64,000 bases of DNA from an uncultured Acidobacteriia bacterium (GCA_903923395.1 CAIXXM010000089.1:62001-126000), one strand, 5' to 3'; shown: positions 1 through 64,000, counted from the first letter of the stretch. A program made the numbers and translations. Notes: generated from the letters alone by a model not told the origin.

Positions 1-23
1 CGGAAACCGACAGCGCTGCGGCA

Positions 24-287
24 GTGATCACGCAAAAACTGGAAGTGCTGAAAGACTTCACGCCGGAACTCTGCCGGACAGGCGCGGGGACACTTGTGTT
101 CGTGCACGCGGGCGAGACCTTTGTAGTGTTCTGTGATCAACTGATGCCCTGGCTGATTCTCAACGTGCAACCCACAATCACTCTGGATGACTTACGGGCT
201 ACTCTGGACACTTGTGTACAAACACACATTAGCCGCAGAGATATCCAGGCGGGCCGCAACCAGACTCAAAAACAGGCAACCAGCTGA
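24..287 (+). CDS. hypothetical protein; frame is open upstream so it may be the 3' end of a longer gene
   Basis: ORF track, 87 aa, no recognised motif; same strand and just upstream of the formate dehydrogenase operon. Confidence 0.4.
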   Translation: MITQKLEVLKDFTPELCRTGAGTLVFVHAGETFVVFCDQLMPWLILNVQPTITLDDLRATLDTCVQTHISRRDIQAGRNQTQKQATS

Positions 288-322
288 TACGCAATTTTCC
301 CGCTCTCATTCATGATGACAAT

Positions 323-3300
323 ATGAATCCCAACCGGCGGCAGTTCCTTCAAACAGCGGCAGGCGCAGGTGCCCTGGCACTTGGTTTTGACTTACAACCG
401 CTGCGGGCTCAGGCGCGGGCGCTCAAGACAGCGAAAACTACAGAGACCCGCTCCAACTGCCCATATTGCGCAGTCTGCTGTGGAGTTATTATTCACACCA
501 TTGGTGACCGTTCGAAGAATGTCGTACCGCAGGTGGTGCACGTCGAGGGCGACCCTGATCATCCCGTGAACCGTGGCACCCTTTGTCCGAAAGGTGCGGC
601 TCTGCTGCAGGATTGCGTCAATGACCGCAGGCTGACAAAGCCGCAAGTCCGGCGCCCGGGGAAGACAGAATGGGAAGACATTTCCTGGGATCAGGCGCTG
701 CAGGAGTTAGCCCGCCGGATCAAAGATGACCGGGACCGCGGCTTTCTGGAATTCGATGAGCATGGCCGCAAGGTAAACCGCTTCCCTAACATCGCCTTCG
801 CGGGAGGTGCAACAGATTCCAATGAATTCTGCTGGATGGCCGTGAAGACCATGGCAGCGCTGGGGGTGATACGCCACGAAAACGTGGCGCGAACTTGACA
901 CGGCCCCTCCGTCCCCAGTTTGGGGGCAACGTTTGGCCGCGGCGCCATGACAAACAGCTGGACCGACATCGCAAATACCGATGTAATGCTCATCATGGGT
1001 GCCAACCCTGCGGAGAATCACCCCTGTGGCTTCAAGTGGGCCTTGGAGGCCAAGCGGAAACGCAATGCACGCATCATCGTAGTGGACCCCCGCTTTACGC
1101 GGACTGCCGCGACCGCCGACTTTCATGTACCGATCCGCGCTGGTTCGGACATGGTCTTCGTAGGCGGCTTGATCCGCTATGCCATCGCGAACAACTTATA
1201 TGCTCATGAGTATGTCACCCACTATTCGAATGCGGCATTTTTGGTTCATCCGGATTTCCAGTTACCCGAAGATGGCGTCTTCTCGGGCTTTCAGGAGGTT
1301 ACTTCTGACTATGACCGGACCACGTGGAGTTACCAAACCAGGCCCGATGGCACAGTCATCACCGACGCCTCCATGCAGCACCCGCATTGCGTCTTCCAAC
1401 TTCTGCGCCGCCATTATTCGCGTTACACACCGGAAATGGTGGAACAGGTAACAGGGGTTCCAATACCACTGTTCCTGCGGGTTGCGGATGAGTTTCTCGG
1501 CATCCGGAAACACGGTGACATGAAACGGACCGGCACCCTGATTTACTCCCTGGGATGGACACACCACTCCACCGGGACGCAAATCATCCGCAGCGGCGCG
1601 ATGTTGCAATTGCTGCTTGGTAATATGGGCCGCCCCGGCGGTGGCGTGAATGCCCTGCGCGGACACTCCAACGTACAGGGTGCCACCGATCTCGCCATTA
1701 CCTGGGACAGCTTACCCGGCTACCTGAAACAGCCAACGGCCTCCGATGGCAGCTTTGAAGCATGGATGAAGCGGACCACTCCGGCAGTTCTCAAACCTGA
1801 GGAAACACAATCACTGAATTACTGGGCGAACACGCCGCGGTTTGCCGTCTCACTAATGAAATCGCTCTACGGGCCCGCAGCCACAAAGGAAAACGGCTGG
1901 GCCTATGATTACATCCCCAAGCCTCCGGATGGACGTGCCTGGTGGGGACTTTCGCAGGAAATGATCCAGGGCAAGGTGCAGGGCATGATTTGCTTCGGCA
2001 TGAATGTACTGGGCCTCATGGCAGGTGCTCACAGAACACAGGCCGCGCTGGGACATTTGGACTGGCTCGCGGTCTGCGAGATCTTCCCGGATGAGACCAG
2101 CGAGTTTTGGTGTGCCCCCGGCATCAGGGCGCACGAGATTCAAACCACAGTGTACCGACTGCCTGGCGTCGGATTCGCGGAAAAATCAGGTACGACTGTA
2201 AACTCCGCACGCATGCTGCAGTGGAAGGACGCCGCTGCGCCTCCGCCCGGTGACGCCCGCATTGATCAGGAGATCCTCGCCCAGTTATTCCTCCGCGTCA
2301 GGGACTTATACATCCAGGAAGGGGGTAAGTTTCCTGAACCGATTTTGAATCTAACATGGGACTATAAGATCGCTGACAAGCCTTCCAGCGAGGAACTCGC
2401 CCGGGAGTTAAATGGCCGGGCACTTGCTGAGGCAACAGATGAATCAGGCAAACGCTCCGTGGCCGCTGGCAAGCAAGTACCCGACTTTACATGGCTTCGC
2501 GACGACGGCTCGACCGCCTGCGCCTGCTGGATCTACAGTGGCTCCTGGACAGAGGACGGCGCGCAAACCAAGCGCAGAAATACGGACGATCCCTCCGGGC
2601 TGGGAATTTTCCCCAATTGGGCCTGGGCGTGGCCTCTGAACCGCAGGGTGTTATATAACCGCGCCTCCTGTGACCCCGCAGGTAAACCCTGGGACCCGAA
2701 ACGGGCATCTCTTTGGTGGAGCGAAAAGGATGGCCGCTGGCTTGGCCCTGATGTTCCCGACTTTAAAGTCACCTCTCCGCCAAGAGACAAGATGGGGCCA
2801 TTTATCATGAACGCCGAAGGTCTGGGGCGCTTCTTCGCACCCGGGGCCCTGATGCTCGATGGACCCTTCCCCGAACACTATGAGCCAATCGAGGGTCCCA
2901 TCGCCAATCCGCTGCATCCGGGAAGATCCACTAATCCGCTTGGCAAGAAGATAGAGACTCCGTTCGACCGCTTTGGCAAGCCCTCCGAGGGCTTTACCGC
3001 TGTCGCGTTCACCATGCGAATGACGGAGCATTATCATTTTTGGACCAAGAATAATCCCGCAAATGTACAGTTAGTGCCGGAACCATTTGCTGAGATCGGG
3101 GAAGACATGGCCAGGGACCTTGGTATCTCCGGTGGTGACTTTATCCGGATCACCAGCGCACGCGGCTATCATATTTGCCGCGCGATGGTCACCAAGCGGC
3201 TGCGCCCGCTGAAGGTTGCCGGCAAAGTGGTCTACCAGGTTGGCATCCCGTTCAACTGGGGCTTCCGCGGCATTGCAGAGGACGCGGGCAAGACGTCCCG

Positions 3301-3409
3301 CACACTGATCAATCACATTACTCCGACCAGTTATGACATCAATACCAGAACACCGGAATATAAGTCCTTCCTGGTGAAAGTGGAGAAAGCCAGAGGTCTG
3401 CGGTCATGA
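323..3409 (+). CDS. fdnG/fdoG-like: formate dehydrogenase-N/O type alpha subunit, selenoprotein (Sec at TGA 896-898), Tat-exported molybdopterin enzyme
   Basis: ORFs 323-898 and 920-3409 share a frame. Twin-arginine leader MNPNRRQFLQTAAGAG, Fe-S motif CPYCAVCCGV, then ...ART-[TGA]-HGPSVPSLGATFGRGAMTNSW, matching the Sec site of FdnG/FdoG (ARVUHGPTVASLAPTFGRGAMTN); colinear similarity to the C-terminus (FPEHYEP, LTEHYHFWTK, TPEYKSFLVKVEK). Confidence 0.95.
899..940 (+). promoter_or_regulatory. bacterial SECIS-like element downstream of the Sec UGA codon
   Basis: UGA CACGGCCCCUCC GUCCCC-AGUUU-GGGGGC AACGUUUGGCCGC: apical 6-bp stem 911-916/922-927 with an AGUUU loop, same layout as E. coli fdnG SECIS (loop AGUCU). 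Confidence 0.8.
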
Positions 3410-4314
3410 GTGAAGAGTCACGCCGTATCCAGAAGATCTCGGCGCATTCCGGCCCCGTGCCGGGTGCTGGTGCTGCGCGGGAACTCAAGGTGGCGAAGCT
3501 GATCGATGTCACTACCTGTATCGGCTGCAAGGCTTGCGAAGTAGCCTGTCAGGAGTGGAATGATCTGCCCTTCGCCGACACAACATTCCAGAATAATCAC
3601 CAGACCATGCCGGATACGGCCTGGAATTACTGGACTTTGATCACGATGGACGAAGTCCAGAAGCCGGATGGCAGCATGAACTGGCTGCTCCGGAAGGACG
3701 GTTGCATGCACTGCGCGGAACCAGGGTGTCTGGCAGCGTGCCCCGCTGAGGGTGCCATTGTGCAGTATGCGAACGGCATCGTAGATTTCAACCACGAACT
3801 CTGCATAGGCTGTCAGTACTGCACAATCGGCTGCCCGTTCAACATCCCGAAATTCAACCCGCAATCGAAGAAGGTTTTCAAATGCACCCTCTGCACGGAC
3901 CGCGTGGAACAGGGTCTCGAACCGGCCTGTATCAAGTCATGCCCGACGGGATGCCTGCAATTCGGCTCGAAGGAAGATATGTTGCACGTGGCTGGAGAGC
4001 GGGCGGCGCAACTCCGGGACCACTCCGGCTTTCCCGATGCAGGTGTGTATGACCCGCCAGGCGTTGGCGGCACAGGAGTTATCTATGTCCTGCACGATGT
4101 CAATACTCCCGAAGCCTACGGCGGCCTGCCGAAGGAACCCCGCATTCCGCGGGCAGTTTGGCTCTGGAAGCAACCCTTGAAGTGGCTGGGAAACGCCGCA
4201 ATGTTAGGCGGGATCCTGGGAATGGCAGCGCACTACTTCCTCTTTGGACCCAAGCCCGAACCGGTGGAGACTAAAGCGCAGAACAGGAACAGGCATGAAG
4301 ATCCGCTGGCATAA
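3406..4314 (+). CDS. fdnH/fdoH-like: formate dehydrogenase beta subunit, Fe-S ferredoxin-type, C-terminal TM helix
   Basis: CIGCKACEVACQEWND, CMHCAEPGCLAACP, CIGCQYCTIGCPF, CTLCTDRVEQGLEPACIKSCPTGCLQFG; ATGA overlap with the alpha subunit. Confidence 0.95.
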   Translation: MSEESRRIQKISAHSGPVPGAGAARELKVAKLIDVTTCIGCKACEVACQEWNDLPFADTTFQNNHQTMPDTAWNYWTLITMDEVQKPDGSMNWLLRKDGCMHCAEPGCLAACPAEGAIVQYANGIVDFNHELCIGCQYCTIGCPFNIPKFNPQSKKVFKCTLCTDRVEQGLEPACIKSCPTGCLQFGSKEDMLHVAGERAAQLRDHSGFPDAGVYDPPGVGGTGVIYVLHDVNTPEAYGGLPKEPRIPRAVWLWKQPLKWLGNAAMLGGILGMAAHYFLFGPKPEPVETKAQNRNRHEDPLA

Positions 4315-4951
4315 GCCCGGGCCCGGAAACTTAGTCCGGTATCAATTTCAAGAGCGCGCCACGCACTGGGTTGTGGCGGCCAACTGCATCTATCTCATCG
4401 CGAGCGGCCTGGCGTTGCGTTCTCCGCATCTGTACTGGCTTTCAACGCTGGCAGGCGGTGCCGCCACCATGCGCTATCTCCATCCGATTCTGGGGTTGGT
4501 CTATTTCCTCGCACTGCTCTGGATGTGGTGGCTCTGGCGCAAAGATCTGAAGATACAACCTTATGACAGCAAATGGATGATGCAGATCGAAGCTTACATT
4601 ACAAACCACGACGAAGATCTACCCGGCATTGCACGCTGGAATCCCGGCCAGAAGATCTTCTACTGGCTTATGCTTTCCGCGGGCTTCGGGCTCGTATTTT
4701 CAGGGCTTCTCTTATGGTTCCCGGAACGGATTCCGTGGTCCTGGCAGAGCTTGAAATTCATCGCGATCGTGACACACGCCAGTTGCGCCTATGCCAGCAT
4801 TGGAGGCCTGCTGATCCATGTGTATATGGGTATCTTCCTGGTCAAAGGAGGTTTTGAGCAAATGATCACCGGTGAAGTTACCAAGCCATGGGCCAAGCAC
4901 CACCACAGGCTCTGGTACGCGCGGCTAACCGGAGGCCGGACGGATGACTAA
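4295..4951 (+). CDS. fdnI/fdoI-like: formate dehydrogenase gamma subunit, cytochrome b556
   Basis: Membrane protein YQFQERATHWVVAAN...HPILGLVYF...WNPGQKIFYWLMLSAGFGLVFSGLLLWFPE; start set at ATG 4295. Confidence 0.92.
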   Translation: MKIRWHKPGPGNLVRYQFQERATHWVVAANCIYLIASGLALRSPHLYWLSTLAGGAATMRYLHPILGLVYFLALLWMWWLWRKDLKIQPYDSKWMMQIEAYITNHDEDLPGIARWNPGQKIFYWLMLSAGFGLVFSGLLLWFPERIPWSWQSLKFIAIVTHASCAYASIGGLLIHVYMGIFLVKGGFEQMITGEVTKPWAKHHHRLWYARLTGGRTDD

Positions 4952-5684
4952 ACAACCCTGGGCGGCTTGGCATGCGCGTGCGTCCGCGCTTTACCGGCAC
5001 CAACCAAATCTCTTATTGGAGAAGCATCTCCGCCTGCTGCAATTTCAGGCCGACCTCGCCGTGCAGGTCCAACCCGGACCCGGAGAGACTCTGTTCCAAA
5101 GGCTGCAATCCGCAAGCTTTGCCACTGTTCTTTGCATAGCGGTGGATCTAGCCAGGAAACTCGGCCTGCAAGCGGAACATTGCGCTGGCCATGACTCACT
5201 GTGGGAGTATCTTTTCAGCGGCGGGCAAACTACCGAGTATCCCCGTGACTTCATTCCGCGTCTTGTTCTGCAAGTTTTCGCGACGGAATCCAGATTCATC
5301 GGACAGCGCACCATGGAGACACAGGCCAGCTGTTGTCCACATTGCGGCTTCCCTGCATTGCTGCTCGCGCTCCGCCCGGAAGGCGACGGCCGCAAGCGTT
5401 TTGCGGTTTGCTCCCTGTGTGCTGCAGAATGGCCGGCAACGCGTATTGATTGCTTCTTCTGCGGTGAACAGCGCCCGGAACAATTACCGCTGTTCAGCTT
5501 CGAACACGTGCAACACATACACGTGCAGTGCTGTAATACTTGCCAGGGATTCCTCAAGGTTGTAGATATCGCGAGCAGCGGCCTCGCGGTCCCCATGGTG
5601 GATGACATCGCGACTCCCGAAGTTACGCTGTGGGCTCTGGATCAGGGCTACAGGACGGTAACGTCGAACTTGCTGGGAATTTAG
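4944..5684 (+). CDS. fdhE: formate dehydrogenase accessory protein FdhE
   Basis: CPHCG, CSLCAAEW and CFFCG CxxC motifs typical of FdhE; overlaps the gamma subunit gene. Confidence 0.88.
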   Translation: MTKQPWAAWHARASALYRHQPNLLLEKHLRLLQFQADLAVQVQPGPGETLFQRLQSASFATVLCIAVDLARKLGLQAEHCAGHDSLWEYLFSGGQTTEYPRDFIPRLVLQVFATESRFIGQRTMETQASCCPHCGFPALLLALRPEGDGRKRFAVCSLCAAEWPATRIDCFFCGEQRPEQLPLFSFEHVQHIHVQCCNTCQGFLKVVDIASSGLAVPMVDDIATPEVTLWALDQGYRTVTSNLLGI

Positions 5685-6301
5685 CAAGGTATAACAATCT
5701 TCACCTCTGTTCCCTGCCCCGGCTGCGAACGCAGTTCGAATCGCCCCTTGATGAGTTCCACCCGCTCCTGCATACCAACAATCCCCCAATGCGAAGAGGC
5801 GCCGGAAGGCTGAGCACCAAGGGAAAACCTTTGCCATCGTCCCGCACACTGAGTTCGACTGCGGCCTCCAGGAAACGGAGCAGTGCCAACATCTTCGCTG
5901 TTCCGGCATGACGGACCGTATTCCACGGTTGCCGCAGTGCTGCTTCGAGTAACATCAGCAGCGACGGGAAACTTTGCAGAATCGGATCATGCAGTTGCCG
6001 GGTCCGCCAACCCAAAACCTGCCTTTGTGATCTTCCCGCAAGGCACGGATTCGCAGATCACACTTGCCGATATCGATCTTGCGGAACTCAGTTCCATCGA
6101 AGCGGATCAACCCCGCGCCCCCGTACCGAGCCAGAGATAGCCTTCACTGCCCACAATCATGCTGAAAAGCAGTGGATTGGTTAAACCGTCTTTGCCCTGC
6201 CATTGCGAGAGCGCATACTGGTGCAGCCGGAACTTCGGATCCAGGCCAAAGCCAGCGCGGCACAACAAGAGCATCAGGAACCGGCGTGCAGCATGTTTCA
6301 A
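5681..6301 (-). pseudogene. decayed two-component-regulator-propeller sensor histidine kinase (N-terminal propeller fragment joined to HATPase fragment)
   Basis: Minus-strand pieces in different frames: LHQYALSQWQGKDGLTNPLLFSMIVGSEGYLWLGTGA / GLIRFDGTEFRKIDIGKCDLRIRALREDHKGRFW / LRQPWNTVRHAGTAKMLALLRFLEAAVELSVRDDGKGF / HWGIVGMQERVELIKGRFELRSQPGQGTEVKIVIP. Confidence 0.8.
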
Positions 6302-6945
6302 TCCACCCTGACGAAGCCCCTCTGAATCGCAAGCACCACGGCTTCGGTCCGCGTACTTACTCCCAGCTTGGCAGAAATATTCTCCACGTGAGTCCGGGCT
6401 GTTGCCTCCGTGACCCCAAGCTCCTGGCCGATTTCCTTATTGCGTAAGCCCCGCGCCATCAAGTGGAGCACTTCCTTCTCGCGGTCTGTCAAATCGACCC
6501 GCGGGCCATGTTCCGCAAGCTTCAGGGCAATGTCCGCGGGAAGATACCGGCGGCCTTCGTGAATGGAACGGATCGCCGTAAACAGACGCTCATCGGCGGT
6601 ATCTTTGATGAGATAGCCCCGCGCGCCCGCTTCGAGCGCACGGTGAATGTTCTCATCACCGCCGTAAGTGGTGAGCACCAGAATCCGCGCCTTGGACCAT
6701 TCTCTGCAAATCGCGCGGATCGCATCAATACCGTCCGTCGCACCCTGCAGCCGCAGGTCCATCAAAACAACATCCGGATGGTGCTGCCGGTACACGCGGA
6801 TCGCCTCTTCGCCTGTAGCGGCTTCCGCCACAAGCTCGAATTCAGGGTTTGTCGCGAGCATGGCAGCCACCCCACGGCGGGCAATCGCATGGTCATCCAC
6901 CGCGACCACACGGATACAGCGTTTCACCGCGGCATTATCTTTCAC
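6298..6945 (-). CDS. NarL/LuxR-family response regulator
   Basis: Receiver domain (VVAVDDHAIARRGVAAML...DVVLMDLRL) plus LuxR HTH (LTDREKEVLHLMARGLRNKEIGQELGVTEATARTHVENISAKLG). Confidence 0.93.
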   Translation of the reverse strand: MKDNAAVKRCIRVVAVDDHAIARRGVAAMLATNPEFELVAEAATGEEAIRVYRQHHPDVVLMDLRLQGATDGIDAIRAICREWSKARILVLTTYGGDENIHRALEAGARGYLIKDTADERLFTAIRSIHEGRRYLPADIALKLAEHGPRVDLTDREKEVLHLMARGLRNKEIGQELGVTEATARTHVENISAKLGVSTRTEAVVLAIQRGFVRVD

Positions 6946-9900
6946 TGCTGCTTCTCCTGCGTGACTTCTCCCCCGGCAGGAAACTCCAACAGAATGGAGG
7001 TTCCCGAACCCGGCTTCGTCGATATCCGCAAATCGGCCTGGATGTGACGGGCCCGTTCCTGAATTCCGGCAAGACCGAAATTCGCGGGGCGCGATAAGGC
7101 TTCCTGCAAGTGGAAACCATTGCCATCATCCTCAACCAGTAGACTTACCTTGCCCGGCAGGAAGGCCAGTGCCAGGCCGATGTGCAACGCGCCGGAATGC
7201 TGCACCGCGTTGCGCAGACCCTCATTCGCTATGCGAACCATATCCTTGGCAACCGCCGGAGGCAACTCCCTGGAACTGCCCGTTTCAGTGAACTCAAATT
7301 GCACCGTGCGCGAGCGTGCCGCGGCTTCCGCACGACCGGCCTCCAGAATCCTGCGGAGGGACGAGGAAAGGTCAATCTTCTCCGTGTTGCGCATGCTGCC
7401 TACCGCGCGCCGGGCTTCCTGTACGGAATCCGTCGCCTGCTGCTCAATATCCGCAAGCAGCACGCGTGAGGCTTCATCCAGCACGGAACGCCGGCCCAGC
7501 GCACGCAGTTGCAGAGTAATGCCGGTGAAGCTTTGCAGCAGCGTATCGTGCAGTTCCCGCGCCAGTGCGGCACGTTCCTCGCTCTTGGCTTTCTCCGCCG
7601 CCTCATTCTGCGCCTCAATCGCGAGTTCCGCCAACCGGATGGCCAGCGTAGCCTGATGCGCGAGTGACTGCGCGAGTTCCACCTGTTCCCGCGGCGGCAC
7701 TTCTGCCGTGCGAACACGGATCTTGAAGGCACCAATCAGCCCCGTCCCCAGAATCAAAGGCACCGTCAACTGCCCGCCAATGCCTTGCGCTGCCATATGA
7801 GCGGCAGCCTCTGGCGAAAGAGAGGAACAGCCGGTCAGCGGATGGAACTCAGGCTTGCCCGGCTGCAGATATTCCGCGAGCCCCGGCTCGGCAACCTCTG
7901 CTTCGAGAGCTGGATTCCCGTTCATAATGGCCTGGAAAAGCTTTTCGTCCCGCACGGAAAGAAGTACAGAGACAGCATCCAGCGTTTCCCGCAGCACCAT
8001 CACAATTCCCTGTAAAAGCAGTGGACCGGAGCGCGCGGCCGCCAGGGAATCCACCGCAGACTTCAGGGCGCGGTTCGCCTTGGCCAACTCCGCGGCACGC
8101 TGCTGCGCAAGCGCTGCCTCCTGTGCCTCATCCGAGAGCATCACCAGCCGCAGGGCGATCGCTGCCTGTTGCGACAGTGCATTCAGCAGCGGCAGATCTT
8201 CCTTCCGCAACGTGCGGCCCCCGGTGAAATGCAGGTGCAGAGTACCCACGGGTTGATCGCCTGCGAACAAGAGAGCAAACACCGCATCTGACGCGTTGAT
8301 GGCTGCCAGCCACTCCATGCCGCCCGGCAGCGCGAATGAGGTCAGCGGAATATCTATTTGCTCGTCCGCCATCGAGACAGCAAAAATTTGGCGCCGCTCC
8401 AGCGCAATGCGGAACGCCGGCGTAATATCCGGACTGAATGGCGCTCCCCAGATCGCGAGCTCGTTTCCCGACATGCCCCAGCGCGGACCCGAAGAATCCT
8501 GATACAGCTCCAATTGCACCTGGTGCGCCTTGCGGTCATAGCGCATCGCGAGGACATTTGTCGCGCCAGTAACCCGCAGAATTTCCGCGAAAACATGGGC
8601 CATGAACTCCCGCATGTCGCTGGTTTCGGAAAGCCGCGCGAGGCTGGAAGTCAGCACCGAGTTCACACTGGCCAGTTCTGTAATCCGGCGCTGGTTCGCC
8701 GCCCCGCGCTCCCGTGAAACAGCCACCTCTTCCAGTTCCCTGGCCATGCGGATCATCTCGAGCGAAAGCGAGATCTGGTTCGAAAGCGTCATCGCCATGG
8801 AACGTTCGCCCGGCGTGAGTGTTCTCTGATCCGGAAAGCCAAGCGCGACACGTCCCAGATGCCGGTTGGCGGCGGAAAGCGGGATGACCGCGAGTGTTTC
8901 TGCTCCCTGCTCTACCAAATGTTCCCGCTCATGGTCCAGCAGCACCTCGGAAGTGGCGACATCCAGCACCAGGATTTCACCCGCAATGAGCCGCTGGTGC
9001 TTCTCCCAGGAAGGCTTATGTTCCGGATTAAAGAAATGCCGCGCATCATGCTGATACCCGGATTGCTCAGGAAGTAACATCCGGCCGCCTGCGTACTCCA
9101 GTTGCAGAGTTACGGAGCCGTCATCGTCGTTGAACTTCCACAAACAGCCGCGGATGGCGCCGAAATACTCCGTTAAGCTCTCCAGCAACACGCCCTGCAG
9201 CGCTTCCAGATCCCGCGCGCGGCCCACCGCATCCAGGGAATTGGTCAATGCGGCATTCGCCTTCGCGCCTTCCGCTGCGCGCCGTTCGGTCTCTGCTTCG
9301 CGCTCACGCGCCACCGCGGCATCTTTAGCCTCTTCGGCCAGCTTTGCGAATTGCACGGCAAGGCCCAGTTGCGTCGCCAGGGATTCCGCCAGAACAATCT
9401 CCGCCTTGGAAAAAGGCCTGTCCTGTAAACGGTAGATGCAGAGGGTGGATGCGCGCAGTCCACCGGTGCCAACGCCGATATTCAATTCCAGTTCCCAGCC
9501 CGCCCCCACCGCAAACGAGTCGAACTCCGGAACATCCGTGCCCTTGACGTGGTCAATCAACGCGGTGCCAGTTGCGGTCGACGGCATACCGAGATAGACG
9601 TCACTCACCGTGAAGCCTTCCGCGAGGCGGCGCACCAGACCATACTTCACCGGATCCAATTGCATGACCTCATCCGGGGAAAGTGTTCTTCCATCCACAT
9701 TCCAATAACGCAGCCAGATGGTACCGGAGGGAGAATTTTCAAACACCGCGCATGAGGTGGCGCTAAACGTTTCCGCCACAATTTTGAGCACCCGCGGGAC
9801 GATGCGGTTGAGATTGCGCTCTTCGCCGAGGGTGTCAATAGTCGCCTGCAAGGCCAGATTGGCATGCGCAAGAGACCGTGCCTGCTCCGCAGCTCTCTCC

Positions 9901-10469
9901 TCCAACCGGCGGCGATGGATGGAAGACCCAATCGCATTGGCGGCAATCGTCATCGCATAGATCTCACCGGAGGAAAATCTGCGGCCTACCACACAATCAT
10001 CGAAGGCGATGCAGCCGCCATAGTTGCCGCCAACAAAGATCGGCACAACACCCATCGACTTCATTCCCGCCAGTTCGAAGGCTTCGCGGAGCGGCGGTCT
10101 CACGTCATCAATCAAATGCCAGATGCTTTTCCCGTTTTTGAGGGGCCGCAGGTAGTCTTCTTCAATGTCAGCGTTGGAAAAGTGGGTGCCAAGAATAGAA
10201 GCCTGCGGCTTGAGATGCGGCGCACACCATTCATACTGCAACTCATGGTGAAAAGCACCGCCGGCCGGTTCCTGCACAATCACCTTGACGCGGTGAACCT
10301 GCGCCGCCCGTCCCACAACTTCCAGAGCGGATAGCACGGCAGCGGGAAATTCGCTGACCGTCAACAGATCACTGAGCGCAGCGGCAACCGCGGCGAGCAA
10401 TTCATTCGATTGCCCCGAGTGTGTCTCACCAGCGATGCTGTGCTCCTGTTCCGGCAATAATCCCCGCAT
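6942..10469 (-). CDS. sensor histidine kinase with about five tandem GAF domains, HisKA_3 and HATPase
   Basis: Five GAF-like blocks separated by coiled coils; ALARELHDTLLQSFTGITLQLRAL (HisKA_3); NEGLRNAVQHSG...VEDDGNGF...FGLAGIQERARHI (HATPase). ATGA overlap with the response regulator. Start placed at MRGLLPEQ; the track extends it to 10754 into the neighbouring MFS gene. Confidence 0.88.
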   Translation of the reverse strand: MRGLLPEQEHSIAGETHSGQSNELLAAVAAALSDLLTVSEFPAAVLSALEVVGRAAQVHRVKVIVQEPAGGAFHHELQYEWCAPHLKPQASILGTHFSNADIEEDYLRPLKNGKSIWHLIDDVRPPLREAFELAGMKSMGVVPIFVGGNYGGCIAFDDCVVGRRFSSGEIYAMTIAANAIGSSIHRRRLEERAAEQARSLAHANLALQATIDTLGEERNLNRIVPRVLKIVAETFSATSCAVFENSPSGTIWLRYWNVDGRTLSPDEVMQLDPVKYGLVRRLAEGFTVSDVYLGMPSTATGTALIDHVKGTDVPEFDSFAVGAGWELELNIGVGTGGLRASTLCIYRLQDRPFSKAEIVLAESLATQLGLAVQFAKLAEEAKDAAVAREREAETERRAAEGAKANAALTNSLDAVGRARDLEALQGVLLESLTEYFGAIRGCLWKFNDDDGSVTLQLEYAGGRMLLPEQSGYQHDARHFFNPEHKPSWEKHQRLIAGEILVLDVATSEVLLDHEREHLVEQGAETLAVIPLSAANRHLGRVALGFPDQRTLTPGERSMAMTLSNQISLSLEMIRMARELEEVAVSRERGAANQRRITELASVNSVLTSSLARLSETSDMREFMAHVFAEILRVTGATNVLAMRYDRKAHQVQLELYQDSSGPRWGMSGNELAIWGAPFSPDITPAFRIALERRQIFAVSMADEQIDIPLTSFALPGGMEWLAAINASDAVFALLFAGDQPVGTLHLHFTGGRTLRKEDLPLLNALSQQAAIALRLVMLSDEAQEAALAQQRAAELAKANRALKSAVDSLAAARSGPLLLQGIVMVLRETLDAVSVLLSVRDEKLFQAIMNGNPALEAEVAEPGLAEYLQPGKPEFHPLTGCSSLSPEAAAHMAAQGIGGQLTVPLILGTGLIGAFKIRVRTAEVPPREQVELAQSLAHQATLAIRLAELAIEAQNEAAEKAKSEERAALARELHDTLLQSFTGITLQLRALGRRSVLDEASRVLLADIEQQATDSVQEARRAVGSMRNTEKIDLSSSLRRILEAGRAEAAARSRTVQFEFTETGSSRELPPAVAKDMVRIANEGLRNAVQHSGALHIGLALAFLPGKVSLLVEDDGNGFHLQEALSRPANFGLAGIQERARHIQADLRISTKPGSGTSILLEFPAGGEVTQEKQQ

Positions 10470-10560
10470 GGCAGCTTCGTATCCCAGTCCCTGTGCACGG
10501 CACGTTACTGGAGATCCTAATCGTACAAAATTTTGAAGTATCCATGCTTTGGAACCCATT

Positions 10561-12141
10561 TCAATGCATATGGACTTCACCGCCGGCAGCGGGGCGGCGC
10601 ATGAAGAATGCGAGGGGCACCACCACGGCGCAGATGACAGAAAAGACCCAGGCAACATCGATGTAAGCCAGGGCATTCGACTGTCCCTGCAGCGTGAGAT
10701 ACAAACGCCCATAGGCCTGCTGGGTCGCATCTGCAAGTGCGACGCCCTTGGCATTTAACATCCGGGCCAGGGTATCCGCGCTGCTGCGGAAGCCCGGATC
10801 GAAGAGCGTCATTTTTGCGCGGAGAGAGTCCTGATGATGCTGTGCGCGCTGCGCCAGCAGAGTGGTGACCAGAGAAATCCCCACACTCCCGCCGATGTTG
10901 CGGGCCAGATTCGTCATGCCGGAGACGTTGTTGTTCTTTTCCGGGGGAATGCCGACATAGGACATCGTACTGATCGGAACAAACAGGAAAGGCAACCCCA
11001 GCGAGTAACAGGCGCGCAGGAGAGAGGCCGTCTTGAAGTCCATCTGCAGATCGAGACCGGTAGTGACATACAAGCCGACGGAGCTAACCAGAAACCCGAA
11101 CGCAATCATGTAACGCGGGTCGACACGGGATACCATGCGCCCGACCATCGGCATACAGGCAAGAACCACAAACCCGCCAAATGAAAGGGTCATGCCGGCC
11201 TGCTGGGCTGTGTATCCCATCAGCAACTGCAATAGCTGCGGCAACAAGACAGTAGTTCCGAACAGTGACATGCCGAGCGCGAACATCATCACACACGCGA
11301 TGGCGAAGTTACGGTTTTTGAGCAGCTTCAGATCGATGACCGGGTGATCCTCAAAGTACTCCCACACCACCGCGCCCACCAGCGAAACCACAGTAACCAC
11401 CGTGAATGTCTTAATGAATGGAGAACTGAACCAGTCTTCCCGCTCGCCTTTATCCAGCACCACCTGCAAGCATCCGAGTCCCAGGGCAAGCAACCCGAGA
11501 CCGATGTAATCTACTGGATATTTCTTCTTGCGTTCCTCTTCGAGGAACGGCGGATCTTCCACCAGACGGGAGGAAAGCACGAGCGAGAGGATGGCGACGG
11601 GGACATTGATGAAGAAGATCCAGCGCCAGTCAAAGTTATCTGTGATGTAACCGCCGAGAGTGGGTCCTATGGCCGGCGCAAGTACCACGGCGAGGCCGTA
11701 AACCGCAAACGCCATCCCGCGCTTGGCCGGCTCAAAAGTATCTGCCAGAATCGCTTGTTCACTCGGCGCAAGTCCCCCGCCACCCAAGCCCTGCAGGATG
11801 CGGAAGAAGATCAGCCACGGCAAGCTCGGGGCAAGTCCGCAAAGCAGAGAACTAATCCCGAAAACAGCCACGCAAGACATATAGAACCGCTTGCGTCCAA
11901 GCCGCGTCGCCAGCCAGGCACTAATGGGTAGAATGATTGCATTCGAAACCAGATACGACGTCAGTACCCAGGTGCTTTCATCCTGCCCCGCAGATAGCGA
12001 ACCCGCAATATGCGGCAGTGCAACGTTCGCGATGCTGGTATCCAGCACCTCCATGAAAGTCGCCAGAGTGACTGTCAGCGCAATCGCCCATGGATTAAAA
12101 CGGGGCCGCCAGGGAGCGGCAACAGGTGTCATTGCACCCAT
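10561..12141 (-). CDS. emrB-like: DHA2-family MFS multidrug transporter (EmrB-type)
   Basis: MEVLDTSIANVALPHIAGSL, TSYLVSNAIILPISAWLATRLGRKR, GLGGGGLAPSEQAI. Confidence 0.93.
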   Translation of the reverse strand: MGAMTPVAAPWRPRFNPWAIALTVTLATFMEVLDTSIANVALPHIAGSLSAGQDESTWVLTSYLVSNAIILPISAWLATRLGRKRFYMSCVAVFGISSLLCGLAPSLPWLIFFRILQGLGGGGLAPSEQAILADTFEPAKRGMAFAVYGLAVVLAPAIGPTLGGYITDNFDWRWIFFINVPVAILSLVLSSRLVEDPPFLEEERKKKYPVDYIGLGLLALGLGCLQVVLDKGEREDWFSSPFIKTFTVVTVVSLVGAVVWEYFEDHPVIDLKLLKNRNFAIACVMMFALGMSLFGTTVLLPQLLQLLMGYTAQQAGMTLSFGGFVVLACMPMVGRMVSRVDPRYMIAFGFLVSSVGLYVTTGLDLQMDFKTASLLRACYSLGLPFLFVPISTMSYVGIPPEKNNNVSGMTNLARNIGGSVGISLVTTLLAQRAQHHQDSLRAKMTLFDPGFRSSADTLARMLNAKGVALADATQQAYGRLYLTLQGQSNALAYIDVAWVFSVICAVVVPLAFFMRRPAAGGEVHMH

Positions 12142-13322
12142 ACCCTGGGTACCACGGAAAGCCCCACACGCAGGCGGCGTTCCTTATCCTGATCCGGCTC
12201 CAGTTTGATCCGGACGGGAACCCTCTGCACCACTTTCACATAGTTCCCCGTGGCGTTTTCAGGAGGAATCAGGCTGTACTTCGCACCTGTAGCCGCACCG
12301 ATCAACTCCACCGTCCCCTTGTACACGCGGTCATAGGCATCGACACGGAGATCCACCCGTTGCCCGGGCTTCATTCTGCCCAGCTGGGTTTCTTTGAAAT
12401 TGGCGGTAACCCAGATATCATCCACGGGAACAATGGCCATCAACTGCTGCCCGGGAGAAACATTCTGTGCCTGCTCCACGGTCTTCTTGCCAATAATTCC
12501 CGATACCGGAGCATAGATCTTCGTGTAGGAAACATTCAAGCGTGCCTGATCAATTTGGGCTATCCGCTCCTTGACTTGGGCCTCCGCGGAAGTAACTCGC
12601 GCTTTCTGTGAAGCCACCTGCTCATTCCCCGTCATCGCCGACTCGATATTTGCGTCCGTCTGCGCCAGGCGCACCTGCGTTTGCTGAACACCGGCTTCCG
12701 CCGTAACAACGGCTTCATCAGCGGCTCTCAGCGCTGCCTTCTGCGCTTCTACTTCTGCACGCATGGCGAGCGCAGTTTCACGAGCCTGCTCGTACACTTG
12801 CCGCGCCACGTTGTCATGCTCCAGCAGTTTCCTGTAGCGGACTTCGTCGAGCTCCGCCTTGCGCGCATTGGCTTCTGCTTCCTTGATTCGCTCAGCCGCC
12901 GATTCACGGTTCGCCCTGGCACCGGCCAGTTGCCGCTGGGCCGCCTGCAAACCGGCGGAGGCATCCTGCTTGCCCAGCGTCACGAACTTCAAGTTACTGC
13001 CGGTGGTGGCGGCGGTAATCGGAACATTCCAGCGCGTACTTACCACATTCGCCTTCGCATCGGCCAGTGCCGCCTCCGCGTTGGCAAGGGCCACCTGATA
13101 ATCCTTGTCGTCGATCTCCACCAGCAGATCGCCAGCCTTCACCTGCTGCGGTTCGAACACATGCACCTTCGCGACATAGCCGCTGATCCGGGAACTGATG
13201 GCGTTGATGTGCCCGTCAATCTGCGCATCATCGGTGGATTCGTATTGGCTGGCAGCTGACCAGAAATACCAGCCAACGAACCCCAGCAGAATAATCACTG
13301 CCAGTGGAATCAACCGCTTCAT
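12129..13322 (-). CDS. emrA-like: HlyD/EmrA-family membrane fusion protein
   Basis: YESTDDAQIDGHINAISSRISGYVAKVHV and coiled coil, YTKIYAPVSGIIGKKTVEQAQNVSPGQ; overlaps the MFS gene. Confidence 0.93.
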   Translation of the reverse strand: MKRLIPLAVIILLGFVGWYFWSAASQYESTDDAQIDGHINAISSRISGYVAKVHVFEPQQVKAGDLLVEIDDKDYQVALANAEAALADAKANVVSTRWNVPITAATTGSNLKFVTLGKQDASAGLQAAQRQLAGARANRESAAERIKEAEANARKAELDEVRYRKLLEHDNVARQVYEQARETALAMRAEVEAQKAALRAADEAVVTAEAGVQQTQVRLAQTDANIESAMTGNEQVASQKARVTSAEAQVKERIAQIDQARLNVSYTKIYAPVSGIIGKKTVEQAQNVSPGQQLMAIVPVDDIWVTANFKETQLGRMKPGQRVDLRVDAYDRVYKGTVELIGAATGAKYSLIPPENATGNYVKVVQRVPVRIKLEPDQDKERRLRVGLSVVPRVWVQ

Positions 13323-14824
13323 TTCTTCTCTTCTCCTTGTTTCCTGTCTGCTGTGGTGTAACTTCCCCCCAGCGCGCGGCTAAGTGAACTGCGCGCCACA
13401 CTGAAGTTGTACTTGGCGGCAATCAAAGCCTGTTCCGCTGAAGTTACCTGCTGCTGCGCCTGCACCACCTCCACGGTGTTGGTGACGCCTGCGGCGAAAC
13501 GTTCCCGCGACTGCCCCAGGGACTGATTGGCCAGGTCAACATTCGCCTTCGCCACCTCCACCTGCTGCTGGATGGATTGCAAGTCGAGCAGTGCCGTCCG
13601 GATTTGATAATCCACCTGGCCCTTTAAATCCGCCAGTTCATTCTCCCGCTGCTGCAGCGCAGCCTCCGCCTGCAGAATGTCAGACTGGATACGGCCGCCA
13701 TCGAAGATGTTGAACTTAACGGAACCCGTAACTGTAAACGTGCCGTGTGAGTTCGAAAGATTCGGACCAATCGCGCCATAATTGGCACTTAGGGACAGCG
13801 TGGGGTAACGTTCCGCTTTTGCGGCATCCACGGCAAGACGGGCGGCGAGGACCTGTGCTTCCTGGCTCTTATAATCTGCGCGCGATGCCAGTGCGGTCTG
13901 CAATGCGGCTTCCGGTGACGGAAGATCCAGCCGCGGCTCTGTAACAGCATCCACCAGTACCAGCGACTGACCAAGCGGAATCCCGGTCAACCGTGCCAGT
14001 GTTAACTTATCTTTCTCAAACTGGTCTGTCTGTGCCAGCAACAACTGTTGCTGGGTCTTTAACTGGACCAGCGCGCGGGTTGCATCCAGACCCATGCCGG
14101 TTCCCGCAGCTTGTTGATCCAGCGCCTGAACATGAAGGGCCCGGGCCACTTCAATCTGCGCCTTCAACGACTGGATTTGTGCCGTATCCGCGACTGCCAG
14201 AAAGTAGGCATTTGTAACTGCCTGCACCAGCAGATCTTCTGCATCCTTCCGCGACAATGCCGCCGCCTGCATGCCAGCCTCTGCCGTCTTGAGATTCCTA
14301 TATGCAGTCCAGTCAAAGAGAGTGGCGGAAGCATTCGCCCGGACATCGGTATACCCGAATGGCCCGACGATCTTGGGCGCGAATGGGATCTTAATCCCCA
14401 GCGCCTGCAGGTTGGTTTGCTGCGCATTCTCTGAAGCGCTGCCCGTCACACTGGGTAACAGAGCACTGAGCGCCTTTACGCGCGCGGCCCTCGCCGTGGC
14501 ACTCCCCGAATCCCGCACCAAAATCCCCAAGTTCGCACGAAGCCCACGCGCGATTGCATCACGCAGTGTCAGAGTGAGCGGTTCGCCCGCGGCATTCCCG
14601 GACGCAACGCTGCCTTGCTGCTGCGACAGAGAGAGATTTGGAATTGTAGGTGCGGCCTGCGCCTGCACAGTCGGCGGACCCGACGCACCACCGCCGATTT
14701 GCCCGCATACCGGAAGAACAATAGCCGCAGCCAGGAGCGTAGTAGTGAAAGTTTGGGACGTGCAGCAAGCACCTCGGCGGATCAAGCAGTTTCCCCCACG
14801 CCTCCCAGCGTAGGGAAAGTTCAC
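13319..14824 (-). CDS. tolC-like: TolC-family outer membrane efflux protein
   Basis: Paired coiled-coil TolC repeats (GLRANLGILVRDS..., QQVEVAKANVDLANQSLGQSRERFAAGVTNTVEVVQAQQQV); overlaps the HlyD gene. Confidence 0.9.
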   Translation of the reverse strand: MNFPYAGRRGGNCLIRRGACCTSQTFTTTLLAAAIVLPVCGQIGGGASGPPTVQAQAAPTIPNLSLSQQQGSVASGNAAGEPLTLTLRDAIARGLRANLGILVRDSGSATARAARVKALSALLPSVTGSASENAQQTNLQALGIKIPFAPKIVGPFGYTDVRANASATLFDWTAYRNLKTAEAGMQAAALSRKDAEDLLVQAVTNAYFLAVADTAQIQSLKAQIEVARALHVQALDQQAAGTGMGLDATRALVQLKTQQQLLLAQTDQFEKDKLTLARLTGIPLGQSLVLVDAVTEPRLDLPSPEAALQTALASRADYKSQEAQVLAARLAVDAAKAERYPTLSLSANYGAIGPNLSNSHGTFTVTGSVKFNIFDGGRIQSDILQAEAALQQRENELADLKGQVDYQIRTALLDLQSIQQQVEVAKANVDLANQSLGQSRERFAAGVTNTVEVVQAQQQVTSAEQALIAAKYNFSVARSSLSRALGGSYTTADRKQGEEKK

Positions 14825-14979
14825 TTTCCGGCTCTTGCGGGGGATTGCTCCATTTGTTCCTGAATTGCGTCATGCCCCATGAACCCAACTTAATGGTTCC
14901 TTAATGGCAGATTCATCCCCACCCGATACTCTTGGTTCAGACGATCTTTCGTCAGAAAGTTCTCCAGGAGAAAAACACC

Positions 14980-15111
14980 ATGAAAAAGTTTGCCGCAATT
15001 GCCATCGCCCTCGGCCTGATGACCAGCGCCGTTTCGTTCGCTCAGGACACCACCAAGAAGACCACCAAGAAGAAGTCCAAGAAGGCGAAGAAGACCGACG
15101 CCAAGATGTAG
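14980..15111 (+). CDS. small secreted Lys/Thr-rich peptide, 43 aa, paralog of 18435-18560
   Basis: MKKFAAIAIALGLMTSAVSFAQDTTKKTTKKKSKKAKKTDAKM; SD-like CAGGAG upstream; signal peptide; followed by a strong hairpin. Below the ORF-track length cutoff. Confidence 0.85.
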   Translation: MKKFAAIAIALGLMTSAVSFAQDTTKKTTKKKSKKAKKTDAKM

Positions 15112-15124
15112 TGATTCCTGGTTC

Positions 15125-15152
15125 GGGGCAGCCTGGTCTTCCAGGCTGCCCC
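15125..15152 (+). terminator. hairpin after the small peptide gene
   Basis: GGGGCAGCCTGG-TCTT-CCAGGCTGCCCC, perfect 12-bp stem; no clear T-tract. Confidence 0.6.
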
Positions 15153-15171
15153 GCCCATCACCAAACCCCTC

Positions 15172-16187
15172 CTAAACCTGCGGCTTTTTCGCCAAAATCA
15201 ATGGCGGGGGCCCTGGTGCCTCCAATTGACGGGCCTCCACAAACCCTGCCTCCGTCAACCACTCCCTGATCTCCTCAAACGAATACGTTCCGCCCGAATC
15301 TGTGTTGACCAGCATGTTCACCGCAAAGAACAGGCCGCTCCCCGGACCCGTGCGATCCGCATTCACCAGAAACTCCGCAATTGCAATCGTCCCGCCCGGT
15401 GCCAGAGCCCGGAAGGTCTTCGCCAGCAGTGCTTTGCTGCGCGCTTCCCCCTCACTGTGGAGAATGTGGCCCAGCGTCGCCGCCTGATAACCATCGCCGA
15501 AATCGGCCTGCAAGAGATCCCCTTCACGGAAAGAAAAGCGGTCCGCGACACCGAATCGCGCCACGGTCTTCCGCGTCACGGGAATCACGTCTGCCCAATC
15601 CACCGCCGTCACCCGAACCCCCGGGGAGCTTTGCGCCATGGCGATACCCCACACACCGGAACCCGCCGCGAGATCCAGCACCGACGCCTTACCCAATTGC
15701 AGATGCGCCGCCAGAACCTTCGCCGCCGGATAGCTCAAGGGCAGAATGTCATTCACGAATTCCTGAAAGAATTCCGCACCCGGCCCCTCCTGATTCACAG
15801 CACCGGCAGCCTTGCCCGTGCGGACCACTTCATTGAGAGAGCGGCACTTCGGCAGCAGATGCTCGCTGGTGTGGCGGATCATGCCGCCATGAAAGCCCGG
15901 TTTGGTGCTGACCAGAAACGCGGAACTCTCCGGCGTCAACGAGTAATTCCCCGCCTGGTCCTTCGCCAGAAACTGCAGCCCCACGAGCGCATTCATAATG
16001 GCCGCAAGCCCCCCGGTGTGGACGCACCAGTCGCGGAGGCTACTTCTTCAAGGCGCATCGGACCGGAATCCAGCACATCGAACACGCGGTGACGCACCGC
16101 AGCCTCCAGAACCAGCGTGGGGACATAGCCCCAGGCAAATTGCAGGATCCGCTCAGGCGTGAGGGGTTGAGAAGTGGATGTTTCCAT
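15172..16187 (-). pseudogene. class I SAM methyltransferase (O-methyltransferase-like) split by a frameshift in a 6-nt G/C homopolymer
   Basis: N-terminal ORF 15993-16187 (TPERILQFAWGYVPTLVLEAAVRHRVFDVL...EEVASATGAST) and C-terminal ORF 15172-15996 (MNALVGLQFLAKD...VLDLAAGSGVWGIAMAQ) become continuous if one base is added in the C-run at 16009-16014. Confidence 0.75.
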
Positions 16188-16260
16188 AAGAGCCGCCCGC
16201 CATCATATGGCTCCAATGTTTTCCGCACGGAAGCGCCACTTCTACAGCTAAGATAGACGG

Positions 16261-18306
16261 GTGGAAAAACCCTCGCCCCTCTCGACCGCGCTCTACGGAC
16301 TCACCATTTTCGTCTCAGCCTTCCTGCTGTTTCAGGTACAGCCGGTCATTGCGAAGGTCATCCTGCCATGGTTCGGCGGCTCTTCGGCCGTTTGGAGCAC
16401 CTGCATGTTCTTCTTCCAACTGGTGCTGCTGGCCGGATACGGCTATGCGCACTGGCTGCAAAAACTCTCTGGACGCAAACAGGCAGTGCTGCACGCAGCG
16501 TTACTGGCCGGTAGCCTGGCGCTGCTGCCCATCCTCCCCGGCGACCGCTGGAAACCCACTGGCGCGGGCAATGAATCCACTTCGATTCTTCTGCTGCTGG
16601 CCGCCACCATCGGCGTGCCCTATTTTCTGCTCTCTTCCACCAGCCCGCTGCTGCAAGCCTGGTACAACCGCGAACGCGGCACCGTGCCCTACCGCCTCTT
16701 CGCCCTCTCGAATCTGGCCTCCATGCTAGCCCTGCTCACTTATCCGGTCTGGATTGAGCCCAACTTCCCCACGCGGGTCCAAGGACTCACCTGGTCGGGT
16801 GCCTATGCGCTCTTCGCCGCACTCTGTGCCATCACGGGCTGGAAAGCGACCAAGGTATCCGCCACCGCTGCTGTAGAGGAGAAGTCAGATATTCCCGCGC
16901 CCTCCGCCGGAACGCGCCTGCTCTGGCTCGCCTTCGCCGCCTGCGCTTCCACGCTGCTGCTCACCGTGACGAACTTCCTGACGCAGGACATCGCCGCCAT
17001 CCCGTTCCTCTGGGTTCTGCCGTTGAGTGCCTACCTGCTGACCTTCATCATTTGCTTTGAATCACCGCGCTGGTACAACCGTGCCGTCTTCCTGCCGCTG
17101 GCCGGACTTGGTATCGCCGCCTTCCTGTGGTTCATGACCCGCGGACTCGAACTCGACATGAAAATCGCCATCGTCTGTTCGAATCTCGCCCTGTTTTTCT
17201 GCTGCATGTTTTGCCACGGAGAACTGGTGCGGCGCAAGCCGGACCCCCGCCACCTCACCAGCTTCTACATGTTCATTTCGCTGGGCGGCGCGGTCGGCGG
17301 GATTTTCGTGGGCCTCATCGCCCCGAATCTCTTCAACGCGTATTACGAATTCGATCTCGGTCTGGCCGCCTGCGCGGTGTTGCTGGCCTGGTCCGTCTGG
17401 CAGGCGCTGCGGAATATTCCGGGTCGCTGGCCGAAGATTGCGACGGCGGTAGTTGCGGTGGGCGCAGTCGGCTGCCTGGTCCAACTCGGCATTTTGATTC
17501 GCACAGGCCTTGCGGGCTACCAGGCGGTGGCACGCAACTTCTACGGACAGTTGCGTGTGGCGAACTCCAATACGGACAATCCGGAAACGGCCAACCGCAA
17601 GCTGGTGCACGGGCGCGTCAACCATGGCATCCAGATGCTCAACCCCAAGTACCGCCGTTCTCCGGTGGCATACTTCTGCCCGGAAAGCGGTATCGGCCGC
17701 GCCATGCAGTCCCGCAAAGACGGAGCGCCCTGGGACATGGGGATTCTCGGCCTGGGTGCCGGCGCGCTTGCGGCTTATGGCAAGCCCGGAGACACCATCC
17801 ATCTGTACGAAATCAACCCGCTCGTGCTGGAGATGGCGAAGGCCCACTTCACCTACCTCTCCGATACCCCCGCGAAGATTGAAGTCTCCCTCGGCGATGG
17901 CCGCCTTGCCTTGGACCGCGACAAAGGTAGAAAGTTCGATCTGCTGGTGATGGATGCCTTCTCCGGCGATTCCGTACCGGTGCATCTGGTCACCAAAGAG
18001 GCCTTCGCCATGTACTTCCAGCACATTAAGCCCGGCGGAATTCTGGCGGTCAACATCTCCAACCGCTACCTGGATCTGGAACCTGTGATGGAACGGGCTG
18101 CCGCGGCGTTCGGAAAAAAGGCGCTCGTCGTGGATTTGGAACCTTACGATGATGAATTTCTTTGCTGGGCTTCTTCCTGGACACTGCTCGTCGACGCCGC
18201 AGCGCCAATCCCGCAAACCCTTCAAAATGCTAGGGTTTTGAAGCCCCGCCCCGGCTTCCCGGGCTGGACAGACGACTTTTCGAACATGTTCCAGATCCTC
18301 CGCTGA
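16261..18306 (+). CDS. multi-TM membrane protein fused to a spermidine-synthase-like methyltransferase domain
   Basis: N-terminal TM region, then MGILGLGAGALAAYGKPGDTIHLYEINPLVLEMAK...DLLVMDAFSGDSVPVHLVTKEAF; GTG start. Confidence 0.85.
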   Translation: MEKPSPLSTALYGLTIFVSAFLLFQVQPVIAKVILPWFGGSSAVWSTCMFFFQLVLLAGYGYAHWLQKLSGRKQAVLHAALLAGSLALLPILPGDRWKPTGAGNESTSILLLLAATIGVPYFLLSSTSPLLQAWYNRERGTVPYRLFALSNLASMLALLTYPVWIEPNFPTRVQGLTWSGAYALFAALCAITGWKATKVSATAAVEEKSDIPAPSAGTRLLWLAFAACASTLLLTVTNFLTQDIAAIPFLWVLPLSAYLLTFIICFESPRWYNRAVFLPLAGLGIAAFLWFMTRGLELDMKIAIVCSNLALFFCCMFCHGELVRRKPDPRHLTSFYMFISLGGAVGGIFVGLIAPNLFNAYYEFDLGLAACAVLLAWSVWQALRNIPGRWPKIATAVVAVGAVGCLVQLGILIRTGLAGYQAVARNFYGQLRVANSNTDNPETANRKLVHGRVNHGIQMLNPKYRRSPVAYFCPESGIGRAMQSRKDGAPWDMGILGLGAGALAAYGKPGDTIHLYEINPLVLEMAKAHFTYLSDTPAKIEVSLGDGRLALDRDKGRKFDLLVMDAFSGDSVPVHLVTKEAFAMYFQHIKPGGILAVNISNRYLDLEPVMERAAAAFGKKALVVDLEPYDDEFLCWASSWTLLVDAAAPIPQTLQNARVLKPRPGFPGWTDDFSNMFQILR

Positions 18307-18434
18307 CCCCCTGCGAAGTTTGAATAAGTAAAAGGCTAAGTGATTTTAATCACGAGTTAATGTACTCTTCAACTGGACTTCGCTATTCTGATGCCTGACG
18401 AGTAATCGTTCGAATCAACAAGGAGATCACCACA

Positions 18435-18560
18435 ATGAAAAAGTTCGCCGCCATTGCAATCGCCCTCGGCCTGATGACCAGCGCCGTTTCTTTCGCCAAG
18501 CAGGACGAAAAGAAGACCACCAAGAAGAAGGGCAAGAAGAAGACCGACGCCAAGATGTAG
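18435..18560 (+). CDS. small secreted Lys/Thr-rich peptide, 41 aa, paralog of 14980-15111
   Basis: MKKFAAIAIALGLMTSAVSFAKQDEKKTTKKKGKKKTDAKM; SD AAGGAG; followed by a hairpin. Confidence 0.85.
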   Translation: MKKFAAIAIALGLMTSAVSFAKQDEKKTTKKKGKKKTDAKM

Positions 18561-18576
18561 TTTTCGGGCCATGTGT

Positions 18577-18601
18577 GCGCCCCGGAACTCTTCCGGGGCG
18601 C
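18577..18601 (+). terminator. hairpin after the second small peptide gene
   Basis: GCGCCCCGGAA-CTC-TTCCGGGGCGC, perfect 11-bp stem; no clear T-tract. Confidence 0.6.
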
Positions 18602-18683
18602 CCGGCCCAACCCCGCTCCACCCCCTCCCTGCACCACAATCCTCCCCCAAAACTTGACGTATCCCCCCTTCCGGCCTTAATCT

Positions 18684-18697
18684 CTAGTTGTCACTAG
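18684..18697. promoter_or_regulatory. candidate Rrf2-type operator upstream of the Rrf2-cysK pair
   Basis: Perfect inverted repeat CTAGT-TGTC-ACTAG followed by GGGAATACC, 41 bp upstream of the Rrf2 start codon. Confidence 0.4.
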
Positions 18698-18737
18698 GGA
18701 ATACCCTGTTGCGCTTTCGGCACCAACATTTGTCCAA

Positions 18738-19193
18738 ATGAACATCTCTGTCAAAGGCGAATACGCGCTTCTGGCCATCTTCGACCTCTCTGAGCAATCC
18801 ATTGCCTGTCAGACCTCGGTACCTCCTTTAGAGGTGGAACCCGTCAAAATTGGTGACATCGCCAAACGGCAAAAGATCCCGCAAAAATTCCTCGAACTCA
18901 TCCTCGCCGGCCTCAAACAGGGCGGCTTTGTCAGCTCACGCCGGGGCGCTGAGGGCGGATACCTGCTGAATCGACGGCCGGATTCACTCACCGTCGGGGA
19001 AGTCCTGCACTTCGTGGAGGGCCGCCGCGAAGAAAAGAGCAAAGAGCGCCAGGAAGGCTGTTCCCCCTTCTCTGACGTGTGGCAACGGGTTGACGACTCT
19101 GTTGACTCGGTACTGGCTGCGACCACCTTCGCACAAATTGTCCGCGACTGGCGGGAGAAGAACACCCGCTTTGTCCCCAACTGGGAGATCTAA
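18738..19193 (+). CDS. Rrf2-family transcriptional regulator (CymR-like context)
   Basis: MNISVKGEYALLAIFDLS...IGDIAKRQKIPQKFLELILAGLKQGGFVSSRRGAEGGYLL; directly abuts cysK. Confidence 0.9.
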   Translation: MNISVKGEYALLAIFDLSEQSIACQTSVPPLEVEPVKIGDIAKRQKIPQKFLELILAGLKQGGFVSSRRGAEGGYLLNRRPDSLTVGEVLHFVEGRREEKSKERQEGCSPFSDVWQRVDDSVDSVLAATTFAQIVRDWREKNTRFVPNWEI

Positions 19194-20150
19194 ATGTACT
19201 ACCTTGACAACTCTTTGAGCATCGGGCGCACCCCGCTCGTGAAATTGAATCGCGTGCATGACGGTGCCCCCGTCACGCTGCTGGCCAAGATTGAGGGCCG
19301 CAACCCCGCCTATTCCGTGAAGTGCCGCATTGGCGCCTCCATGATTTGGGACGCCGAAGAACGGGGCATCCTGAAACCCGGCAAGGAAATTGTCGAACCG
19401 ACCAGCGGCAACACGGGAATCGCCCTGGCCTTCGTCGCTGCCGCCAGAGGCTATCCCTGCACGCTCACCATGCCGGAGACCATGTCGATTGAACGCCGCA
19501 AAGTCCTCAAAATTTTCGGCGCGAACCTCGTCCTGACGGACGGTTCAAAGGGCATGGGCGGCGCTATCGGCAAGGCGCAGGAACTTCTCGCCAGTGACCC
19601 GGACCGCTACGTCCTCCTGCAGCAGTTCGAAAACCCCGCCAACCCCGCGATCCATGAAAAGACCACCGGTCCGGAAATCTGGGAAGACACCGCCGGGGCG
19701 ATTGACGTCCTGGTCGCCGGTGTCGGCACAGGCGGCACCATCACCGGTATCTCGCGTTACATCAAGAATCAAATGGGCAAGGCGATCACTTCCGTGGCCG
19801 TGGAACCCACCGCCAGCCCGGTCATCACACAGACCCTCTCCGGGGAATCCGTCAAACCGGGACCGCACAAAATCCAGGGCATCGGTGCCGGCTTCATCCC
19901 CCGCAACCTGGGCCTCGACATGGTGGATCTGGTGGAGCAGGTCAGCAACGACGAAGCCATTGAAATGGCCCGCCGCCTTGCGAGAGAAGAAGGCATCCTC
20001 TGCGGCATCTCCTGCGGTGCGGCCGCGGCCGCGGCCGTGCGTCTCGCCAAGCGGGAGGAGTACAAAGGCAAGACCATAGTAGTGGTGCTGCCAGATGCAG
20101 GGGAGCGCTACTTGTCGAGCATTCTATTCGAAGGCATGTTCGACAACTAG
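19194..20150 (+). CDS. cysK: cysteine synthase A
   Basis: [32 protein letters not shown] (PLP Lys), [36 protein letters not shown]. Confidence 0.95.
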
Positions 20151-20301
20151 CCATATTTTTGCGCCTGTTTCGGTAACATCGCGCAAAAAAGCACCGTCCT
20201 CTAACTAAATCCCCGTTACGACAAGCGGGCGCGCACACCCCTATCACCCTTAGCCGCGCCCGCTACCCCTTTCTACGTTTTTGCATTAGAATTCACTTCA
20301 T

Positions 20302-21192
20302 ATGCGGCTGTCTCTGGTCCTCGCAATTTGCGCGTTTTCCGCAGCCGGACAGGAAAAGTCACTCCTTCGCTTTACCGGTGAACCGTTGCGTGTCCCCTAT
20401 GCCTGCACGGCGGAAGACATTCAGGCAGCCGGACTCTCCTGCACCAGGGAAGAACCCTGCGCGGTCTATCTGGAACTAACTGCCGCCATCCCCAATGGAC
20501 GAAAGATTACTGTTGCGGGCAACTTACACACCGAATCCGCAACTTTGTTTTCAGTTCTGCTGCAAAGTGATGACGGCGGCGAAACATGGAAGGAACCGGC
20601 GAAGCGAATTCGTGCCGCGAGTCTGGACCAGTTGGAGTTCTATGATTTCCAAAATGGCTGGGCCGCTGGAGAAATCCTTTACCCGCTCCCCCGCGATCCG
20701 TTCTTTTTCATTACCTCCGATGGCGGCCAATCCTGGCAACAAGCCGCCGTCGGCGAAGAGGGCAGCGCAGGCTCCATCCAGCGCTTCTGGTTCGATTCTC
20801 CAACCCACGGCGAACTGATTGTCGATCACGGCAAGGGCAGCGAAAGTGACCGGTATTCTCTCTACGAATCAGAAAACAGCGGCGGCAGTTGGAACATCCG
20901 CGCGACCTCCGGCAAATTGCCCTTAATCCGCAGGGCACCGGTTGGAGCCGAACATCCTGACTGGCGCATCCAAAGTGCGAAAGACGGCTCGGCCTTCCAC
21001 GTGGAAAAGCGTCTGGGCGACAACTGGACCACCGCCGCAGCCTTCCTGGTGCATGTCTCCGATTGCAAGCCCCCTGAGGTCGAACTCAAGGAACCCACCC
21101 CCGACACGGAGAAAGAACAGAAGGACTTCGTGGAGGAAATGATCCTCAAAGGCACCGACGCAGCCAAGCCTGTTAAAAAGAAGAAACCGTGA
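20302..21192 (+). CDS. exported protein with BNR/sialidase-like repeats, function unknown
   Basis: Signal peptide MRLSLVLAICAFSAAG; Asp-box-like SDDGGETWKEP and TSDGGQSWQQA. Confidence 0.6.
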   Translation: MRLSLVLAICAFSAAGQEKSLLRFTGEPLRVPYACTAEDIQAAGLSCTREEPCAVYLELTAAIPNGRKITVAGNLHTESATLFSVLLQSDDGGETWKEPAKRIRAASLDQLEFYDFQNGWAAGEILYPLPRDPFFFITSDGGQSWQQAAVGEEGSAGSIQRFWFDSPTHGELIVDHGKGSESDRYSLYESENSGGSWNIRATSGKLPLIRRAPVGAEHPDWRIQSAKDGSAFHVEKRLGDNWTTAAAFLVHVSDCKPPEVELKEPTPDTEKEQKDFVEEMILKGTDAAKPVKKKKP

Positions 21193-22769
21193 CCCGCAGC
21201 CAGACGCGCGCCGTCGATCTTGAAATCTTCCGCAATCTCTTCGTTTCCATCGCCGATGAGATGGGAACTGTTCTCCGCAAAACCGCCTTCAGCGCCAACA
21301 TCAAGGAGCGGCGGGATTACTCCTGCGCCGTCTACGATGCCCAGGGCCTGACGGTCGCCATGGGAGATCACATGCCCGTCCATTTGGGTGCCATGCCGCT
21401 TTCCGTGGCCAGTGCCCTCGCCCGCTTCGATCTGGAGCCGGGCGACGTTGCCATCGTCAATGACCCCTTCGCCGGCGGCACACACCTGCCGGACATCACC
21501 TCCATTTCCGGCGTCTTCCTCGGTGGCAAAGGCTTGGGCGGCCGGAAGAAGCCCGATTTCTACGTCGCCAGCCGCGCGCATCATGCGGATGTCGGTGGTA
21601 TGAGTGCCGGGTCCATGCCGCTCGCCCGCGAAATCTATCAGGAAGGTCTCCGCATCCCCCCGGTCCTGCTGTTCCGCAAAGGCAAAGTGGTGGAGGATGT
21701 GATGCGGATGATCCTGGCGAACGTCCGCACGCCGGAAGAGCGGGAAGGCGACCTCATGGCCCAGATCATGGCGGGCCGCCGCGGCGAAGACCGCTTGCGG
21801 GAGATTGCCGCGCGCTACGGCCTCGCCCGCGTCAAAAGCAGTACGGCCGCGCTGATGGATTACACAGAGCGCGTAACACGTGCCATGCTTTCGAAAATCC
21901 CCGCCGGGACGTACTCCTTCGAAGACTGCCTGGACGGCGACGGCATCACGCCGGACCCCGTCTGGATCCGCGTAGCTCTGCAGATCGCACCGGGCCAGGC
22001 CACAGTGGACTTCACCGGTTCCAGCCCTCAGGTGGGCGGCTCCGTGAATGCCAACTACGCCGTCGCGGTCTCCGCCGCCATGTACTGTTTCCGTTGCCTG
22101 ATCGACGCGGACGTTCCCTACAACAGCGGCCTGTTGCGCCCCATTCAAGTCATTGCCCCGGACCGCAGCATCGTCAACGCAGGTTTGCCCGCCGCCATGG
22201 CCGCAGGCAATGTGGAAACTTCGCAGCGCATCACCGACACTATTCTCGGAGCCCTCGCCAAAGCCCTGCCGGACCGCATTCCCGCCGCCAGTTCCGGCAC
22301 CATGAATAACCTCAGCTTCGGCGGCTGGGACCAACTGCGCCGCAAGCCTTTCGCCTATTACGAGACCATCGCTGGCGGCATGGGTGCTTCCCCGCTCCAC
22401 CCGGGCCGCGCCGCGACGCACACCCACATGACCAACAGTTGGAACACACCTGTCGAGGCCTTCGAGCATGAGTACCCGGTCCGCGTGAAGTCCTACACCG
22501 TCCGCAGAGGCTCCGGCGGCGAAGGCCTCCACCGGGGCGGAGACGGCGTGATCCGTGAATTGCAGTTCCTGGAGCCAGCCGAAGTCACCCTCCTTGCCGA
22601 CCGCAGAGTCCGGGGCCCTTGGGGACTCAGCGGAGGCGAAGCCGGCAAGCCCGGCACCAACCAACGCAACGGGGAGCCAATTCCAGCCAAGTCACGAACC
22701 GCCTTTGAGGCGAACGATATCCTCCGCATCGAATCCCCCGGCGGCGGCGGCTGGGGTGCGAAGCAGTAA
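21189..22769 (+). CDS. hyuB-like: hydantoinase B/oxoprolinase family protein
   Basis: DLEIFRNLFVSIADEMGTVLRKTAFSANIKERRDYSCAVYD, NDPFAGGTHLPDIT, C-terminal GGEAGKPGTNQR...ESPGGGGWG; overlaps the upstream gene. Confidence 0.92.
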   Translation: MTRSQTRAVDLEIFRNLFVSIADEMGTVLRKTAFSANIKERRDYSCAVYDAQGLTVAMGDHMPVHLGAMPLSVASALARFDLEPGDVAIVNDPFAGGTHLPDITSISGVFLGGKGLGGRKKPDFYVASRAHHADVGGMSAGSMPLAREIYQEGLRIPPVLLFRKGKVVEDVMRMILANVRTPEEREGDLMAQIMAGRRGEDRLREIAARYGLARVKSSTAALMDYTERVTRAMLSKIPAGTYSFEDCLDGDGITPDPVWIRVALQIAPGQATVDFTGSSPQVGGSVNANYAVAVSAAMYCFRCLIDADVPYNSGLLRPIQVIAPDRSIVNAGLPAAMAAGNVETSQRITDTILGALAKALPDRIPAASSGTMNNLSFGGWDQLRRKPFAYYETIAGGMGASPLHPGRAATHTHMTNSWNTPVEAFEHEYPVRVKSYTVRRGSGGEGLHRGGDGVIRELQFLEPAEVTLLADRRVRGPWGLSGGEAGKPGTNQRNGEPIPAKSRTAFEANDILRIESPGGGGWGAKQ

Positions 22770-22780
22770 CTACCGGCCAA

Positions 22781-23713
22781 TTACCCGCCCGAATCCTGCG
22801 GCTCCAGCTTTTTGCCGGTCTCCTTCGTGGCATGATCAATCAACGTCTTCACCAGCAGATTGGGAAATGTACGGCTGGGCGTGATGGCATAGAAACGTTC
22901 TTTCACACCAGGCACGCGGCACCTCTCCACCAATACGCCCGACCGCAGTTCATCCTGCACCACCACCTTTGGCACCAGAGCGACCGCGCGAAGACGCAAT
23001 GCCAGCACGCGCAGCATCGCCATGTCATCCACTTCCGCCGCAATCACCGGCCGGATTCCTGCCTGATCCAATATCAAATCGAACGAGGCACGAATTTCGC
23101 TCTCCAGACTTGGCAGCAGCAGCGGCGTCTTTCGCAGATCTTCGGGAAAACGGAACTCCGCTTTGCTGGCCGAAGGACGGCTCACCAGACTGATCTCCTG
23201 CTCCGCCAACAGATGGCTGTGATGGCCCGTCTCCGCATCCCGCCGCATCGCCTGGTTCGAGAGAACCACATCCACCTCATGATTGCGGAGTTGCGCCATC
23301 AGATCCCGCACCGTGCCGGACCGCAGCACTAACTGCACATCCCGGCTGCTCCGCAATGGCTTCAAAAACTCCCACTGGAAATTGCGTGAAAGCGTTGCCA
23401 CCGTGCCCACGCGCAGCACCTGCCGCGCTCTTGGCGATTGGTGAAGCAGCGTGTCCACCAGTTCATCGCCCGCGCGGAAGATGGAATCCGCATACTGCAG
23501 CGCCAGTTGCCCCGCCTCCGTCAACTGCAGCTTCCGATTCTTCCGCACAAACAGCGGATGCCCCAGACTCTCCTCCAAATGCCGCAACTGAATACTCAAG
23601 GCCGATTGCGCGATATTCAACCGCGCCGCGGCCTTGGTCAAGCCACCCTCATGCGCAATGGCACGGAAGTAACGCAGGTGATGGTAGTTGAGAACGGAAC
23701 CGGAGGAAAGCAT
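22781..23713 (-). CDS. LysR-family regulator divergent from dabB-dabA
   Basis: LNYHHLRYFRAIAHEGGLTKAAARLNIAQSALSIQLRHLEESLGHPLFVR. Confidence 0.92.
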   Translation of the reverse strand: MLSSGSVLNYHHLRYFRAIAHEGGLTKAAARLNIAQSALSIQLRHLEESLGHPLFVRKNRKLQLTEAGQLALQYADSIFRAGDELVDTLLHQSPRARQVLRVGTVATLSRNFQWEFLKPLRSSRDVQLVLRSGTVRDLMAQLRNHEVDVVLSNQAMRRDAETGHHSHLLAEQEISLVSRPSASKAEFRFPEDLRKTPLLLPSLESEIRASFDLILDQAGIRPVIAAEVDDMAMLRVLALRLRAVALVPKVVVQDELRSGVLVERCRVPGVKERFYAITPSRTFPNLLVKTLIDHATKETGKKLEPQDSGG

Positions 23714-23740
23714 CTTTTTAGTAGAACGTTAGCATATATA

Positions 23741-23755
23741 TCTTCTATTTGAAGA
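23741..23755. promoter_or_regulatory. candidate LysR operator in the LysR/dabB intergenic region
   Basis: AT-rich inverted repeat TCTTC-TATTT-GAAGA between divergent starts. Confidence 0.4.
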
Positions 23756-23786
23756 ATAGGTTCAACCCCGCTACTCTGGCTTGAGG

Positions 23787-25178
23787 ATGCAAAACACAGC
23801 ACAGCAACAAGCCCGCAGCGCCACGGCAGGAGCCATCTTTCCGCTGCTCTGCCTCGCCGGCGCCATCGCCGCAACACCGTTCGTGGACCGCCTCACCAGC
23901 GTCCTGCTGCTGCTCAGCACGCTGCTCTTCGCCGTCATCTGCCGCTACTCGCAGCACTACCTCGCCGGCGACCCCGGCCAGGCCCGCTTCTACTTCTGGC
24001 TCTGCTGCACAGGCAGCTGCGTCTTCGCCCTGATTCTTGCCCGGAATCTGCTCTTCTTCGCTTGCGCCTGGCTCGGCACGAGCCTCAGCCTGCACCAGTT
24101 GCTGCAGTTCTACCCCCACCGCCCCGGCGCTCTGCTCGCCGCACGCAAGAAGTTCTTGATCAGCCGCCTGGGCGATTCCGCCCTCGCCGGAGCACTCTTC
24201 CTCACCTACCGCACCTTCGGCACCTGGGATTTCTCCGCGCTGTTTGCCGCCGCCGATCGCCTGCGCGACTCGCACCAAATCCCCCTGGACGTCAGCGCCA
24301 CCGCCTGCCTTCTGGTCTTCGCGGCGATGCTCAAATCCGCACAATTTCCGTTTCACAGCTGGCTGCCGGACACCATGGAAACCCCCACGCCGGTCTCTGC
24401 ACTGATGCACGCCGGCATTATCAACGCCGGGGGAATTCTGGTGATCCGCCTGAGCCCCATCGTTACGCTCTCTCCCGCGGCGATGACGGCTCTTGCGGCA
24501 GTGGGCGCCTTCACAGCGCTCTTCGGCTCCGTGGTGGCTCTCACGCAGGCCAGCGTGAAACGGTGCCTCGCCTTCTCCACCGTGGCGCAAATGGGCTTCA
24601 TGATGCTCGAATGCGGACTCGGCGCCTTCCACCTCGCGCTGCTGCACCTGCTTGCGCACTCGCTGTATAAGGCTTATTCGTTCCTCTCCTCCGGGAGCGT
24701 GGTCTCCACCGAACCGCAACGCAACCAGACGGCCGCCGGAACGCTCGCCCTCATTGCCGGATTGCTGCCCGCGGGCCTCGCCTGGACCGCTGGCTTGCAC
24801 CAATTCGATCAGCCCGTCCTCAGCGGCATCTTCTTCCTCGCCCTCGCGCAAATGCTCTGGACTCTCAAACCCGGTCTCCAACTCCTCAGTGGACTCGCCG
24901 CCGGAGGTTTCCTCACCGCCGTCTACTTCGGCCTCGAAAAAGCAGCCGCCCAGGTAGTGCAACCCGCCACCGTACCCGCGAACACAGTTCTCTCCGCAGC
25001 GATCCTGCTGCTCTTCCTGCTGACCGCACTGTTCCAAAGCCAACTGCCCCGGCTCCGCCAAAGCAGCGCAGCGACCAGCTTCTATATCCACGCCCGCAAT
25101 GGGTTCTACTTCAACACTCTGGCCAACCGCCTAACCATGGCACTCTGGCCGGCGCAAAACACAGAGAGGACCTTCTAA
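23787..25178 (+). CDS. dabB: DabB: NuoL/MrpA-like proton-conducting membrane subunit
   Basis: Proton_antipo_M-type sequence (LKSAQFPFHSWLPDTMETPTPVSALMHAGIINAGGILVIRLSP, KRCLAFSTVAQMGFMM...HLLAHSLYKAYSFLSSG) next to DabA. Confidence 0.88.
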   Translation: MQNTAQQQARSATAGAIFPLLCLAGAIAATPFVDRLTSVLLLLSTLLFAVICRYSQHYLAGDPGQARFYFWLCCTGSCVFALILARNLLFFACAWLGTSLSLHQLLQFYPHRPGALLAARKKFLISRLGDSALAGALFLTYRTFGTWDFSALFAAADRLRDSHQIPLDVSATACLLVFAAMLKSAQFPFHSWLPDTMETPTPVSALMHAGIINAGGILVIRLSPIVTLSPAAMTALAAVGAFTALFGSVVALTQASVKRCLAFSTVAQMGFMMLECGLGAFHLALLHLLAHSLYKAYSFLSSGSVVSTEPQRNQTAAGTLALIAGLLPAGLAWTAGLHQFDQPVLSGIFFLALAQMLWTLKPGLQLLSGLAAGGFLTAVYFGLEKAAAQVVQPATVPANTVLSAAILLLFLLTALFQSQLPRLRQSSAATSFYIHARNGFYFNTLANRLTMALWPAQNTERTF

Positions 25179-27415
25179 TGCCCGTCGAGCTACTTGTGAC
25201 CTCAAAAGAAACCATCACCAACGCGATCCAGACGGCCTGCAAGCGGGTTCCGCCCCTGTGGCCCCTGCAGAATTTCGTCGCCGTAAATCCCTTCCTCGGG
25301 CTCACCGGCCGCACGTTTGCCGATGCCGCACGCCTGATCGACCGCGTTGGCCACGGCCCCATGCTCATGCCCGCCGGCTACTATGCGGAAAAGTGCAGCC
25401 AGCAGGCACTGCGCCCGGATCAGATCGCGATCGCCTGCCAGGACTACACCAGCAGCAACGCGCCGGCCGACCCCGAGGAGTGGCTGAAAGCCGAACTCGC
25501 GCGCAGCAGCGACACGACCCGCCTCCTCACCGTCGCGGACTGGCTTGATCACACCAAATCCACATCCTGGGCCATTTTCATCACGGACGAGATCTCGAAA
25601 TGGTGCTCGTCTTACTTCGACCGCGCCCTGAGCTACTGGACCATGCCCGGCCGGGAAGCTACGCTGTACCAGGCTTGGAAACAGGCTGCTTCGATTGACA
25701 GGAACCCCGAAGTCTTCGGTCTGCCCGACTTCCGGACCCTCGTCCGCGCCCTGCCCGACAACGAAGAAGCCGCCATCCACGAACTCCTGGCCCTGCTCGG
25801 CACCCGCGAGGAAGAACTCGAAGACTTCCTGCACCGCCAGTTGATGAGTATCTTCGGCTGGAGCGCCTGGTGCGCCTTCCGCGAGCGTGAAGGAGCGGAA
25901 AACCTCACACGGCAACTACTCGCCATCCGCCTGGCCTACGATGCCGCTCTGCTTACCCTTGCCGAAGGTTTCGACGCAGGCCACGGCGAGACTGCGCCCG
26001 CAACCTTCACCACTGCGAAATACTTGGCACAACTGGCCGCCGAGGGAACATTCCGGGCCAACCTGGCTTCGAAGCTGGCGCACGCGCCTGCAAGCACCTC
26101 GAAGGCCACACGCAAGCGCCTGCAGGCTGTCTTCTGTATCGACGTCCGCTCAGAAGCCTACCGGCGCGCCCTCGAAGCGCAGGCCCCCGGCATAGAAACC
26201 ATCGGCTTCGCGGGCTTCTTCGGCATGGCCATCGACTTTCAGGATTCCGCCCGCTGCCCCGTTCTGCTGGCGCCCCGCTTCACCGTCAACAGCACTGGAA
26301 CGCCCGCGTCGAAGTGGCTCTCCAAGGCGTGGGGCCAGTTGCGCAACTCTGCCTCGGCCTGCTTCCCCGCCGTAGAAACCGGCGGACTCTGGTACGGCGT
26401 CTCCATCGCCAAACGCCTGCTCGGTCTCACAAAGAAGGAAGCCGCAACCCAGCCGCTGCAATGGCAAATCGGGCTGGAAACCCGCGTCCAACTTGTGGCG
26501 GATGCCCTGCGCAACATGAGTCTCGACCCCGCGCAGCTGGCGTCTATCGTCCTCATCTGCGGCCACGGCAGCAGCACGGAAAACAACCCCTACGGCTCCA
26601 GTCTCGATTGCGGTGCCTGTGGCGGACACAAGGGCGATGTCAACGCCCGCTTCGCTGCCGCGCTCATGAATGATCCGGAAGTTCGCGCAGAACTTCAGCG
26701 CCGGGACATCTGCATCCCGGCGGAGACGGTCTTCGTCGCCGGTATGCACATCACCACGACCAACCAGGTGGTGCTCTACGACACCGAACGCCTCACTCCA
26801 GCTCAGTTGCAGGAATTGCAGGGCTGGCTCCAGAAGGCCTCGGCCTCTCTCGATGACGGCGGCACGCAGCGCAGCCGGGACTGGTCTGAAGTCCGTCCCG
26901 AATGGGGCTTGGCTGGCAACGCCGCCTTCATCGCGGCCCCGCGCAGCAGAACCCGCAATCTCGAACTCGGCGGCCGCGCCTTCCTGCATGACTACGATCC
27001 TGCCGCCGACCACGACAACTCGGTGCTGACTCTGATCCTCACCGCTCCGGTCGTCGTCGCCAGTTGGATCAACCTGCAGTACTTCGGCTCCACGGTGAAT
27101 AACGAACTCTTCGGCAGCGGCAACAAAGTGCTGCATAACGTCGTGGGCACCTTCGGCATTTGGGAAGGCAACGCCGGCGACCTGCGGACAGGACTCCCGC
27201 TGCAATCCCTGCACGACGGTACCAATTGGGTCCACGAACCGCTCCGCCTTCAGGTCTTCGTGGAAGCCACACGTGACCGTATCGACGCCGTGCTGGAGGC
27301 ACATCCGCAAGTGAGAGAACTGGTGGAGAATGAGTGGATTTCGCTCATCTCGATGGAAGGCGATGTCTTCCACGAACGTAAGCGCAGCGGGTGGCGCTGG
27401 CTGCCGACAGCTTGA
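25178..27415 (+). CDS. dabA: DabA: DUF2309/UPF0753 zinc protein, putative inorganic carbon transport subunit
   Basis: PPLWPLQNFVAVNPFLGLTGRTF, QAVFCIDVRSEAYRRALE, CGHGSSTENNPYGSSLDCGACGGHKGDVNARFAA; ATGA-type overlap with dabB. Confidence 0.92.
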   Translation: MPVELLVTSKETITNAIQTACKRVPPLWPLQNFVAVNPFLGLTGRTFADAARLIDRVGHGPMLMPAGYYAEKCSQQALRPDQIAIACQDYTSSNAPADPEEWLKAELARSSDTTRLLTVADWLDHTKSTSWAIFITDEISKWCSSYFDRALSYWTMPGREATLYQAWKQAASIDRNPEVFGLPDFRTLVRALPDNEEAAIHELLALLGTREEELEDFLHRQLMSIFGWSAWCAFREREGAENLTRQLLAIRLAYDAALLTLAEGFDAGHGETAPATFTTAKYLAQLAAEGTFRANLASKLAHAPASTSKATRKRLQAVFCIDVRSEAYRRALEAQAPGIETIGFAGFFGMAIDFQDSARCPVLLAPRFTVNSTGTPASKWLSKAWGQLRNSASACFPAVETGGLWYGVSIAKRLLGLTKKEAATQPLQWQIGLETRVQLVADALRNMSLDPAQLASIVLICGHGSSTENNPYGSSLDCGACGGHKGDVNARFAAALMNDPEVRAELQRRDICIPAETVFVAGMHITTTNQVVLYDTERLTPAQLQELQGWLQKASASLDDGGTQRSRDWSEVRPEWGLAGNAAFIAAPRSRTRNLELGGRAFLHDYDPAADHDNSVLTLILTAPVVVASWINLQYFGSTVNNELFGSGNKVLHNVVGTFGIWEGNAGDLRTGLPLQSLHDGTNWVHEPLRLQVFVEATRDRIDAVLEAHPQVRELVENEWISLISMEGDVFHERKRSGWRWLPTA

Positions 27416-27441
27416 AGAAGACGGTCGTGCGCGCTCCCGTG

Positions 27442-27657
27442 ATGGCGTTAAACTCCATTGGTGTGGGGCAAGTAATGATCGTCGCAAATCGAAAAATCAT
27501 GATGGGCAAGCCGACAGTAGCCGGAATCCGGATCACGGTAGAACTGATCCTGGAAAAACTCGCCGGTGGGCAGACGATCGACCAGATCCTGAAGTCGCAT
27601 CCCAGTCTCACGGAAGCGGGCGTACGTGCCGCAATCGGCTTTGCGGCGAAGTCTTAA
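27442..27657 (+). CDS. DUF433-family antitoxin-like protein
   Basis: NRKIMMGKPTVAGIRITVELILEKLAGGQTIDQILKSHPSLTEAGVRAAIGFAA. Confidence 0.8.
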   Translation: MALNSIGVGQVMIVANRKIMMGKPTVAGIRITVELILEKLAGGQTIDQILKSHPSLTEAGVRAAIGFAAKS

Positions 27658-27900
27658 TAGCAGAGGTTGTCTACCACTTCGAACAGATGTTGGTGGCAGC
27701 ACTCCAGCATGTGGTGCAGGTAGAGCCGGTCATCTTTCAAAGCGGCGTAGCCTCCTGGAGGATTCTGTCGCGCACATACCAGTGGAGCGACTTCTCCGTT
27801 CCTACATGGACCTTGGTGCCAAGTAACTCCTGAAGATCCTCGACAAGGCCCGCGTGATCCAGCGACCACCTGCTCACCGGCAAGATCGCCCTCCCCATGC
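27654..27900 (-). pseudogene. remnant of an MNT-HepT (nucleotidyltransferase/HEPN) toxin-antitoxin pair
   Basis: Minus strand: LDHAGLVEDLQELLGTKVHVGTEKSLHWYVRDRILQEATPL* (MntA-type C-terminus) overlapping by TTGA with LKDDRLYLHHMLECC... (HepT-type N-terminus), which soon ends. Confidence 0.65.
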
Positions 27901-28019
27901 TCACCTGGCAATTGGACAGCAGAGCCGCCGCTGCTGCAAATCAAACCCAAATCCAGCGCGACTCCCCCAAACCAGGCGTTCTGTCGCAGGCGCAGTGATC
28001 CCCGATACAATCAACCTCT

Positions 28020-30011
28020 ATGCGGAAACTGCCCTTCGTCCTGCTCTGCGCCTGGTCCGCGCAAGCCCGTGTTGTCCAACTCACCATCGAACAGCGCCAA
28101 TCGCCGGCCTTCGAAGGCAAGCGCTTCGGCACGGCTGGACAGTACGAACTCCTGCGAGGCCACTTCACCGGCGAGGTCGACCCCAAAGCGCCGCAGAACC
28201 GCATCATCAATGACATTCAGTTGGCCCCGAAGAACGCCCGCGGCATGGTCGAATACACCGCCACCTTCGCCATCGCCCGCCCCCTCGACCCCGCAAAAGC
28301 CAGCGGCATGCTGCTCTACACCGTACCCAACCGCGGACGCGGAGCCGCCGCCGGCAATCCGGATGGCCACATCAGCGTCGTCAGCGGCTGGCAGGGCGAT
28401 GTCACACCCGGTGATGAAGTACAAAGCATCACCGTCCCGATCGCGAAGAACCACGATGGCTCTCCTGTCACCGGACCCGTCACCGCCCTCTTCATTGATG
28501 CCCCCAAAGGCGCGAACACCCTGCGGCTCTCCAGCGCCGTCAGTGCCATCGTTTACCAACTGCCCGCCACGCTGGATACCTCCAAAGCAACCCTATCGCG
28601 CCGCGCCACAGAAGACGGCCCGCGCACAGTAATTCCCGCCACCGCCTGGGCCTTTGCCGATTGCTCCAAAACCCCTTTCCCCGGCAAGCCCGACCCCACG
28701 CGCATCTGCACCAAAGAAGGCTTTGACTCCACACAGCTATACGAACTGACTTACACCGCCAAAGACCCGCTTGTTCTCGGGCTGGGCTATGCCGCCACTC
28801 GCGATTTGAACTCGTTCCTCCGCTATGACACCAGCGCCGCCAACCCTCTGGCAGGCCAGATCAAGTACGCCATCGCGGAAGGCAATTCGCAATCCGGCAA
28901 CTACCTCCGCAGTGCCATCCATCTGGGCTTCAATCAGGATGAGAAAGACCGTATCGTCTGGGACGGCATGAATCCCCACATCGCAGGCCGTCAGCTTGCG
29001 ATGAACTACCGTTTCGCCGTGGCGGGCGGAACCTCGAAGATGTACGAACCGGGCAGTGACGCCGTCGTCTGGTGGAGCCACCACCCGGACACCGGCCGCA
29101 ACCGGCCTGCCGCAGGCATGCTTGACCGCTGCACCGCTTCCCGCACCTGTCCGAAAATCATCGAGACCTTCGGCGGCGTGGAGTTCTGGTTCCTGCGCAT
29201 GTCGCCGGACCTTGTCGGCACCGATGCCAAAGCCGATATCCCGCTGCCCCCGAATGTCCGCCGCTATTACTTCCCTTCCACCACACACGGCGGCGGCGCA
29301 GGCGGCTTCAACATCACCCCGGCCAAAGCACCCGCGGGCTGCGTTCTTCCCGCGAACCCCAACCCGGAACGCGAAACCCTGAACGCCCTGCGCCAAGCCC
29401 TGGTGGAATGGGTCACCAAAGGTACCGAACCGCCCCCCAGCCGCTACCCGAAACTGCATCCTGCTTCCCCCGCGGAAGGCCAGCTTGTCCCCGCCACCCA
29501 AGCGGCCCTGGGCTTCCCGAATATTCCCGGCGCACCGTCACCCGATGGCGTCATCAACTCCCTGCTCGATTACGATTGGGGTCCGGATTTCAATTACATC
29601 GATCTCTCTGGCGTCATCACGAAGACGCCTCCCGCCATCCGCCGCGTTCTGCCGACTCTCGTACCGAAAACGGATGTGGATGGAAATGATCTGGGCGGCG
29701 TTCCCTCCGTACTTCGCGAGGTTCCCCTCGGCACCTACCTCGGCTGGAACATCACCGCGGCAGGGTTCAACAAGGGCAAGGTATGTGGTCTGCAAGGGGG
29801 CTATATCCCCTTCGCCCGCACCACCGCTGAGCGCTTCGCCAACAAGGACCCGCGGCCGTCCGTGGAAGAACGTTATGGGACGCACGAACACTACGTGGAC
29901 CTGGTGAAGGCCGCAGCAGCAAGGGCAGTGAAAGCACGCTTCCTGCTGCCTGAGGATGCGGAAAAACTTATCGAAAAGGCGGAAGCCAGTGACGTACTGT
30001 TAAAGAAGTAA
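28020..30011 (+). CDS. alpha/beta hydrolase domain-containing protein (Abhydrolase_10 type), exported
   Basis: Signal peptide; YAIAEGNSQSGNYLRSAIHLGFNQDE...WDGMNPHIAGRQLAMNYRFAV. Confidence 0.7.
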   Translation: MRKLPFVLLCAWSAQARVVQLTIEQRQSPAFEGKRFGTAGQYELLRGHFTGEVDPKAPQNRIINDIQLAPKNARGMVEYTATFAIARPLDPAKASGMLLYTVPNRGRGAAAGNPDGHISVVSGWQGDVTPGDEVQSITVPIAKNHDGSPVTGPVTALFIDAPKGANTLRLSSAVSAIVYQLPATLDTSKATLSRRATEDGPRTVIPATAWAFADCSKTPFPGKPDPTRICTKEGFDSTQLYELTYTAKDPLVLGLGYAATRDLNSFLRYDTSAANPLAGQIKYAIAEGNSQSGNYLRSAIHLGFNQDEKDRIVWDGMNPHIAGRQLAMNYRFAVAGGTSKMYEPGSDAVVWWSHHPDTGRNRPAAGMLDRCTASRTCPKIIETFGGVEFWFLRMSPDLVGTDAKADIPLPPNVRRYYFPSTTHGGGAGGFNITPAKAPAGCVLPANPNPERETLNALRQALVEWVTKGTEPPPSRYPKLHPASPAEGQLVPATQAALGFPNIPGAPSPDGVINSLLDYDWGPDFNYIDLSGVITKTPPAIRRVLPTLVPKTDVDGNDLGGVPSVLREVPLGTYLGWNITAAGFNKGKVCGLQGGYIPFARTTAERFANKDPRPSVEERYGTHEHYVDLVKAAAARAVKARFLLPEDAEKLIEKAEASDVLLKK

Positions 30012-30072
30012 CAACAACGTCACCAAACTACACCCGTTGCTGTATTGACTATCCCGGAAACTGCCGGTAGCC

Positions 30073-31449
30073 TTGTACGTTGCCTTCCATCCTTCGACCT
30101 TGAAACGACTTCTCTGCTCCCTTCTCATCACCGGATGCGCCTTCGCTCAGGACCCGCTCACGCTGCGCAGCGCAGTGGAGCAGGCGGCTGCGAAGTATCC
30201 CTCGATTGCCGTCTCACTCGAACAGGTGAAAGCCGCAGCCGAAGGCGTGAACCTGGCGCGCACCGCCTTCCTGCCCAAAGCCGAATTTGCAGCACAAGTC
30301 AACCGCGCCACACACAACAACGTGTTCGGCATCCTGCTTCCCGGCACAGGCTTCCCCAGCCTCTCCGGCCCCGTGCTTCGCACCAACAGCTTTGACACAG
30401 TTTGGGGCTCCGCCGTGGGCGTCAATGTCAGCTGGGAACCCTTTGATTTCGGTCTCCGGCAAGCTGCCGTGAATGCCGCAGGTGCCACCAAAGACCGCGC
30501 CACCGCCGAAGTTGCCGTCACACGTTTCAATGTCTCCGCCGCCACTGCTGATGCTTTCCTCACCCTGCAGGCCGCGCTCGAAGTGGAAAAGGCCGCCAAT
30601 GCAGCCGTCGAACGGGCCAAGCAACTGGACACCATCGTCTCTGCCCTCGCGAAGAGTGAACTGCGGCCCGGTGCCGATGCTTCCCGCAGCCGCGCTGAAC
30701 TCGCCGCAGCGAAGACGCAGGCGATACAGGCACGCCAGGCCATCGCCAATGCCAAAGCCGTCCTCGCGCAGATGACCGGAGCACCCGTCACCGCCATTGC
30801 CGCCGAACAGTTCCTCGAAACCCCGAAAGCCGCTGCACCGGCCACCGAAAATCCGCATCCGGTTCTTACCGCCCAGCAGGCCGCCATCGCGGAAACCAAG
30901 GCCCGCGAAGAGATTCTCAAGAAGTCCTTCATGCCCAAGTTCAATCTCGAAGGTTCCGCCTACGCCCGCGGCACAGGTATTCAGCCCGACGGCCACGATG
31001 GCGGTTTCCTCAGCGGACTCGGCCCCAACTACCAGAACTGGGCTCTGGGCTTCAACGTCACATTCGCACCCACAGATATCTTCCAGCTGCGTGTCAAACG
31101 CAATCTCGAAGCCACACATGAAGCGTCAGACCGCGCCCGCTACCGTCTGCTGGTCACCGAACTCGACGCCCAAACCGCCAAGGCCAAAGCCGCCCTCGAT
31201 GCCGCCCGGGAAATTGCGGAAAACACTCCCGTACAGGTGGAAGCCGCACGCGCCGGGGAAGCCCAAGCCCGCGCCCGCTACCAGGCCGGACTCAGCAATA
31301 TCACGGACCTTGCCGATGCCCAGCGCATCCTCACACAAGCCGAAATCGACAACGCCCTCGCCCGCTTGAACATCTGGCGCGCCATGCTCCAACTCGCCAC
31401 CGCACAAGGCGATCTCGCTTCGTTCCTGCAAGCCGCGGAGGCCAAATAA
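30073..31449 (+). CDS. TolC-family outer membrane efflux protein
   Basis: LTLRSAVEQAAAKYPSIAVSLEQVKAA...; C-terminal ARARYQAGLSNITDLADAQRILTQAEIDNALARL; upstream of the RND pump. Start uncertain. Confidence 0.88.
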   Translation: MYVAFHPSTLKRLLCSLLITGCAFAQDPLTLRSAVEQAAAKYPSIAVSLEQVKAAAEGVNLARTAFLPKAEFAAQVNRATHNNVFGILLPGTGFPSLSGPVLRTNSFDTVWGSAVGVNVSWEPFDFGLRQAAVNAAGATKDRATAEVAVTRFNVSAATADAFLTLQAALEVEKAANAAVERAKQLDTIVSALAKSELRPGADASRSRAELAAAKTQAIQARQAIANAKAVLAQMTGAPVTAIAAEQFLETPKAAAPATENPHPVLTAQQAAIAETKAREEILKKSFMPKFNLEGSAYARGTGIQPDGHDGGFLSGLGPNYQNWALGFNVTFAPTDIFQLRVKRNLEATHEASDRARYRLLVTELDAQTAKAKAALDAAREIAENTPVQVEAARAGEAQARARYQAGLSNITDLADAQRILTQAEIDNALARLNIWRAMLQLATAQGDLASFLQAAEAK

Positions 31450-31453
31450 CCCC

Positions 31454-34400
31454 ATGCGCCTGATTCTCGCCGCACTCCGCCGCCCCGTCAGCGTCATTGT
31501 CATCATGCTCGCCATCGCAGCCTCCGCCTGGCTCGCGGTCAAGCGCATGAAGATCGATATCTTCCCCAGCCTCGGCGCGCCCGCCATCTACGTCGCACAG
31601 CCTTACAGCGGCATGGACCCCCAGCAAATGGAGGGCTTCATGACCTATTACTTCGAGTACCACTTCCTCTACATCACCGGCATTGAGCATGTGGAGAGCA
31701 AGAGTATCCAGGGCGCGGCACTCATGAAGCTGGTCTTCCACGACGGCACCGATATGAGCCAGGCCATGGCACAGGTCGTCGGCTATGTGAACCGCGCGCG
31801 CTCCTTCATGCCCGCCGGTGTGGTGCCGCCATTTATCGTCCGTTATGACGCTGGCTCCGTGCCGGTCGGCCAGCTGACGTTCTCCAGCCCGAACCGCAGT
31901 CCCAGCGAAATGCAGGATATTGCGCTGAACCGCGTCCGTCCACTCTTCGCCACGCTCGAAGGCGTCTCCGCGCCCCCGCCCTTTGGCGGCAACCAGAAGA
32001 CCATCGTCGTCCGGCTCGATCCTGAGCGTCTCGCCTCGTACCGCGTGTCGCCCGAAGAAGCGATCTCCGCCGTCAGTAAATCCACCATCGTGATGCCCTC
32101 CGGTGTGTTGCGCGAAGGCGATCTTACACGCATTGCTTCCAATAACTCCGTGGTGGCGGGCAATCTCGATGACCTGGCCAACGCCCCCGTGCGCACCGGC
32201 AGCGGACCCGCCGTCTTCCTCCGCGATATCGGCGTCGTCGAAGCCGGCACGGACATCGTGGCCGGCTATGCGCACGTGAACGGAAACCGCACGGTATACA
32301 TCCCGGTGACCAAGCGCGCCGATGCTTCCACGCTCGCTGTGATTGACCGCGTCCGCAAAGCTCTCCCCGCCATGCAGGCCGTCTGCCCGGACGATGTGAA
32401 AGTGGAACTGCAGTTCGATGAATCGAGAGTTGTCACCGGCTCGATCCGCGGTCTCATCACCGAAGGCCTGCTGGGCGCTTTGTTGACTGGCCTGATGGTG
32501 CTCTTCTTCCTGCGCGACTGGCGTTCCAGCATCATCGTCATCACCACCATTCCCTTCGCGCTGCTCTCCGCGGTGGTGGGTCTTTGGATTACAGACAACT
32601 CCATCAACATCATGACCCTCGGCGGGCTCGCCCTGGCCGTCGGGATATTGGTCGATGAAGCCACCGTCGAAATCGAGAACATACACTCCCACATGGATAG
32701 CGGCCTGCGCCGCATGGATGCCATCATCGCTGCCTGTTCGAAAACTGCGCTGCCCCGGCTTCTCTCCATGCTTTGCGTGCTCGCCGTGTTCGTGCCTTCG
32801 TTCTTCATGAGCGGAGTCGGCAAGCAGCTGTTCGTGCCGCTTTCCATCGCCGTCGGCTTTGCGATGATCTCGTCGTATCTGCTCTCCAGCACCCTGGTTC
32901 CAGTGCTGAGCGGCTGGATGATGAAGCCCATGCCTCTGCACTTCGGCCGCGGCAGGAAGTTCGAAAAGTTCACCACCACGCTGGTGAAATCGCGCCTGCT
33001 CGTCGCCCCGGTTTATTTGCTCGCAGCAGCGGCGCTGCTCTACTTTGTAGTGCCGTCACTGCATCTCGAACTCTTCCCCACCGGCGAACCAACATCGTTC
33101 CAGCTTCGCCTGCGCGCGGCTGCCGGCACCCGCATCGAACGCACCGAACTGCTCGCCCTGAAGGCCTACGAAATCGTCAAGCAGGAAGCGGGCCCGGGCA
33201 ATGTCGAAATCGTGACCGACTATGTCGGTGTCCAGCCCGCCAGCTACCCGGTCAACACCATTTACCTCTTCACGAGCGGCCCGCAGGAAGCCGTGTTGCA
33301 GATTGCGTTGAAGCCCGGTGCGCCCGTCAAAGGCGAAGCTTTCCGCGAGAAACTGCGCGCGCGTTTCACTTCGGAACTCACTGGAGTGCAGGCATCATTC
33401 GAAGCCGGCGATATCGTAAACCGCGTGATGAGCTTCGGCGCCCCCACCCCGATTGAGGTCGCAGTGCAGGGTCCGGCGCTCGATCAGGACCGCGCCTTTG
33501 CCGCGAAGATCAAGCCCGAACTCGAAAAGATCAACAGCCTGCGCGATCTCGGCTACGGCCAGCCGCAGGATTATCCGTCCGTACAGATCAATATTGACCG
33601 CGAACGCGCCGGGCAGCTCGGGCTCACCATGGCCGATGTGGCGCACTCTCTCATCCCCGCCACTTCCTCCAGCCGCTTCGTGGACCCCAATTACTGGCGT
33701 GACCCCGCCAGCGGTAATGCCTTCCAGATCCAGGTTGAGATCCCGCAGAACAAGATGAAATCCATGGCGGACCTCGCGAACCTGCCCGTCATGCCCGCAG
33801 GTAAGAGCGATACCCTGCTCGCTGACGTTGCGACGTTGAAGTATGGCAACGTAGTCGGCGAAGTGGACCGCTACAACATGCAGCGGCTCATCAGCCTCAC
33901 CGCCAACCTGCATGGCATCACGCTGGGCGACGCGGTGGAACTGCTGAACGCCGCAGTGAAGAAGGTGGGCGCACCGCCCAAGGGCATCACGGTTTCCGTG
34001 CGCGGCCAAGCCCCGGCGCTCGAGGAAACAGTCAAAGGTCTCAAGACCGGTCTGCTGCTCGCGATCGCGGTGATCTTCCTGCTGCTGGTGGCCAACTTCC
34101 AGTCGGTGCGGCTGGCACTGACCGTGATCCTTTCCGTCCCGGCAGTAGTGGCCGGTTCTGCCATCGCGTTGGTGCTGACCGGAACAACGTTGAACGTGCA
34201 GAGTTTCATGGGCAGCATCATGGCTATCGGCGTCGCGGTGGCGAACTCCATCCTGCTGGTGACCTTCAGCGAAATGTCCCGCCGCGAAGGCTTTGACAGC
34301 GAAGATGCTGCCATCGCCGGAGCCAAAGGCCGCGTCCGCGCCATCCTGATGACGGCCTGTGCGATGATCGCCGGCATGCTTCCCATGGCACTCGGCCTCG

Positions 34401-34582
34401 GGGACGGTGCGCAGCAGAACGCGCCCCTCGGCCGCGCGGTCATTGGCGGGCTGGCCGCCTCTACCCTGGTGACACTGTTTGTGTTGCCCTCAATCTACGC
34501 GATTCTGCAAAACAAAGCCAATCGACATTTCACGCCTTCGCTTGACCCGGGCGACCCACAGAGCAAATACTATGCGCGCTAG
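31454..34582 (+). CDS. RND-family efflux permease (AcrB/MexB/CusA-like)
   Basis: RRPVSVIVIMLAIAASAW, LFFLRDWRSSIIVITTIPFALL, GGLALAVGILVDEATVEIENI, FMGSIMAIGVAVANSILLV. Confidence 0.94.
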   Translation: MRLILAALRRPVSVIVIMLAIAASAWLAVKRMKIDIFPSLGAPAIYVAQPYSGMDPQQMEGFMTYYFEYHFLYITGIEHVESKSIQGAALMKLVFHDGTDMSQAMAQVVGYVNRARSFMPAGVVPPFIVRYDAGSVPVGQLTFSSPNRSPSEMQDIALNRVRPLFATLEGVSAPPPFGGNQKTIVVRLDPERLASYRVSPEEAISAVSKSTIVMPSGVLREGDLTRIASNNSVVAGNLDDLANAPVRTGSGPAVFLRDIGVVEAGTDIVAGYAHVNGNRTVYIPVTKRADASTLAVIDRVRKALPAMQAVCPDDVKVELQFDESRVVTGSIRGLITEGLLGALLTGLMVLFFLRDWRSSIIVITTIPFALLSAVVGLWITDNSINIMTLGGLALAVGILVDEATVEIENIHSHMDSGLRRMDAIIAACSKTALPRLLSMLCVLAVFVPSFFMSGVGKQLFVPLSIAVGFAMISSYLLSSTLVPVLSGWMMKPMPLHFGRGRKFEKFTTTLVKSRLLVAPVYLLAAAALLYFVVPSLHLELFPTGEPTSFQLRLRAAAGTRIERTELLALKAYEIVKQEAGPGNVEIVTDYVGVQPASYPVNTIYLFTSGPQEAVLQIALKPGAPVKGEAFREKLRARFTSELTGVQASFEAGDIVNRVMSFGAPTPIEVAVQGPALDQDRAFAAKIKPELEKINSLRDLGYGQPQDYPSVQINIDRERAGQLGLTMADVAHSLIPATSSSRFVDPNYWRDPASGNAFQIQVEIPQNKMKSMADLANLPVMPAGKSDTLLADVATLKYGNVVGEVDRYNMQRLISLTANLHGITLGDAVELLNAAVKKVGAPPKGITVSVRGQAPALEETVKGLKTGLLLAIAVIFLLLVANFQSVRLALTVILSVPAVVAGSAIALVLTGTTLNVQSFMGSIMAIGVAVANSILLVTFSEMSRREGFDSEDAAIAGAKGRVRAILMTACAMIAGMLPMALGLGDGAQQNAPLGRAVIGGLAASTLVTLFVLPSIYAILQNKANRHFTPSLDPGDPQSKYYAR

Positions 34583-35666
34583 ACTTCTCCTTCTTCCTGC
34601 AACAGCACTCCTCCTCGCGGCACAGGCCCGTGAAGCCAAGGTTGTGGATGCGGTCAAAGTTCTTTCGCTGCCCGTGGAACGCCGCGTGGAACTGCCCGGG
34701 GAATTCCAGCCCTACCAGCAAACGGCCATCCACGCCAAAGTGCAGGGTTTCGTGAGCAAAGTGCTGGTGGACCGGGGGTCCCGCGTCAAAGAGGGCGATT
34801 TACTGGCCGAATTGACCGCACCCGAACTCGACGCCCAAATCGCAGAGGCGCAGGCCCGCATTCCCGTCATCGAAGCCCAGAAAGCAGAAGCAGCCGCCAG
34901 TGTGGCCGCCGCGCAGAGCACGCTCGAAAAGCTCAAGACCGCCAACCAAACCCCGGGCGCCGTCGCAGGCAATGAAATTGTCCAGACGGAGAACGTGGTG
35001 AAAGCCGGGAAGGCGCGTATACAGTCTCTGGACCAGTCCATCACCGCGGTCAAGGCCAGCGTGGCCGCCATTGAGGAATTGAAGAGGTACCTCAGCATCA
35101 CGGCACCCTTCACCGGTGTGATCACCACCCGCTATGTTTCGCCCGGCGCATTGGCCAGTCCGCAGAGTGGTCCGCTGTTTGATCTGGAACAACACAACCG
35201 ACTGCGCCTGGTGGTTGCCGTGCCGGAACGCGATGCCGGTGCGATTCCCGCGAAGGGCCAGTTTTCGTTCAAAGTGCCTGCGTATCCCGGTGCCACGTTC
35301 AAGGGCAGTGTGGCGCGCAACTCCGGGGTCATCGATTCGAAGACCCGCAGCATGGCCGTCGAACTCGACGTGCTGAACCCCAAGGGCCAACTTGCCCCCG
35401 GCATGTACCCAACGGTGGAATGGATTGTGGTCTCTTCGGGCACTGTGCTGCTGGTTCCGCCATCGTCCGTCGCCGTGACCACCGAACGGACGTTCGTGAA
35501 CCGCATCCGCAATGGCAAGGTGGAATGGATCGACGTGGTGAAGGGTGCGCCGTCGGGTGACCGCATTGAAGTCCGTTCGCCGCAACTGTTCGAAGGCGAC
35601 ACCATCGCCCGGCGCGGCACCGATGAACTTCGTCCCGGCACTCCCATAGACGCCAAGGTGAAGTAA
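34572..35666 (+). CDS. RND efflux periplasmic adaptor subunit
   Basis: GEFQPYQQTAIHAKVQGFVSKVLVDRGSRVKEGDLLAELTAPELDAQI; ITAPFTGVITTRYVSPGALA; start set at MRARLLLLP. Confidence 0.92.
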   Translation: MRARLLLLPATALLLAAQAREAKVVDAVKVLSLPVERRVELPGEFQPYQQTAIHAKVQGFVSKVLVDRGSRVKEGDLLAELTAPELDAQIAEAQARIPVIEAQKAEAAASVAAAQSTLEKLKTANQTPGAVAGNEIVQTENVVKAGKARIQSLDQSITAVKASVAAIEELKRYLSITAPFTGVITTRYVSPGALASPQSGPLFDLEQHNRLRLVVAVPERDAGAIPAKGQFSFKVPAYPGATFKGSVARNSGVIDSKTRSMAVELDVLNPKGQLAPGMYPTVEWIVVSSGTVLLVPPSSVAVTTERTFVNRIRNGKVEWIDVVKGAPSGDRIEVRSPQLFEGDTIARRGTDELRPGTPIDAKVK

Positions 35667-35675
35667 GGTGAAGAG

Positions 35676-36116
35676 ATGATCGCAACCAGCTGGCCGTGGG
35701 CTCTCGTGGGACTCTGCATGCTCCTCGTTCTTTGGAAACAAAGGGCCAGCGCCTCATCCATCTTCGCGACACTGGCACCCAGTCTGCTCTGGATGGCGTT
35801 GTTTTACTGGTCACAGGACCGGCGGTTCTTCTTCCCGTACTGCATGCAATTCGCCGTGCAGCTGGGTTACCAGCTGACCGGAAAAACGGACCGGCCGATG
35901 CTTTACGGCGGCGGTGGAATTGTTGCCCTGTTCACCGCGATCCGCGTCTGGCAGGGAGCAACGGCGTTCGTGCTTTTCGTGGAACTGCTGGTCGCCGCGA
36001 TTATTCTCTATCTCGCCGCCCGCGCAGAGAAGAGAGCGGCATCCGGTCTGGAACTCCGCGCCGTAGCGGGAGTTATCGCCTCATTGCTCGCCTACATTAG
36101 CCTCGCGGTGAATTAG
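35676..36116 (+). CDS. small multi-TM hypothetical membrane protein
   Basis: Hydrophobic 146-aa ORF directly after the RND adaptor. Confidence 0.6.
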   Translation: MIATSWPWALVGLCMLLVLWKQRASASSIFATLAPSLLWMALFYWSQDRRFFFPYCMQFAVQLGYQLTGKTDRPMLYGGGGIVALFTAIRVWQGATAFVLFVELLVAAIILYLAARAEKRAASGLELRAVAGVIASLLAYISLAVN

Positions 36117-36198
36117 TTTCGGGGTTGGTGACAGAGAGTCCGCGCGTTTCTTGTATTCCCTATTGAGATCCGGAACCGGAGCTCCTGAAGGGAAGCAA

Positions 36199-36948
36199 AT
36201 GTTTCGAAATGTATTTTTCAGTGGATTGCTGACTGTTACCGTTTTCTCCGCTCTTTCATATGGGGATTTCGTGCCTGTTGCGGCGATCCCTGGCAGCGGG
36301 TTGCAAGGCCTCAATGGCGAGTTCTGGCATGGTGTCGGCAGCCAGGGCAGTATTGCGGGCAATGACGCTTACGTGGCAGCCAACCCGGTGCCCACGGAAA
36401 CGTTCCAGATCAACCAGATCAATACGGCGAATGTCGCCGACTCCACCAGCCTGAAATCATTCCTGAACTCTGGAACAAGTGTCGCGACCAACTTCTCCGC
36501 TGGCGATGGCAGTCAGTACGACACGCACCAGAGTTACTTCATCTTCACCGGCTATCTGGCTGTGACGGCGGCAGGAACCTCAACGTGGAACTTTGAAACC
36601 AACTCCGACGACTATACACAGCTGCTGATCAATGGCACCACTGTTCTAGCCCGCACTTCAAGCGATGCACCTACAAAGACGGGAACGGCAGTTTTTGACG
36701 GCCCCGGTCTCTACGCCTTCACTCTCAAGTTCAGCAACAATGGCGGCGGGATCCAGGTGATCGCAGCGGCTGATCAGACTGGCGGCGGCAACTTCAACCC
36801 GATCAGCAGTTCCAGTTTCTACGAAACTACGGCTTCCACCGCGGCCCCCGAACCAGCAGCATGGCAATTACTGACTGCGGGTTGCGTACTGCTGGCCGCA
36901 GGGCTCCGCCAGCGCAAGGCATCGAGGAGTGACAGCATATGCGAGTAA
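36199..36948 (+). CDS. PEP-CTERM secreted protein with PA14-like domain
   Basis: Signal peptide; STWNFETNSDDYTQLLINGTTVL; C-terminal APEPAAWQLLTAGCVLLAAGLRQRK. Confidence 0.75.
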   Translation: MFRNVFFSGLLTVTVFSALSYGDFVPVAAIPGSGLQGLNGEFWHGVGSQGSIAGNDAYVAANPVPTETFQINQINTANVADSTSLKSFLNSGTSVATNFSAGDGSQYDTHQSYFIFTGYLAVTAAGTSTWNFETNSDDYTQLLINGTTVLARTSSDAPTKTGTAVFDGPGLYAFTLKFSNNGGGIQVIAAADQTGGGNFNPISSSSFYETTASTAAPEPAAWQLLTAGCVLLAAGLRQRKASRSDSICE

Positions 36949-37715
36949 CGCCGTTCATGCTAACAACGGCTGCTGCGTTGATCTTCGCCGCAGGCGCTCA
37001 CGCTGAGCTGGTGACTTATGTTGGCACCGACTTCGATACTGGAGCCAACTGGCGGAACACCGCGGACTACAAGGGTGTTTACGGCAGTTACAGCGAACTC
37101 GGTCAGGATGCCTGGTTTGTAGCTGGCGCCAGCGGCTCCACGCATATCTCTGCCTCTTATATCTCCGCCATCAGCACCGCAGGGGTGAGCGTGTATCCGG
37201 GCAATGGTGGCTATGTCATGATCGATGACCCGAATTCCACAACCGGGGGATTGATCCGTTCCGGAACGCTGAATCCGAATCCCGGCACGAATAGCTCCAC
37301 CGTGGAGATGACAATCACGTTCGGCGCGAACGCTCCGGCATTGGTGCAGGTTGCCGTGATGATTGACAACCTCGACATCGCGAACTTCAACCCAAATTCA
37401 GTAACATTCAGTCAGGTTGGTGGCAGCGGAACGGCGGCTACGGCAGTGACAACCGGGGCATCCTATTTCAACCGCTCCCCTGACCTTATGTATTTCGACA
37501 TCGCGGGAATCACATCCGGAGATGTATTCAAGCTCAGTGCCACCGGCGGACCAAACGGTACAGCGACAGTTGGCGCGGTGGCATTTGATACGGCAGCCAC
37601 CACAGCGACACCGGAGCCGGGCACGGTAGTGCTTGCGGCAGCAGCCATCATCCTTGTTCTGTTGATGAACCGGGCAAATAAAACAAGAGTCACTGACGAC
37701 GGCAGCCAGATTTAA
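36939..37715 (+). CDS. PEP-CTERM secreted protein
   Basis: Signal peptide and C-terminal TPEPGTVVLAAAAIILVLLMNRANK. Confidence 0.75.
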   Translation: MRVTPFMLTTAAALIFAAGAHAELVTYVGTDFDTGANWRNTADYKGVYGSYSELGQDAWFVAGASGSTHISASYISAISTAGVSVYPGNGGYVMIDDPNSTTGGLIRSGTLNPNPGTNSSTVEMTITFGANAPALVQVAVMIDNLDIANFNPNSVTFSQVGGSGTAATAVTTGASYFNRSPDLMYFDIAGITSGDVFKLSATGGPNGTATVGAVAFDTAATTATPEPGTVVLAAAAIILVLLMNRANKTRVTDDGSQI

Positions 37716-37852
37716 CAACAGCTTGGTCGTAAACAACGATCGGATCCACGGTTGACCACCGCCCGCCGGTTCAGCAACCTTTTCGTCGGCAGGGCGGTTG
37801 ATTTCCGCAGCGGGTAAGTTTCACTCACTCCAAATATTACAAGTTCGTTAAG

Positions 37853-37873
37853 CCGCCCGGTTTGGGCGGTTTT
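37853..37873 (+). terminator. intrinsic terminator-like hairpin
   Basis: CCGCCC-GGTTT-GGGCGG-TTTT upstream of the TonB receptor gene. Confidence 0.6.
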
Positions 37874-37961
37874 GCGTGTTAGCCTCAAATTATCCATTCA
37901 GGTAAACAGGCAAACCCTTTTTCGGGGGATTTGTGTATTCAATTTGTAATACAAGGAGTAA

Positions 37962-40900
37962 TTGGTGAGGAAAGACCACACACATCGCTATAAGTCTTTG
38001 TGCTTGTTCGCGATGCTGCTTCCCGCGGCATTGTACGCACAGACTGCAGGTTCCGGCACCATCGCCGGCACCGTTACGGACCCCGCCGGAGCCAGTGTTC
38101 CGGGCGCTACCGTTGCGGTTCACGGCACGCTGAACGGCATCGACCGCACCGTGCAGACCAGTAACGCAGGTATTTACACAGTTCCCTTCCTTCCCTCGGG
38201 CGCATACACCATTTCCGTGACCAAGTCCGGTTTCGCAAAGACGGAACGCAAGGGCGTGACCATGGAAGTCGGCCGTACGCTGACCATTGATTTTGCTTTG
38301 ACTGTGCAACAGGGCAACGATTCCGTCACCGTGACGGGTGAAGCTCCGGTCGTTGACTCCGAGAAGACTGACGTTTCCCAATCCGTGGATGGCGATCTGG
38401 TGAAGAACCTGCCCATCATCGGCCGCCGCTGGGACAATTTCGTACTGCTGACCCCGGGCACCACGACGGACGGCGGTCTGGTTTCCTACCGCGGTATTTC
38501 CGGTCTCTACAACAACAACTCCGTGGACGGCGCGAACAACAACCAGGCCTTCTTCTCCGAAGCCCGCGGCCGGTCGACGATGCCCTACACCTATTCGCTC
38601 GATGCGATTCAGGAATTCCAGGTCAGCTCCAGCAACTACTCGGCGGAATTCGGCCAGGCTGCGGGCGGCGTGGTGAACGCGATCACGAAGTCGGGCACGA
38701 ATGATCTGCACGGCGATGCCTTCTATTACTACCGCAACCCGGGCTGGAATGCGCTCGATCCGATCAACAAGTCCAAGAGCATCTACACCCAGGCGATCCA
38801 CCAGAACCACCAGTTCGGCGGCAGTGTGGGCGGCGCGGCGATCAAGGACAAGCTGTTCTACTTCTTCAACTACGACGGCAACCGCAAGGTGTTCCCCATC
38901 AGCTACATCAGCACGGCGACGTTCCCGCTGGCCTGCCCGGCTGCAGTTTCCCCCGCGCAGTGCACCGCCGCGAACAACTACCTGAGTGGTTTGACCGGCA
39001 CCTATGCCCGCACCGGCGTGAATGACCTGGCGCTCGGCAAGATTGATTATCAGTTGAACTCCCGCAACCGCATCTCCAGCAACTTCAACTGGGGTGATTA
39101 CCACGCACCGAACGCTTACAACAGCAACGCGACGGTGTCCAACAACTCCGTGACCGCGAATGCGCCGATCATCACGCATACCCGCTTCTTCATCGCCAGC
39201 TGGGATTCCACACTGAGCAGCAACAAGCTGAACAACCTCCGCTTCCAGTGGGGTCTCGACCGCGAAATCGCCGGTGCGAATTCCGGTGGCCCGAGCATCA
39301 CGGTTGCCTCCGTCATGGCGTATGGCATGCCGAACGCACTGCCCCGCCCGGCCTTCCCCGATGAGCACCGCCTGCAGTTTGCCGACACCTTCTCCTGGAC
39401 GCTGGGCAAGCACCAGCTCAAGATGGGCGTGGACGTGAACATCATCCACGAAGTTCTGGAAAACCTCTTCCAGGGCGGCGGTATTTACAGCTACTCCGGG
39501 TCCGCACAGGCTGCCTTCAGCAACTGGGTGCTGGACGTTTACGGCATCAACAACAACGACGGTCTGACCGGCCGCCACTACAGCTCGTTCACGCAGGTGA
39601 CCGACCCCATCACCGGCACCGGCAAAGACGACTTCTACAACAATGACTTTGCGGGCTTCGTGGAAGACACCTGGCGCTTGAAGTCGAACCTGACCTTCAA
39701 CCTGGGCCTGCGCTATGAAATCCAGACCGTGCCGCAGCCGCCCAAGCCGAACACCACCACGCCGCTGAACTCCGCTCTGACGTCTTACATCAACACGGAC
39801 AAGGCGAACTTTGCTCCCCGCCTCGGTATGGCCTGGAATCCGATGAAGGGTCTTGTGGTCCGCACCGGTTATGGCATGTTCTACGCCAAAACCACCAACA
39901 GCACCTTCTACACGATCCGCGTGGAAAATGGCGTGTTCCAGCAGACCTTCGGCTGCTCGCCGACGAGCTGCCCCTCGCTGACTTTCCCCAACGTGATCTT
40001 CACGCCGCCGGGACCGACGCCTGCTGCTCCGTTCGCCGGTGCACTGACTCCCAAGGTCACCACGTTCACACCGCCTTCGAGCACGCAGCTCTCCCGCGGT
40101 TTGACGCATGACTTCCACAACCCGCTGGTGCACGAAGGTGACCTCACCCTCGAAAAGCAGATCTTCGGCAACATGAGCGTTTCCGCTGCATGGCTCTTCA
40201 GCCGCGGCCTGCGTCTGCCGGTCTTCGCCGATGCGAACATCGCGCCTTCAACGCAGACTCACACCTACGCGGTGTTGAACTCCTCCAACGCTTTGGCACA
40301 GACGGTTACGGTGCCCTGGTACACGGCCCGCATTGATGGCCCCACCAGCGGTGACATCCTTACTGGCTACAGCGTGGTCAACTCCTGGTACAACGGCCTG
40401 GCGCTGACGTTCCGCCGCCCGATGAGCCATGGCATTGAAGCCCTGGTCAACTACACCTTCAGCAAGTCCATTGACGACGGTGCTGTGGCCGGTGCGAACG
40501 GCACCTTCAACGGTACGGATTGGCCGCTTGACCCGAAGAACCAGAAGGCGGAAAACTCGCTTTCGGATCTGGATCAGCGGCACCGTTTCACGGGCAGCAT
40601 TGTTTACCAGCCACAGTTCTTCAAGGGCCTGAAAAATGGTTTCGCCAAGCAGGCACTCGATGGCTGGATGGTTTCGACCATCGTGACGGTTGCCTCCGCG
40701 CAGCCCATCTTTGCGCAGATCTCCGGCTTCCCCTCGGGCGGCGTGGATTACGGCGTGACGGGTGGTGAAGTGACGAACACGGGTGGTTCCACCGGTGGCC
40801 GTCCGCCGCAGGTTGGCCGCAACGTGTTCTTCGGTCAGCCGCTCCGCAACGTGGATTTCCGCCTGATGCGTGAATTCACGGTGAAGGAAAAGTATCACCT

Positions 40901-41135
40901 GCAGATGATTGGTGAAGCCTTCAACATCTTCAACCACACCAATATCAGCAGCGTGAACACAACGGCGTTCAACTACACGGCAGTCGGCACCGCACCTTGC
41001 ACCAGCACGGTTGCCGGCAGCGCGAATGGCTGTCTGGTTCCCAACCCCACGTTCCTGGCACCGACTTCTTCGACCTCAACCAACGGCCTCTATGCGGCCC
41101 GCCAGTTGCAGATTTCGGCGAAGTTCGTGTTCTAA
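37962..41135 (+). CDS. Oar-like TonB-dependent receptor with N-terminal carboxypeptidase-regulatory-like domain
   Basis: GTIAGTVTDPAGASVPGATVAV; plug VDGANNNQAFFSEARGRSTMPYTYSLDAIQEFQVSSSNYSAEFGQAAGGVVNAITKSGTN; C-terminal aromatic FVF. Start codon (GTG) uncertain. Confidence 0.93.
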   Translation: MVRKDHTHRYKSLCLFAMLLPAALYAQTAGSGTIAGTVTDPAGASVPGATVAVHGTLNGIDRTVQTSNAGIYTVPFLPSGAYTISVTKSGFAKTERKGVTMEVGRTLTIDFALTVQQGNDSVTVTGEAPVVDSEKTDVSQSVDGDLVKNLPIIGRRWDNFVLLTPGTTTDGGLVSYRGISGLYNNNSVDGANNNQAFFSEARGRSTMPYTYSLDAIQEFQVSSSNYSAEFGQAAGGVVNAITKSGTNDLHGDAFYYYRNPGWNALDPINKSKSIYTQAIHQNHQFGGSVGGAAIKDKLFYFFNYDGNRKVFPISYISTATFPLACPAAVSPAQCTAANNYLSGLTGTYARTGVNDLALGKIDYQLNSRNRISSNFNWGDYHAPNAYNSNATVSNNSVTANAPIITHTRFFIASWDSTLSSNKLNNLRFQWGLDREIAGANSGGPSITVASVMAYGMPNALPRPAFPDEHRLQFADTFSWTLGKHQLKMGVDVNIIHEVLENLFQGGGIYSYSGSAQAAFSNWVLDVYGINNNDGLTGRHYSSFTQVTDPITGTGKDDFYNNDFAGFVEDTWRLKSNLTFNLGLRYEIQTVPQPPKPNTTTPLNSALTSYINTDKANFAPRLGMAWNPMKGLVVRTGYGMFYAKTTNSTFYTIRVENGVFQQTFGCSPTSCPSLTFPNVIFTPPGPTPAAPFAGALTPKVTTFTPPSSTQLSRGLTHDFHNPLVHEGDLTLEKQIFGNMSVSAAWLFSRGLRLPVFADANIAPSTQTHTYAVLNSSNALAQTVTVPWYTARIDGPTSGDILTGYSVVNSWYNGLALTFRRPMSHGIEALVNYTFSKSIDDGAVAGANGTFNGTDWPLDPKNQKAENSLSDLDQRHRFTGSIVYQPQFFKGLKNGFAKQALDGWMVSTIVTVASAQPIFAQISGFPSGGVDYGVTGGEVTNTGGSTGGRPPQVGRNVFFGQPLRNVDFRLMREFTVKEKYHLQMIGEAFNIFNHTNISSVNTTAFNYTAVGTAPCTSTVAGSANGCLVPNPTFLAPTSSTSTNGLYAARQLQISAKFVF

Positions 41136-41153
41136 GAAGCGTCAAGTTACACA

Positions 41154-41193
41154 AAAAAGGCCGGAACCTCTTCGGAGGCTCCGGCCTTTTTTG
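41154..41193 (+). terminator. Rho-independent terminator after the TonB receptor gene
   Basis: AAAAAAGGCCGGAACCTC-TTCG-GAGGCTCCGGCCTTTTTT, UUCG tetraloop. Confidence 0.9.
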
Positions 41194-41229
41194 TTTATGT
41201 GGCAGCGGACGTTATAAGATTTAACTCGC

Positions 41230-42141
41230 ATGGATCAAGCTACCCGCCGAGATTTTTTGGCAGCCGCAGCCGCTGGCGCAATCGCCGCAGGCTCCGGTGC
41301 CGCGCAGACTTCCGAAGCCCGCATCGACGCCCATCACCATATGTGGCGCTATAACGCGAAGGAATATGACTGGATCGAAGGGGATCCAACGCTGGCAAAA
41401 GACTTTCTATTGCCGCAGCTTCGCGAGGTAGCGAAGAGTGCCGGCATTACTGGTTTCGTCTCCGTGCAGGCACGCACGATTACAGAAGAGACTGGCTTCC
41501 TGCTGGATCTTGCTGCGAAGGAACCGCTCATCAAGGGCGTGGTGGGCTGGGTGCCGCTCACCGAAGCGGGCGTGAACAAGACGCTGGAGAAATTCGCCGG
41601 TAACAAGAAGCTCAAAGGCATGCGCCATGTGCTGCAAGGCGAGCCCGATGATTACTGCCTGCGTCCGGATTTCAATAACGGCGTCCGCGCGCTGCTGAAG
41701 GCGGGGCTGCGCTATGACGTTCTCATCAAGGAACAGCAGTTGCCGAATGCGATCAAGTTCGTGGATATGCATCCGAAGATGACCTTCATACTGGACCATA
41801 TCGCCAAGCCGAAGATCAAAGACCACATTGTTTCTCCGTGGAAGGAGAACATGAAGGAACTGGCCAAGCGGCAGAATGTTTACTGCAAGATGTCCGGCAT
41901 GATCACGGAGGCCGATCACAAGAAGTGGACGCCGAAGGATCTGGAGCCCTATGTGATGGGGACGCTCGAAGCCTTCACGCCCAAGCGCATCATGTTTGGT
42001 TCGGACTGGCCCGTGGAGTTACAGGCCGCCCCGACTTACAAGAAGTGGTTTGACACCATCAGCGGGCTGCTGGGCAAGCTCTCCGCAGCCGAGAAACAGC
42101 GCATCTTCAGCGGTACAGCAACAGAAGCCTACGGACTCTAG
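41230..42141 (+). CDS. Tat-exported amidohydrolase (fuconolactonase-like)
   Basis: TRRDFLAAAAAG leader; EARIDAHHHMWRYNAKEYDWI; FILDHIAKPKIKD; MFGSDWPVELQAA. Confidence 0.88.
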   Translation: MDQATRRDFLAAAAAGAIAAGSGAAQTSEARIDAHHHMWRYNAKEYDWIEGDPTLAKDFLLPQLREVAKSAGITGFVSVQARTITEETGFLLDLAAKEPLIKGVVGWVPLTEAGVNKTLEKFAGNKKLKGMRHVLQGEPDDYCLRPDFNNGVRALLKAGLRYDVLIKEQQLPNAIKFVDMHPKMTFILDHIAKPKIKDHIVSPWKENMKELAKRQNVYCKMSGMITEADHKKWTPKDLEPYVMGTLEAFTPKRIMFGSDWPVELQAAPTYKKWFDTISGLLGKLSAAEKQRIFSGTATEAYGL

Positions 42142-42153
42142 AACAGGAATCTT

Positions 42154-43272
42154 ATGAAACTGAACGCCACGCTTGCGCTCGCGCTTGCTGCTCTCACATT
42201 CTCCTGCGGCAGCACCACGAAACCCGCGGAAACCTCCAAGACCTTCGGGACCATTGACGGAACGCCTGTGCAACTCTATACACTCGAAAGCCCGCAATTG
42301 CTGGTGACGATAACCAATTACGGCGGGCGTGTGGTGGAAATCCGCACGCCGGACAAGACGCACACGGACAAGGCCAGCTGGACCAATATCAGCAACGGCT
42401 TTGAGAAGGCAGAGGATTACATTGTTGAGAATCCGTACTTCGGCGCGCTCATTGGCCGTTACGGCAACCGTATCGGGAAGGGTAAGTTCACGCTGGAGGG
42501 CAAGGAATATACTCTGGCGCAGAATAACAATGGCAACAGTCTGCATGGCGGCTTGAAGGGCTTCGACAAGAGAATCTGGAATGCCGTGGTGGACAAGAAC
42601 CAGTTGGTGCTCACTTACACGAGTGCAGACGGGGAGGAAGGTTATCCGGGTAAGTTGACGGCGACCGTGGTCTATTCCGTGGTGGATAACGAACTGCATA
42701 TCGATTACCAGGCAGTGACCGACAAGACCACCGTGGTGAACCTGACCAACCACACTTACTTCAATCTGAATGGTGCGGGCGAGGGTGATGTGCTGGGTCA
42801 TCAGGTGACGATCAACGCCGACAAGTACACCCCGATTGATGCGGGCTTGATTCCCACGGGCGAACTGGCTCCGGTGGAAGGGACGCCGTTTGACTTCCGC
42901 ACGGCACATGCAATTGGGGAAAGGATTGCTGCCAAGGACCAGCAGATTGAGTATGGCAAGGGTTATGACCACAACTGGGTGCTGCGGGATAGCGGTGGGA
43001 AGTCGGCACTGGCGGCTGTGGTTTACAGCCCCGCGAGCGGCCGCAACATGGAGGTTTACACCAACGAGCCAGGTCTGCAGTTCTACACGGGAAACTTCCT
43101 GGATGGCAAGAACAAGGGCATCGGCGGCAAGGCGTACAACTATCGCGGTGCGTTCTGCATGGAAACGCAACACTTTCCGGATTCGCCGAACAAGCCGAAC
43201 TTCCCCAGCACAGTCTTGAAGCCGGGTGATACTTACAAGACGTCGACTTACTATAAGTTCTCAGTGAAGTAA
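42154..43272 (+). CDS. galM: aldose 1-epimerase, predicted lipoprotein
   Basis: Lipobox-like LTFSCGS; LVTITNYGGRVVEIRTPD; NGNSLHGGLKGFDKRIW; NLTNHTYFNLNG; NEPGLQFYTGNFLDG. Confidence 0.93.
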   Translation: MKLNATLALALAALTFSCGSTTKPAETSKTFGTIDGTPVQLYTLESPQLLVTITNYGGRVVEIRTPDKTHTDKASWTNISNGFEKAEDYIVENPYFGALIGRYGNRIGKGKFTLEGKEYTLAQNNNGNSLHGGLKGFDKRIWNAVVDKNQLVLTYTSADGEEGYPGKLTATVVYSVVDNELHIDYQAVTDKTTVVNLTNHTYFNLNGAGEGDVLGHQVTINADKYTPIDAGLIPTGELAPVEGTPFDFRTAHAIGERIAAKDQQIEYGKGYDHNWVLRDSGGKSALAAVVYSPASGRNMEVYTNEPGLQFYTGNFLDGKNKGIGGKAYNYRGAFCMETQHFPDSPNKPNFPSTVLKPGDTYKTSTYYKFSVK

Positions 43273-43273
43273 G
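43195..43273 (+). repeat. 79-bp direct repeat copy 1 (3' end of galM)
   Basis: Matches 44132-44210 with 3 mismatches. Confidence 0.97.
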
Positions 43274-43274
43274 C

Positions 43275-44090
43275 TCAGTTCCGCAGGGCGGAGATATCCA
43301 GGGTCAAAGGCGCGTCAGGCAGTGTTATGTCACGTGGCGGGCGGTTCAACAGACTGGCATGGATCTTCTCCGCCCTGCGAATTTGCGTACGGATGTTTTC
43401 GGCCAGTTCCGCGAAGAAATCACGACCCTGCGCGGCTGCGGTTTCCACGTCGCGCCGCAGATGGAAGATCTCCATGCCCCGCAGTGCCCCGAGTTGGCGT
43501 TGCGCGGCAGTATGGCGGGCGCGCGCGTCACGGATTTCATGCACGATTCGGAGAAGTTCCTCTGCCGCCGATTCCGGAACCGTGGTGCCGGGCGCGGATG
43601 CAGAGTAGTGGAAATCTGCGAGGATGCGCTGCAGAGCCTCGACATCGGCGGCTTCATAGGCGCGGTTGGCCTCAGCCATGAAACGGTTGCGCCGTTCCTG
43701 TTCAGCGGGGTCCGAGGCAAGATCGGGATGCAGCTTGCGCGCCGCGTCTCGATAAAGCGCCTTCAGATCGACTGCGGCAGGAGCGTCCGGATTGGCATCG
43801 CATACATCCGGCGGCGCATTCGGATCAGAACAATGCACGTCCGCTGCGGCATCCGGGTTTCCATGCAGCCGCAGTTGCTGTATGCGCGCATTCCAGGCAT
43901 CGAGTTCGAGGTAGAGATCCCCGATCTCCGTGAGATAGCGGTGTTCCAGCGCAAGAAGCTCCTCACGCAAGGTGGCGAGTTCGCTTTCCCGCTCCTCCAC
44001 TTCGGCAAGCAGGGCGGCCAACTCTTCCCGCTTGCGGGGCAACTCTTCGGCGTCAGACACGCGGCTGAATGTAATCGCACCAGACATCAA
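43275..44090 (-). CDS. J-domain (DnaJ-like) coiled-coil protein
   Basis: DLKALYRDAARKLHPDLASDPAEQERRNRFMAEANRAYEAADVEALQRIL (contains HPD); upstream coiled coil. Confidence 0.75.
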   Translation of the reverse strand: MMSGAITFSRVSDAEELPRKREELAALLAEVEERESELATLREELLALEHRYLTEIGDLYLELDAWNARIQQLRLHGNPDAAADVHCSDPNAPPDVCDANPDAPAAVDLKALYRDAARKLHPDLASDPAEQERRNRFMAEANRAYEAADVEALQRILADFHYSASAPGTTVPESAAEELLRIVHEIRDARARHTAAQRQLGALRGMEIFHLRRDVETAAAQGRDFFAELAENIRTQIRRAEKIHASLLNRPPRDITLPDAPLTLDISALRN

Positions 44091-44131
44091 CTATTTCAGG
44101 ATACCGGAGGGCAGTTTAATTCCTCCGTCGA

Positions 44132-44210
44132 CCGAACTTCCCCAGCACGGTCTTGAAGGCGGGTGACACTTACAAGACGTCGACTTACTATAAGTTCTCA
44201 GTGAAGTAAG
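44132..44210 (+). repeat. 79-bp direct repeat copy 2 (displaced galM 3' end)
   Basis: CCGAACTTCCCCAGCACGGTCTTGAAGGCGGGTGACACTTACAAGACGTCGACTTACTATAAGTTCTCAGTGAAGTAAG, 76/79 identical to 43195-43273. Confidence 0.97.
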
Positions 44211-44238
44211 TCTGCACGGTTTCCAGTTCCGCTCCGTC

Positions 44239-44275
44239 AAACGGGTTGCATGATATCTCTTGCAACCCGTTTTTT
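44239..44275 (+). terminator. terminator-like hairpin plus T-tract overlapping the start codon of the next ORF
   Basis: AAACGGGTTGCA-TGATATCTCT-TGCAACCCGTTTTTT: 12-bp perfect stem, 10-nt loop, T6. Confidence 0.75.
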
Positions 44276-45719
44276 ATTGCTCGCGCTGGCAGCAGGCACC
44301 GCACAGGGAGCTGTGATTCAAGGCATGGTGATGGAGCAGGAGACTGGCCTGCCTGTGGCGCGAACCTTGATCCGGCTGATTCCCCTGCAGGGTACGCGCG
44401 CGAAGCCAGTGGAGATCTTCGCGACGGACAGAGGCACCTTCGCGGTGATGAATGTGATTCCGGGCTGGTATATTCTGCGGGCCGAAAAGCCCATGTTTGC
44501 CGCTGCGGAAAGCGGACAAATCCGCCCGGGAAGGCCGGGGCATCCATTCCAGGTAGAGAGGGACGAACAATCTTTCTTCATGGAAATGCGGCTCACGCGG
44601 ATGGGTGCGGTGGCGGGTCAAGTAGTGGATGAAAACGGACTGGGGCTGCCCGAGTGGTCTGTGGTGCTGTATTCCGGCGAGCAACCTTACCGGCAGGTTG
44701 CCATGGGCAGGACCGATGACCGTGGTAGCTTCCGTATCTGGGACTTAGCACCGGGCCAGTATCTGGCGCGCTCTGCCGAGGGAATACTGGAAGATAAGAC
44801 AACCTTGCTGCCGACTTATCACCGCTCCGGCATCAACCCCAGCGAGGCATTGCCGGTAACTGTGCGGCTGGGGCAGACTGAGCCGGACCTTCGCATCCAA
44901 CCCGTGAAGGGGAGGCTCTATAGCATCCGCGGCATGGCCACAGGGCAGAGCATCCAGAGTATTACGTTAATTACGGAGTTAGAGAGGCGAACGCTCTCCG
45001 CGCCGAATTTCACCGCAGAGCGCGTGCCTCCGGGGCCTGTAGAGATTCTGGTGGAAGGGATGGGCGTGGGTGGAAAGTGCGGTGGTCTCACGCGTTTGAT
45101 CGTAGACCGGGATTTTGTGGGAGTTACGATACCCTGCCAATCCATCCTGCCGGGTTCCGTGTCGTTCTATCCCAATGGCGCACTGACATCAAAACTGCAG
45201 CCGAATCATATCTGGTACCGGCGCGTGGATCTGGATGGTATCGGGCCGGAGCGGCGCTACAGTGCGGGGGAAACACTGCTGCCGGGGAGATATCAGATAC
45301 AACTGCGTCCGCCCGCGGATGATCTCTGGATGAGTTCGCTGGCGGATGGGCAAAGAGAGCGGGAGATGCAGGATGGATGGTTCGGTACGGAAGCGGGGAA
45401 TTTTCTCCACTGGTTGATTACGGTGCGAGGCGGGGCACCATCACTCAGTGGCGCAGTGACGCAGGAGAAGGCTGCAGTGCCGGGAGCGCCGGTTTATATC
45501 GGGAAGTATGATGCCCAGGGGAACAATCGCCAGCAGCTTTGGCAACTGCGCGCGGATGCCAACGGGCAGTACCGGCTGGCTGGACTCACGCCGGGGGCTT
45601 ACCGCGTGTTGAGCAGTTTTGATTTCGACACCGAAGACCGCTACGCTATGGAAAAGGCTCCGCTGCTCGTGTTGAAAGAAGGCGATAAGACGGTGCACGA
45701 TTTGACGATCAATCCATGA
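44250..45719 (+). CDS. exported protein with carboxypeptidase-regulatory-like (Ig-like) repeats
   Basis: Signal peptide MISLATRFLLLALAAGTAQG; IQGMVMEQETGLPVARTLIRLIP; AGQVVDENGLGLPEWSVVLYSG. Confidence 0.75.
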   Translation: MISLATRFLLLALAAGTAQGAVIQGMVMEQETGLPVARTLIRLIPLQGTRAKPVEIFATDRGTFAVMNVIPGWYILRAEKPMFAAAESGQIRPGRPGHPFQVERDEQSFFMEMRLTRMGAVAGQVVDENGLGLPEWSVVLYSGEQPYRQVAMGRTDDRGSFRIWDLAPGQYLARSAEGILEDKTTLLPTYHRSGINPSEALPVTVRLGQTEPDLRIQPVKGRLYSIRGMATGQSIQSITLITELERRTLSAPNFTAERVPPGPVEILVEGMGVGGKCGGLTRLIVDRDFVGVTIPCQSILPGSVSFYPNGALTSKLQPNHIWYRRVDLDGIGPERRYSAGETLLPGRYQIQLRPPADDLWMSSLADGQREREMQDGWFGTEAGNFLHWLITVRGGAPSLSGAVTQEKAAVPGAPVYIGKYDAQGNNRQQLWQLRADANGQYRLAGLTPGAYRVLSSFDFDTEDRYAMEKAPLLVLKEGDKTVHDLTINP

Positions 45720-46288
45720 CCCGGTTCGCCTGTATCCCACTCTTCTGTATCCTCACCGCGTGCACGTCCACGCCGGTTTCCAAGCCTGCGGTGGAGGCGA
45801 AGCCCAAAGTGTCGATCGACCAGTTCTACAGCCCCACGCCGCATATTGAGAAGGGCGGCAAGGCGACGCTCTGTTACGGCGTGACGTTTGCGCGGGAGGT
45901 TGCCCTGGCACCGGCAGCGGCGAACGTGTGGCCCGCTGTGTCGCGCTGTGTGGATGTTACGCCGGCGAAGAGCACCACTTACTCGCTGACGGCCAAGGGC
46001 GCGGAGGGTGACGTTGTCACGAAGACAGCGTTGGTTGAAGTGGGTCCGCCACACGCGAAGATTTTCGATATCTGGGCGAGTGGCGTGGATCAACAGGCTG
46101 GCCAGCCGCTGCGGATCTGCTTCAAGACCGAGAACGTCGTGCGGGTGACGGTGTCCGCGGGGAAGTTCGACGCGGTGAAGAATTGCGTGGACGACAACCC
46201 GATGAAGAGCACCTCGTATAAGATCTCGGTATTCGGCGCTGAGGGCGAACCGGCTCTTGGGCAAGTCGATGTGAAGGTGCATCCGTAA
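45716..46288 (+). CDS. hypothetical lipoprotein
   Basis: Lipobox ILTAC; ATGA overlap with the upstream gene; no recognised domain. Confidence 0.65.
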   Translation: MTRFACIPLFCILTACTSTPVSKPAVEAKPKVSIDQFYSPTPHIEKGGKATLCYGVTFAREVALAPAAANVWPAVSRCVDVTPAKSTTYSLTAKGAEGDVVTKTALVEVGPPHAKIFDIWASGVDQQAGQPLRICFKTENVVRVTVSAGKFDAVKNCVDDNPMKSTSYKISVFGAEGEPALGQVDVKVHP

Positions 46289-46324
46289 ACAGGCGTGGCG
46301 CGGACAGGGCACCATGCCATGCAG

Positions 46325-46891
46325 TTACAGGGTCTGGTTGGACTTGGCTGCGCGAATCCGCCGAATCCGCTGGAGCCCGGCGAGTCCAAACAAGCCCGTT
46401 CCACCGAACAGGAACGTTGCAGGTTCGGGCGCAGCCGATGTAATCGTCTCACCGGTCACGGTGTCATTTGAGCTGGTGCAGCACCAGTTGCCGTTGAACC
46501 AGAGGGAAACAGCTACAGTGTCAGTGGCCAGACCTGGAGTGGTCAAAGCGGTGGAGAAGACGAGGTCCAACTGGGGCGCATTGTTGCCGGCCACGTTGCC
46601 GAGAACCAGGATGGTGCTGCGGGTGCCTCCGCTAAATCCGCCGGAGAGTACGTTGCTCCAGGTGGTGGCGCCGATGGTTTGGCCGTACCACGTATCTGAA
46701 GTTGTTGTGATGTTGACGTTGCTGTAAGTTAGCGCGGTTGGGTCATAAGAGAAGCTGCCGGAAACGGTCCCGCCACCACCCAGGGTGAACGGCGTGATGT
46801 TCCACACTTCGGCGGACAGGGCGGACGCGAATGTGGTGGAGAGCAGAGCAAGGCTAAATACTCCCCCAACAATAGACTTGTTGAGTTTCAT
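46325..46891 (-). CDS. PEP-CTERM secreted protein
   Basis: Signal peptide MKLNKSIVGGVFSLALLSTTFASALSA; C-terminal APEPATFLFGGTGLFGLAGLQRIRRIR. Confidence 0.78.
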   Translation of the reverse strand: MKLNKSIVGGVFSLALLSTTFASALSAEVWNITPFTLGGGGTVSGSFSYDPTALTYSNVNITTTSDTWYGQTIGATTWSNVLSGGFSGGTRSTILVLGNVAGNNAPQLDLVFSTALTTPGLATDTVAVSLWFNGNWCCTSSNDTVTGETITSAAPEPATFLFGGTGLFGLAGLQRIRRIRAAKSNQTL

Positions 46892-47080
46892 GATTCTTCT
46901 TTCGTGCGTTTTGTCGGCGTGCAACCGGTGCCGCACTTAGGAAAACAGGAAAACTGCGGAATCTGTGTCATCGATTCCTTACTCTTGAAAAAAATGGACA
47001 CGCAGGGCATCGTATAGAATCGTGGGAATGGCACGGGGGAGTGAAACCGGGCACCGGGCTGCGGCCCCAGGGCATATTTG

Positions 47081-48229
47081 ATGTACAAGAGTGTAGCTTT
47101 CACCCTTCTCGGCTTGGCCTTCTCCGCGCTGCTTTCCGCCCAGGAGCTGGTGAACCCGCGCCGGGGCGCTGCGCTCTATGAGGCAATGCTGCAGGAGAAG
47201 ACGCCTCTCGAAGCGCACGTGTATCCGCTTCGGGTCTCGCTGAACTTCAACTTCCGCTTCCAGGCAGGGTATTACTTTGAAACACCGTCGGCACAGTTTT
47301 CCGGTTCGGGGCACAACCTGGCGGTGATGTTACGGGTGGTGCCAGAAGGCAAGCCCGCGGTGTATCTGGGAACGCGGCATACGTTACCTGAGATTCCCGA
47401 GGATAAGAAGTTAAAGGGAAATCATCTGGGCATCGGCGGAGTGTTCTATCTTGGCGATGGGAATTACACGGTCGATTTCGTCTTAATTGATGACCGCGGG
47501 CGTGTGTATCACACGGTACAGAAGATACATGCCAGGCGGACGGGAGCGGAGAAGGATTTGAAGCAGGTCCTGGCGGCAGGGGAGGTAAAGTCGCTGTCCT
47601 CGCTGCGGATGCGGAATCCCGAAGCTGGCGATAACAAGCCGCTGAAGTTAACACTGATGCTGCATGCGGCACCGAATTACGCGCGAAGCACGGTGTTCCG
47701 TCCACAGGATTTGAGCCGGTTGATTGGAGCGATGACCGGGATTCTGGAACAAGTGCCGGTGAAGTCACTGCGGGTGGTGGCGTTTAATTTGGATCAGCAG
47801 AAGGAACTCTACCGGAATGAGGCCTTTGAGCCCGGGCAGTTCGAGAAGCTGGAACAGGCGCTGATGCCGATCCAGTTAGGTACGGTTGATATCAATGTAC
47901 TTAAGAATAAGTCAGGTTACGTTGATTTGCTGGCCGGGATGATCAGCCAGGAGTTACATGCGGCGGATAGTTCAGAGACCGTGATAGTGCTGGGTCCGCC
48001 GTCGAGATTGCAGGATTCGGTGAGGTCCGGGGTGATCGAGGAGAATCCGGCGAATGGGCCGAGGTTCTTTTACTTCGAGTATCATTCGCTGCGGGAGCGG
48101 GGGCAGGCACAGTTTCCGGATACGATCGAATCGGCGATGAAGCGCGTTGGCGGGAAGGTGTTCCATATCTTCACGGCCGGGGATTTTGCGAAGGCGCTGG
48201 CGGAGTTGAAGAGGATGGTGCGGGGGTAG
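47081..48229 (+). CDS. exported hypothetical protein
   Basis: 383-aa ORF with signal peptide MYKSVAFTLLGLAFSALLSAQ; no confident domain. Confidence 0.65.
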   Translation: MYKSVAFTLLGLAFSALLSAQELVNPRRGAALYEAMLQEKTPLEAHVYPLRVSLNFNFRFQAGYYFETPSAQFSGSGHNLAVMLRVVPEGKPAVYLGTRHTLPEIPEDKKLKGNHLGIGGVFYLGDGNYTVDFVLIDDRGRVYHTVQKIHARRTGAEKDLKQVLAAGEVKSLSSLRMRNPEAGDNKPLKLTLMLHAAPNYARSTVFRPQDLSRLIGAMTGILEQVPVKSLRVVAFNLDQQKELYRNEAFEPGQFEKLEQALMPIQLGTVDINVLKNKSGYVDLLAGMISQELHAADSSETVIVLGPPSRLQDSVRSGVIEENPANGPRFFYFEYHSLRERGQAQFPDTIESAMKRVGGKVFHIFTAGDFAKALAELKRMVRG

Positions 48230-48269
48230 GGGGAAGCGGGCGATTCCCCAGAAAGACCAGATCGCCTTT

Positions 48270-48366
48270 GTTCGCACGTCATTTTGGCGTGCGCGCTTCT
48301 CTGCGACCGGACACGCGCGCCAGAATGGCGCACGAACATCACCCCGTGCGACCGGGCGCGCGCGCC
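48270..48366. repeat. imperfect inverted plus direct repeat cluster in a convergent intergenic region (REP-like)
   Basis: GTTCGCACGTCATTTTGGCGTGCGCGC (48270-48296) roughly inverted to GCGCGCCAGAATGGCGCACGAAC; TGCGACCGGaCaCGCGCGCC (48302) repeated as TGCGACCGGgCgCGCGCGCC (48347). Confidence 0.6.
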
Positions 48367-48386
48367 TGGAGAGTGGGCTTGGTCCC

Positions 48387-49193
48387 TTACGGTTCCCGCG
48401 TCACCAGGAACACAGCATCTTCTGCATCCACCGAAAACGCCTCTGTCCCCGGTTCCGCTTCAAACGCATCCCCCGCTTCGAACGTCTGTCCCGCGAAGTG
48501 GCCGCTGCCGGACAGGGCGATGTAGAGAGTCGATTTTTCTGGCACCGCGCAGGCCAGTGCACCTTTCACCGCCCAGCGTTCCGTGCGGAAGTATTCGCAT
48601 TCGGCCAGCAGTTCTTTGCCGCCGCCGAGGTCCACGGGGGTTTTCGAAGCATCGTACGGGAACAAGTCCGAAACGGCGATGCTGTCATCAAGATGGAGTT
48701 CGCGAGGGCGGCCGTAATCGTAGAGACGGTAGGTCACATCCGAAAACTGCTGCACCTCGCAGACCACCAAGCCGCCACCGAGGGCGTGAATCGTACCCGC
48801 GGGGGTGAAAAACGTATCGCCGGCGTGGGCCGGGACCCATTCGAGCAGGTCCATGATCTCACCCGACAGCGAAGCTTCGCGGAGGCGCTCCGGGGTGATG
48901 GTCTCTTTCAGGCCGATCGCGATTTTGGCGTCCGCGTCAGCGCGCAGGATGTACCACATTTCGGTCTTGCCGAAGCTGTTGTGGTGTTTCTTCGCGTACT
49001 CATCGCGCGGGTGGACCTGTACCGAAAGGTTATCTGAGGTAAACAGGAGTTTTACCAAGAGGGGTATTTTGTCTGAGGCGCCAAACCAGATTTCTCCGAT
49101 CTTTGAGCCTTCCTGATTGGCGTACCAGGGCTGGGTGTGGGGCGAACCCCACACCTTGTCCAGAACTTTACGGGAAAGTTTTTCGATCGCCAT
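48387..49193 (-). CDS. manA: type I mannose-6-phosphate isomerase
   Basis: KIGEIWFGA, LSVQVHPRDEYAKKHHNSFGKTEMWYIL, GTIHALGGGLVVCEVQQFSDVTYRLYDYGR. Confidence 0.9.
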   Translation of the reverse strand: MAIEKLSRKVLDKVWGSPHTQPWYANQEGSKIGEIWFGASDKIPLLVKLLFTSDNLSVQVHPRDEYAKKHHNSFGKTEMWYILRADADAKIAIGLKETITPERLREASLSGEIMDLLEWVPAHAGDTFFTPAGTIHALGGGLVVCEVQQFSDVTYRLYDYGRPRELHLDDSIAVSDLFPYDASKTPVDLGGGKELLAECEYFRTERWAVKGALACAVPEKSTLYIALSGSGHFAGQTFEAGDAFEAEPGTEAFSVDAEDAVFLVTREP

Positions 49194-50381
49194 TTAGAGC
49201 TTCTCCACAAAGGCTTGTATGCGGTCGAGTCCGCGTTCCAACTCGTGCATCGAGGTGGCGTAGGAGATGCGAATGTGGTGGTCGGTGCCGAAGGCCTCAC
49301 CAGGAACCACCGCTACCTGCGCTTCATTGAGCAGGCGCTCAGAGAGTTCCAGCGTGGTCTTGATACCGCCCTTTTCCATCACGGCTTTGACGTTCGGGTA
49401 GGCGTAGAAGGCCCCGGCGGGCAGGGCGCATTCCACCAGAGGAATCTGACGCAGGCGGGGGACGACGAAATCGCGGCGCTTGCGGTATTCGGCGAGCATG
49501 AGCGGAATGGAGTCCTGTGGGCCGGTGAGCGCTTCCACGGCAGCCTTCTGTGCCACTGAGGTGGGGTTGGAGGTGGAGTGGCTCTGGAGCTTGTTGATGG
49601 CACCGATGATTTCGGCGGGGGCGAGCCCGTAGCCGATGCGCCAGCCGGTCATGGCATAGGTCTTGGAAACGGTTCCTGCGACCAGCACCGTGGACTTGGA
49701 ACCGGGCATGGAGGCGATGGAATAGGGGCTGCTGTCGTAGAGAAAGTGCGAGTAGCACTCGTCTGTGAGCAGGTAGATGCCCTTGGAACTGGTGAGGTGG
49801 TAGATCTTCTCAAACTCTTCGCGGGCCAGCACGGCACCGGAGGGGTTGCAGGGCGAGTTGATGATGACGATCTTGGTCTTCGGCGTGATGTTCTTTTCGA
49901 TCATCGCGGCGGTGAGGGTGAAGCCTTCGGCCTCATCGGTTTCGACGAAGACGCACTTGCCGCCGGCGTAATTGACGATGTCCTTGTAGGTAACCCAGTA
50001 AGGCACGGGGATGATGACTTCATCGCCGGGGTTGACGAGGGCCTGGGTGAAGCCGAAGAGGATGTGCTTGCCGCCGACGCCGATGATGCATTCGGAGGGC
50101 TTGTAATCTGTGCCGTAATCGGCCTTGTGGCGGGCGACGGCGGCCTGTTTGAGTTCGGAGGTGCCGCCGGCGGGGGTGTACTTGGTGAAGTTGCCTTCGA
50201 TGGCGCGGATGGCGGCCTGTTTGATGTTGTCCGGCGTGGGGAAATCGGGCTCGCCGGCGCCGAAGTCGACGACATCGATGCCCTGCTGCCGCAGGCGGTC
50301 TGCCTCGGCGGCAACTTTCATGGTGGAGGACACGCTAATGAGCGAGATCCGGTCAGCGGTTGAGAGTTGTGTTGGGGTCAT
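49194..50381 (-). CDS. aspC-like: PLP-dependent aminotransferase (aspartate aminotransferase family)
   Basis: VDFGAGEPDFPTPDNIKQAA, NSPCNPSGAVL, VLVAGTVSKTYAMTGWRIGY, HHIRISYATS. Confidence 0.93.
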   Translation of the reverse strand: MTPTQLSTADRISLISVSSTMKVAAEADRLRQQGIDVVDFGAGEPDFPTPDNIKQAAIRAIEGNFTKYTPAGGTSELKQAAVARHKADYGTDYKPSECIIGVGGKHILFGFTQALVNPGDEVIIPVPYWVTYKDIVNYAGGKCVFVETDEAEGFTLTAAMIEKNITPKTKIVIINSPCNPSGAVLAREEFEKIYHLTSSKGIYLLTDECYSHFLYDSSPYSIASMPGSKSTVLVAGTVSKTYAMTGWRIGYGLAPAEIIGAINKLQSHSTSNPTSVAQKAAVEALTGPQDSIPLMLAEYRKRRDFVVPRLRQIPLVECALPAGAFYAYPNVKAVMEKGGIKTTLELSERLLNEAQVAVVPGEAFGTDHHIRISYATSMHELERGLDRIQAFVEKL

Positions 50382-50905
50382 TTCTTTAGCAGTTCCAGAT
50401 TGGCCGGGGGTTGTAGGCGGTCGCGGAGGGCGCTTTCGACGTGCGGTGGCACGAGTCCTTCGATGTTGCCGCCGAGGCTGATGACTTCTTTGACAAGGCG
50501 GGAGCTGAGGAAGGAGTAGGCCTCGCCGGCCAGGAGGAACACGGTTTCTGTATCGGGTTGCAGGCGGCGGTTCATGAGGGCCATCTGCAGTTCATATTCG
50601 TAGTCGGAGACAGCGCGGATGCCGCGGAGGATGACTTTGGCACCGCGGCGGGAAGCGTAGTGGGCCAGGAGTCCGTCGAAGGTGTCGACTTCCACGTTTT
50701 CGAAGGGGTGGGCGACGATTTCGAGCATGAGGCGGCGTTCTTCGAGGGAGAAGAGCGGGATTTTGCCTTCATTGCGGAGGACGGCGACGATGAGGCGGTC
50801 GAACATTTTCGAGCCGCGGGCGATCAGATCCACATGGCCGTTCGTGATGGGATCGAACGAGCCAGGGTAGATTGCAGTTACCCCGCCGGTGTGGAAATTC
50901 TTCAT
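50378..50905 (-). CDS. coaD: phosphopantetheine adenylyltransferase
   Basis: AIYPGSFDPITNGHVDLIARG, AKVILRGIRAVSDYEYELQMALMNRRL, SFLSSRLVKEVISLGG. Confidence 0.95.
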   Translation of the reverse strand: MKNFHTGGVTAIYPGSFDPITNGHVDLIARGSKMFDRLIVAVLRNEGKIPLFSLEERRLMLEIVAHPFENVEVDTFDGLLAHYASRRGAKVILRGIRAVSDYEYELQMALMNRRLQPDTETVFLLAGEAYSFLSSRLVKEVISLGGNIEGLVPPHVESALRDRLQPPANLELLKK

Positions 50906-50925
50906 AAGGGCTAAAGGGAAGTTTA

Positions 50926-51216
50926 TCAGTCCTTTTGAAGAAATAGCTCAATGCGGTCAGAAGTCCACGTGGGGACGCCGCAACCGAAGAAGTCGGTATC
51001 TTCGGTCCAGATGGGACAACTGAGTGCAAGCGCGGTCGCGAGAATCGGCCAATCATCCGCATCGCGGCGCTCAATTCGCTGCAGTGCCAGAACCCGGTAA
51101 GGCGTATAGGTGATTGGATCAATCTGCTGAACGCAGCAGGCGACCAAGTCGAGAGTTTGCAGGAGAAGACGGGTCTGCAGTTTCCGCTGGGCAGCAAATT
51201 TCCGGCAGCCTTCGCC
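50926..51216 (-). pseudogene. PIN-domain toxin remnant lacking the N-terminal half
   Basis: KLQTRLLLQTLDLVACCVQQIDPITYTPYRVLALQRIERRDADDWPILATALALSCPIWTEDTDFFGCGVPTWTSDRIELFL; no start region or first catalytic Asp between it and the antitoxin stop. Confidence 0.65.
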
Positions 51217-51486
51217 TCAAATTCTTACGCTGCGCGCCGCAGCCCGCATTCGCTTGACTTCTGCCAGGATCTCTTCTTCAGACGTACCGGCAGCTGCGAG
51301 CATTTGACGCACTTGTGCTCCGGCGCGCGCGAGTTCCTCAAGCACCGTTGTCCCTGGACGCGGTTTGAGGGGAAGATAAATTCCGATTGTCTCTCTTTGC
51401 TCTGTCACTTCCACAGGCGTGGGGGAGTGAGCATAGCTGGGGAACTGGTCTTGAAAATCAGCGATGCCGATCACAGTTGGCAGCAT
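51217..51486 (-). CDS. Phd/YefM-like antitoxin
   Basis: PTPVEVTEQRETIGIYLPLKPRPGTTVLEELARAGAQVRQML...EEEILAEVKRMR; upstream of the PIN remnant. Confidence 0.6.
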   Translation of the reverse strand: MLPTVIGIADFQDQFPSYAHSPTPVEVTEQRETIGIYLPLKPRPGTTVLEELARAGAQVRQMLAAAGTSEEEILAEVKRMRAAARSVRI

Positions 51487-51568
51487 CGGGCCTCCAGTTT
51501 TTTGGTTTAACGCGGCAGGAAGGGGCTACTACCGGGCCGTCTAAACTTTCATCAGCCACAAACTTCAT

Positions 51569-51805
51569 CTAAGAAGCCCGTTGCATGGGATAGACGACGT
51601 CAGACCGAATCGCTTGGAGAGCGAATGAAAGCGCAGCATGGATGGCTTCTCTCGTCAGCCGGGGATGTGCCGGAAGCAGATCAGCCTCCGTCCCGCCGCT
51701 TGCCAGTTTTTCGAGAATCAACACCACAGTGATCCGGGTTCCACGCACCACGGGCTTTCCCGTCATGATTCGCGGATCAGAGACTATCAGCGCAGCGTCA
51801 GTCAT
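51569..51805 (-). CDS. DUF433-family antitoxin-like protein
   Basis: DPRIMTGKPVVRGTRITVVLILEKLASGGTEADLLPAHPRLTREAIHAALSFA. Confidence 0.85.
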   Translation of the reverse strand: MTDAALIVSDPRIMTGKPVVRGTRITVVLILEKLASGGTEADLLPAHPRLTREAIHAALSFALQAIRSDVVYPMQRAS

Positions 51806-51814
51806 GCTCCCGGT

Positions 51815-52780
51815 TTACCCATGATTGATCCTGCGCGCCTCCTGCAGGAACCGGGTCAGCGGACCAGTCACATGATCGCGGTTATAGGCGAGAGCGAAAG
51901 TGAAATCGGCGCAGGGGTCTTCTATCGGGATGGCCCGGGTGCGCGGCCCGCAGAGTGTTCCGGCGCTCTCGGGGGCGAGGCCCGCGACGCCACCAAGCTC
52001 GACCACCTTCATGAGTTCCTCAAACGAGGAGCAGGTATGTCCAGGCAGCAGAGGCACGCCGCACATGGTGGAGATGCGGCAGTTATGGTCCGTGCCGACG
52101 GCGGTGCGGACGCTGGCCACGGGGTAGCGGGAAAGTTCACGGAGCGCGATGCGGTGACGTGCGGCGACCGGGTGATCGCCAGCGATCAGCGCTACTGCGG
52201 ATTGGCGGAAGAGTGGCTCAATGATCAGCGGCTCACTTTGCTGCACGGGTAACATGAGCAATCCTCCGTCGACGGAGCCGGAGCGGATGAGGCGGCCCTG
52301 ATCGATGGAGTCCACGCGTTGCAGGGCGAACGTGACGCCGGGTTCGTGGCTGGCGAACGCTTCGAGCAAACGGTTGAGCATAGGCACAGGGAAGAACTTG
52401 GTCACTGCGATGGCCAGTTGACCGACTTCGCCAGCGGCAGCGCGGTTGGCGAGATGAACAGCGCGGGTAACGCTATTGAGGATGCCGTGCGCTTCTTTGA
52501 GAAAGGCCTGGCCGCTTTCCGTGAGGGTCACAGTCCTGGCAACGCGGTCAAACAGAGGCACGCCGACGTAATACTCGAGATCACGAATCTGGCGGCTGAG
52601 AGGCGGCTGGGAGATATTCAGGAGCTTAGCGGCCTTGCCGAAGTGCAGGGTTTCGGCCACCGCGACAAAGTAACGCAGGTGGCGCAGTTCGATGCCTGTA
52701 TCGATATCGGGCAGACCGACGTCATGCGGGGACTGGGCTGGATAACCTGTTTTGATGCTGAGGACTGCAGCTGCGGACAT
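51815..52780 (-). CDS. LysR-family transcriptional regulator
   Basis: IELRHLRYFVAVAETLHFGKAAKLLNISQPPLSRQIRDLEYYVGVPLFDR; start at MSAAAVLS with a GAGGAGA SD. Confidence 0.92.
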   Translation of the reverse strand: MSAAAVLSIKTGYPAQSPHDVGLPDIDTGIELRHLRYFVAVAETLHFGKAAKLLNISQPPLSRQIRDLEYYVGVPLFDRVARTVTLTESGQAFLKEAHGILNSVTRAVHLANRAAAGEVGQLAIAVTKFFPVPMLNRLLEAFASHEPGVTFALQRVDSIDQGRLIRSGSVDGGLLMLPVQQSEPLIIEPLFRQSAVALIAGDHPVAARHRIALRELSRYPVASVRTAVGTDHNCRISTMCGVPLLPGHTCSSFEELMKVVELGGVAGLAPESAGTLCGPRTRAIPIEDPCADFTFALAYNRDHVTGPLTRFLQEARRINHG

Positions 52781-52828
52781 ACCGGAAATCTCCTCGTTAC
52801 GGGGAGGAGTGATGCACGTGTTTTGCCA

Positions 52829-52868
52829 CAAAAAAAGACCCGTTTTGCGCTTGTTGACGCAGAACGGG
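52829..52868 (-). terminator. Rho-independent terminator at the end of the cytochrome cluster
   Basis: Minus strand CCCGTTCTGCG-TCAACAAG-CGCAAAACGGG then TCTTTTTTTG. Confidence 0.85.
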
Positions 52869-52891
52869 CCATTGGAGTGAGGCGGTAGACT

Positions 52892-54325
52892 CTATTTCAG
52901 GCTTTCGATGTAGGCAACCAGCGCAGCCAGGTCATCAGCAGGCAGGTCAGAGGGCATCATGCCTCCATCCTGCATGTTCGCGGCCGGCTTCTTCAAAAGC
53001 GCTGTCATCCGTTCGGCATTGTATTTCGAACTGATGCCGATGAGCTTCGGACAGACACCGCCGACACCCTTGTCGCCGTGGCAACCGCTGCAGCCCTGGG
53101 TTTCGAAAAGCTTCGCGCCTTTGGCAAGAACGGGGTCCACCGGCGCGGCGGGAGCAGCACCGCTGACTTCCGGCTCAAAGGGAGCCTTCATGAAGTCTTC
53201 GGAGGCCTTTTCCTGCGCGATGATCTGCTTCGCGTAGACGGGGTTGCTGTGATCGTTGTTGTAACTTACCGCACCCAAGCCGAAGAGGGCGAGGAAGATA
53301 CAAACATAAGTTCCCACTGCGATAGGACGCTTCCAAGGCCGGCGCTCCATGCTGCGGTCGAGAAATGGCAGGCTGGCGAAGGCGAAGGCGACGATACCGG
53401 GAATCACAACGACTCCGAGGAACGAAAGTGCGCCGGGCCAATACTTCAGCCACTGGAAGATAGGAATGTAATACCATTCCGGCCGCGGCAGGTAACTGGT
53501 ATCTGACGGGTTTGCCTTCGGGCCGAGTTCAAAAGGCATGGTCTTCGCGATAAAGGCCATGACCGCGATGATGCCGAGGGAGACAATCGCATCCATCACC
53601 ACCTGGCGGGGATAAAACATTTCGGCAGGCAGTTTCGGTTCGACCGGATGTTCATTGATGGGGCCCGCGGAACCGGCCTTGCGGAAGAACAGCACGTGAG
53701 CTGCGATCACACCGAAGATACCGGCAGGAATCACCATGACGTGTGCCACGAAGAAGCGCGACAGGGTAAGTGTTCCCATATCGACGCCGCCGCGCATCAG
53801 CGACTTGATCCAGGCCCCGACAAACGGCACTTCGCCGGCGATATTCGTGCCGACTGCGGTAGCGAAGTAAGCCTTCTGGTCCCAGGGCAGCAGATAGCCG
53901 GTGAAGGCCATACAGAGCACCAGCGCGAAGAGTACGCAACCGGAGAGCCACAGCACTTCGCGTTTGCCTTTATATGCGCCGTAGAGAAAGGTTTGGGTGA
54001 TGTGGAGTAACAACAGAATCACCATGGCGCTCGAACCATAGGCGTGCACGCTGCGGATGAATCCACCTGCCGCAACCTGCTTGGTGATGTAAGCGACAGT
54101 GGTGTGGGCGTGGTCCGCCGAAGGGACATAGTAGAGCGACAGGAAGATCCCCGTCACCACCTGCGAGAGAAAGATAAAGATCAGGGCCGACCCGAAGACG
54201 TAGGCGAAGCGCGCGCCGCCGGGGATGGGCTCATTCAGGGTTTCGTTGATGAGGGCATCAATGCCGGTCCGCTCATCGAGCCAACCGTAGATGCCTGTGT
54301 GTTTGGTCTTGGCATGTTCGCTCAT
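52892..54325 (-). CDS. petB-like: cytochrome b of a bc-type complex fused to a C-terminal cytochrome c domain
   Basis: RFAYVFGSALIFIFLSQVVTGIFLSLYYVPS, FTGYLLPWDQKAYFATAVGTNI, FFVAHVMVIP; C-terminal GAKLFETQGCSGCHGDKGVGG. Confidence 0.92.
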   Translation of the reverse strand: MSEHAKTKHTGIYGWLDERTGIDALINETLNEPIPGGARFAYVFGSALIFIFLSQVVTGIFLSLYYVPSADHAHTTVAYITKQVAAGGFIRSVHAYGSSAMVILLLLHITQTFLYGAYKGKREVLWLSGCVLFALVLCMAFTGYLLPWDQKAYFATAVGTNIAGEVPFVGAWIKSLMRGGVDMGTLTLSRFFVAHVMVIPAGIFGVIAAHVLFFRKAGSAGPINEHPVEPKLPAEMFYPRQVVMDAIVSLGIIAVMAFIAKTMPFELGPKANPSDTSYLPRPEWYYIPIFQWLKYWPGALSFLGVVVIPGIVAFAFASLPFLDRSMERRPWKRPIAVGTYVCIFLALFGLGAVSYNNDHSNPVYAKQIIAQEKASEDFMKAPFEPEVSGAAPAAPVDPVLAKGAKLFETQGCSGCHGDKGVGGVCPKLIGISSKYNAERMTALLKKPAANMQDGGMMPSDLPADDLAALVAYIESLK

Positions 54326-54349
54326 GGCTGTATCTTCTTTCGTTCGGGC

Positions 54350-54877
54350 TCAGCCGATGACTTCTTTTTCCGGGACCAATTGTTTGAAGTACTTATAGTG
54401 CACCGCAAGGCGTCCATCTTTCACCTGGGCTTCCAGGGTGTCCATGCCGCGCGGCGCGGGTCCGCCGGTGCATTTGCCATCCGGTGAAAAGGCGGCGGAA
54501 TGGCAGGGGCAAACGAAGCTGTTCTTGGCACCGTTCCACTGCACGGAGCAGCCGAGGTGGGGACAGATAGCGGTGAGCACCTGGAGCTTGCCGGACGTGT
54601 CTTTGGTGATGTACACGACCTTCTCCTGCACGGTCTTGCGCCAGCCATCGAGTTGCTCCACAATCACCGGGCGCTGCACGGGCGTGGTGAGGGATTCGAA
54701 GTCAGAAATAGGCCCGATGTCGGACCACTTTTCGGCCTCTCCCTTGGCGCTCATCGGATAAAGCAAAAACTTCACCAATGGCACGCCCATCAATGCTCCG
54801 GTGATGGTGCCGCCGATCGCCAGCAACCACGCCGTAAAGCCTCTCCGGCTCGTCTCGCTTCCTGTTGTTTCGCTCAT
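54350..54877 (-). CDS. petA-like: Rieske [2Fe-2S] protein
   Basis: N-terminal TM RRGFTAWLLAIGGTITGALMG; CPHLGCSVQW and CPCHSAAFSPDGKCTGGPAPRGMD. Confidence 0.94.
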   Translation of the reverse strand: MSETTGSETSRRGFTAWLLAIGGTITGALMGVPLVKFLLYPMSAKGEAEKWSDIGPISDFESLTTPVQRPVIVEQLDGWRKTVQEKVVYITKDTSGKLQVLTAICPHLGCSVQWNGAKNSFVCPCHSAAFSPDGKCTGGPAPRGMDTLEAQVKDGRLAVHYKYFKQLVPEKEVIG

Positions 54878-54909
54878 GGCGCTTCCGTCCCCTTCTCTGC
54901 TCTCTGCGG

Positions 54910-55242
54910 CTATTGCTTGATGCTGCGGATGTAACCCACAATGCTGGTGATTGTGGCTGCATCCAGCGACTTTTCAAACGCCGGCATCGGGGGCTTGCCC
55001 TTGGCGATGATGGCAGTCAGTTCCGCGTCGGTCTGTTTCTGGACGTCTGCCGAGCGGAGGTCGCGAAGCTTGAATTTCTTGCCCATGGGGGTTTGGCCCG
55101 CGCCATCCTGGCCGTGGCACATGCCGCACTTGGCCTTGTAGGTGTCCTCGCCGGCGGCAAACACTGCGGCGCAGAGCAACGACCCGAGCGCAAGCGCCCG
55201 GATTCCAGTCCTCATTGCGTTTCTCATATCCGTATTCAGCAT
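54910..55242 (-). CDS. class I monoheme cytochrome c, exported
   Basis: Signal peptide; YKAKCGMCHGQDGAGQTPMGKKFKLRDL...MPAFEKSLDAATITSIVGYIRS. Confidence 0.9.
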   Translation of the reverse strand: MLNTDMRNAMRTGIRALALGSLLCAAVFAAGEDTYKAKCGMCHGQDGAGQTPMGKKFKLRDLRSADVQKQTDAELTAIIAKGKPPMPAFEKSLDAATITSIVGYIRSIKQ

Positions 55243-55243
55243 T

Positions 55244-56350
55244 CTACTTCCTTCCCTTTCTTGTGTTGAGGTAAACGATTAAGTCAGCCATTTCCGAGCC
55301 TTCAAACCTCGGCCATTTGATCTTTTTCTCAAGCATTACCGCGAGCATCTGCGGGCCATGATGCCAAAGGGCAGAGACCATCGTAATGCCGGAAATGTTA
55401 CCGCCGCCGTTGTTGAGATCGGGGGCACCGTTCGCCGCATTGTCATGGCAGGTGGAGCACTGGCGGTTGACGAAGACTTTGCGTCCGCGTCCAGCATCCC
55501 CCCCGCCCTCAAAGAACTTCTCCGCCCAAACGTAACTGATCAGTTCGCGCATTTCGCCGGGGTTCAGGCGGGTGGTCGCTTCGGGCATCTTGAGACCGTG
55601 TCCCCAGAGGTGCGCGGCGACGTCAGTCAGGGTTTCCCCGCTAACGTGTTTGCCAACGGAGGCCTGCGTGGTGTGGCACTTCGCGCAGCCCTTTTCGCGG
55701 AATAACTGGTCGCCATTCCGTCCGGAGGTGGTTTGGAACGAACTGGCGAAGTTTTTCACTTGGGAGAGATTGCGCAGGTAGACGAGCAAATCCGTAAGGT
55801 CCTGACCGCTGACTTCGGGCGGTTTGATTCCCTGGTTGGCAAGTTCGCCGCGCATGTCTGCCGCGTGGTTCCACATCGCTGTGGTCAATGCAATCGGGTC
55901 GCCAATTGAGGCCCATTCGGAGACGGGTTTCGCCAGGGAATTTGGAGTTGCCGCGATGGCGTGGCACTTGGTGCATGACTTCTCCGTGAAGACCCGCTTG
56001 CCGCGGCCCGCATCTCCTGGTTTTTCAAAGAAACGTGCGGAATAGAAGTAGGCGAAGAGGTCTGCCGCGGCTTGGTCATCCATGTTGAAGCCGGCCACGT
56101 TGCGGGAGCGCATGGCACCCCACATTTCCGGCGCGTGATTCCACATGGTGCTGGCCAGCGTGGCCGGAGAGAAGTTGCGGTCCATGTGGCGGCCGAGGTC
56201 TGGGGCAATTCGCCCACCCCTGCCATTGACGCTGTGGCATTCGACGCAATGCTCTGTTTCAAAGAGCTTGGCACCACGCGCGGAATCGGCCTCCAGCACG
56301 GCGGCACCGGCGGGCATGCAGAACAAGAAGACCAGACAGAAACGCTTCAT
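55244..56350 (-). CDS. exported cytochrome c with four heme motifs in four tandem domains
   Basis: GAKLFETEHCVECH, GKRVFTEKSCTKCH, GDQLFREKGCAKCH, GRKVFVNRQCSTCH. Confidence 0.9.
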   Translation of the reverse strand: MKRFCLVFLFCMPAGAAVLEADSARGAKLFETEHCVECHSVNGRGGRIAPDLGRHMDRNFSPATLASTMWNHAPEMWGAMRSRNVAGFNMDDQAAADLFAYFYSARFFEKPGDAGRGKRVFTEKSCTKCHAIAATPNSLAKPVSEWASIGDPIALTTAMWNHAADMRGELANQGIKPPEVSGQDLTDLLVYLRNLSQVKNFASSFQTTSGRNGDQLFREKGCAKCHTTQASVGKHVSGETLTDVAAHLWGHGLKMPEATTRLNPGEMRELISYVWAEKFFEGGGDAGRGRKVFVNRQCSTCHDNAANGAPDLNNGGGNISGITMVSALWHHGPQMLAVMLEKKIKWPRFEGSEMADLIVYLNTRKGRK

Positions 56351-58308
56351 CGCGTATACCTCACTCCAGTGGTGAACAGGCTGCTTCGAAAATCTTCATA
56401 TTGATAGTAGGGTTCGTGGAAGCCGTAGTAGCGCCATTCCGAGAACCATGCGAGTTTCCGGGTGACAGGCAGACTGAGCTTCACCACAGGCTGATAGAAG
56501 CCGGTGGGGCGGCTGCCGGATGTGGTGACAAACGCGCCGCCGAGGGACAGCGCCGGTTTCAGTCCGAAGAGCATGGCTGGTTTCGCTTCGAGGAACCCAT
56601 TGACCGTGTGGACATTCTCACGGTAGCGGTCTGAGAGCTGGACGCCGGTGTAAGGTTCCAGATAAGGCACGTCAGACCGGGTTGTGGCACGTGTATAACT
56701 TCCCTGCAGGCTCCAGCGCTTCTTTTCAGGCGCATAGATGAGGGAGGCACTCAGCTGCTTCGATAGAAATGAGTACCGGCCGGAAGTACCAGCCTGTTGC
56801 GAGGGCGGGTTCTCATTGTTGAGGATACTGGCATCGATAGCAGCTTCCAGACCCGGGCGGAAGTGATACGCGGAACGTATGCGAACCTTCTGGTATTGGT
56901 AGAGGCTGGTGCGGAAGTAAGCGCCATTACTGGCACCGGCTTCCACGTCGCCATGCAAAGAGAGCTTGGCATAGGGCTTATAAGTGATCCCGGCAAGAGC
57001 CACGTTGCGGTGCAGGGTGACGTGGTCCATATAAGCCAGCCCGGCAGCGGGAAGAGTAAGGTCATTCGCATCTGCCCAGACTCTGCGATAGCCGCCGCGC
57101 AGAGCTAACTTCGCCGTGGCGTCAAACAGCACATCGGTCTGCAACTGCGAGTAGTTGGAGGCGAGCGAAGAAGTTAGCAGAGAGGCCGTAGTGACGGGGT
57201 TCTGTTGTGCGGCCGCATTTGAGGCATCATGGAGACGGTCCGTCAGCCAGGATTCGAGAATCTTGACTTTGCGGAAGGGCCGCACTTCAGCACCCGCGCT
57301 GCCGGTTTGATGCGGAAGCTTGGCACCGCTTTGCAGGGCATAACGCTGCGCGGAGTAGAACAGGATCTGACTGGGAATCACGAAACTGCCCGCGTCATTC
57401 ATCTGGTAGTTGACGGTGTTCTTTGGCTGGCTGAAGAAGAACTCTCCGCGAAGGTCCAGCCAGGAAGTTACACGGGCGGAAGCCAGTGCCTTGGAATAGA
57501 TACTAGTGCCACGGACCCCATAGGCTTCCGCGAAACTGCTCAGATAGAGTTGCTGGCCAAAATAAGGAACTGGATTGTTACCGGTATTCGGCTTCCCCGT
57601 GCCCTGGTATTCGGTCTGGTCATCCTTATACTGGGAGCCGCCCTGCTCCAGCGTCAGGTGAAGACGTCGGGCATCAATTCGGACACCGGCGCGTGCGTAA
57701 AGCTGGGAGTTACGAACAACTCCAGGGAGCGCGTATTCATTATTGCCGGTAACAAAGGTGTTAATGGAGTTGCCGGTTTCTGAGGAACGCTCGAACTCAC
57801 TATAAGGTGTGATCCAACTCCATGTAATGAACTCCAGTCGGACGTCCGTCAGGTGTTCATGAACATCTGAGGATTGCTCATTGAGCAGCACGCCGCGCTG
57901 CAGCAGAGGGTCCGCGAAAGATGGCAGGTTGCTGAAGTAGGCGATATCCCGGTAGTTAGTCTCCAGTTCGTAGAGCTTTGCTTTGCGGACCCGTGCGTGT
58001 ACGGTGGCATAAGGTTCACCACCCCAGCCGGAAGCCTGCAGCTCAAAGCGGTCAAAGAGCCGGTGTTTGGGGTCGTTATAACTGAGATCCGCACCAATGA
58101 GTTTGGGACCTTCGCCTAAGTTGATGAGGCTGCGGTAGACATTCCAGTTGCCGCCATTGGCTGTCTGCCAGCGGTAGCCGAGATCCACCCAGCCGGTTAG
58201 CGATTGTTCTGCGGTTGGCACTGGACTGGGCGCCTTGGCGACACCGCCGTCGGTCTGCCCGTGCAACAGCGCGCCGCCCATGAATAAAGTGCTGAGGAGT
58301 TTCTTCAT
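56347..58308 (-). CDS. mtrB-like: MtrB/PioB-like outer membrane beta-barrel of a porin-cytochrome conduit
   Basis: Signal peptide, alternating beta-strand pattern over 653 aa, C-terminal FRSSLFTTGVRYTR; between cytochrome genes with ATGA overlaps on both sides. Confidence 0.75.
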   Translation of the reverse strand: MKKLLSTLFMGGALLHGQTDGGVAKAPSPVPTAEQSLTGWVDLGYRWQTANGGNWNVYRSLINLGEGPKLIGADLSYNDPKHRLFDRFELQASGWGGEPYATVHARVRKAKLYELETNYRDIAYFSNLPSFADPLLQRGVLLNEQSSDVHEHLTDVRLEFITWSWITPYSEFERSSETGNSINTFVTGNNEYALPGVVRNSQLYARAGVRIDARRLHLTLEQGGSQYKDDQTEYQGTGKPNTGNNPVPYFGQQLYLSSFAEAYGVRGTSIYSKALASARVTSWLDLRGEFFFSQPKNTVNYQMNDAGSFVIPSQILFYSAQRYALQSGAKLPHQTGSAGAEVRPFRKVKILESWLTDRLHDASNAAAQQNPVTTASLLTSSLASNYSQLQTDVLFDATAKLALRGGYRRVWADANDLTLPAAGLAYMDHVTLHRNVALAGITYKPYAKLSLHGDVEAGASNGAYFRTSLYQYQKVRIRSAYHFRPGLEAAIDASILNNENPPSQQAGTSGRYSFLSKQLSASLIYAPEKKRWSLQGSYTRATTRSDVPYLEPYTGVQLSDRYRENVHTVNGFLEAKPAMLFGLKPALSLGGAFVTTSGSRPTGFYQPVVKLSLPVTRKLAWFSEWRYYGFHEPYYQYEDFRSSLFTTGVRYTR

Positions 58309-59252
58309 CGCAACAGATTCCTGTCCACGTGACTGCCGTGGATCTTCTGGTGGCAGGTTGTGCAGTTCTGATACCGCGCGGAACGCAGGTCATGGAAGGC
58401 AGGCGGAATAACGCCCGTTACCGCACCCGGCTTCGCCGCAGCGAGGGTACCCTGCAGATTCGCATGACAACTGAGGCATACCAGCCGGACTTCCTGCTGT
58501 GTCAGCATCTTCGGATTCGCGGAACCATGCGGCTCATGGCAGGAGTTACAGCCTTCAAAGCGCACTGGCGCATGCTCAAAGGTGAAGGGTCCACGCTTGT
58601 TTCCGTGACAACTGAAGCAGGGTGGCTCATTCGATGTTGACGTTCTTTGCAGCGGGCTCTTGATGCTGCCGTGGGGATTGTGGCAATCGACGCAGGTCAT
58701 TGCGTTCTGCGTCACCTTATGCGCATGAGGCTTTTCGAATTGTGCCTTGACGGTGAGGTGGCAACTGGAACAGAGCGTGTTGACAGCCTCTGCCTTGCGG
58801 GCCACTAAACCATACGGTCCATTGGCGTGGACTTTGTGGCAGGAGACACAGGCGATCTGGTTCTTTACGTGCGCGCTTTCCACAGGGCCGTCATGCCCGG
58901 GCTTGCTCACGTGACAAGTCACACAGAGCTTGTTACTTTCCGAAGCTACCAGTTTGGCGGGATTGCGGATTTCCTTGGCCTCCGCGGTGCCGGCGTGGTT
59001 GCTTCCGGGGCCGTGACAGGATTCGCAGCCTTTTCCGTCCCAGCCGCGCCTCTTATCGGTCTCAACAATCTGGTGGGGATTTTTCTTGAATGCCGTGCCG
59101 ATATCTTCGTGGCAGGTCATACAGGTTTCTGTACCCACGAAGGTCGCCCTGGCGGGCGGTGCTTCGGGCGGGGTGGAAGCAGCAGCGGCAGCGGGCTTTT
59201 CCTGGCCCGCTGCCGCTATTGTTACTAACAGAAGTGCTATAAGTCGCAGCAA
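58305..59252 (-). CDS. mtrA-like: MtrA/DmsE-family decaheme c-type cytochrome
   Basis: Ten CxxCH motifs counted: CMTCH, CESCH, CVTCH, CVSCH, CSSCH, CVDCH, CFSCH, CNSCH, CLSCH, CTTCH. Confidence 0.93.
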   Translation of the reverse strand: MLRLIALLLVTIAAAGQEKPAAAAASTPPEAPPARATFVGTETCMTCHEDIGTAFKKNPHQIVETDKRRGWDGKGCESCHGPGSNHAGTAEAKEIRNPAKLVASESNKLCVTCHVSKPGHDGPVESAHVKNQIACVSCHKVHANGPYGLVARKAEAVNTLCSSCHLTVKAQFEKPHAHKVTQNAMTCVDCHNPHGSIKSPLQRTSTSNEPPCFSCHGNKRGPFTFEHAPVRFEGCNSCHEPHGSANPKMLTQQEVRLVCLSCHANLQGTLAAAKPGAVTGVIPPAFHDLRSARYQNCTTCHQKIHGSHVDRNLLR

Positions 59253-59261
59253 TGGAAACCT

Positions 59262-61358
59262 CTAATACTGCGCATGCACTTGACTGACCGAATAGGCCTG
59301 GCCGCTGCCGTGGCAAACCACGCAGCTCTCTCCCAGGATTGTTGTGTTGACCAGAGCGTGAGATGCGGTCTGGACACTCGGGTGGCAACCTGTGCAAGCG
59401 CCGGTGATGGGCTGCACAGAGGGGATTGGCCCTTGGGGATCAAGCACGGGAGCCAAACCGAAGGGCAGGTTCTGTTCACTGCCTTTTACGTGGCAGATGG
59501 AGCAGTTCCGCAGGTCGCCGCCATTCCCTTGCGGGCTGAAGGCGGGGTAACGGGTTCCGGAAAAGTCATTGTGGCTTCCGCCGTAACCGACCACCACATA
59601 GGGTTTGCCGCCCTGCGCCACAACGTTGGGGCCGGAGTGGATGCGGTGCACCAGCAGGTTGAAGTTGATTCCCTGCGGAGGCAGCGCCTTGTCGGCGGCA
59701 ACCACAGCGCTGGAGCGGACGCTGACGTCAGAGTTGGACGGGTTATGGCACATCACGCAGTATTCTGTGTTGTTGCGCAAGCCGCCGTGGAGTTGCAGGG
59801 AGACGTGGCAGCCGTTGCAATTATCAATCGCAACCACCTGGCGCCGGGCCTGCACTGGAGTGTTATCCACACTGAAGTAGATCACCTTGTTGCCGCCACC
59901 GTAAGTGACGCTCTGCTGTTTGGTCGTGCCGGGCAGCAGGAGTTCCGTGCGGCGGCCTTCAATGCCGATGGTGTAAGAACCAGTGGCGTTCGCAGGAACG
60001 GCATGGGTAAAGGTGTAAGTACACGTACCGGAGTTATCGCACTTGGAATTGGCAAGTGCATTCTCGGTGACATAGCCGGGGGTTGTCACGTCGCTGCCGA
60101 AGCTGGTGTAACCATAGCCACTGGTCGGACCCGCCATGGTCAGAGACAGTGAGCCGAGTTTGGAGAATGGCACGCCTGCCTTGGAGTTATCCGTAACGGT
60201 GAAAGTAACCGTCGGCTTGCTGCCGGCGACGCCGTTGTCCACCTTGACCATATTGAAGAACAAGCCTTCGAGCATGCTGGAATCTGTGGGCACCACGTGC
60301 GCACCCTTGATAGAGGCATCGAATTCCAGTTCGCCCTGCGGGACGTGGCAAGTGGCGCACTGTTTGTCGTCAGGTTGCGGGCCACCGGGGTGGTTGACGC
60401 CCGTGGCGAGGTTGACGTCGTCATGGCAGGAACCGCAGACAGCAGCGGATGGCTTGGTCAGGTAATTCGTCTTCTGCACTGCGGCCGCCTTCTGGTTGTG
60501 GCAGGTTTCGCAGCGGCGGGGGTCCGCAGGGAAGACTACGGTGGAGAAATCATTGGAGCCACCGAAAGTATACGGCTTGCCGGCAACAACACTGGGAAGC
60601 TGGGAACCCATGTGGATCTTGTGGATCATCACCTTGAAATCAGGATTGCTGCCCGTGGTGGCATCGCCGGTTTGGGGCTGGTGACAAAGCACGCACATGG
60701 CAACGCCGCGGCGGGAACCGCCATGGTGGGAGAGCTGGTCATGGCAGCCGTTGCAACTCGTGTCAGAGACAACGTCACGCGTCGTCACCACCGGAGAGCC
60801 GTTGGGGACGAAGTTGAACGTGGTGCTGGCGTAGTTGATCGTCAAACCATAGGGAGTAAGATCGCGGGACCCATAGATACCGATCGTATGCGTTACGGTC
60901 GGGTCAAAGTTCGCGGGTGCGGTGGTCTTGAACACGTACTTGTAAGTGCCATCCGCCTGGGCAGTCAGGGTACCGCCGGAATCCGCGCCCGCCTGGGTGA
61001 CAGTGCCAAGCGCTCCGGTGGAGGTTCTGGAAGTGTAGGACGTGTACTGCGCCTGCCCTTGCGGGATGTAGGCAGCGATAAAGCTGGTTTTGACGATGCC
61101 GGGAGTCGTGGTGCCGGTATTGTCGAGGTTGAGCCCGTTGGGGTCCGTGATGGAGAAAGTTGCTGTGATGGTGCCATTGGCGGCTACCTGGGCACTCAAT
61201 ACCTTGAATGCCAGACCCGGACGCACGAAGGCGACTACTTCAGGACTGAGGTAAGCGGCCTTGTCATGCGGCCCGGGAACTCTCTTGGGCGACCCGGCGA
61301 GCGCCACGGTTGCAAAAAGTGCGATTGCTCCGATGATGTATCTTTTTATCCGCGTCAT
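59262..61358 (-). CDS. omcA/mtrC-like: OmcA/MtrC-family decaheme c-type cytochrome
   Basis: Ten CxxCH motifs counted: CNGCH, CVLCH, CETCH, CGSCH, CATCH, CNGCH, CVMCH, CSICH, CTGCH, CVVCH; beta-sandwich-like regions between two heme clusters. Confidence 0.92.
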   Translation of the reverse strand: MTRIKRYIIGAIALFATVALAGSPKRVPGPHDKAAYLSPEVVAFVRPGLAFKVLSAQVAANGTITATFSITDPNGLNLDNTGTTTPGIVKTSFIAAYIPQGQAQYTSYTSRTSTGALGTVTQAGADSGGTLTAQADGTYKYVFKTTAPANFDPTVTHTIGIYGSRDLTPYGLTINYASTTFNFVPNGSPVVTTRDVVSDTSCNGCHDQLSHHGGSRRGVAMCVLCHQPQTGDATTGSNPDFKVMIHKIHMGSQLPSVVAGKPYTFGGSNDFSTVVFPADPRRCETCHNQKAAAVQKTNYLTKPSAAVCGSCHDDVNLATGVNHPGGPQPDDKQCATCHVPQGELEFDASIKGAHVVPTDSSMLEGLFFNMVKVDNGVAGSKPTVTFTVTDNSKAGVPFSKLGSLSLTMAGPTSGYGYTSFGSDVTTPGYVTENALANSKCDNSGTCTYTFTHAVPANATGSYTIGIEGRRTELLLPGTTKQQSVTYGGGNKVIYFSVDNTPVQARRQVVAIDNCNGCHVSLQLHGGLRNNTEYCVMCHNPSNSDVSVRSSAVVAADKALPPQGINFNLLVHRIHSGPNVVAQGGKPYVVVGYGGSHNDFSGTRYPAFSPQGNGGDLRNCSICHVKGSEQNLPFGLAPVLDPQGPIPSVQPITGACTGCHPSVQTASHALVNTTILGESCVVCHGSGQAYSVSQVHAQY

Positions 61359-61565
61359 AGTGTTTCTTTCCCGGCGTTTCTTTCCAATCCGAATCTAGGC
61401 CTTATGCAAGTGAGAGTCCAATACCTGATTTGGCTGCTTTCATGCGCGCGGGGTATCGCTCCAACGTGTTGAGGACACGGGGGATGAACACGGTGCCACG
61501 GAGCGCTGCGCCATTTGGCGCAACCTGCGCCACGGAGTTGCGATAAACTCCTGTTGCCAACTCTT

Positions 61566-62417
61566 ATGCGCCGAATCCTTTTGTCTCTCTGCGCCGCGAC
61601 AGCGCTGACCGCCCAGATTGTCCCGCCGGCACTGGAGTCACCAGCGGCGAGACCGCCGCAAACCGGTCCAAACGGGGAGCAGTATATTGGGATGCCCAAG
61701 TTTCACGATCCCGCGCCATACGACATCAATGAACACACGGGTTACAAGCAGATCTTCAACGGCAAGACTTTCGAAGGCTGGGACGCCGACGCATCGATCT
61801 GGCGGGTGGAAAACGGTCTGATGATCGGCGAGACCCTGGAAGGCAAGCCGAAAGGCAACAACTACATCGTCTACAAAGGGGACAAGACCCGCGATTTCGA
61901 CCTCAAACTGCAAATGAAGATTGAGAAGGGTGGAGGCGGCGGCATTCAATACCGCAGCGTGACGGGCATCCCCTGGACCCGCCGCCAACCCAACGGATTG
62001 CCACCCTACGACCTCAGATATATGATGACGGGACCGCAAGCCGACTTCTGGTTTCCCGTGAATGCGACCGCCGCAGGTCACACCGGGCAATGGTACAGCG
62101 AAAATACGATGCAGGGAATCCTTGCCTACCGGGGCCAGGTCACCCAGGCTCTACCGGGTCAGACGAACCGCCTTGTGGGCAATATCGGAGACAAGCAGGC
62201 GCTGGGTGGCTACGTTAAAGTCAACGAGTGGAATGACTACGAAATTATCGCCAGAGGGCCGGTAATGATGCACATGATGAATGGGCAGTTGATGGCTGTG
62301 TTCATTGACGACAACAAGGATTCGGTCAACAACCAGCCCGGCTATATCGGCTTTGAAATCGAAAGCCAGCCCTGCAAAATCTCCGTGAAGAACATCTGGC
62401 TGAGAAAGTTCGACTGA
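61566..62417 (+). CDS. DUF1080 (3-keto-disaccharide hydrolase-like) exported protein
   Basis: YKQIFNGKTFEGWDADASIWRVENGLMIGE...DFDLKLQMKIEKGGGGGIQYRS...IGFEIESQPCKISVKNIWLRKF. Confidence 0.88.
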   Translation: MRRILLSLCAATALTAQIVPPALESPAARPPQTGPNGEQYIGMPKFHDPAPYDINEHTGYKQIFNGKTFEGWDADASIWRVENGLMIGETLEGKPKGNNYIVYKGDKTRDFDLKLQMKIEKGGGGGIQYRSVTGIPWTRRQPNGLPPYDLRYMMTGPQADFWFPVNATAAGHTGQWYSENTMQGILAYRGQVTQALPGQTNRLVGNIGDKQALGGYVKVNEWNDYEIIARGPVMMHMMNGQLMAVFIDDNKDSVNNQPGYIGFEIESQPCKISVKNIWLRKFD

Positions 62418-62968
62418 TGCGCTTTCTGTTCGCATTGCTGGCCGTGGCGATGGTTCCGGCGCAGGAAACCCAAGATCCTGTTTTCGGCACTACCGTCTAC
62501 GCAGCGGGTGGTTTCGAAGGCCTGGTTTACAAGCTGGAGCCGGAGACGCAATGGCTCCCGGACTTCAAGAAGCTCACCGCTGTCGGCAAACTCTACACCG
62601 ATGCGATCAATGTGCCGCCACAGACCTTTGAGACGGGCTTTCCGGGTATCTCAGAGAAATTTGAACTCTTCGCAATTGCCTACAGCGCCTTCTTCTATGT
62701 CAGGGAACCGGTAACTTACCAATTCGGCTTGATCTCAGACGACGGTTCAAAGCTCTTTATCGACGGGAAGCTGCTTATCGATAATGATGGACTCCACGTG
62801 CCACGCTTCATCGGGGGCAGGAGGAAGCTGACCGCCGGGACGCACAGCATCCGCGTAGAGTATTTCCAGGGACGCAGGCCGGGCCTGGCGCTGCAGCTGG
62901 GGATTGGCCTGCCGGGAAAGGAGCTGCAGGTCTTCCGGTGCCGGAATTTTCAGCCTCCTCGGGAGTAG
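62417..62968 (+). CDS. exported PA14-domain protein
   Basis: REPVTYQFGLISDDGSKLFIDGKLLIDNDGLH...RKLTAGTHSIRVEYFQGRRPGLALQLGI; overlaps the DUF1080 gene. Confidence 0.85.
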   Translation: MRFLFALLAVAMVPAQETQDPVFGTTVYAAGGFEGLVYKLEPETQWLPDFKKLTAVGKLYTDAINVPPQTFETGFPGISEKFELFAIAYSAFFYVREPVTYQFGLISDDGSKLFIDGKLLIDNDGLHVPRFIGGRRKLTAGTHSIRVEYFQGRRPGLALQLGIGLPGKELQVFRCRNFQPPRE

Positions 62969-62986
62969 GATAGTCAGGGAACAAAT

Positions 62987-64000
62987 ATGAACAGAAGAAA
63001 GTTTTTGAAGACCGCTGCAGCGACCGGCATGGCCGCCAGTCTGGGAGCTGCGCCCACGGTAAAACCGAACTTTGTTGTCATCCTGCTGGATGATTCGGGC
63101 TGGGCGGATTTCAAGCCCTTCGGCCATCCACCCTATTCCACGCCCAATGTGGAAAGGCTGGCAAACCAGGGCTGCCGGTTCAATAACTTCTATGTCGCCC
63201 AGGCGATCTGTTCGGCGTCCCGCTCGGCATTGTTGAGTGGCTGCTATCCGAGCCGCACCAAGGTATTCGGTGCTCATGGTCCGGGGGCACGGGGGCTGGA
63301 CCCGGGCTTTGCCACCATGGGCGAAGTATTGCAAAAGCAGGGCTACAAAACCGCTGTTTTCGGGAAGTGGCACATTGGTGACCAGCCGGATACGCGTCCG
63401 CCCGCACGCGGCTTCGATGAATCCTGCGGGTTGATGTATTCGAATGATATGTGGGAGTTTCACCCCGAAAGCCCACAGAATTACAAGGTTCCGCTCCAGT
63501 TCTGGGAAAACGGCAAGGTCAAAGTGGAACGGATGACACCGGAACTTCAGCCGATGCTGACCACGTGGTACACCGAGCATGCCGTGGACTTCATCAACCG
63601 CAACAAGGCGAATCCATTTCTTCTCTATGTGCCGCACTCGATGCCACATGTACCCCTGTTTCGAAGCGAGAAGTTCAAGGGCAAATCGGGCACGGGCGTC
63701 TATGGCGACGTGATGATGGAGTTGGACTGGTCCGTAGGCGAAATCATGAAGGCCCTGAATTTGAATGGCCTGGACGATAACACCTTTGTAATATTCACTT
63801 CGGACAATGGCCCATGGACATCTTACGGGAACCACGCGGGGACCACGCCATTTCGTGAAGCAAAGGGCACTGGCTTCGACGGCGGCACGCGCAGCGCCTG
63901 TATCATGCGCTATCCGGGTAAGATCAAAGCGGGAACCGCATCAAACAAGGCGATGTGCACCATTGATCTGCTGCCAACTTTCGCTCACCTCGCCGGGGCA
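62987..64000 (+). CDS. Tat-exported arylsulfatase, truncated by window end
   Basis: MNRRKFLKTAAATGMAASLG leader; NFVVILLDDSGWADF; AQAICSASRSALLSGCYPSR; TAVFGKWHIGDQ; FTSDNGPW. Not in the ORF track because it runs off the window. Confidence 0.93.
   Translation, partial: MNRRKFLKTAAATGMAASLGAAPTVKPNFVVILLDDSGWADFKPFGHPPYSTPNVERLANQGCRFNNFYVAQAICSASRSALLSGCYPSRTKVFGAHGPGARGLDPGFATMGEVLQKQGYKTAVFGKWHIGDQPDTRPPARGFDESCGLMYSNDMWEFHPESPQNYKVPLQFWENGKVKVERMTPELQPMLTTWYTEHAVDFINRNKANPFLLYVPHSMPHVPLFRSEKFKGKSGTGVYGDVMMELDWSVGEIMKALNLNGLDDNTFVIFTSDNGPWTSYGNHAGTTPFREAKGTGFDGGTRSACIMRYPGKIKAGTASNKAMCTIDLLPTFAHLAGA

Follow-up and report, generated by a model that had tools for sequence, protein, structure and literature searches.

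Which inner-membrane enzyme passes quinol electrons to an MtrCAB-type conduit in Acidobacteria is the question raised by a run of seven genes in a 64,000-nucleotide stretch of DNA from an uncultured Acidobacteriia bacterium (GCA_903923395.1, CAIXXM010000089.1:62001-126000), referred to here as the window. A published MtrCAB survey left the acidobacterial group without a candidate for this enzyme: its Group 5 (Acidobacteriia/Bryobacterales) has a tetraheme cytochrome gene directly 3' of mtrB and no putative inner-membrane quinone oxidoreductase encoded near mtrCAB (Baker et al. 2022, PMC8805035), and no CymA homologue is listed for Acidobacteria by Zhong and Shi (2018, PMC6295460). The original prediction read the window genes as an MtrCAB-type conduit joined to a cytochrome bc-type quinol oxidase, together a complete respiratory chain from the inner membrane to the cell surface. 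The conduit and the bc genes do lie in one gene run; the exact set turned out to be a hybrid seen in a single genome, and its mtrCAB-tetraheme part was already known.

Gene run and conduit proteins

Seven intact open reading frames without internal stops occupy the minus strand from 61358 to 52892, as predicted, and are given below in gene order with the gene that follows them.

59262..61358, minus strand: OmcA/MtrC-family decaheme cytochrome (MtrC), 698 aa, 10 CXXCH; TIGR03507; signal-like N terminus, no lipobox
58305..59252, minus strand: MtrA (DmsE-family) decaheme cytochrome, 315 aa, TTG start; TIGR03508; 6r2q_A
56347..58308, minus strand: MtrB-like outer-membrane beta barrel, 653 aa; AlphaFold2 model, best PDB match 6r2q_B
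55244..56350, minus strand: c4, tetraheme, class I cytochrome c domains; PF00034/PF13442, 4 CXXCH
54910..55242, minus strand: c1, monoheme cytochrome c, 110 aa; PF13442
54350..54877, minus strand: Rieske iron-sulfur protein with one N-terminal helix; PF00355, CPHLGC and CPCHSAAF
52892..54325, minus strand: cytochrome b fused to a monoheme cytochrome c domain; PF00033, PF13631, PF00032, PF00034
51815..52831, minus strand: LysR-type regulator downstream of the run; PF00126, PF03466; membership of the unit uncertain

From MtrC to the cytochrome b-c fusion, the CXXCH counts are 10, 10, 0, 4, 1, 0 and 1 and the intergenic gaps +9, -4, -4, +1, +32 and +24 nt, the c4 start overlapping mtrB by 4 nt and a single nucleotide separating c4 from c1. 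Purine-rich stretches lie upstream of the starts, and the start codon of mtrA is TTG. This spacing is consistent with a single operon, and reading frames, gaps and heme counts agree with the seven co-directional, tightly packed genes, and their families, that had been described. Promoter and terminator scans of the locus gave nothing usefully above shuffled sequences. The LysR-type gene lies on the same strand, 60 nt downstream of the cytochrome b-c fusion gene; as a conserved regulator it was rejected, no equivalent being kept at the loci of relatives.

The window MtrC matches TIGR03507 with 504.7 bits (E 4e-151; NCBIfam cut-off 209.3), and the closest solved structures found with phmmer are MtrF/MtrC/OmcA. 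The window MtrA matches TIGR03508 with 244 bits (E 1e-72; NCBIfam cut-off 192.2), and its closest solved structure is 6r2q_A, chain A of the Mtr complex (E 2e-37), a chain that carries a wrong name in the structure file. The barrel gave no match to Pfam and NCBIfam models, and a PDB sequence search with an MtrB profile of 48 sequences found nothing. An AlphaFold2 model of it from an alignment of 48 homologues (pLDDT 84.9) has 28 strands and finds MtrB (6r2q_B) as its best PDB match (TM 0.68, E 3.6e-15), with TonB-type receptors trailing at a TM of 0.48 or less. By its predicted structure the third gene product is an MtrB-fold outer-membrane barrel, an identity settled by the fold search since the sequence models did not match. 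With MtrC and MtrA over their family cut-offs and the barrel model best matched to MtrB, the MtrCAB-type conduit of the original prediction stands.

The first four genes fit the description of Group 5 MtrCAB (PMC8805035), which is from the same class and likewise has mtrC-mtrA-mtrB followed by a tetraheme gene, and the predicted c4 matches the Group 5 tetraheme cytochrome in position and number of hemes. In the MtrA tree of this survey the window protein clusters with MtrA from other acidobacterial mtrCAB loci, the assignment to Group 5 itself being based on the published description. The probable acidobacterial source that had been proposed agrees with this match (PMC8805035) and with the relatives of the bc genes among GTDB contigs. 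The difference is at the inner membrane: Group 5 is reported without a nearby quinone oxidoreductase (PMC8805035), whereas the window has a bc complex there.

Decaheme MtrC and MtrA and the MtrB barrel are also common to the window and the MtrCAB/CymA system of Shewanella. The latter has a NapC/NirT tetraheme quinol enzyme (CymA) where the window has the bc complex, and its MtrC is a lipoprotein, whereas no lipobox was found in the window MtrC or in the MtrC of the relatives inspected; c4 and c1 are extra in the window. The extHIJKLMNOPQS genes of Geobacter (PMC5877670) resemble the window in clustering a porin and multiheme cytochromes with a Rieske protein (ExtO) and a cytochrome b (ExtP). 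By description, however, its porin and cytochromes fall outside the MtrA/MtrC families, and ExtP is a short cytochrome b of 23 kDa without the fused cytochrome c of the window protein (PMC5877670). PioAB and MtoAB combine an MtrA/MtrB-type conduit with periplasmic carriers as the window does, but the pio and mto operons as described have neither bc genes nor MtrC (PMC10654088), both of which are present here.

Candidate quinol enzymes at acidobacterial mtr loci

About seven hydrophobic segments are discernible in the window cytochrome b, which also has two histidine pairs (94/108, separated by 13 residues, and 195/210, separated by 14) and a PEWY motif at 282-285, and these histidines and PEWY are invariant across 12 relatives. 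A functional quinol site is therefore plausible, given the conservation of the heme b ligands and PEWY. The 14-residue spacing is that of b6-type proteins; in the alignment, a valine stands where b6 carries the heme ci cysteine. The Rieske protein has both cluster-binding boxes, CPHLGC and CPCHSAAF. Rieske proteins without the Ser and Tyr of CPCHGSxY have a lowered potential, and a lower potential in the window protein would suit menaquinol. As a marker of the mtr link these residues were rejected: most mtr-linked Rieske proteins lack them, but the same is true of many unlinked proteins, and the two sets cannot be told apart in this way. Pfam families, histidine ligands, PEWY and Rieske boxes thus bear out the Rieske protein and cytochrome b-c fusion predicted beside the conduit.

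Candidate quinol enzymes of related loci were surveyed by an MtrC search over 399 genomes of the class, in which the surroundings of 80 stretches were read; the survey set comprises 52 loci with mtrC, mtrA and mtrB, the window included. A tetraheme gene is present at 31 of the 52, a NapC/NirT-type pentaheme protein nearby at 22, and bc genes at one, the window. The NapC/NirT-type protein of the relatives is a membrane protein of about 450-490 aa with five hemes that matches PF03264. Sampled this widely, many acidobacterial mtrCAB loci turn out to be accompanied by a candidate quinol dehydrogenase. Three loci of the same genus or family (L077, L085 and L033) share the mtrCAB-c4 core and encode a membrane-anchored NapC/NirT pentaheme protein; the window has Rieske/cytochrome b instead. 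Neither the PF03264 profile, which detects the relatives' proteins, nor the relatives' pentaheme protein as query found a match in the window genome (a draft, 98.5% complete in 169 contigs), so that the absence of a CymA-like enzyme noted earlier for the cluster extends genome-wide under both searches. This suggests that the window bc complex occupies the position that the NapC/NirT pentaheme protein has in many relatives and that is empty in others.

Cytochrome b searches of the class, family and phylum and of GTDB contigs, followed by reading of the neighbourhoods, returned at least 51 distinct loci of the same bc clade (cytochrome b match of 500 bits or more). Among the matches listed, 21 of the 51 distinct loci have mtrA or mtrB next to the bc genes; most of these run mtrA-mtrB-c1-Rieske-cytb on a single strand, and most lack mtrC (mtrAB-bc clusters). 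They span at least four families (survey codes f1, f6, f10 and f15). All four MtrA proteins tested from mtrAB-bc loci are over the DmsE-family cut-off, the one compared with solved structures matches 6r2q_A, and the barrel tested from one such locus matches a window-type MtrB profile over 575 columns with 99.3% probability. The order on Gemmatimonadota contig L214 is Rieske-cytb-c1-MtrA-MtrB; its barrel matches TIGR03509 (E 5e-53), falling short of the curated cut-off, and gave no match to the acidobacterial barrel profile. Locus L295 was rejected as an mtrAB-bc locus: its cytochrome b adjoins an MtrA-like gene, but the 651-aa neighbour is without barrel homology. The module also appears to serve other chains, since the remaining 30 of the 51 distinct loci among the matches listed have no mtr gene adjoining. 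A neighbourhood search had been proposed as a check on whether the adjacency is unique and accidental. Judged by the 21 listed loci, bc-mtr adjacency is not accidental; the exact mtrCAB-c4-c1-Rieske-cytb set was found, among the matches listed, in the window genome only. In the open-access journal papers searched, none was found that describes bc genes linked to mtrAB or mtrCAB.

Hybrid ancestry of the window cluster

The two halves of the run have different relatives. In the MtrA tree the window protein falls within a set of 14 mtrCAB-type MtrA (SH-aLRT 99), near members of its own genus and apart from the MtrA of mtrAB-bc clusters. In the cytochrome b tree it joins seven members of the family (SH-aLRT 99), three of which come from mtrAB-bc clusters. 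Identities follow the same division: mtrC and mtrA share 57-64% identity with their counterparts at mtrCAB loci in the genus and family. For c1, Rieske and cytochrome b the figure is 55-69%, compared with mtrAB-bc loci of the family, and the MtrA of these loci is just 31-39% identical to that of the window. The window c1 is closest to c1 of mtrAB-bc clusters (55-66% identity to L253, L254 and L257). A bc of this clade occurs in 8 of 237 genomes of the family, and the other listed genus members are without it. By these trees and identities the window cluster is a hybrid: its mtrCAB-c4 is of the genus type, and its c1 and bc genes are of the kind found in mtrAB-bc clusters. In the stretches compared, the window flanks share almost no synteny with other genus members, too little to reconstruct the insertion site.

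Electron flow and alternative readings

The reading that we favour, with moderate confidence, is that the hybrid cluster encodes a pathway from the inner membrane to the surface, in which electrons from menaquinol are collected by the bc complex and passed outward through MtrCAB. The cluster would have arisen when an acidobacterial c1-Rieske-cytb module of the mtrAB-bc kind was added to the mtrCAB-c4 native to the genus, where it took over the role that a NapC/NirT-type pentaheme protein has in many relatives. The Rieske protein and cytochrome b-c fusion would run a Q-cycle, oxidising menaquinol at the Qo site; the fused heme c would hand the electrons to c1, from which they would go to c4, then to MtrA within the MtrB barrel, and finally through MtrC to an acceptor outside the cell. 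Co-transcription, the order of carriers, the type of quinone, the outward direction and the energy yield are all things that we infer.

The window genome also has an ACIII-caa3 cluster (NrfD protein, large molybdopterin/iron-sulfur protein, pentaheme protein, COX1, and COX2 with cytochrome c), a second heme-copper oxidase besides caa3 and, at the end of a contig, another Rieske-cytochrome b pair. General respiration therefore does not need the window bc complex, which looks dedicated to the conduit. Several points count against the favoured reading: a route through soluble carriers might become mixed with that to the caa3 oxidase, bc complexes require a fairly high-potential acceptor, and the window arrangement comes from one draft genome.

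The main rival is inward flow, which we regard as unlikely. Fe(II) or another donor would be oxidised at MtrC/MtrA and its electrons carried by periplasmic cytochromes c to the caa3 oxidase, while the bc complex would run in reverse and reduce quinone, as proposed for Pio and for Acidithiobacillus iron oxidation; bc1 is involved in some proposed iron-oxidation routes (PMC10654088). Mtr-type conduits are considered reversible (PMC6295460), most listed mtrAB-bc clusters are without mtrC like Pio and Mto (PMC10654088), one of the genome's two heme-copper oxidases has a cytochrome c domain, and DabAB inorganic-carbon transport genes lie within the window. The window does have MtrC, however, and RuBisCO was not found in the genome, so there is no obvious need for reverse electron flow for carbon fixation by the RuBisCO route; a formate dehydrogenase-N operon within the window would, moreover, feed quinone. 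The RuBisCO result and this operon lean against inward flow.

That the module is an ordinary quinol:cytochrome c oxidoreductase that landed beside mtrCAB-c4, with no dedicated electronic link, seems to us more improbable still. Such a view would accommodate the 30 of 51 listed distinct loci without mtr neighbours and the occurrence of the exact combination in one genome, but the same clade adjoins mtrAB at 21 listed distinct loci in at least four coded families, the genome is already equipped with ACIII and another bc, and c4 and c1 are 1 nt apart. An assembly chimera that fuses two genomes between c4 and c1, to which the differing nearest relatives of the two halves and the 169-contig draft might point, is very improbable given a same-strand join with operon-like spacing and a purine-rich ribosome-binding stretch, GC and GC3 that are even over both halves, join and flanks, a contig of 169 kb, and nearest bc relatives of just about 70% identity.

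New here is a bc complex joined to mtrCAB-c4, seen in one genome and with a putative function as the outward pathway set out above. Two candidates can now be named for the inner-membrane quinone enzyme of acidobacterial conduits: the NapC/NirT pentaheme protein, in many genomes, and the bc complex, in the window and beside mtrAB elsewhere. We offer tentatively, at somewhat less than even confidence, the generalization that in Acidobacteria and some Gemmatimonadota a dedicated bc complex is the quinol enzyme of MtrAB/MtrCAB, NapC and bc modules being swapped at the same conduit. If a bc complex does feed the Mtr conduit, quinol oxidation itself would conserve energy, unlike in CymA-fed Mtr systems. 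Acceptors of higher potential would then be favoured, Fe(III) or Mn(IV) in acidic soil being examples. Since Acidobacteria are common in soil and the mtrAB-bc cluster is recurrent, the cluster may matter in iron cycling, and an Mtr conduit with its own bc complex suggests an unstudied, energy-saving coupling of respiration to extracellular minerals.

Rieske-cytochrome b genes at other loci

In a phylum other than that of the window, the Gemmatimonadetes bin-2303 locus L214 has the gene order Rieske-cytochrome b-monoheme cytochrome c-MtrA-MtrB, and its barrel matches TIGR03509 (E = 5e-53, under the curated cut-off). One nine-heme MtrA-like and one seven-heme NapC-like protein adjoin Rieske-cytochrome b in Chloroflexus DR5_57_13 (L212), as does a six-heme protein similar to MtrC in Chloroflexi CoA_1_bin.38 (L240). 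The Rieske-cytochrome b-c genes of Deltaproteobacteria RIFCSPHIGHO2_01_FULL_43_49 (L207) are divergent from those of 13-, 10-, and 19-heme proteins. At four further loci (L161, L170, L171, and L172) a cytochrome b of the window's clade forms part of a longer fusion protein, which measures about 880-910 aa and carries four CXXCH motifs. Encoded upstream of this fusion are a Rieske protein and a protein with one heme, about 440-500 aa in length.

Formate dehydrogenase and inorganic-carbon transport genes in the window

Two other gene groups were noticed in the window:

323-5684, + strand: formate dehydrogenase-N type operon (catalytic, iron-sulfur, and cytochrome b subunits, and FdhE)
about 4337-4873, + strand: cytochrome b subunit of this operon
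23781-27415, + strand: DabA/DabB-type inorganic-carbon transporter genes

The in-frame TGA at codon 192 of the catalytic subunit (context ARTUHG) is likely to encode selenocysteine. Despite the DabA/DabB-type genes, no RuBisCO was found in the window's genome.

NapC/NirT-type proteins at acidobacterial mtrCAB loci

At L041, a NapC-type pentaheme protein with extra triheme-like domains (877 aa, 17 CXXCH) is encoded at 8317-10950, between the mtrC and mtrA genes.

Group 5 MtrCAB has been described as being without a quinone enzyme close by (PMC8805035). In our neighbourhood survey, a NapC/NirT-type pentaheme membrane protein adjoins acidobacterial mtrCAB at 22 of 52 loci (including L033, L035, L037, L046, L058, L065, L077, L080, L083, and L085), which runs contrary to the published statement on this group.
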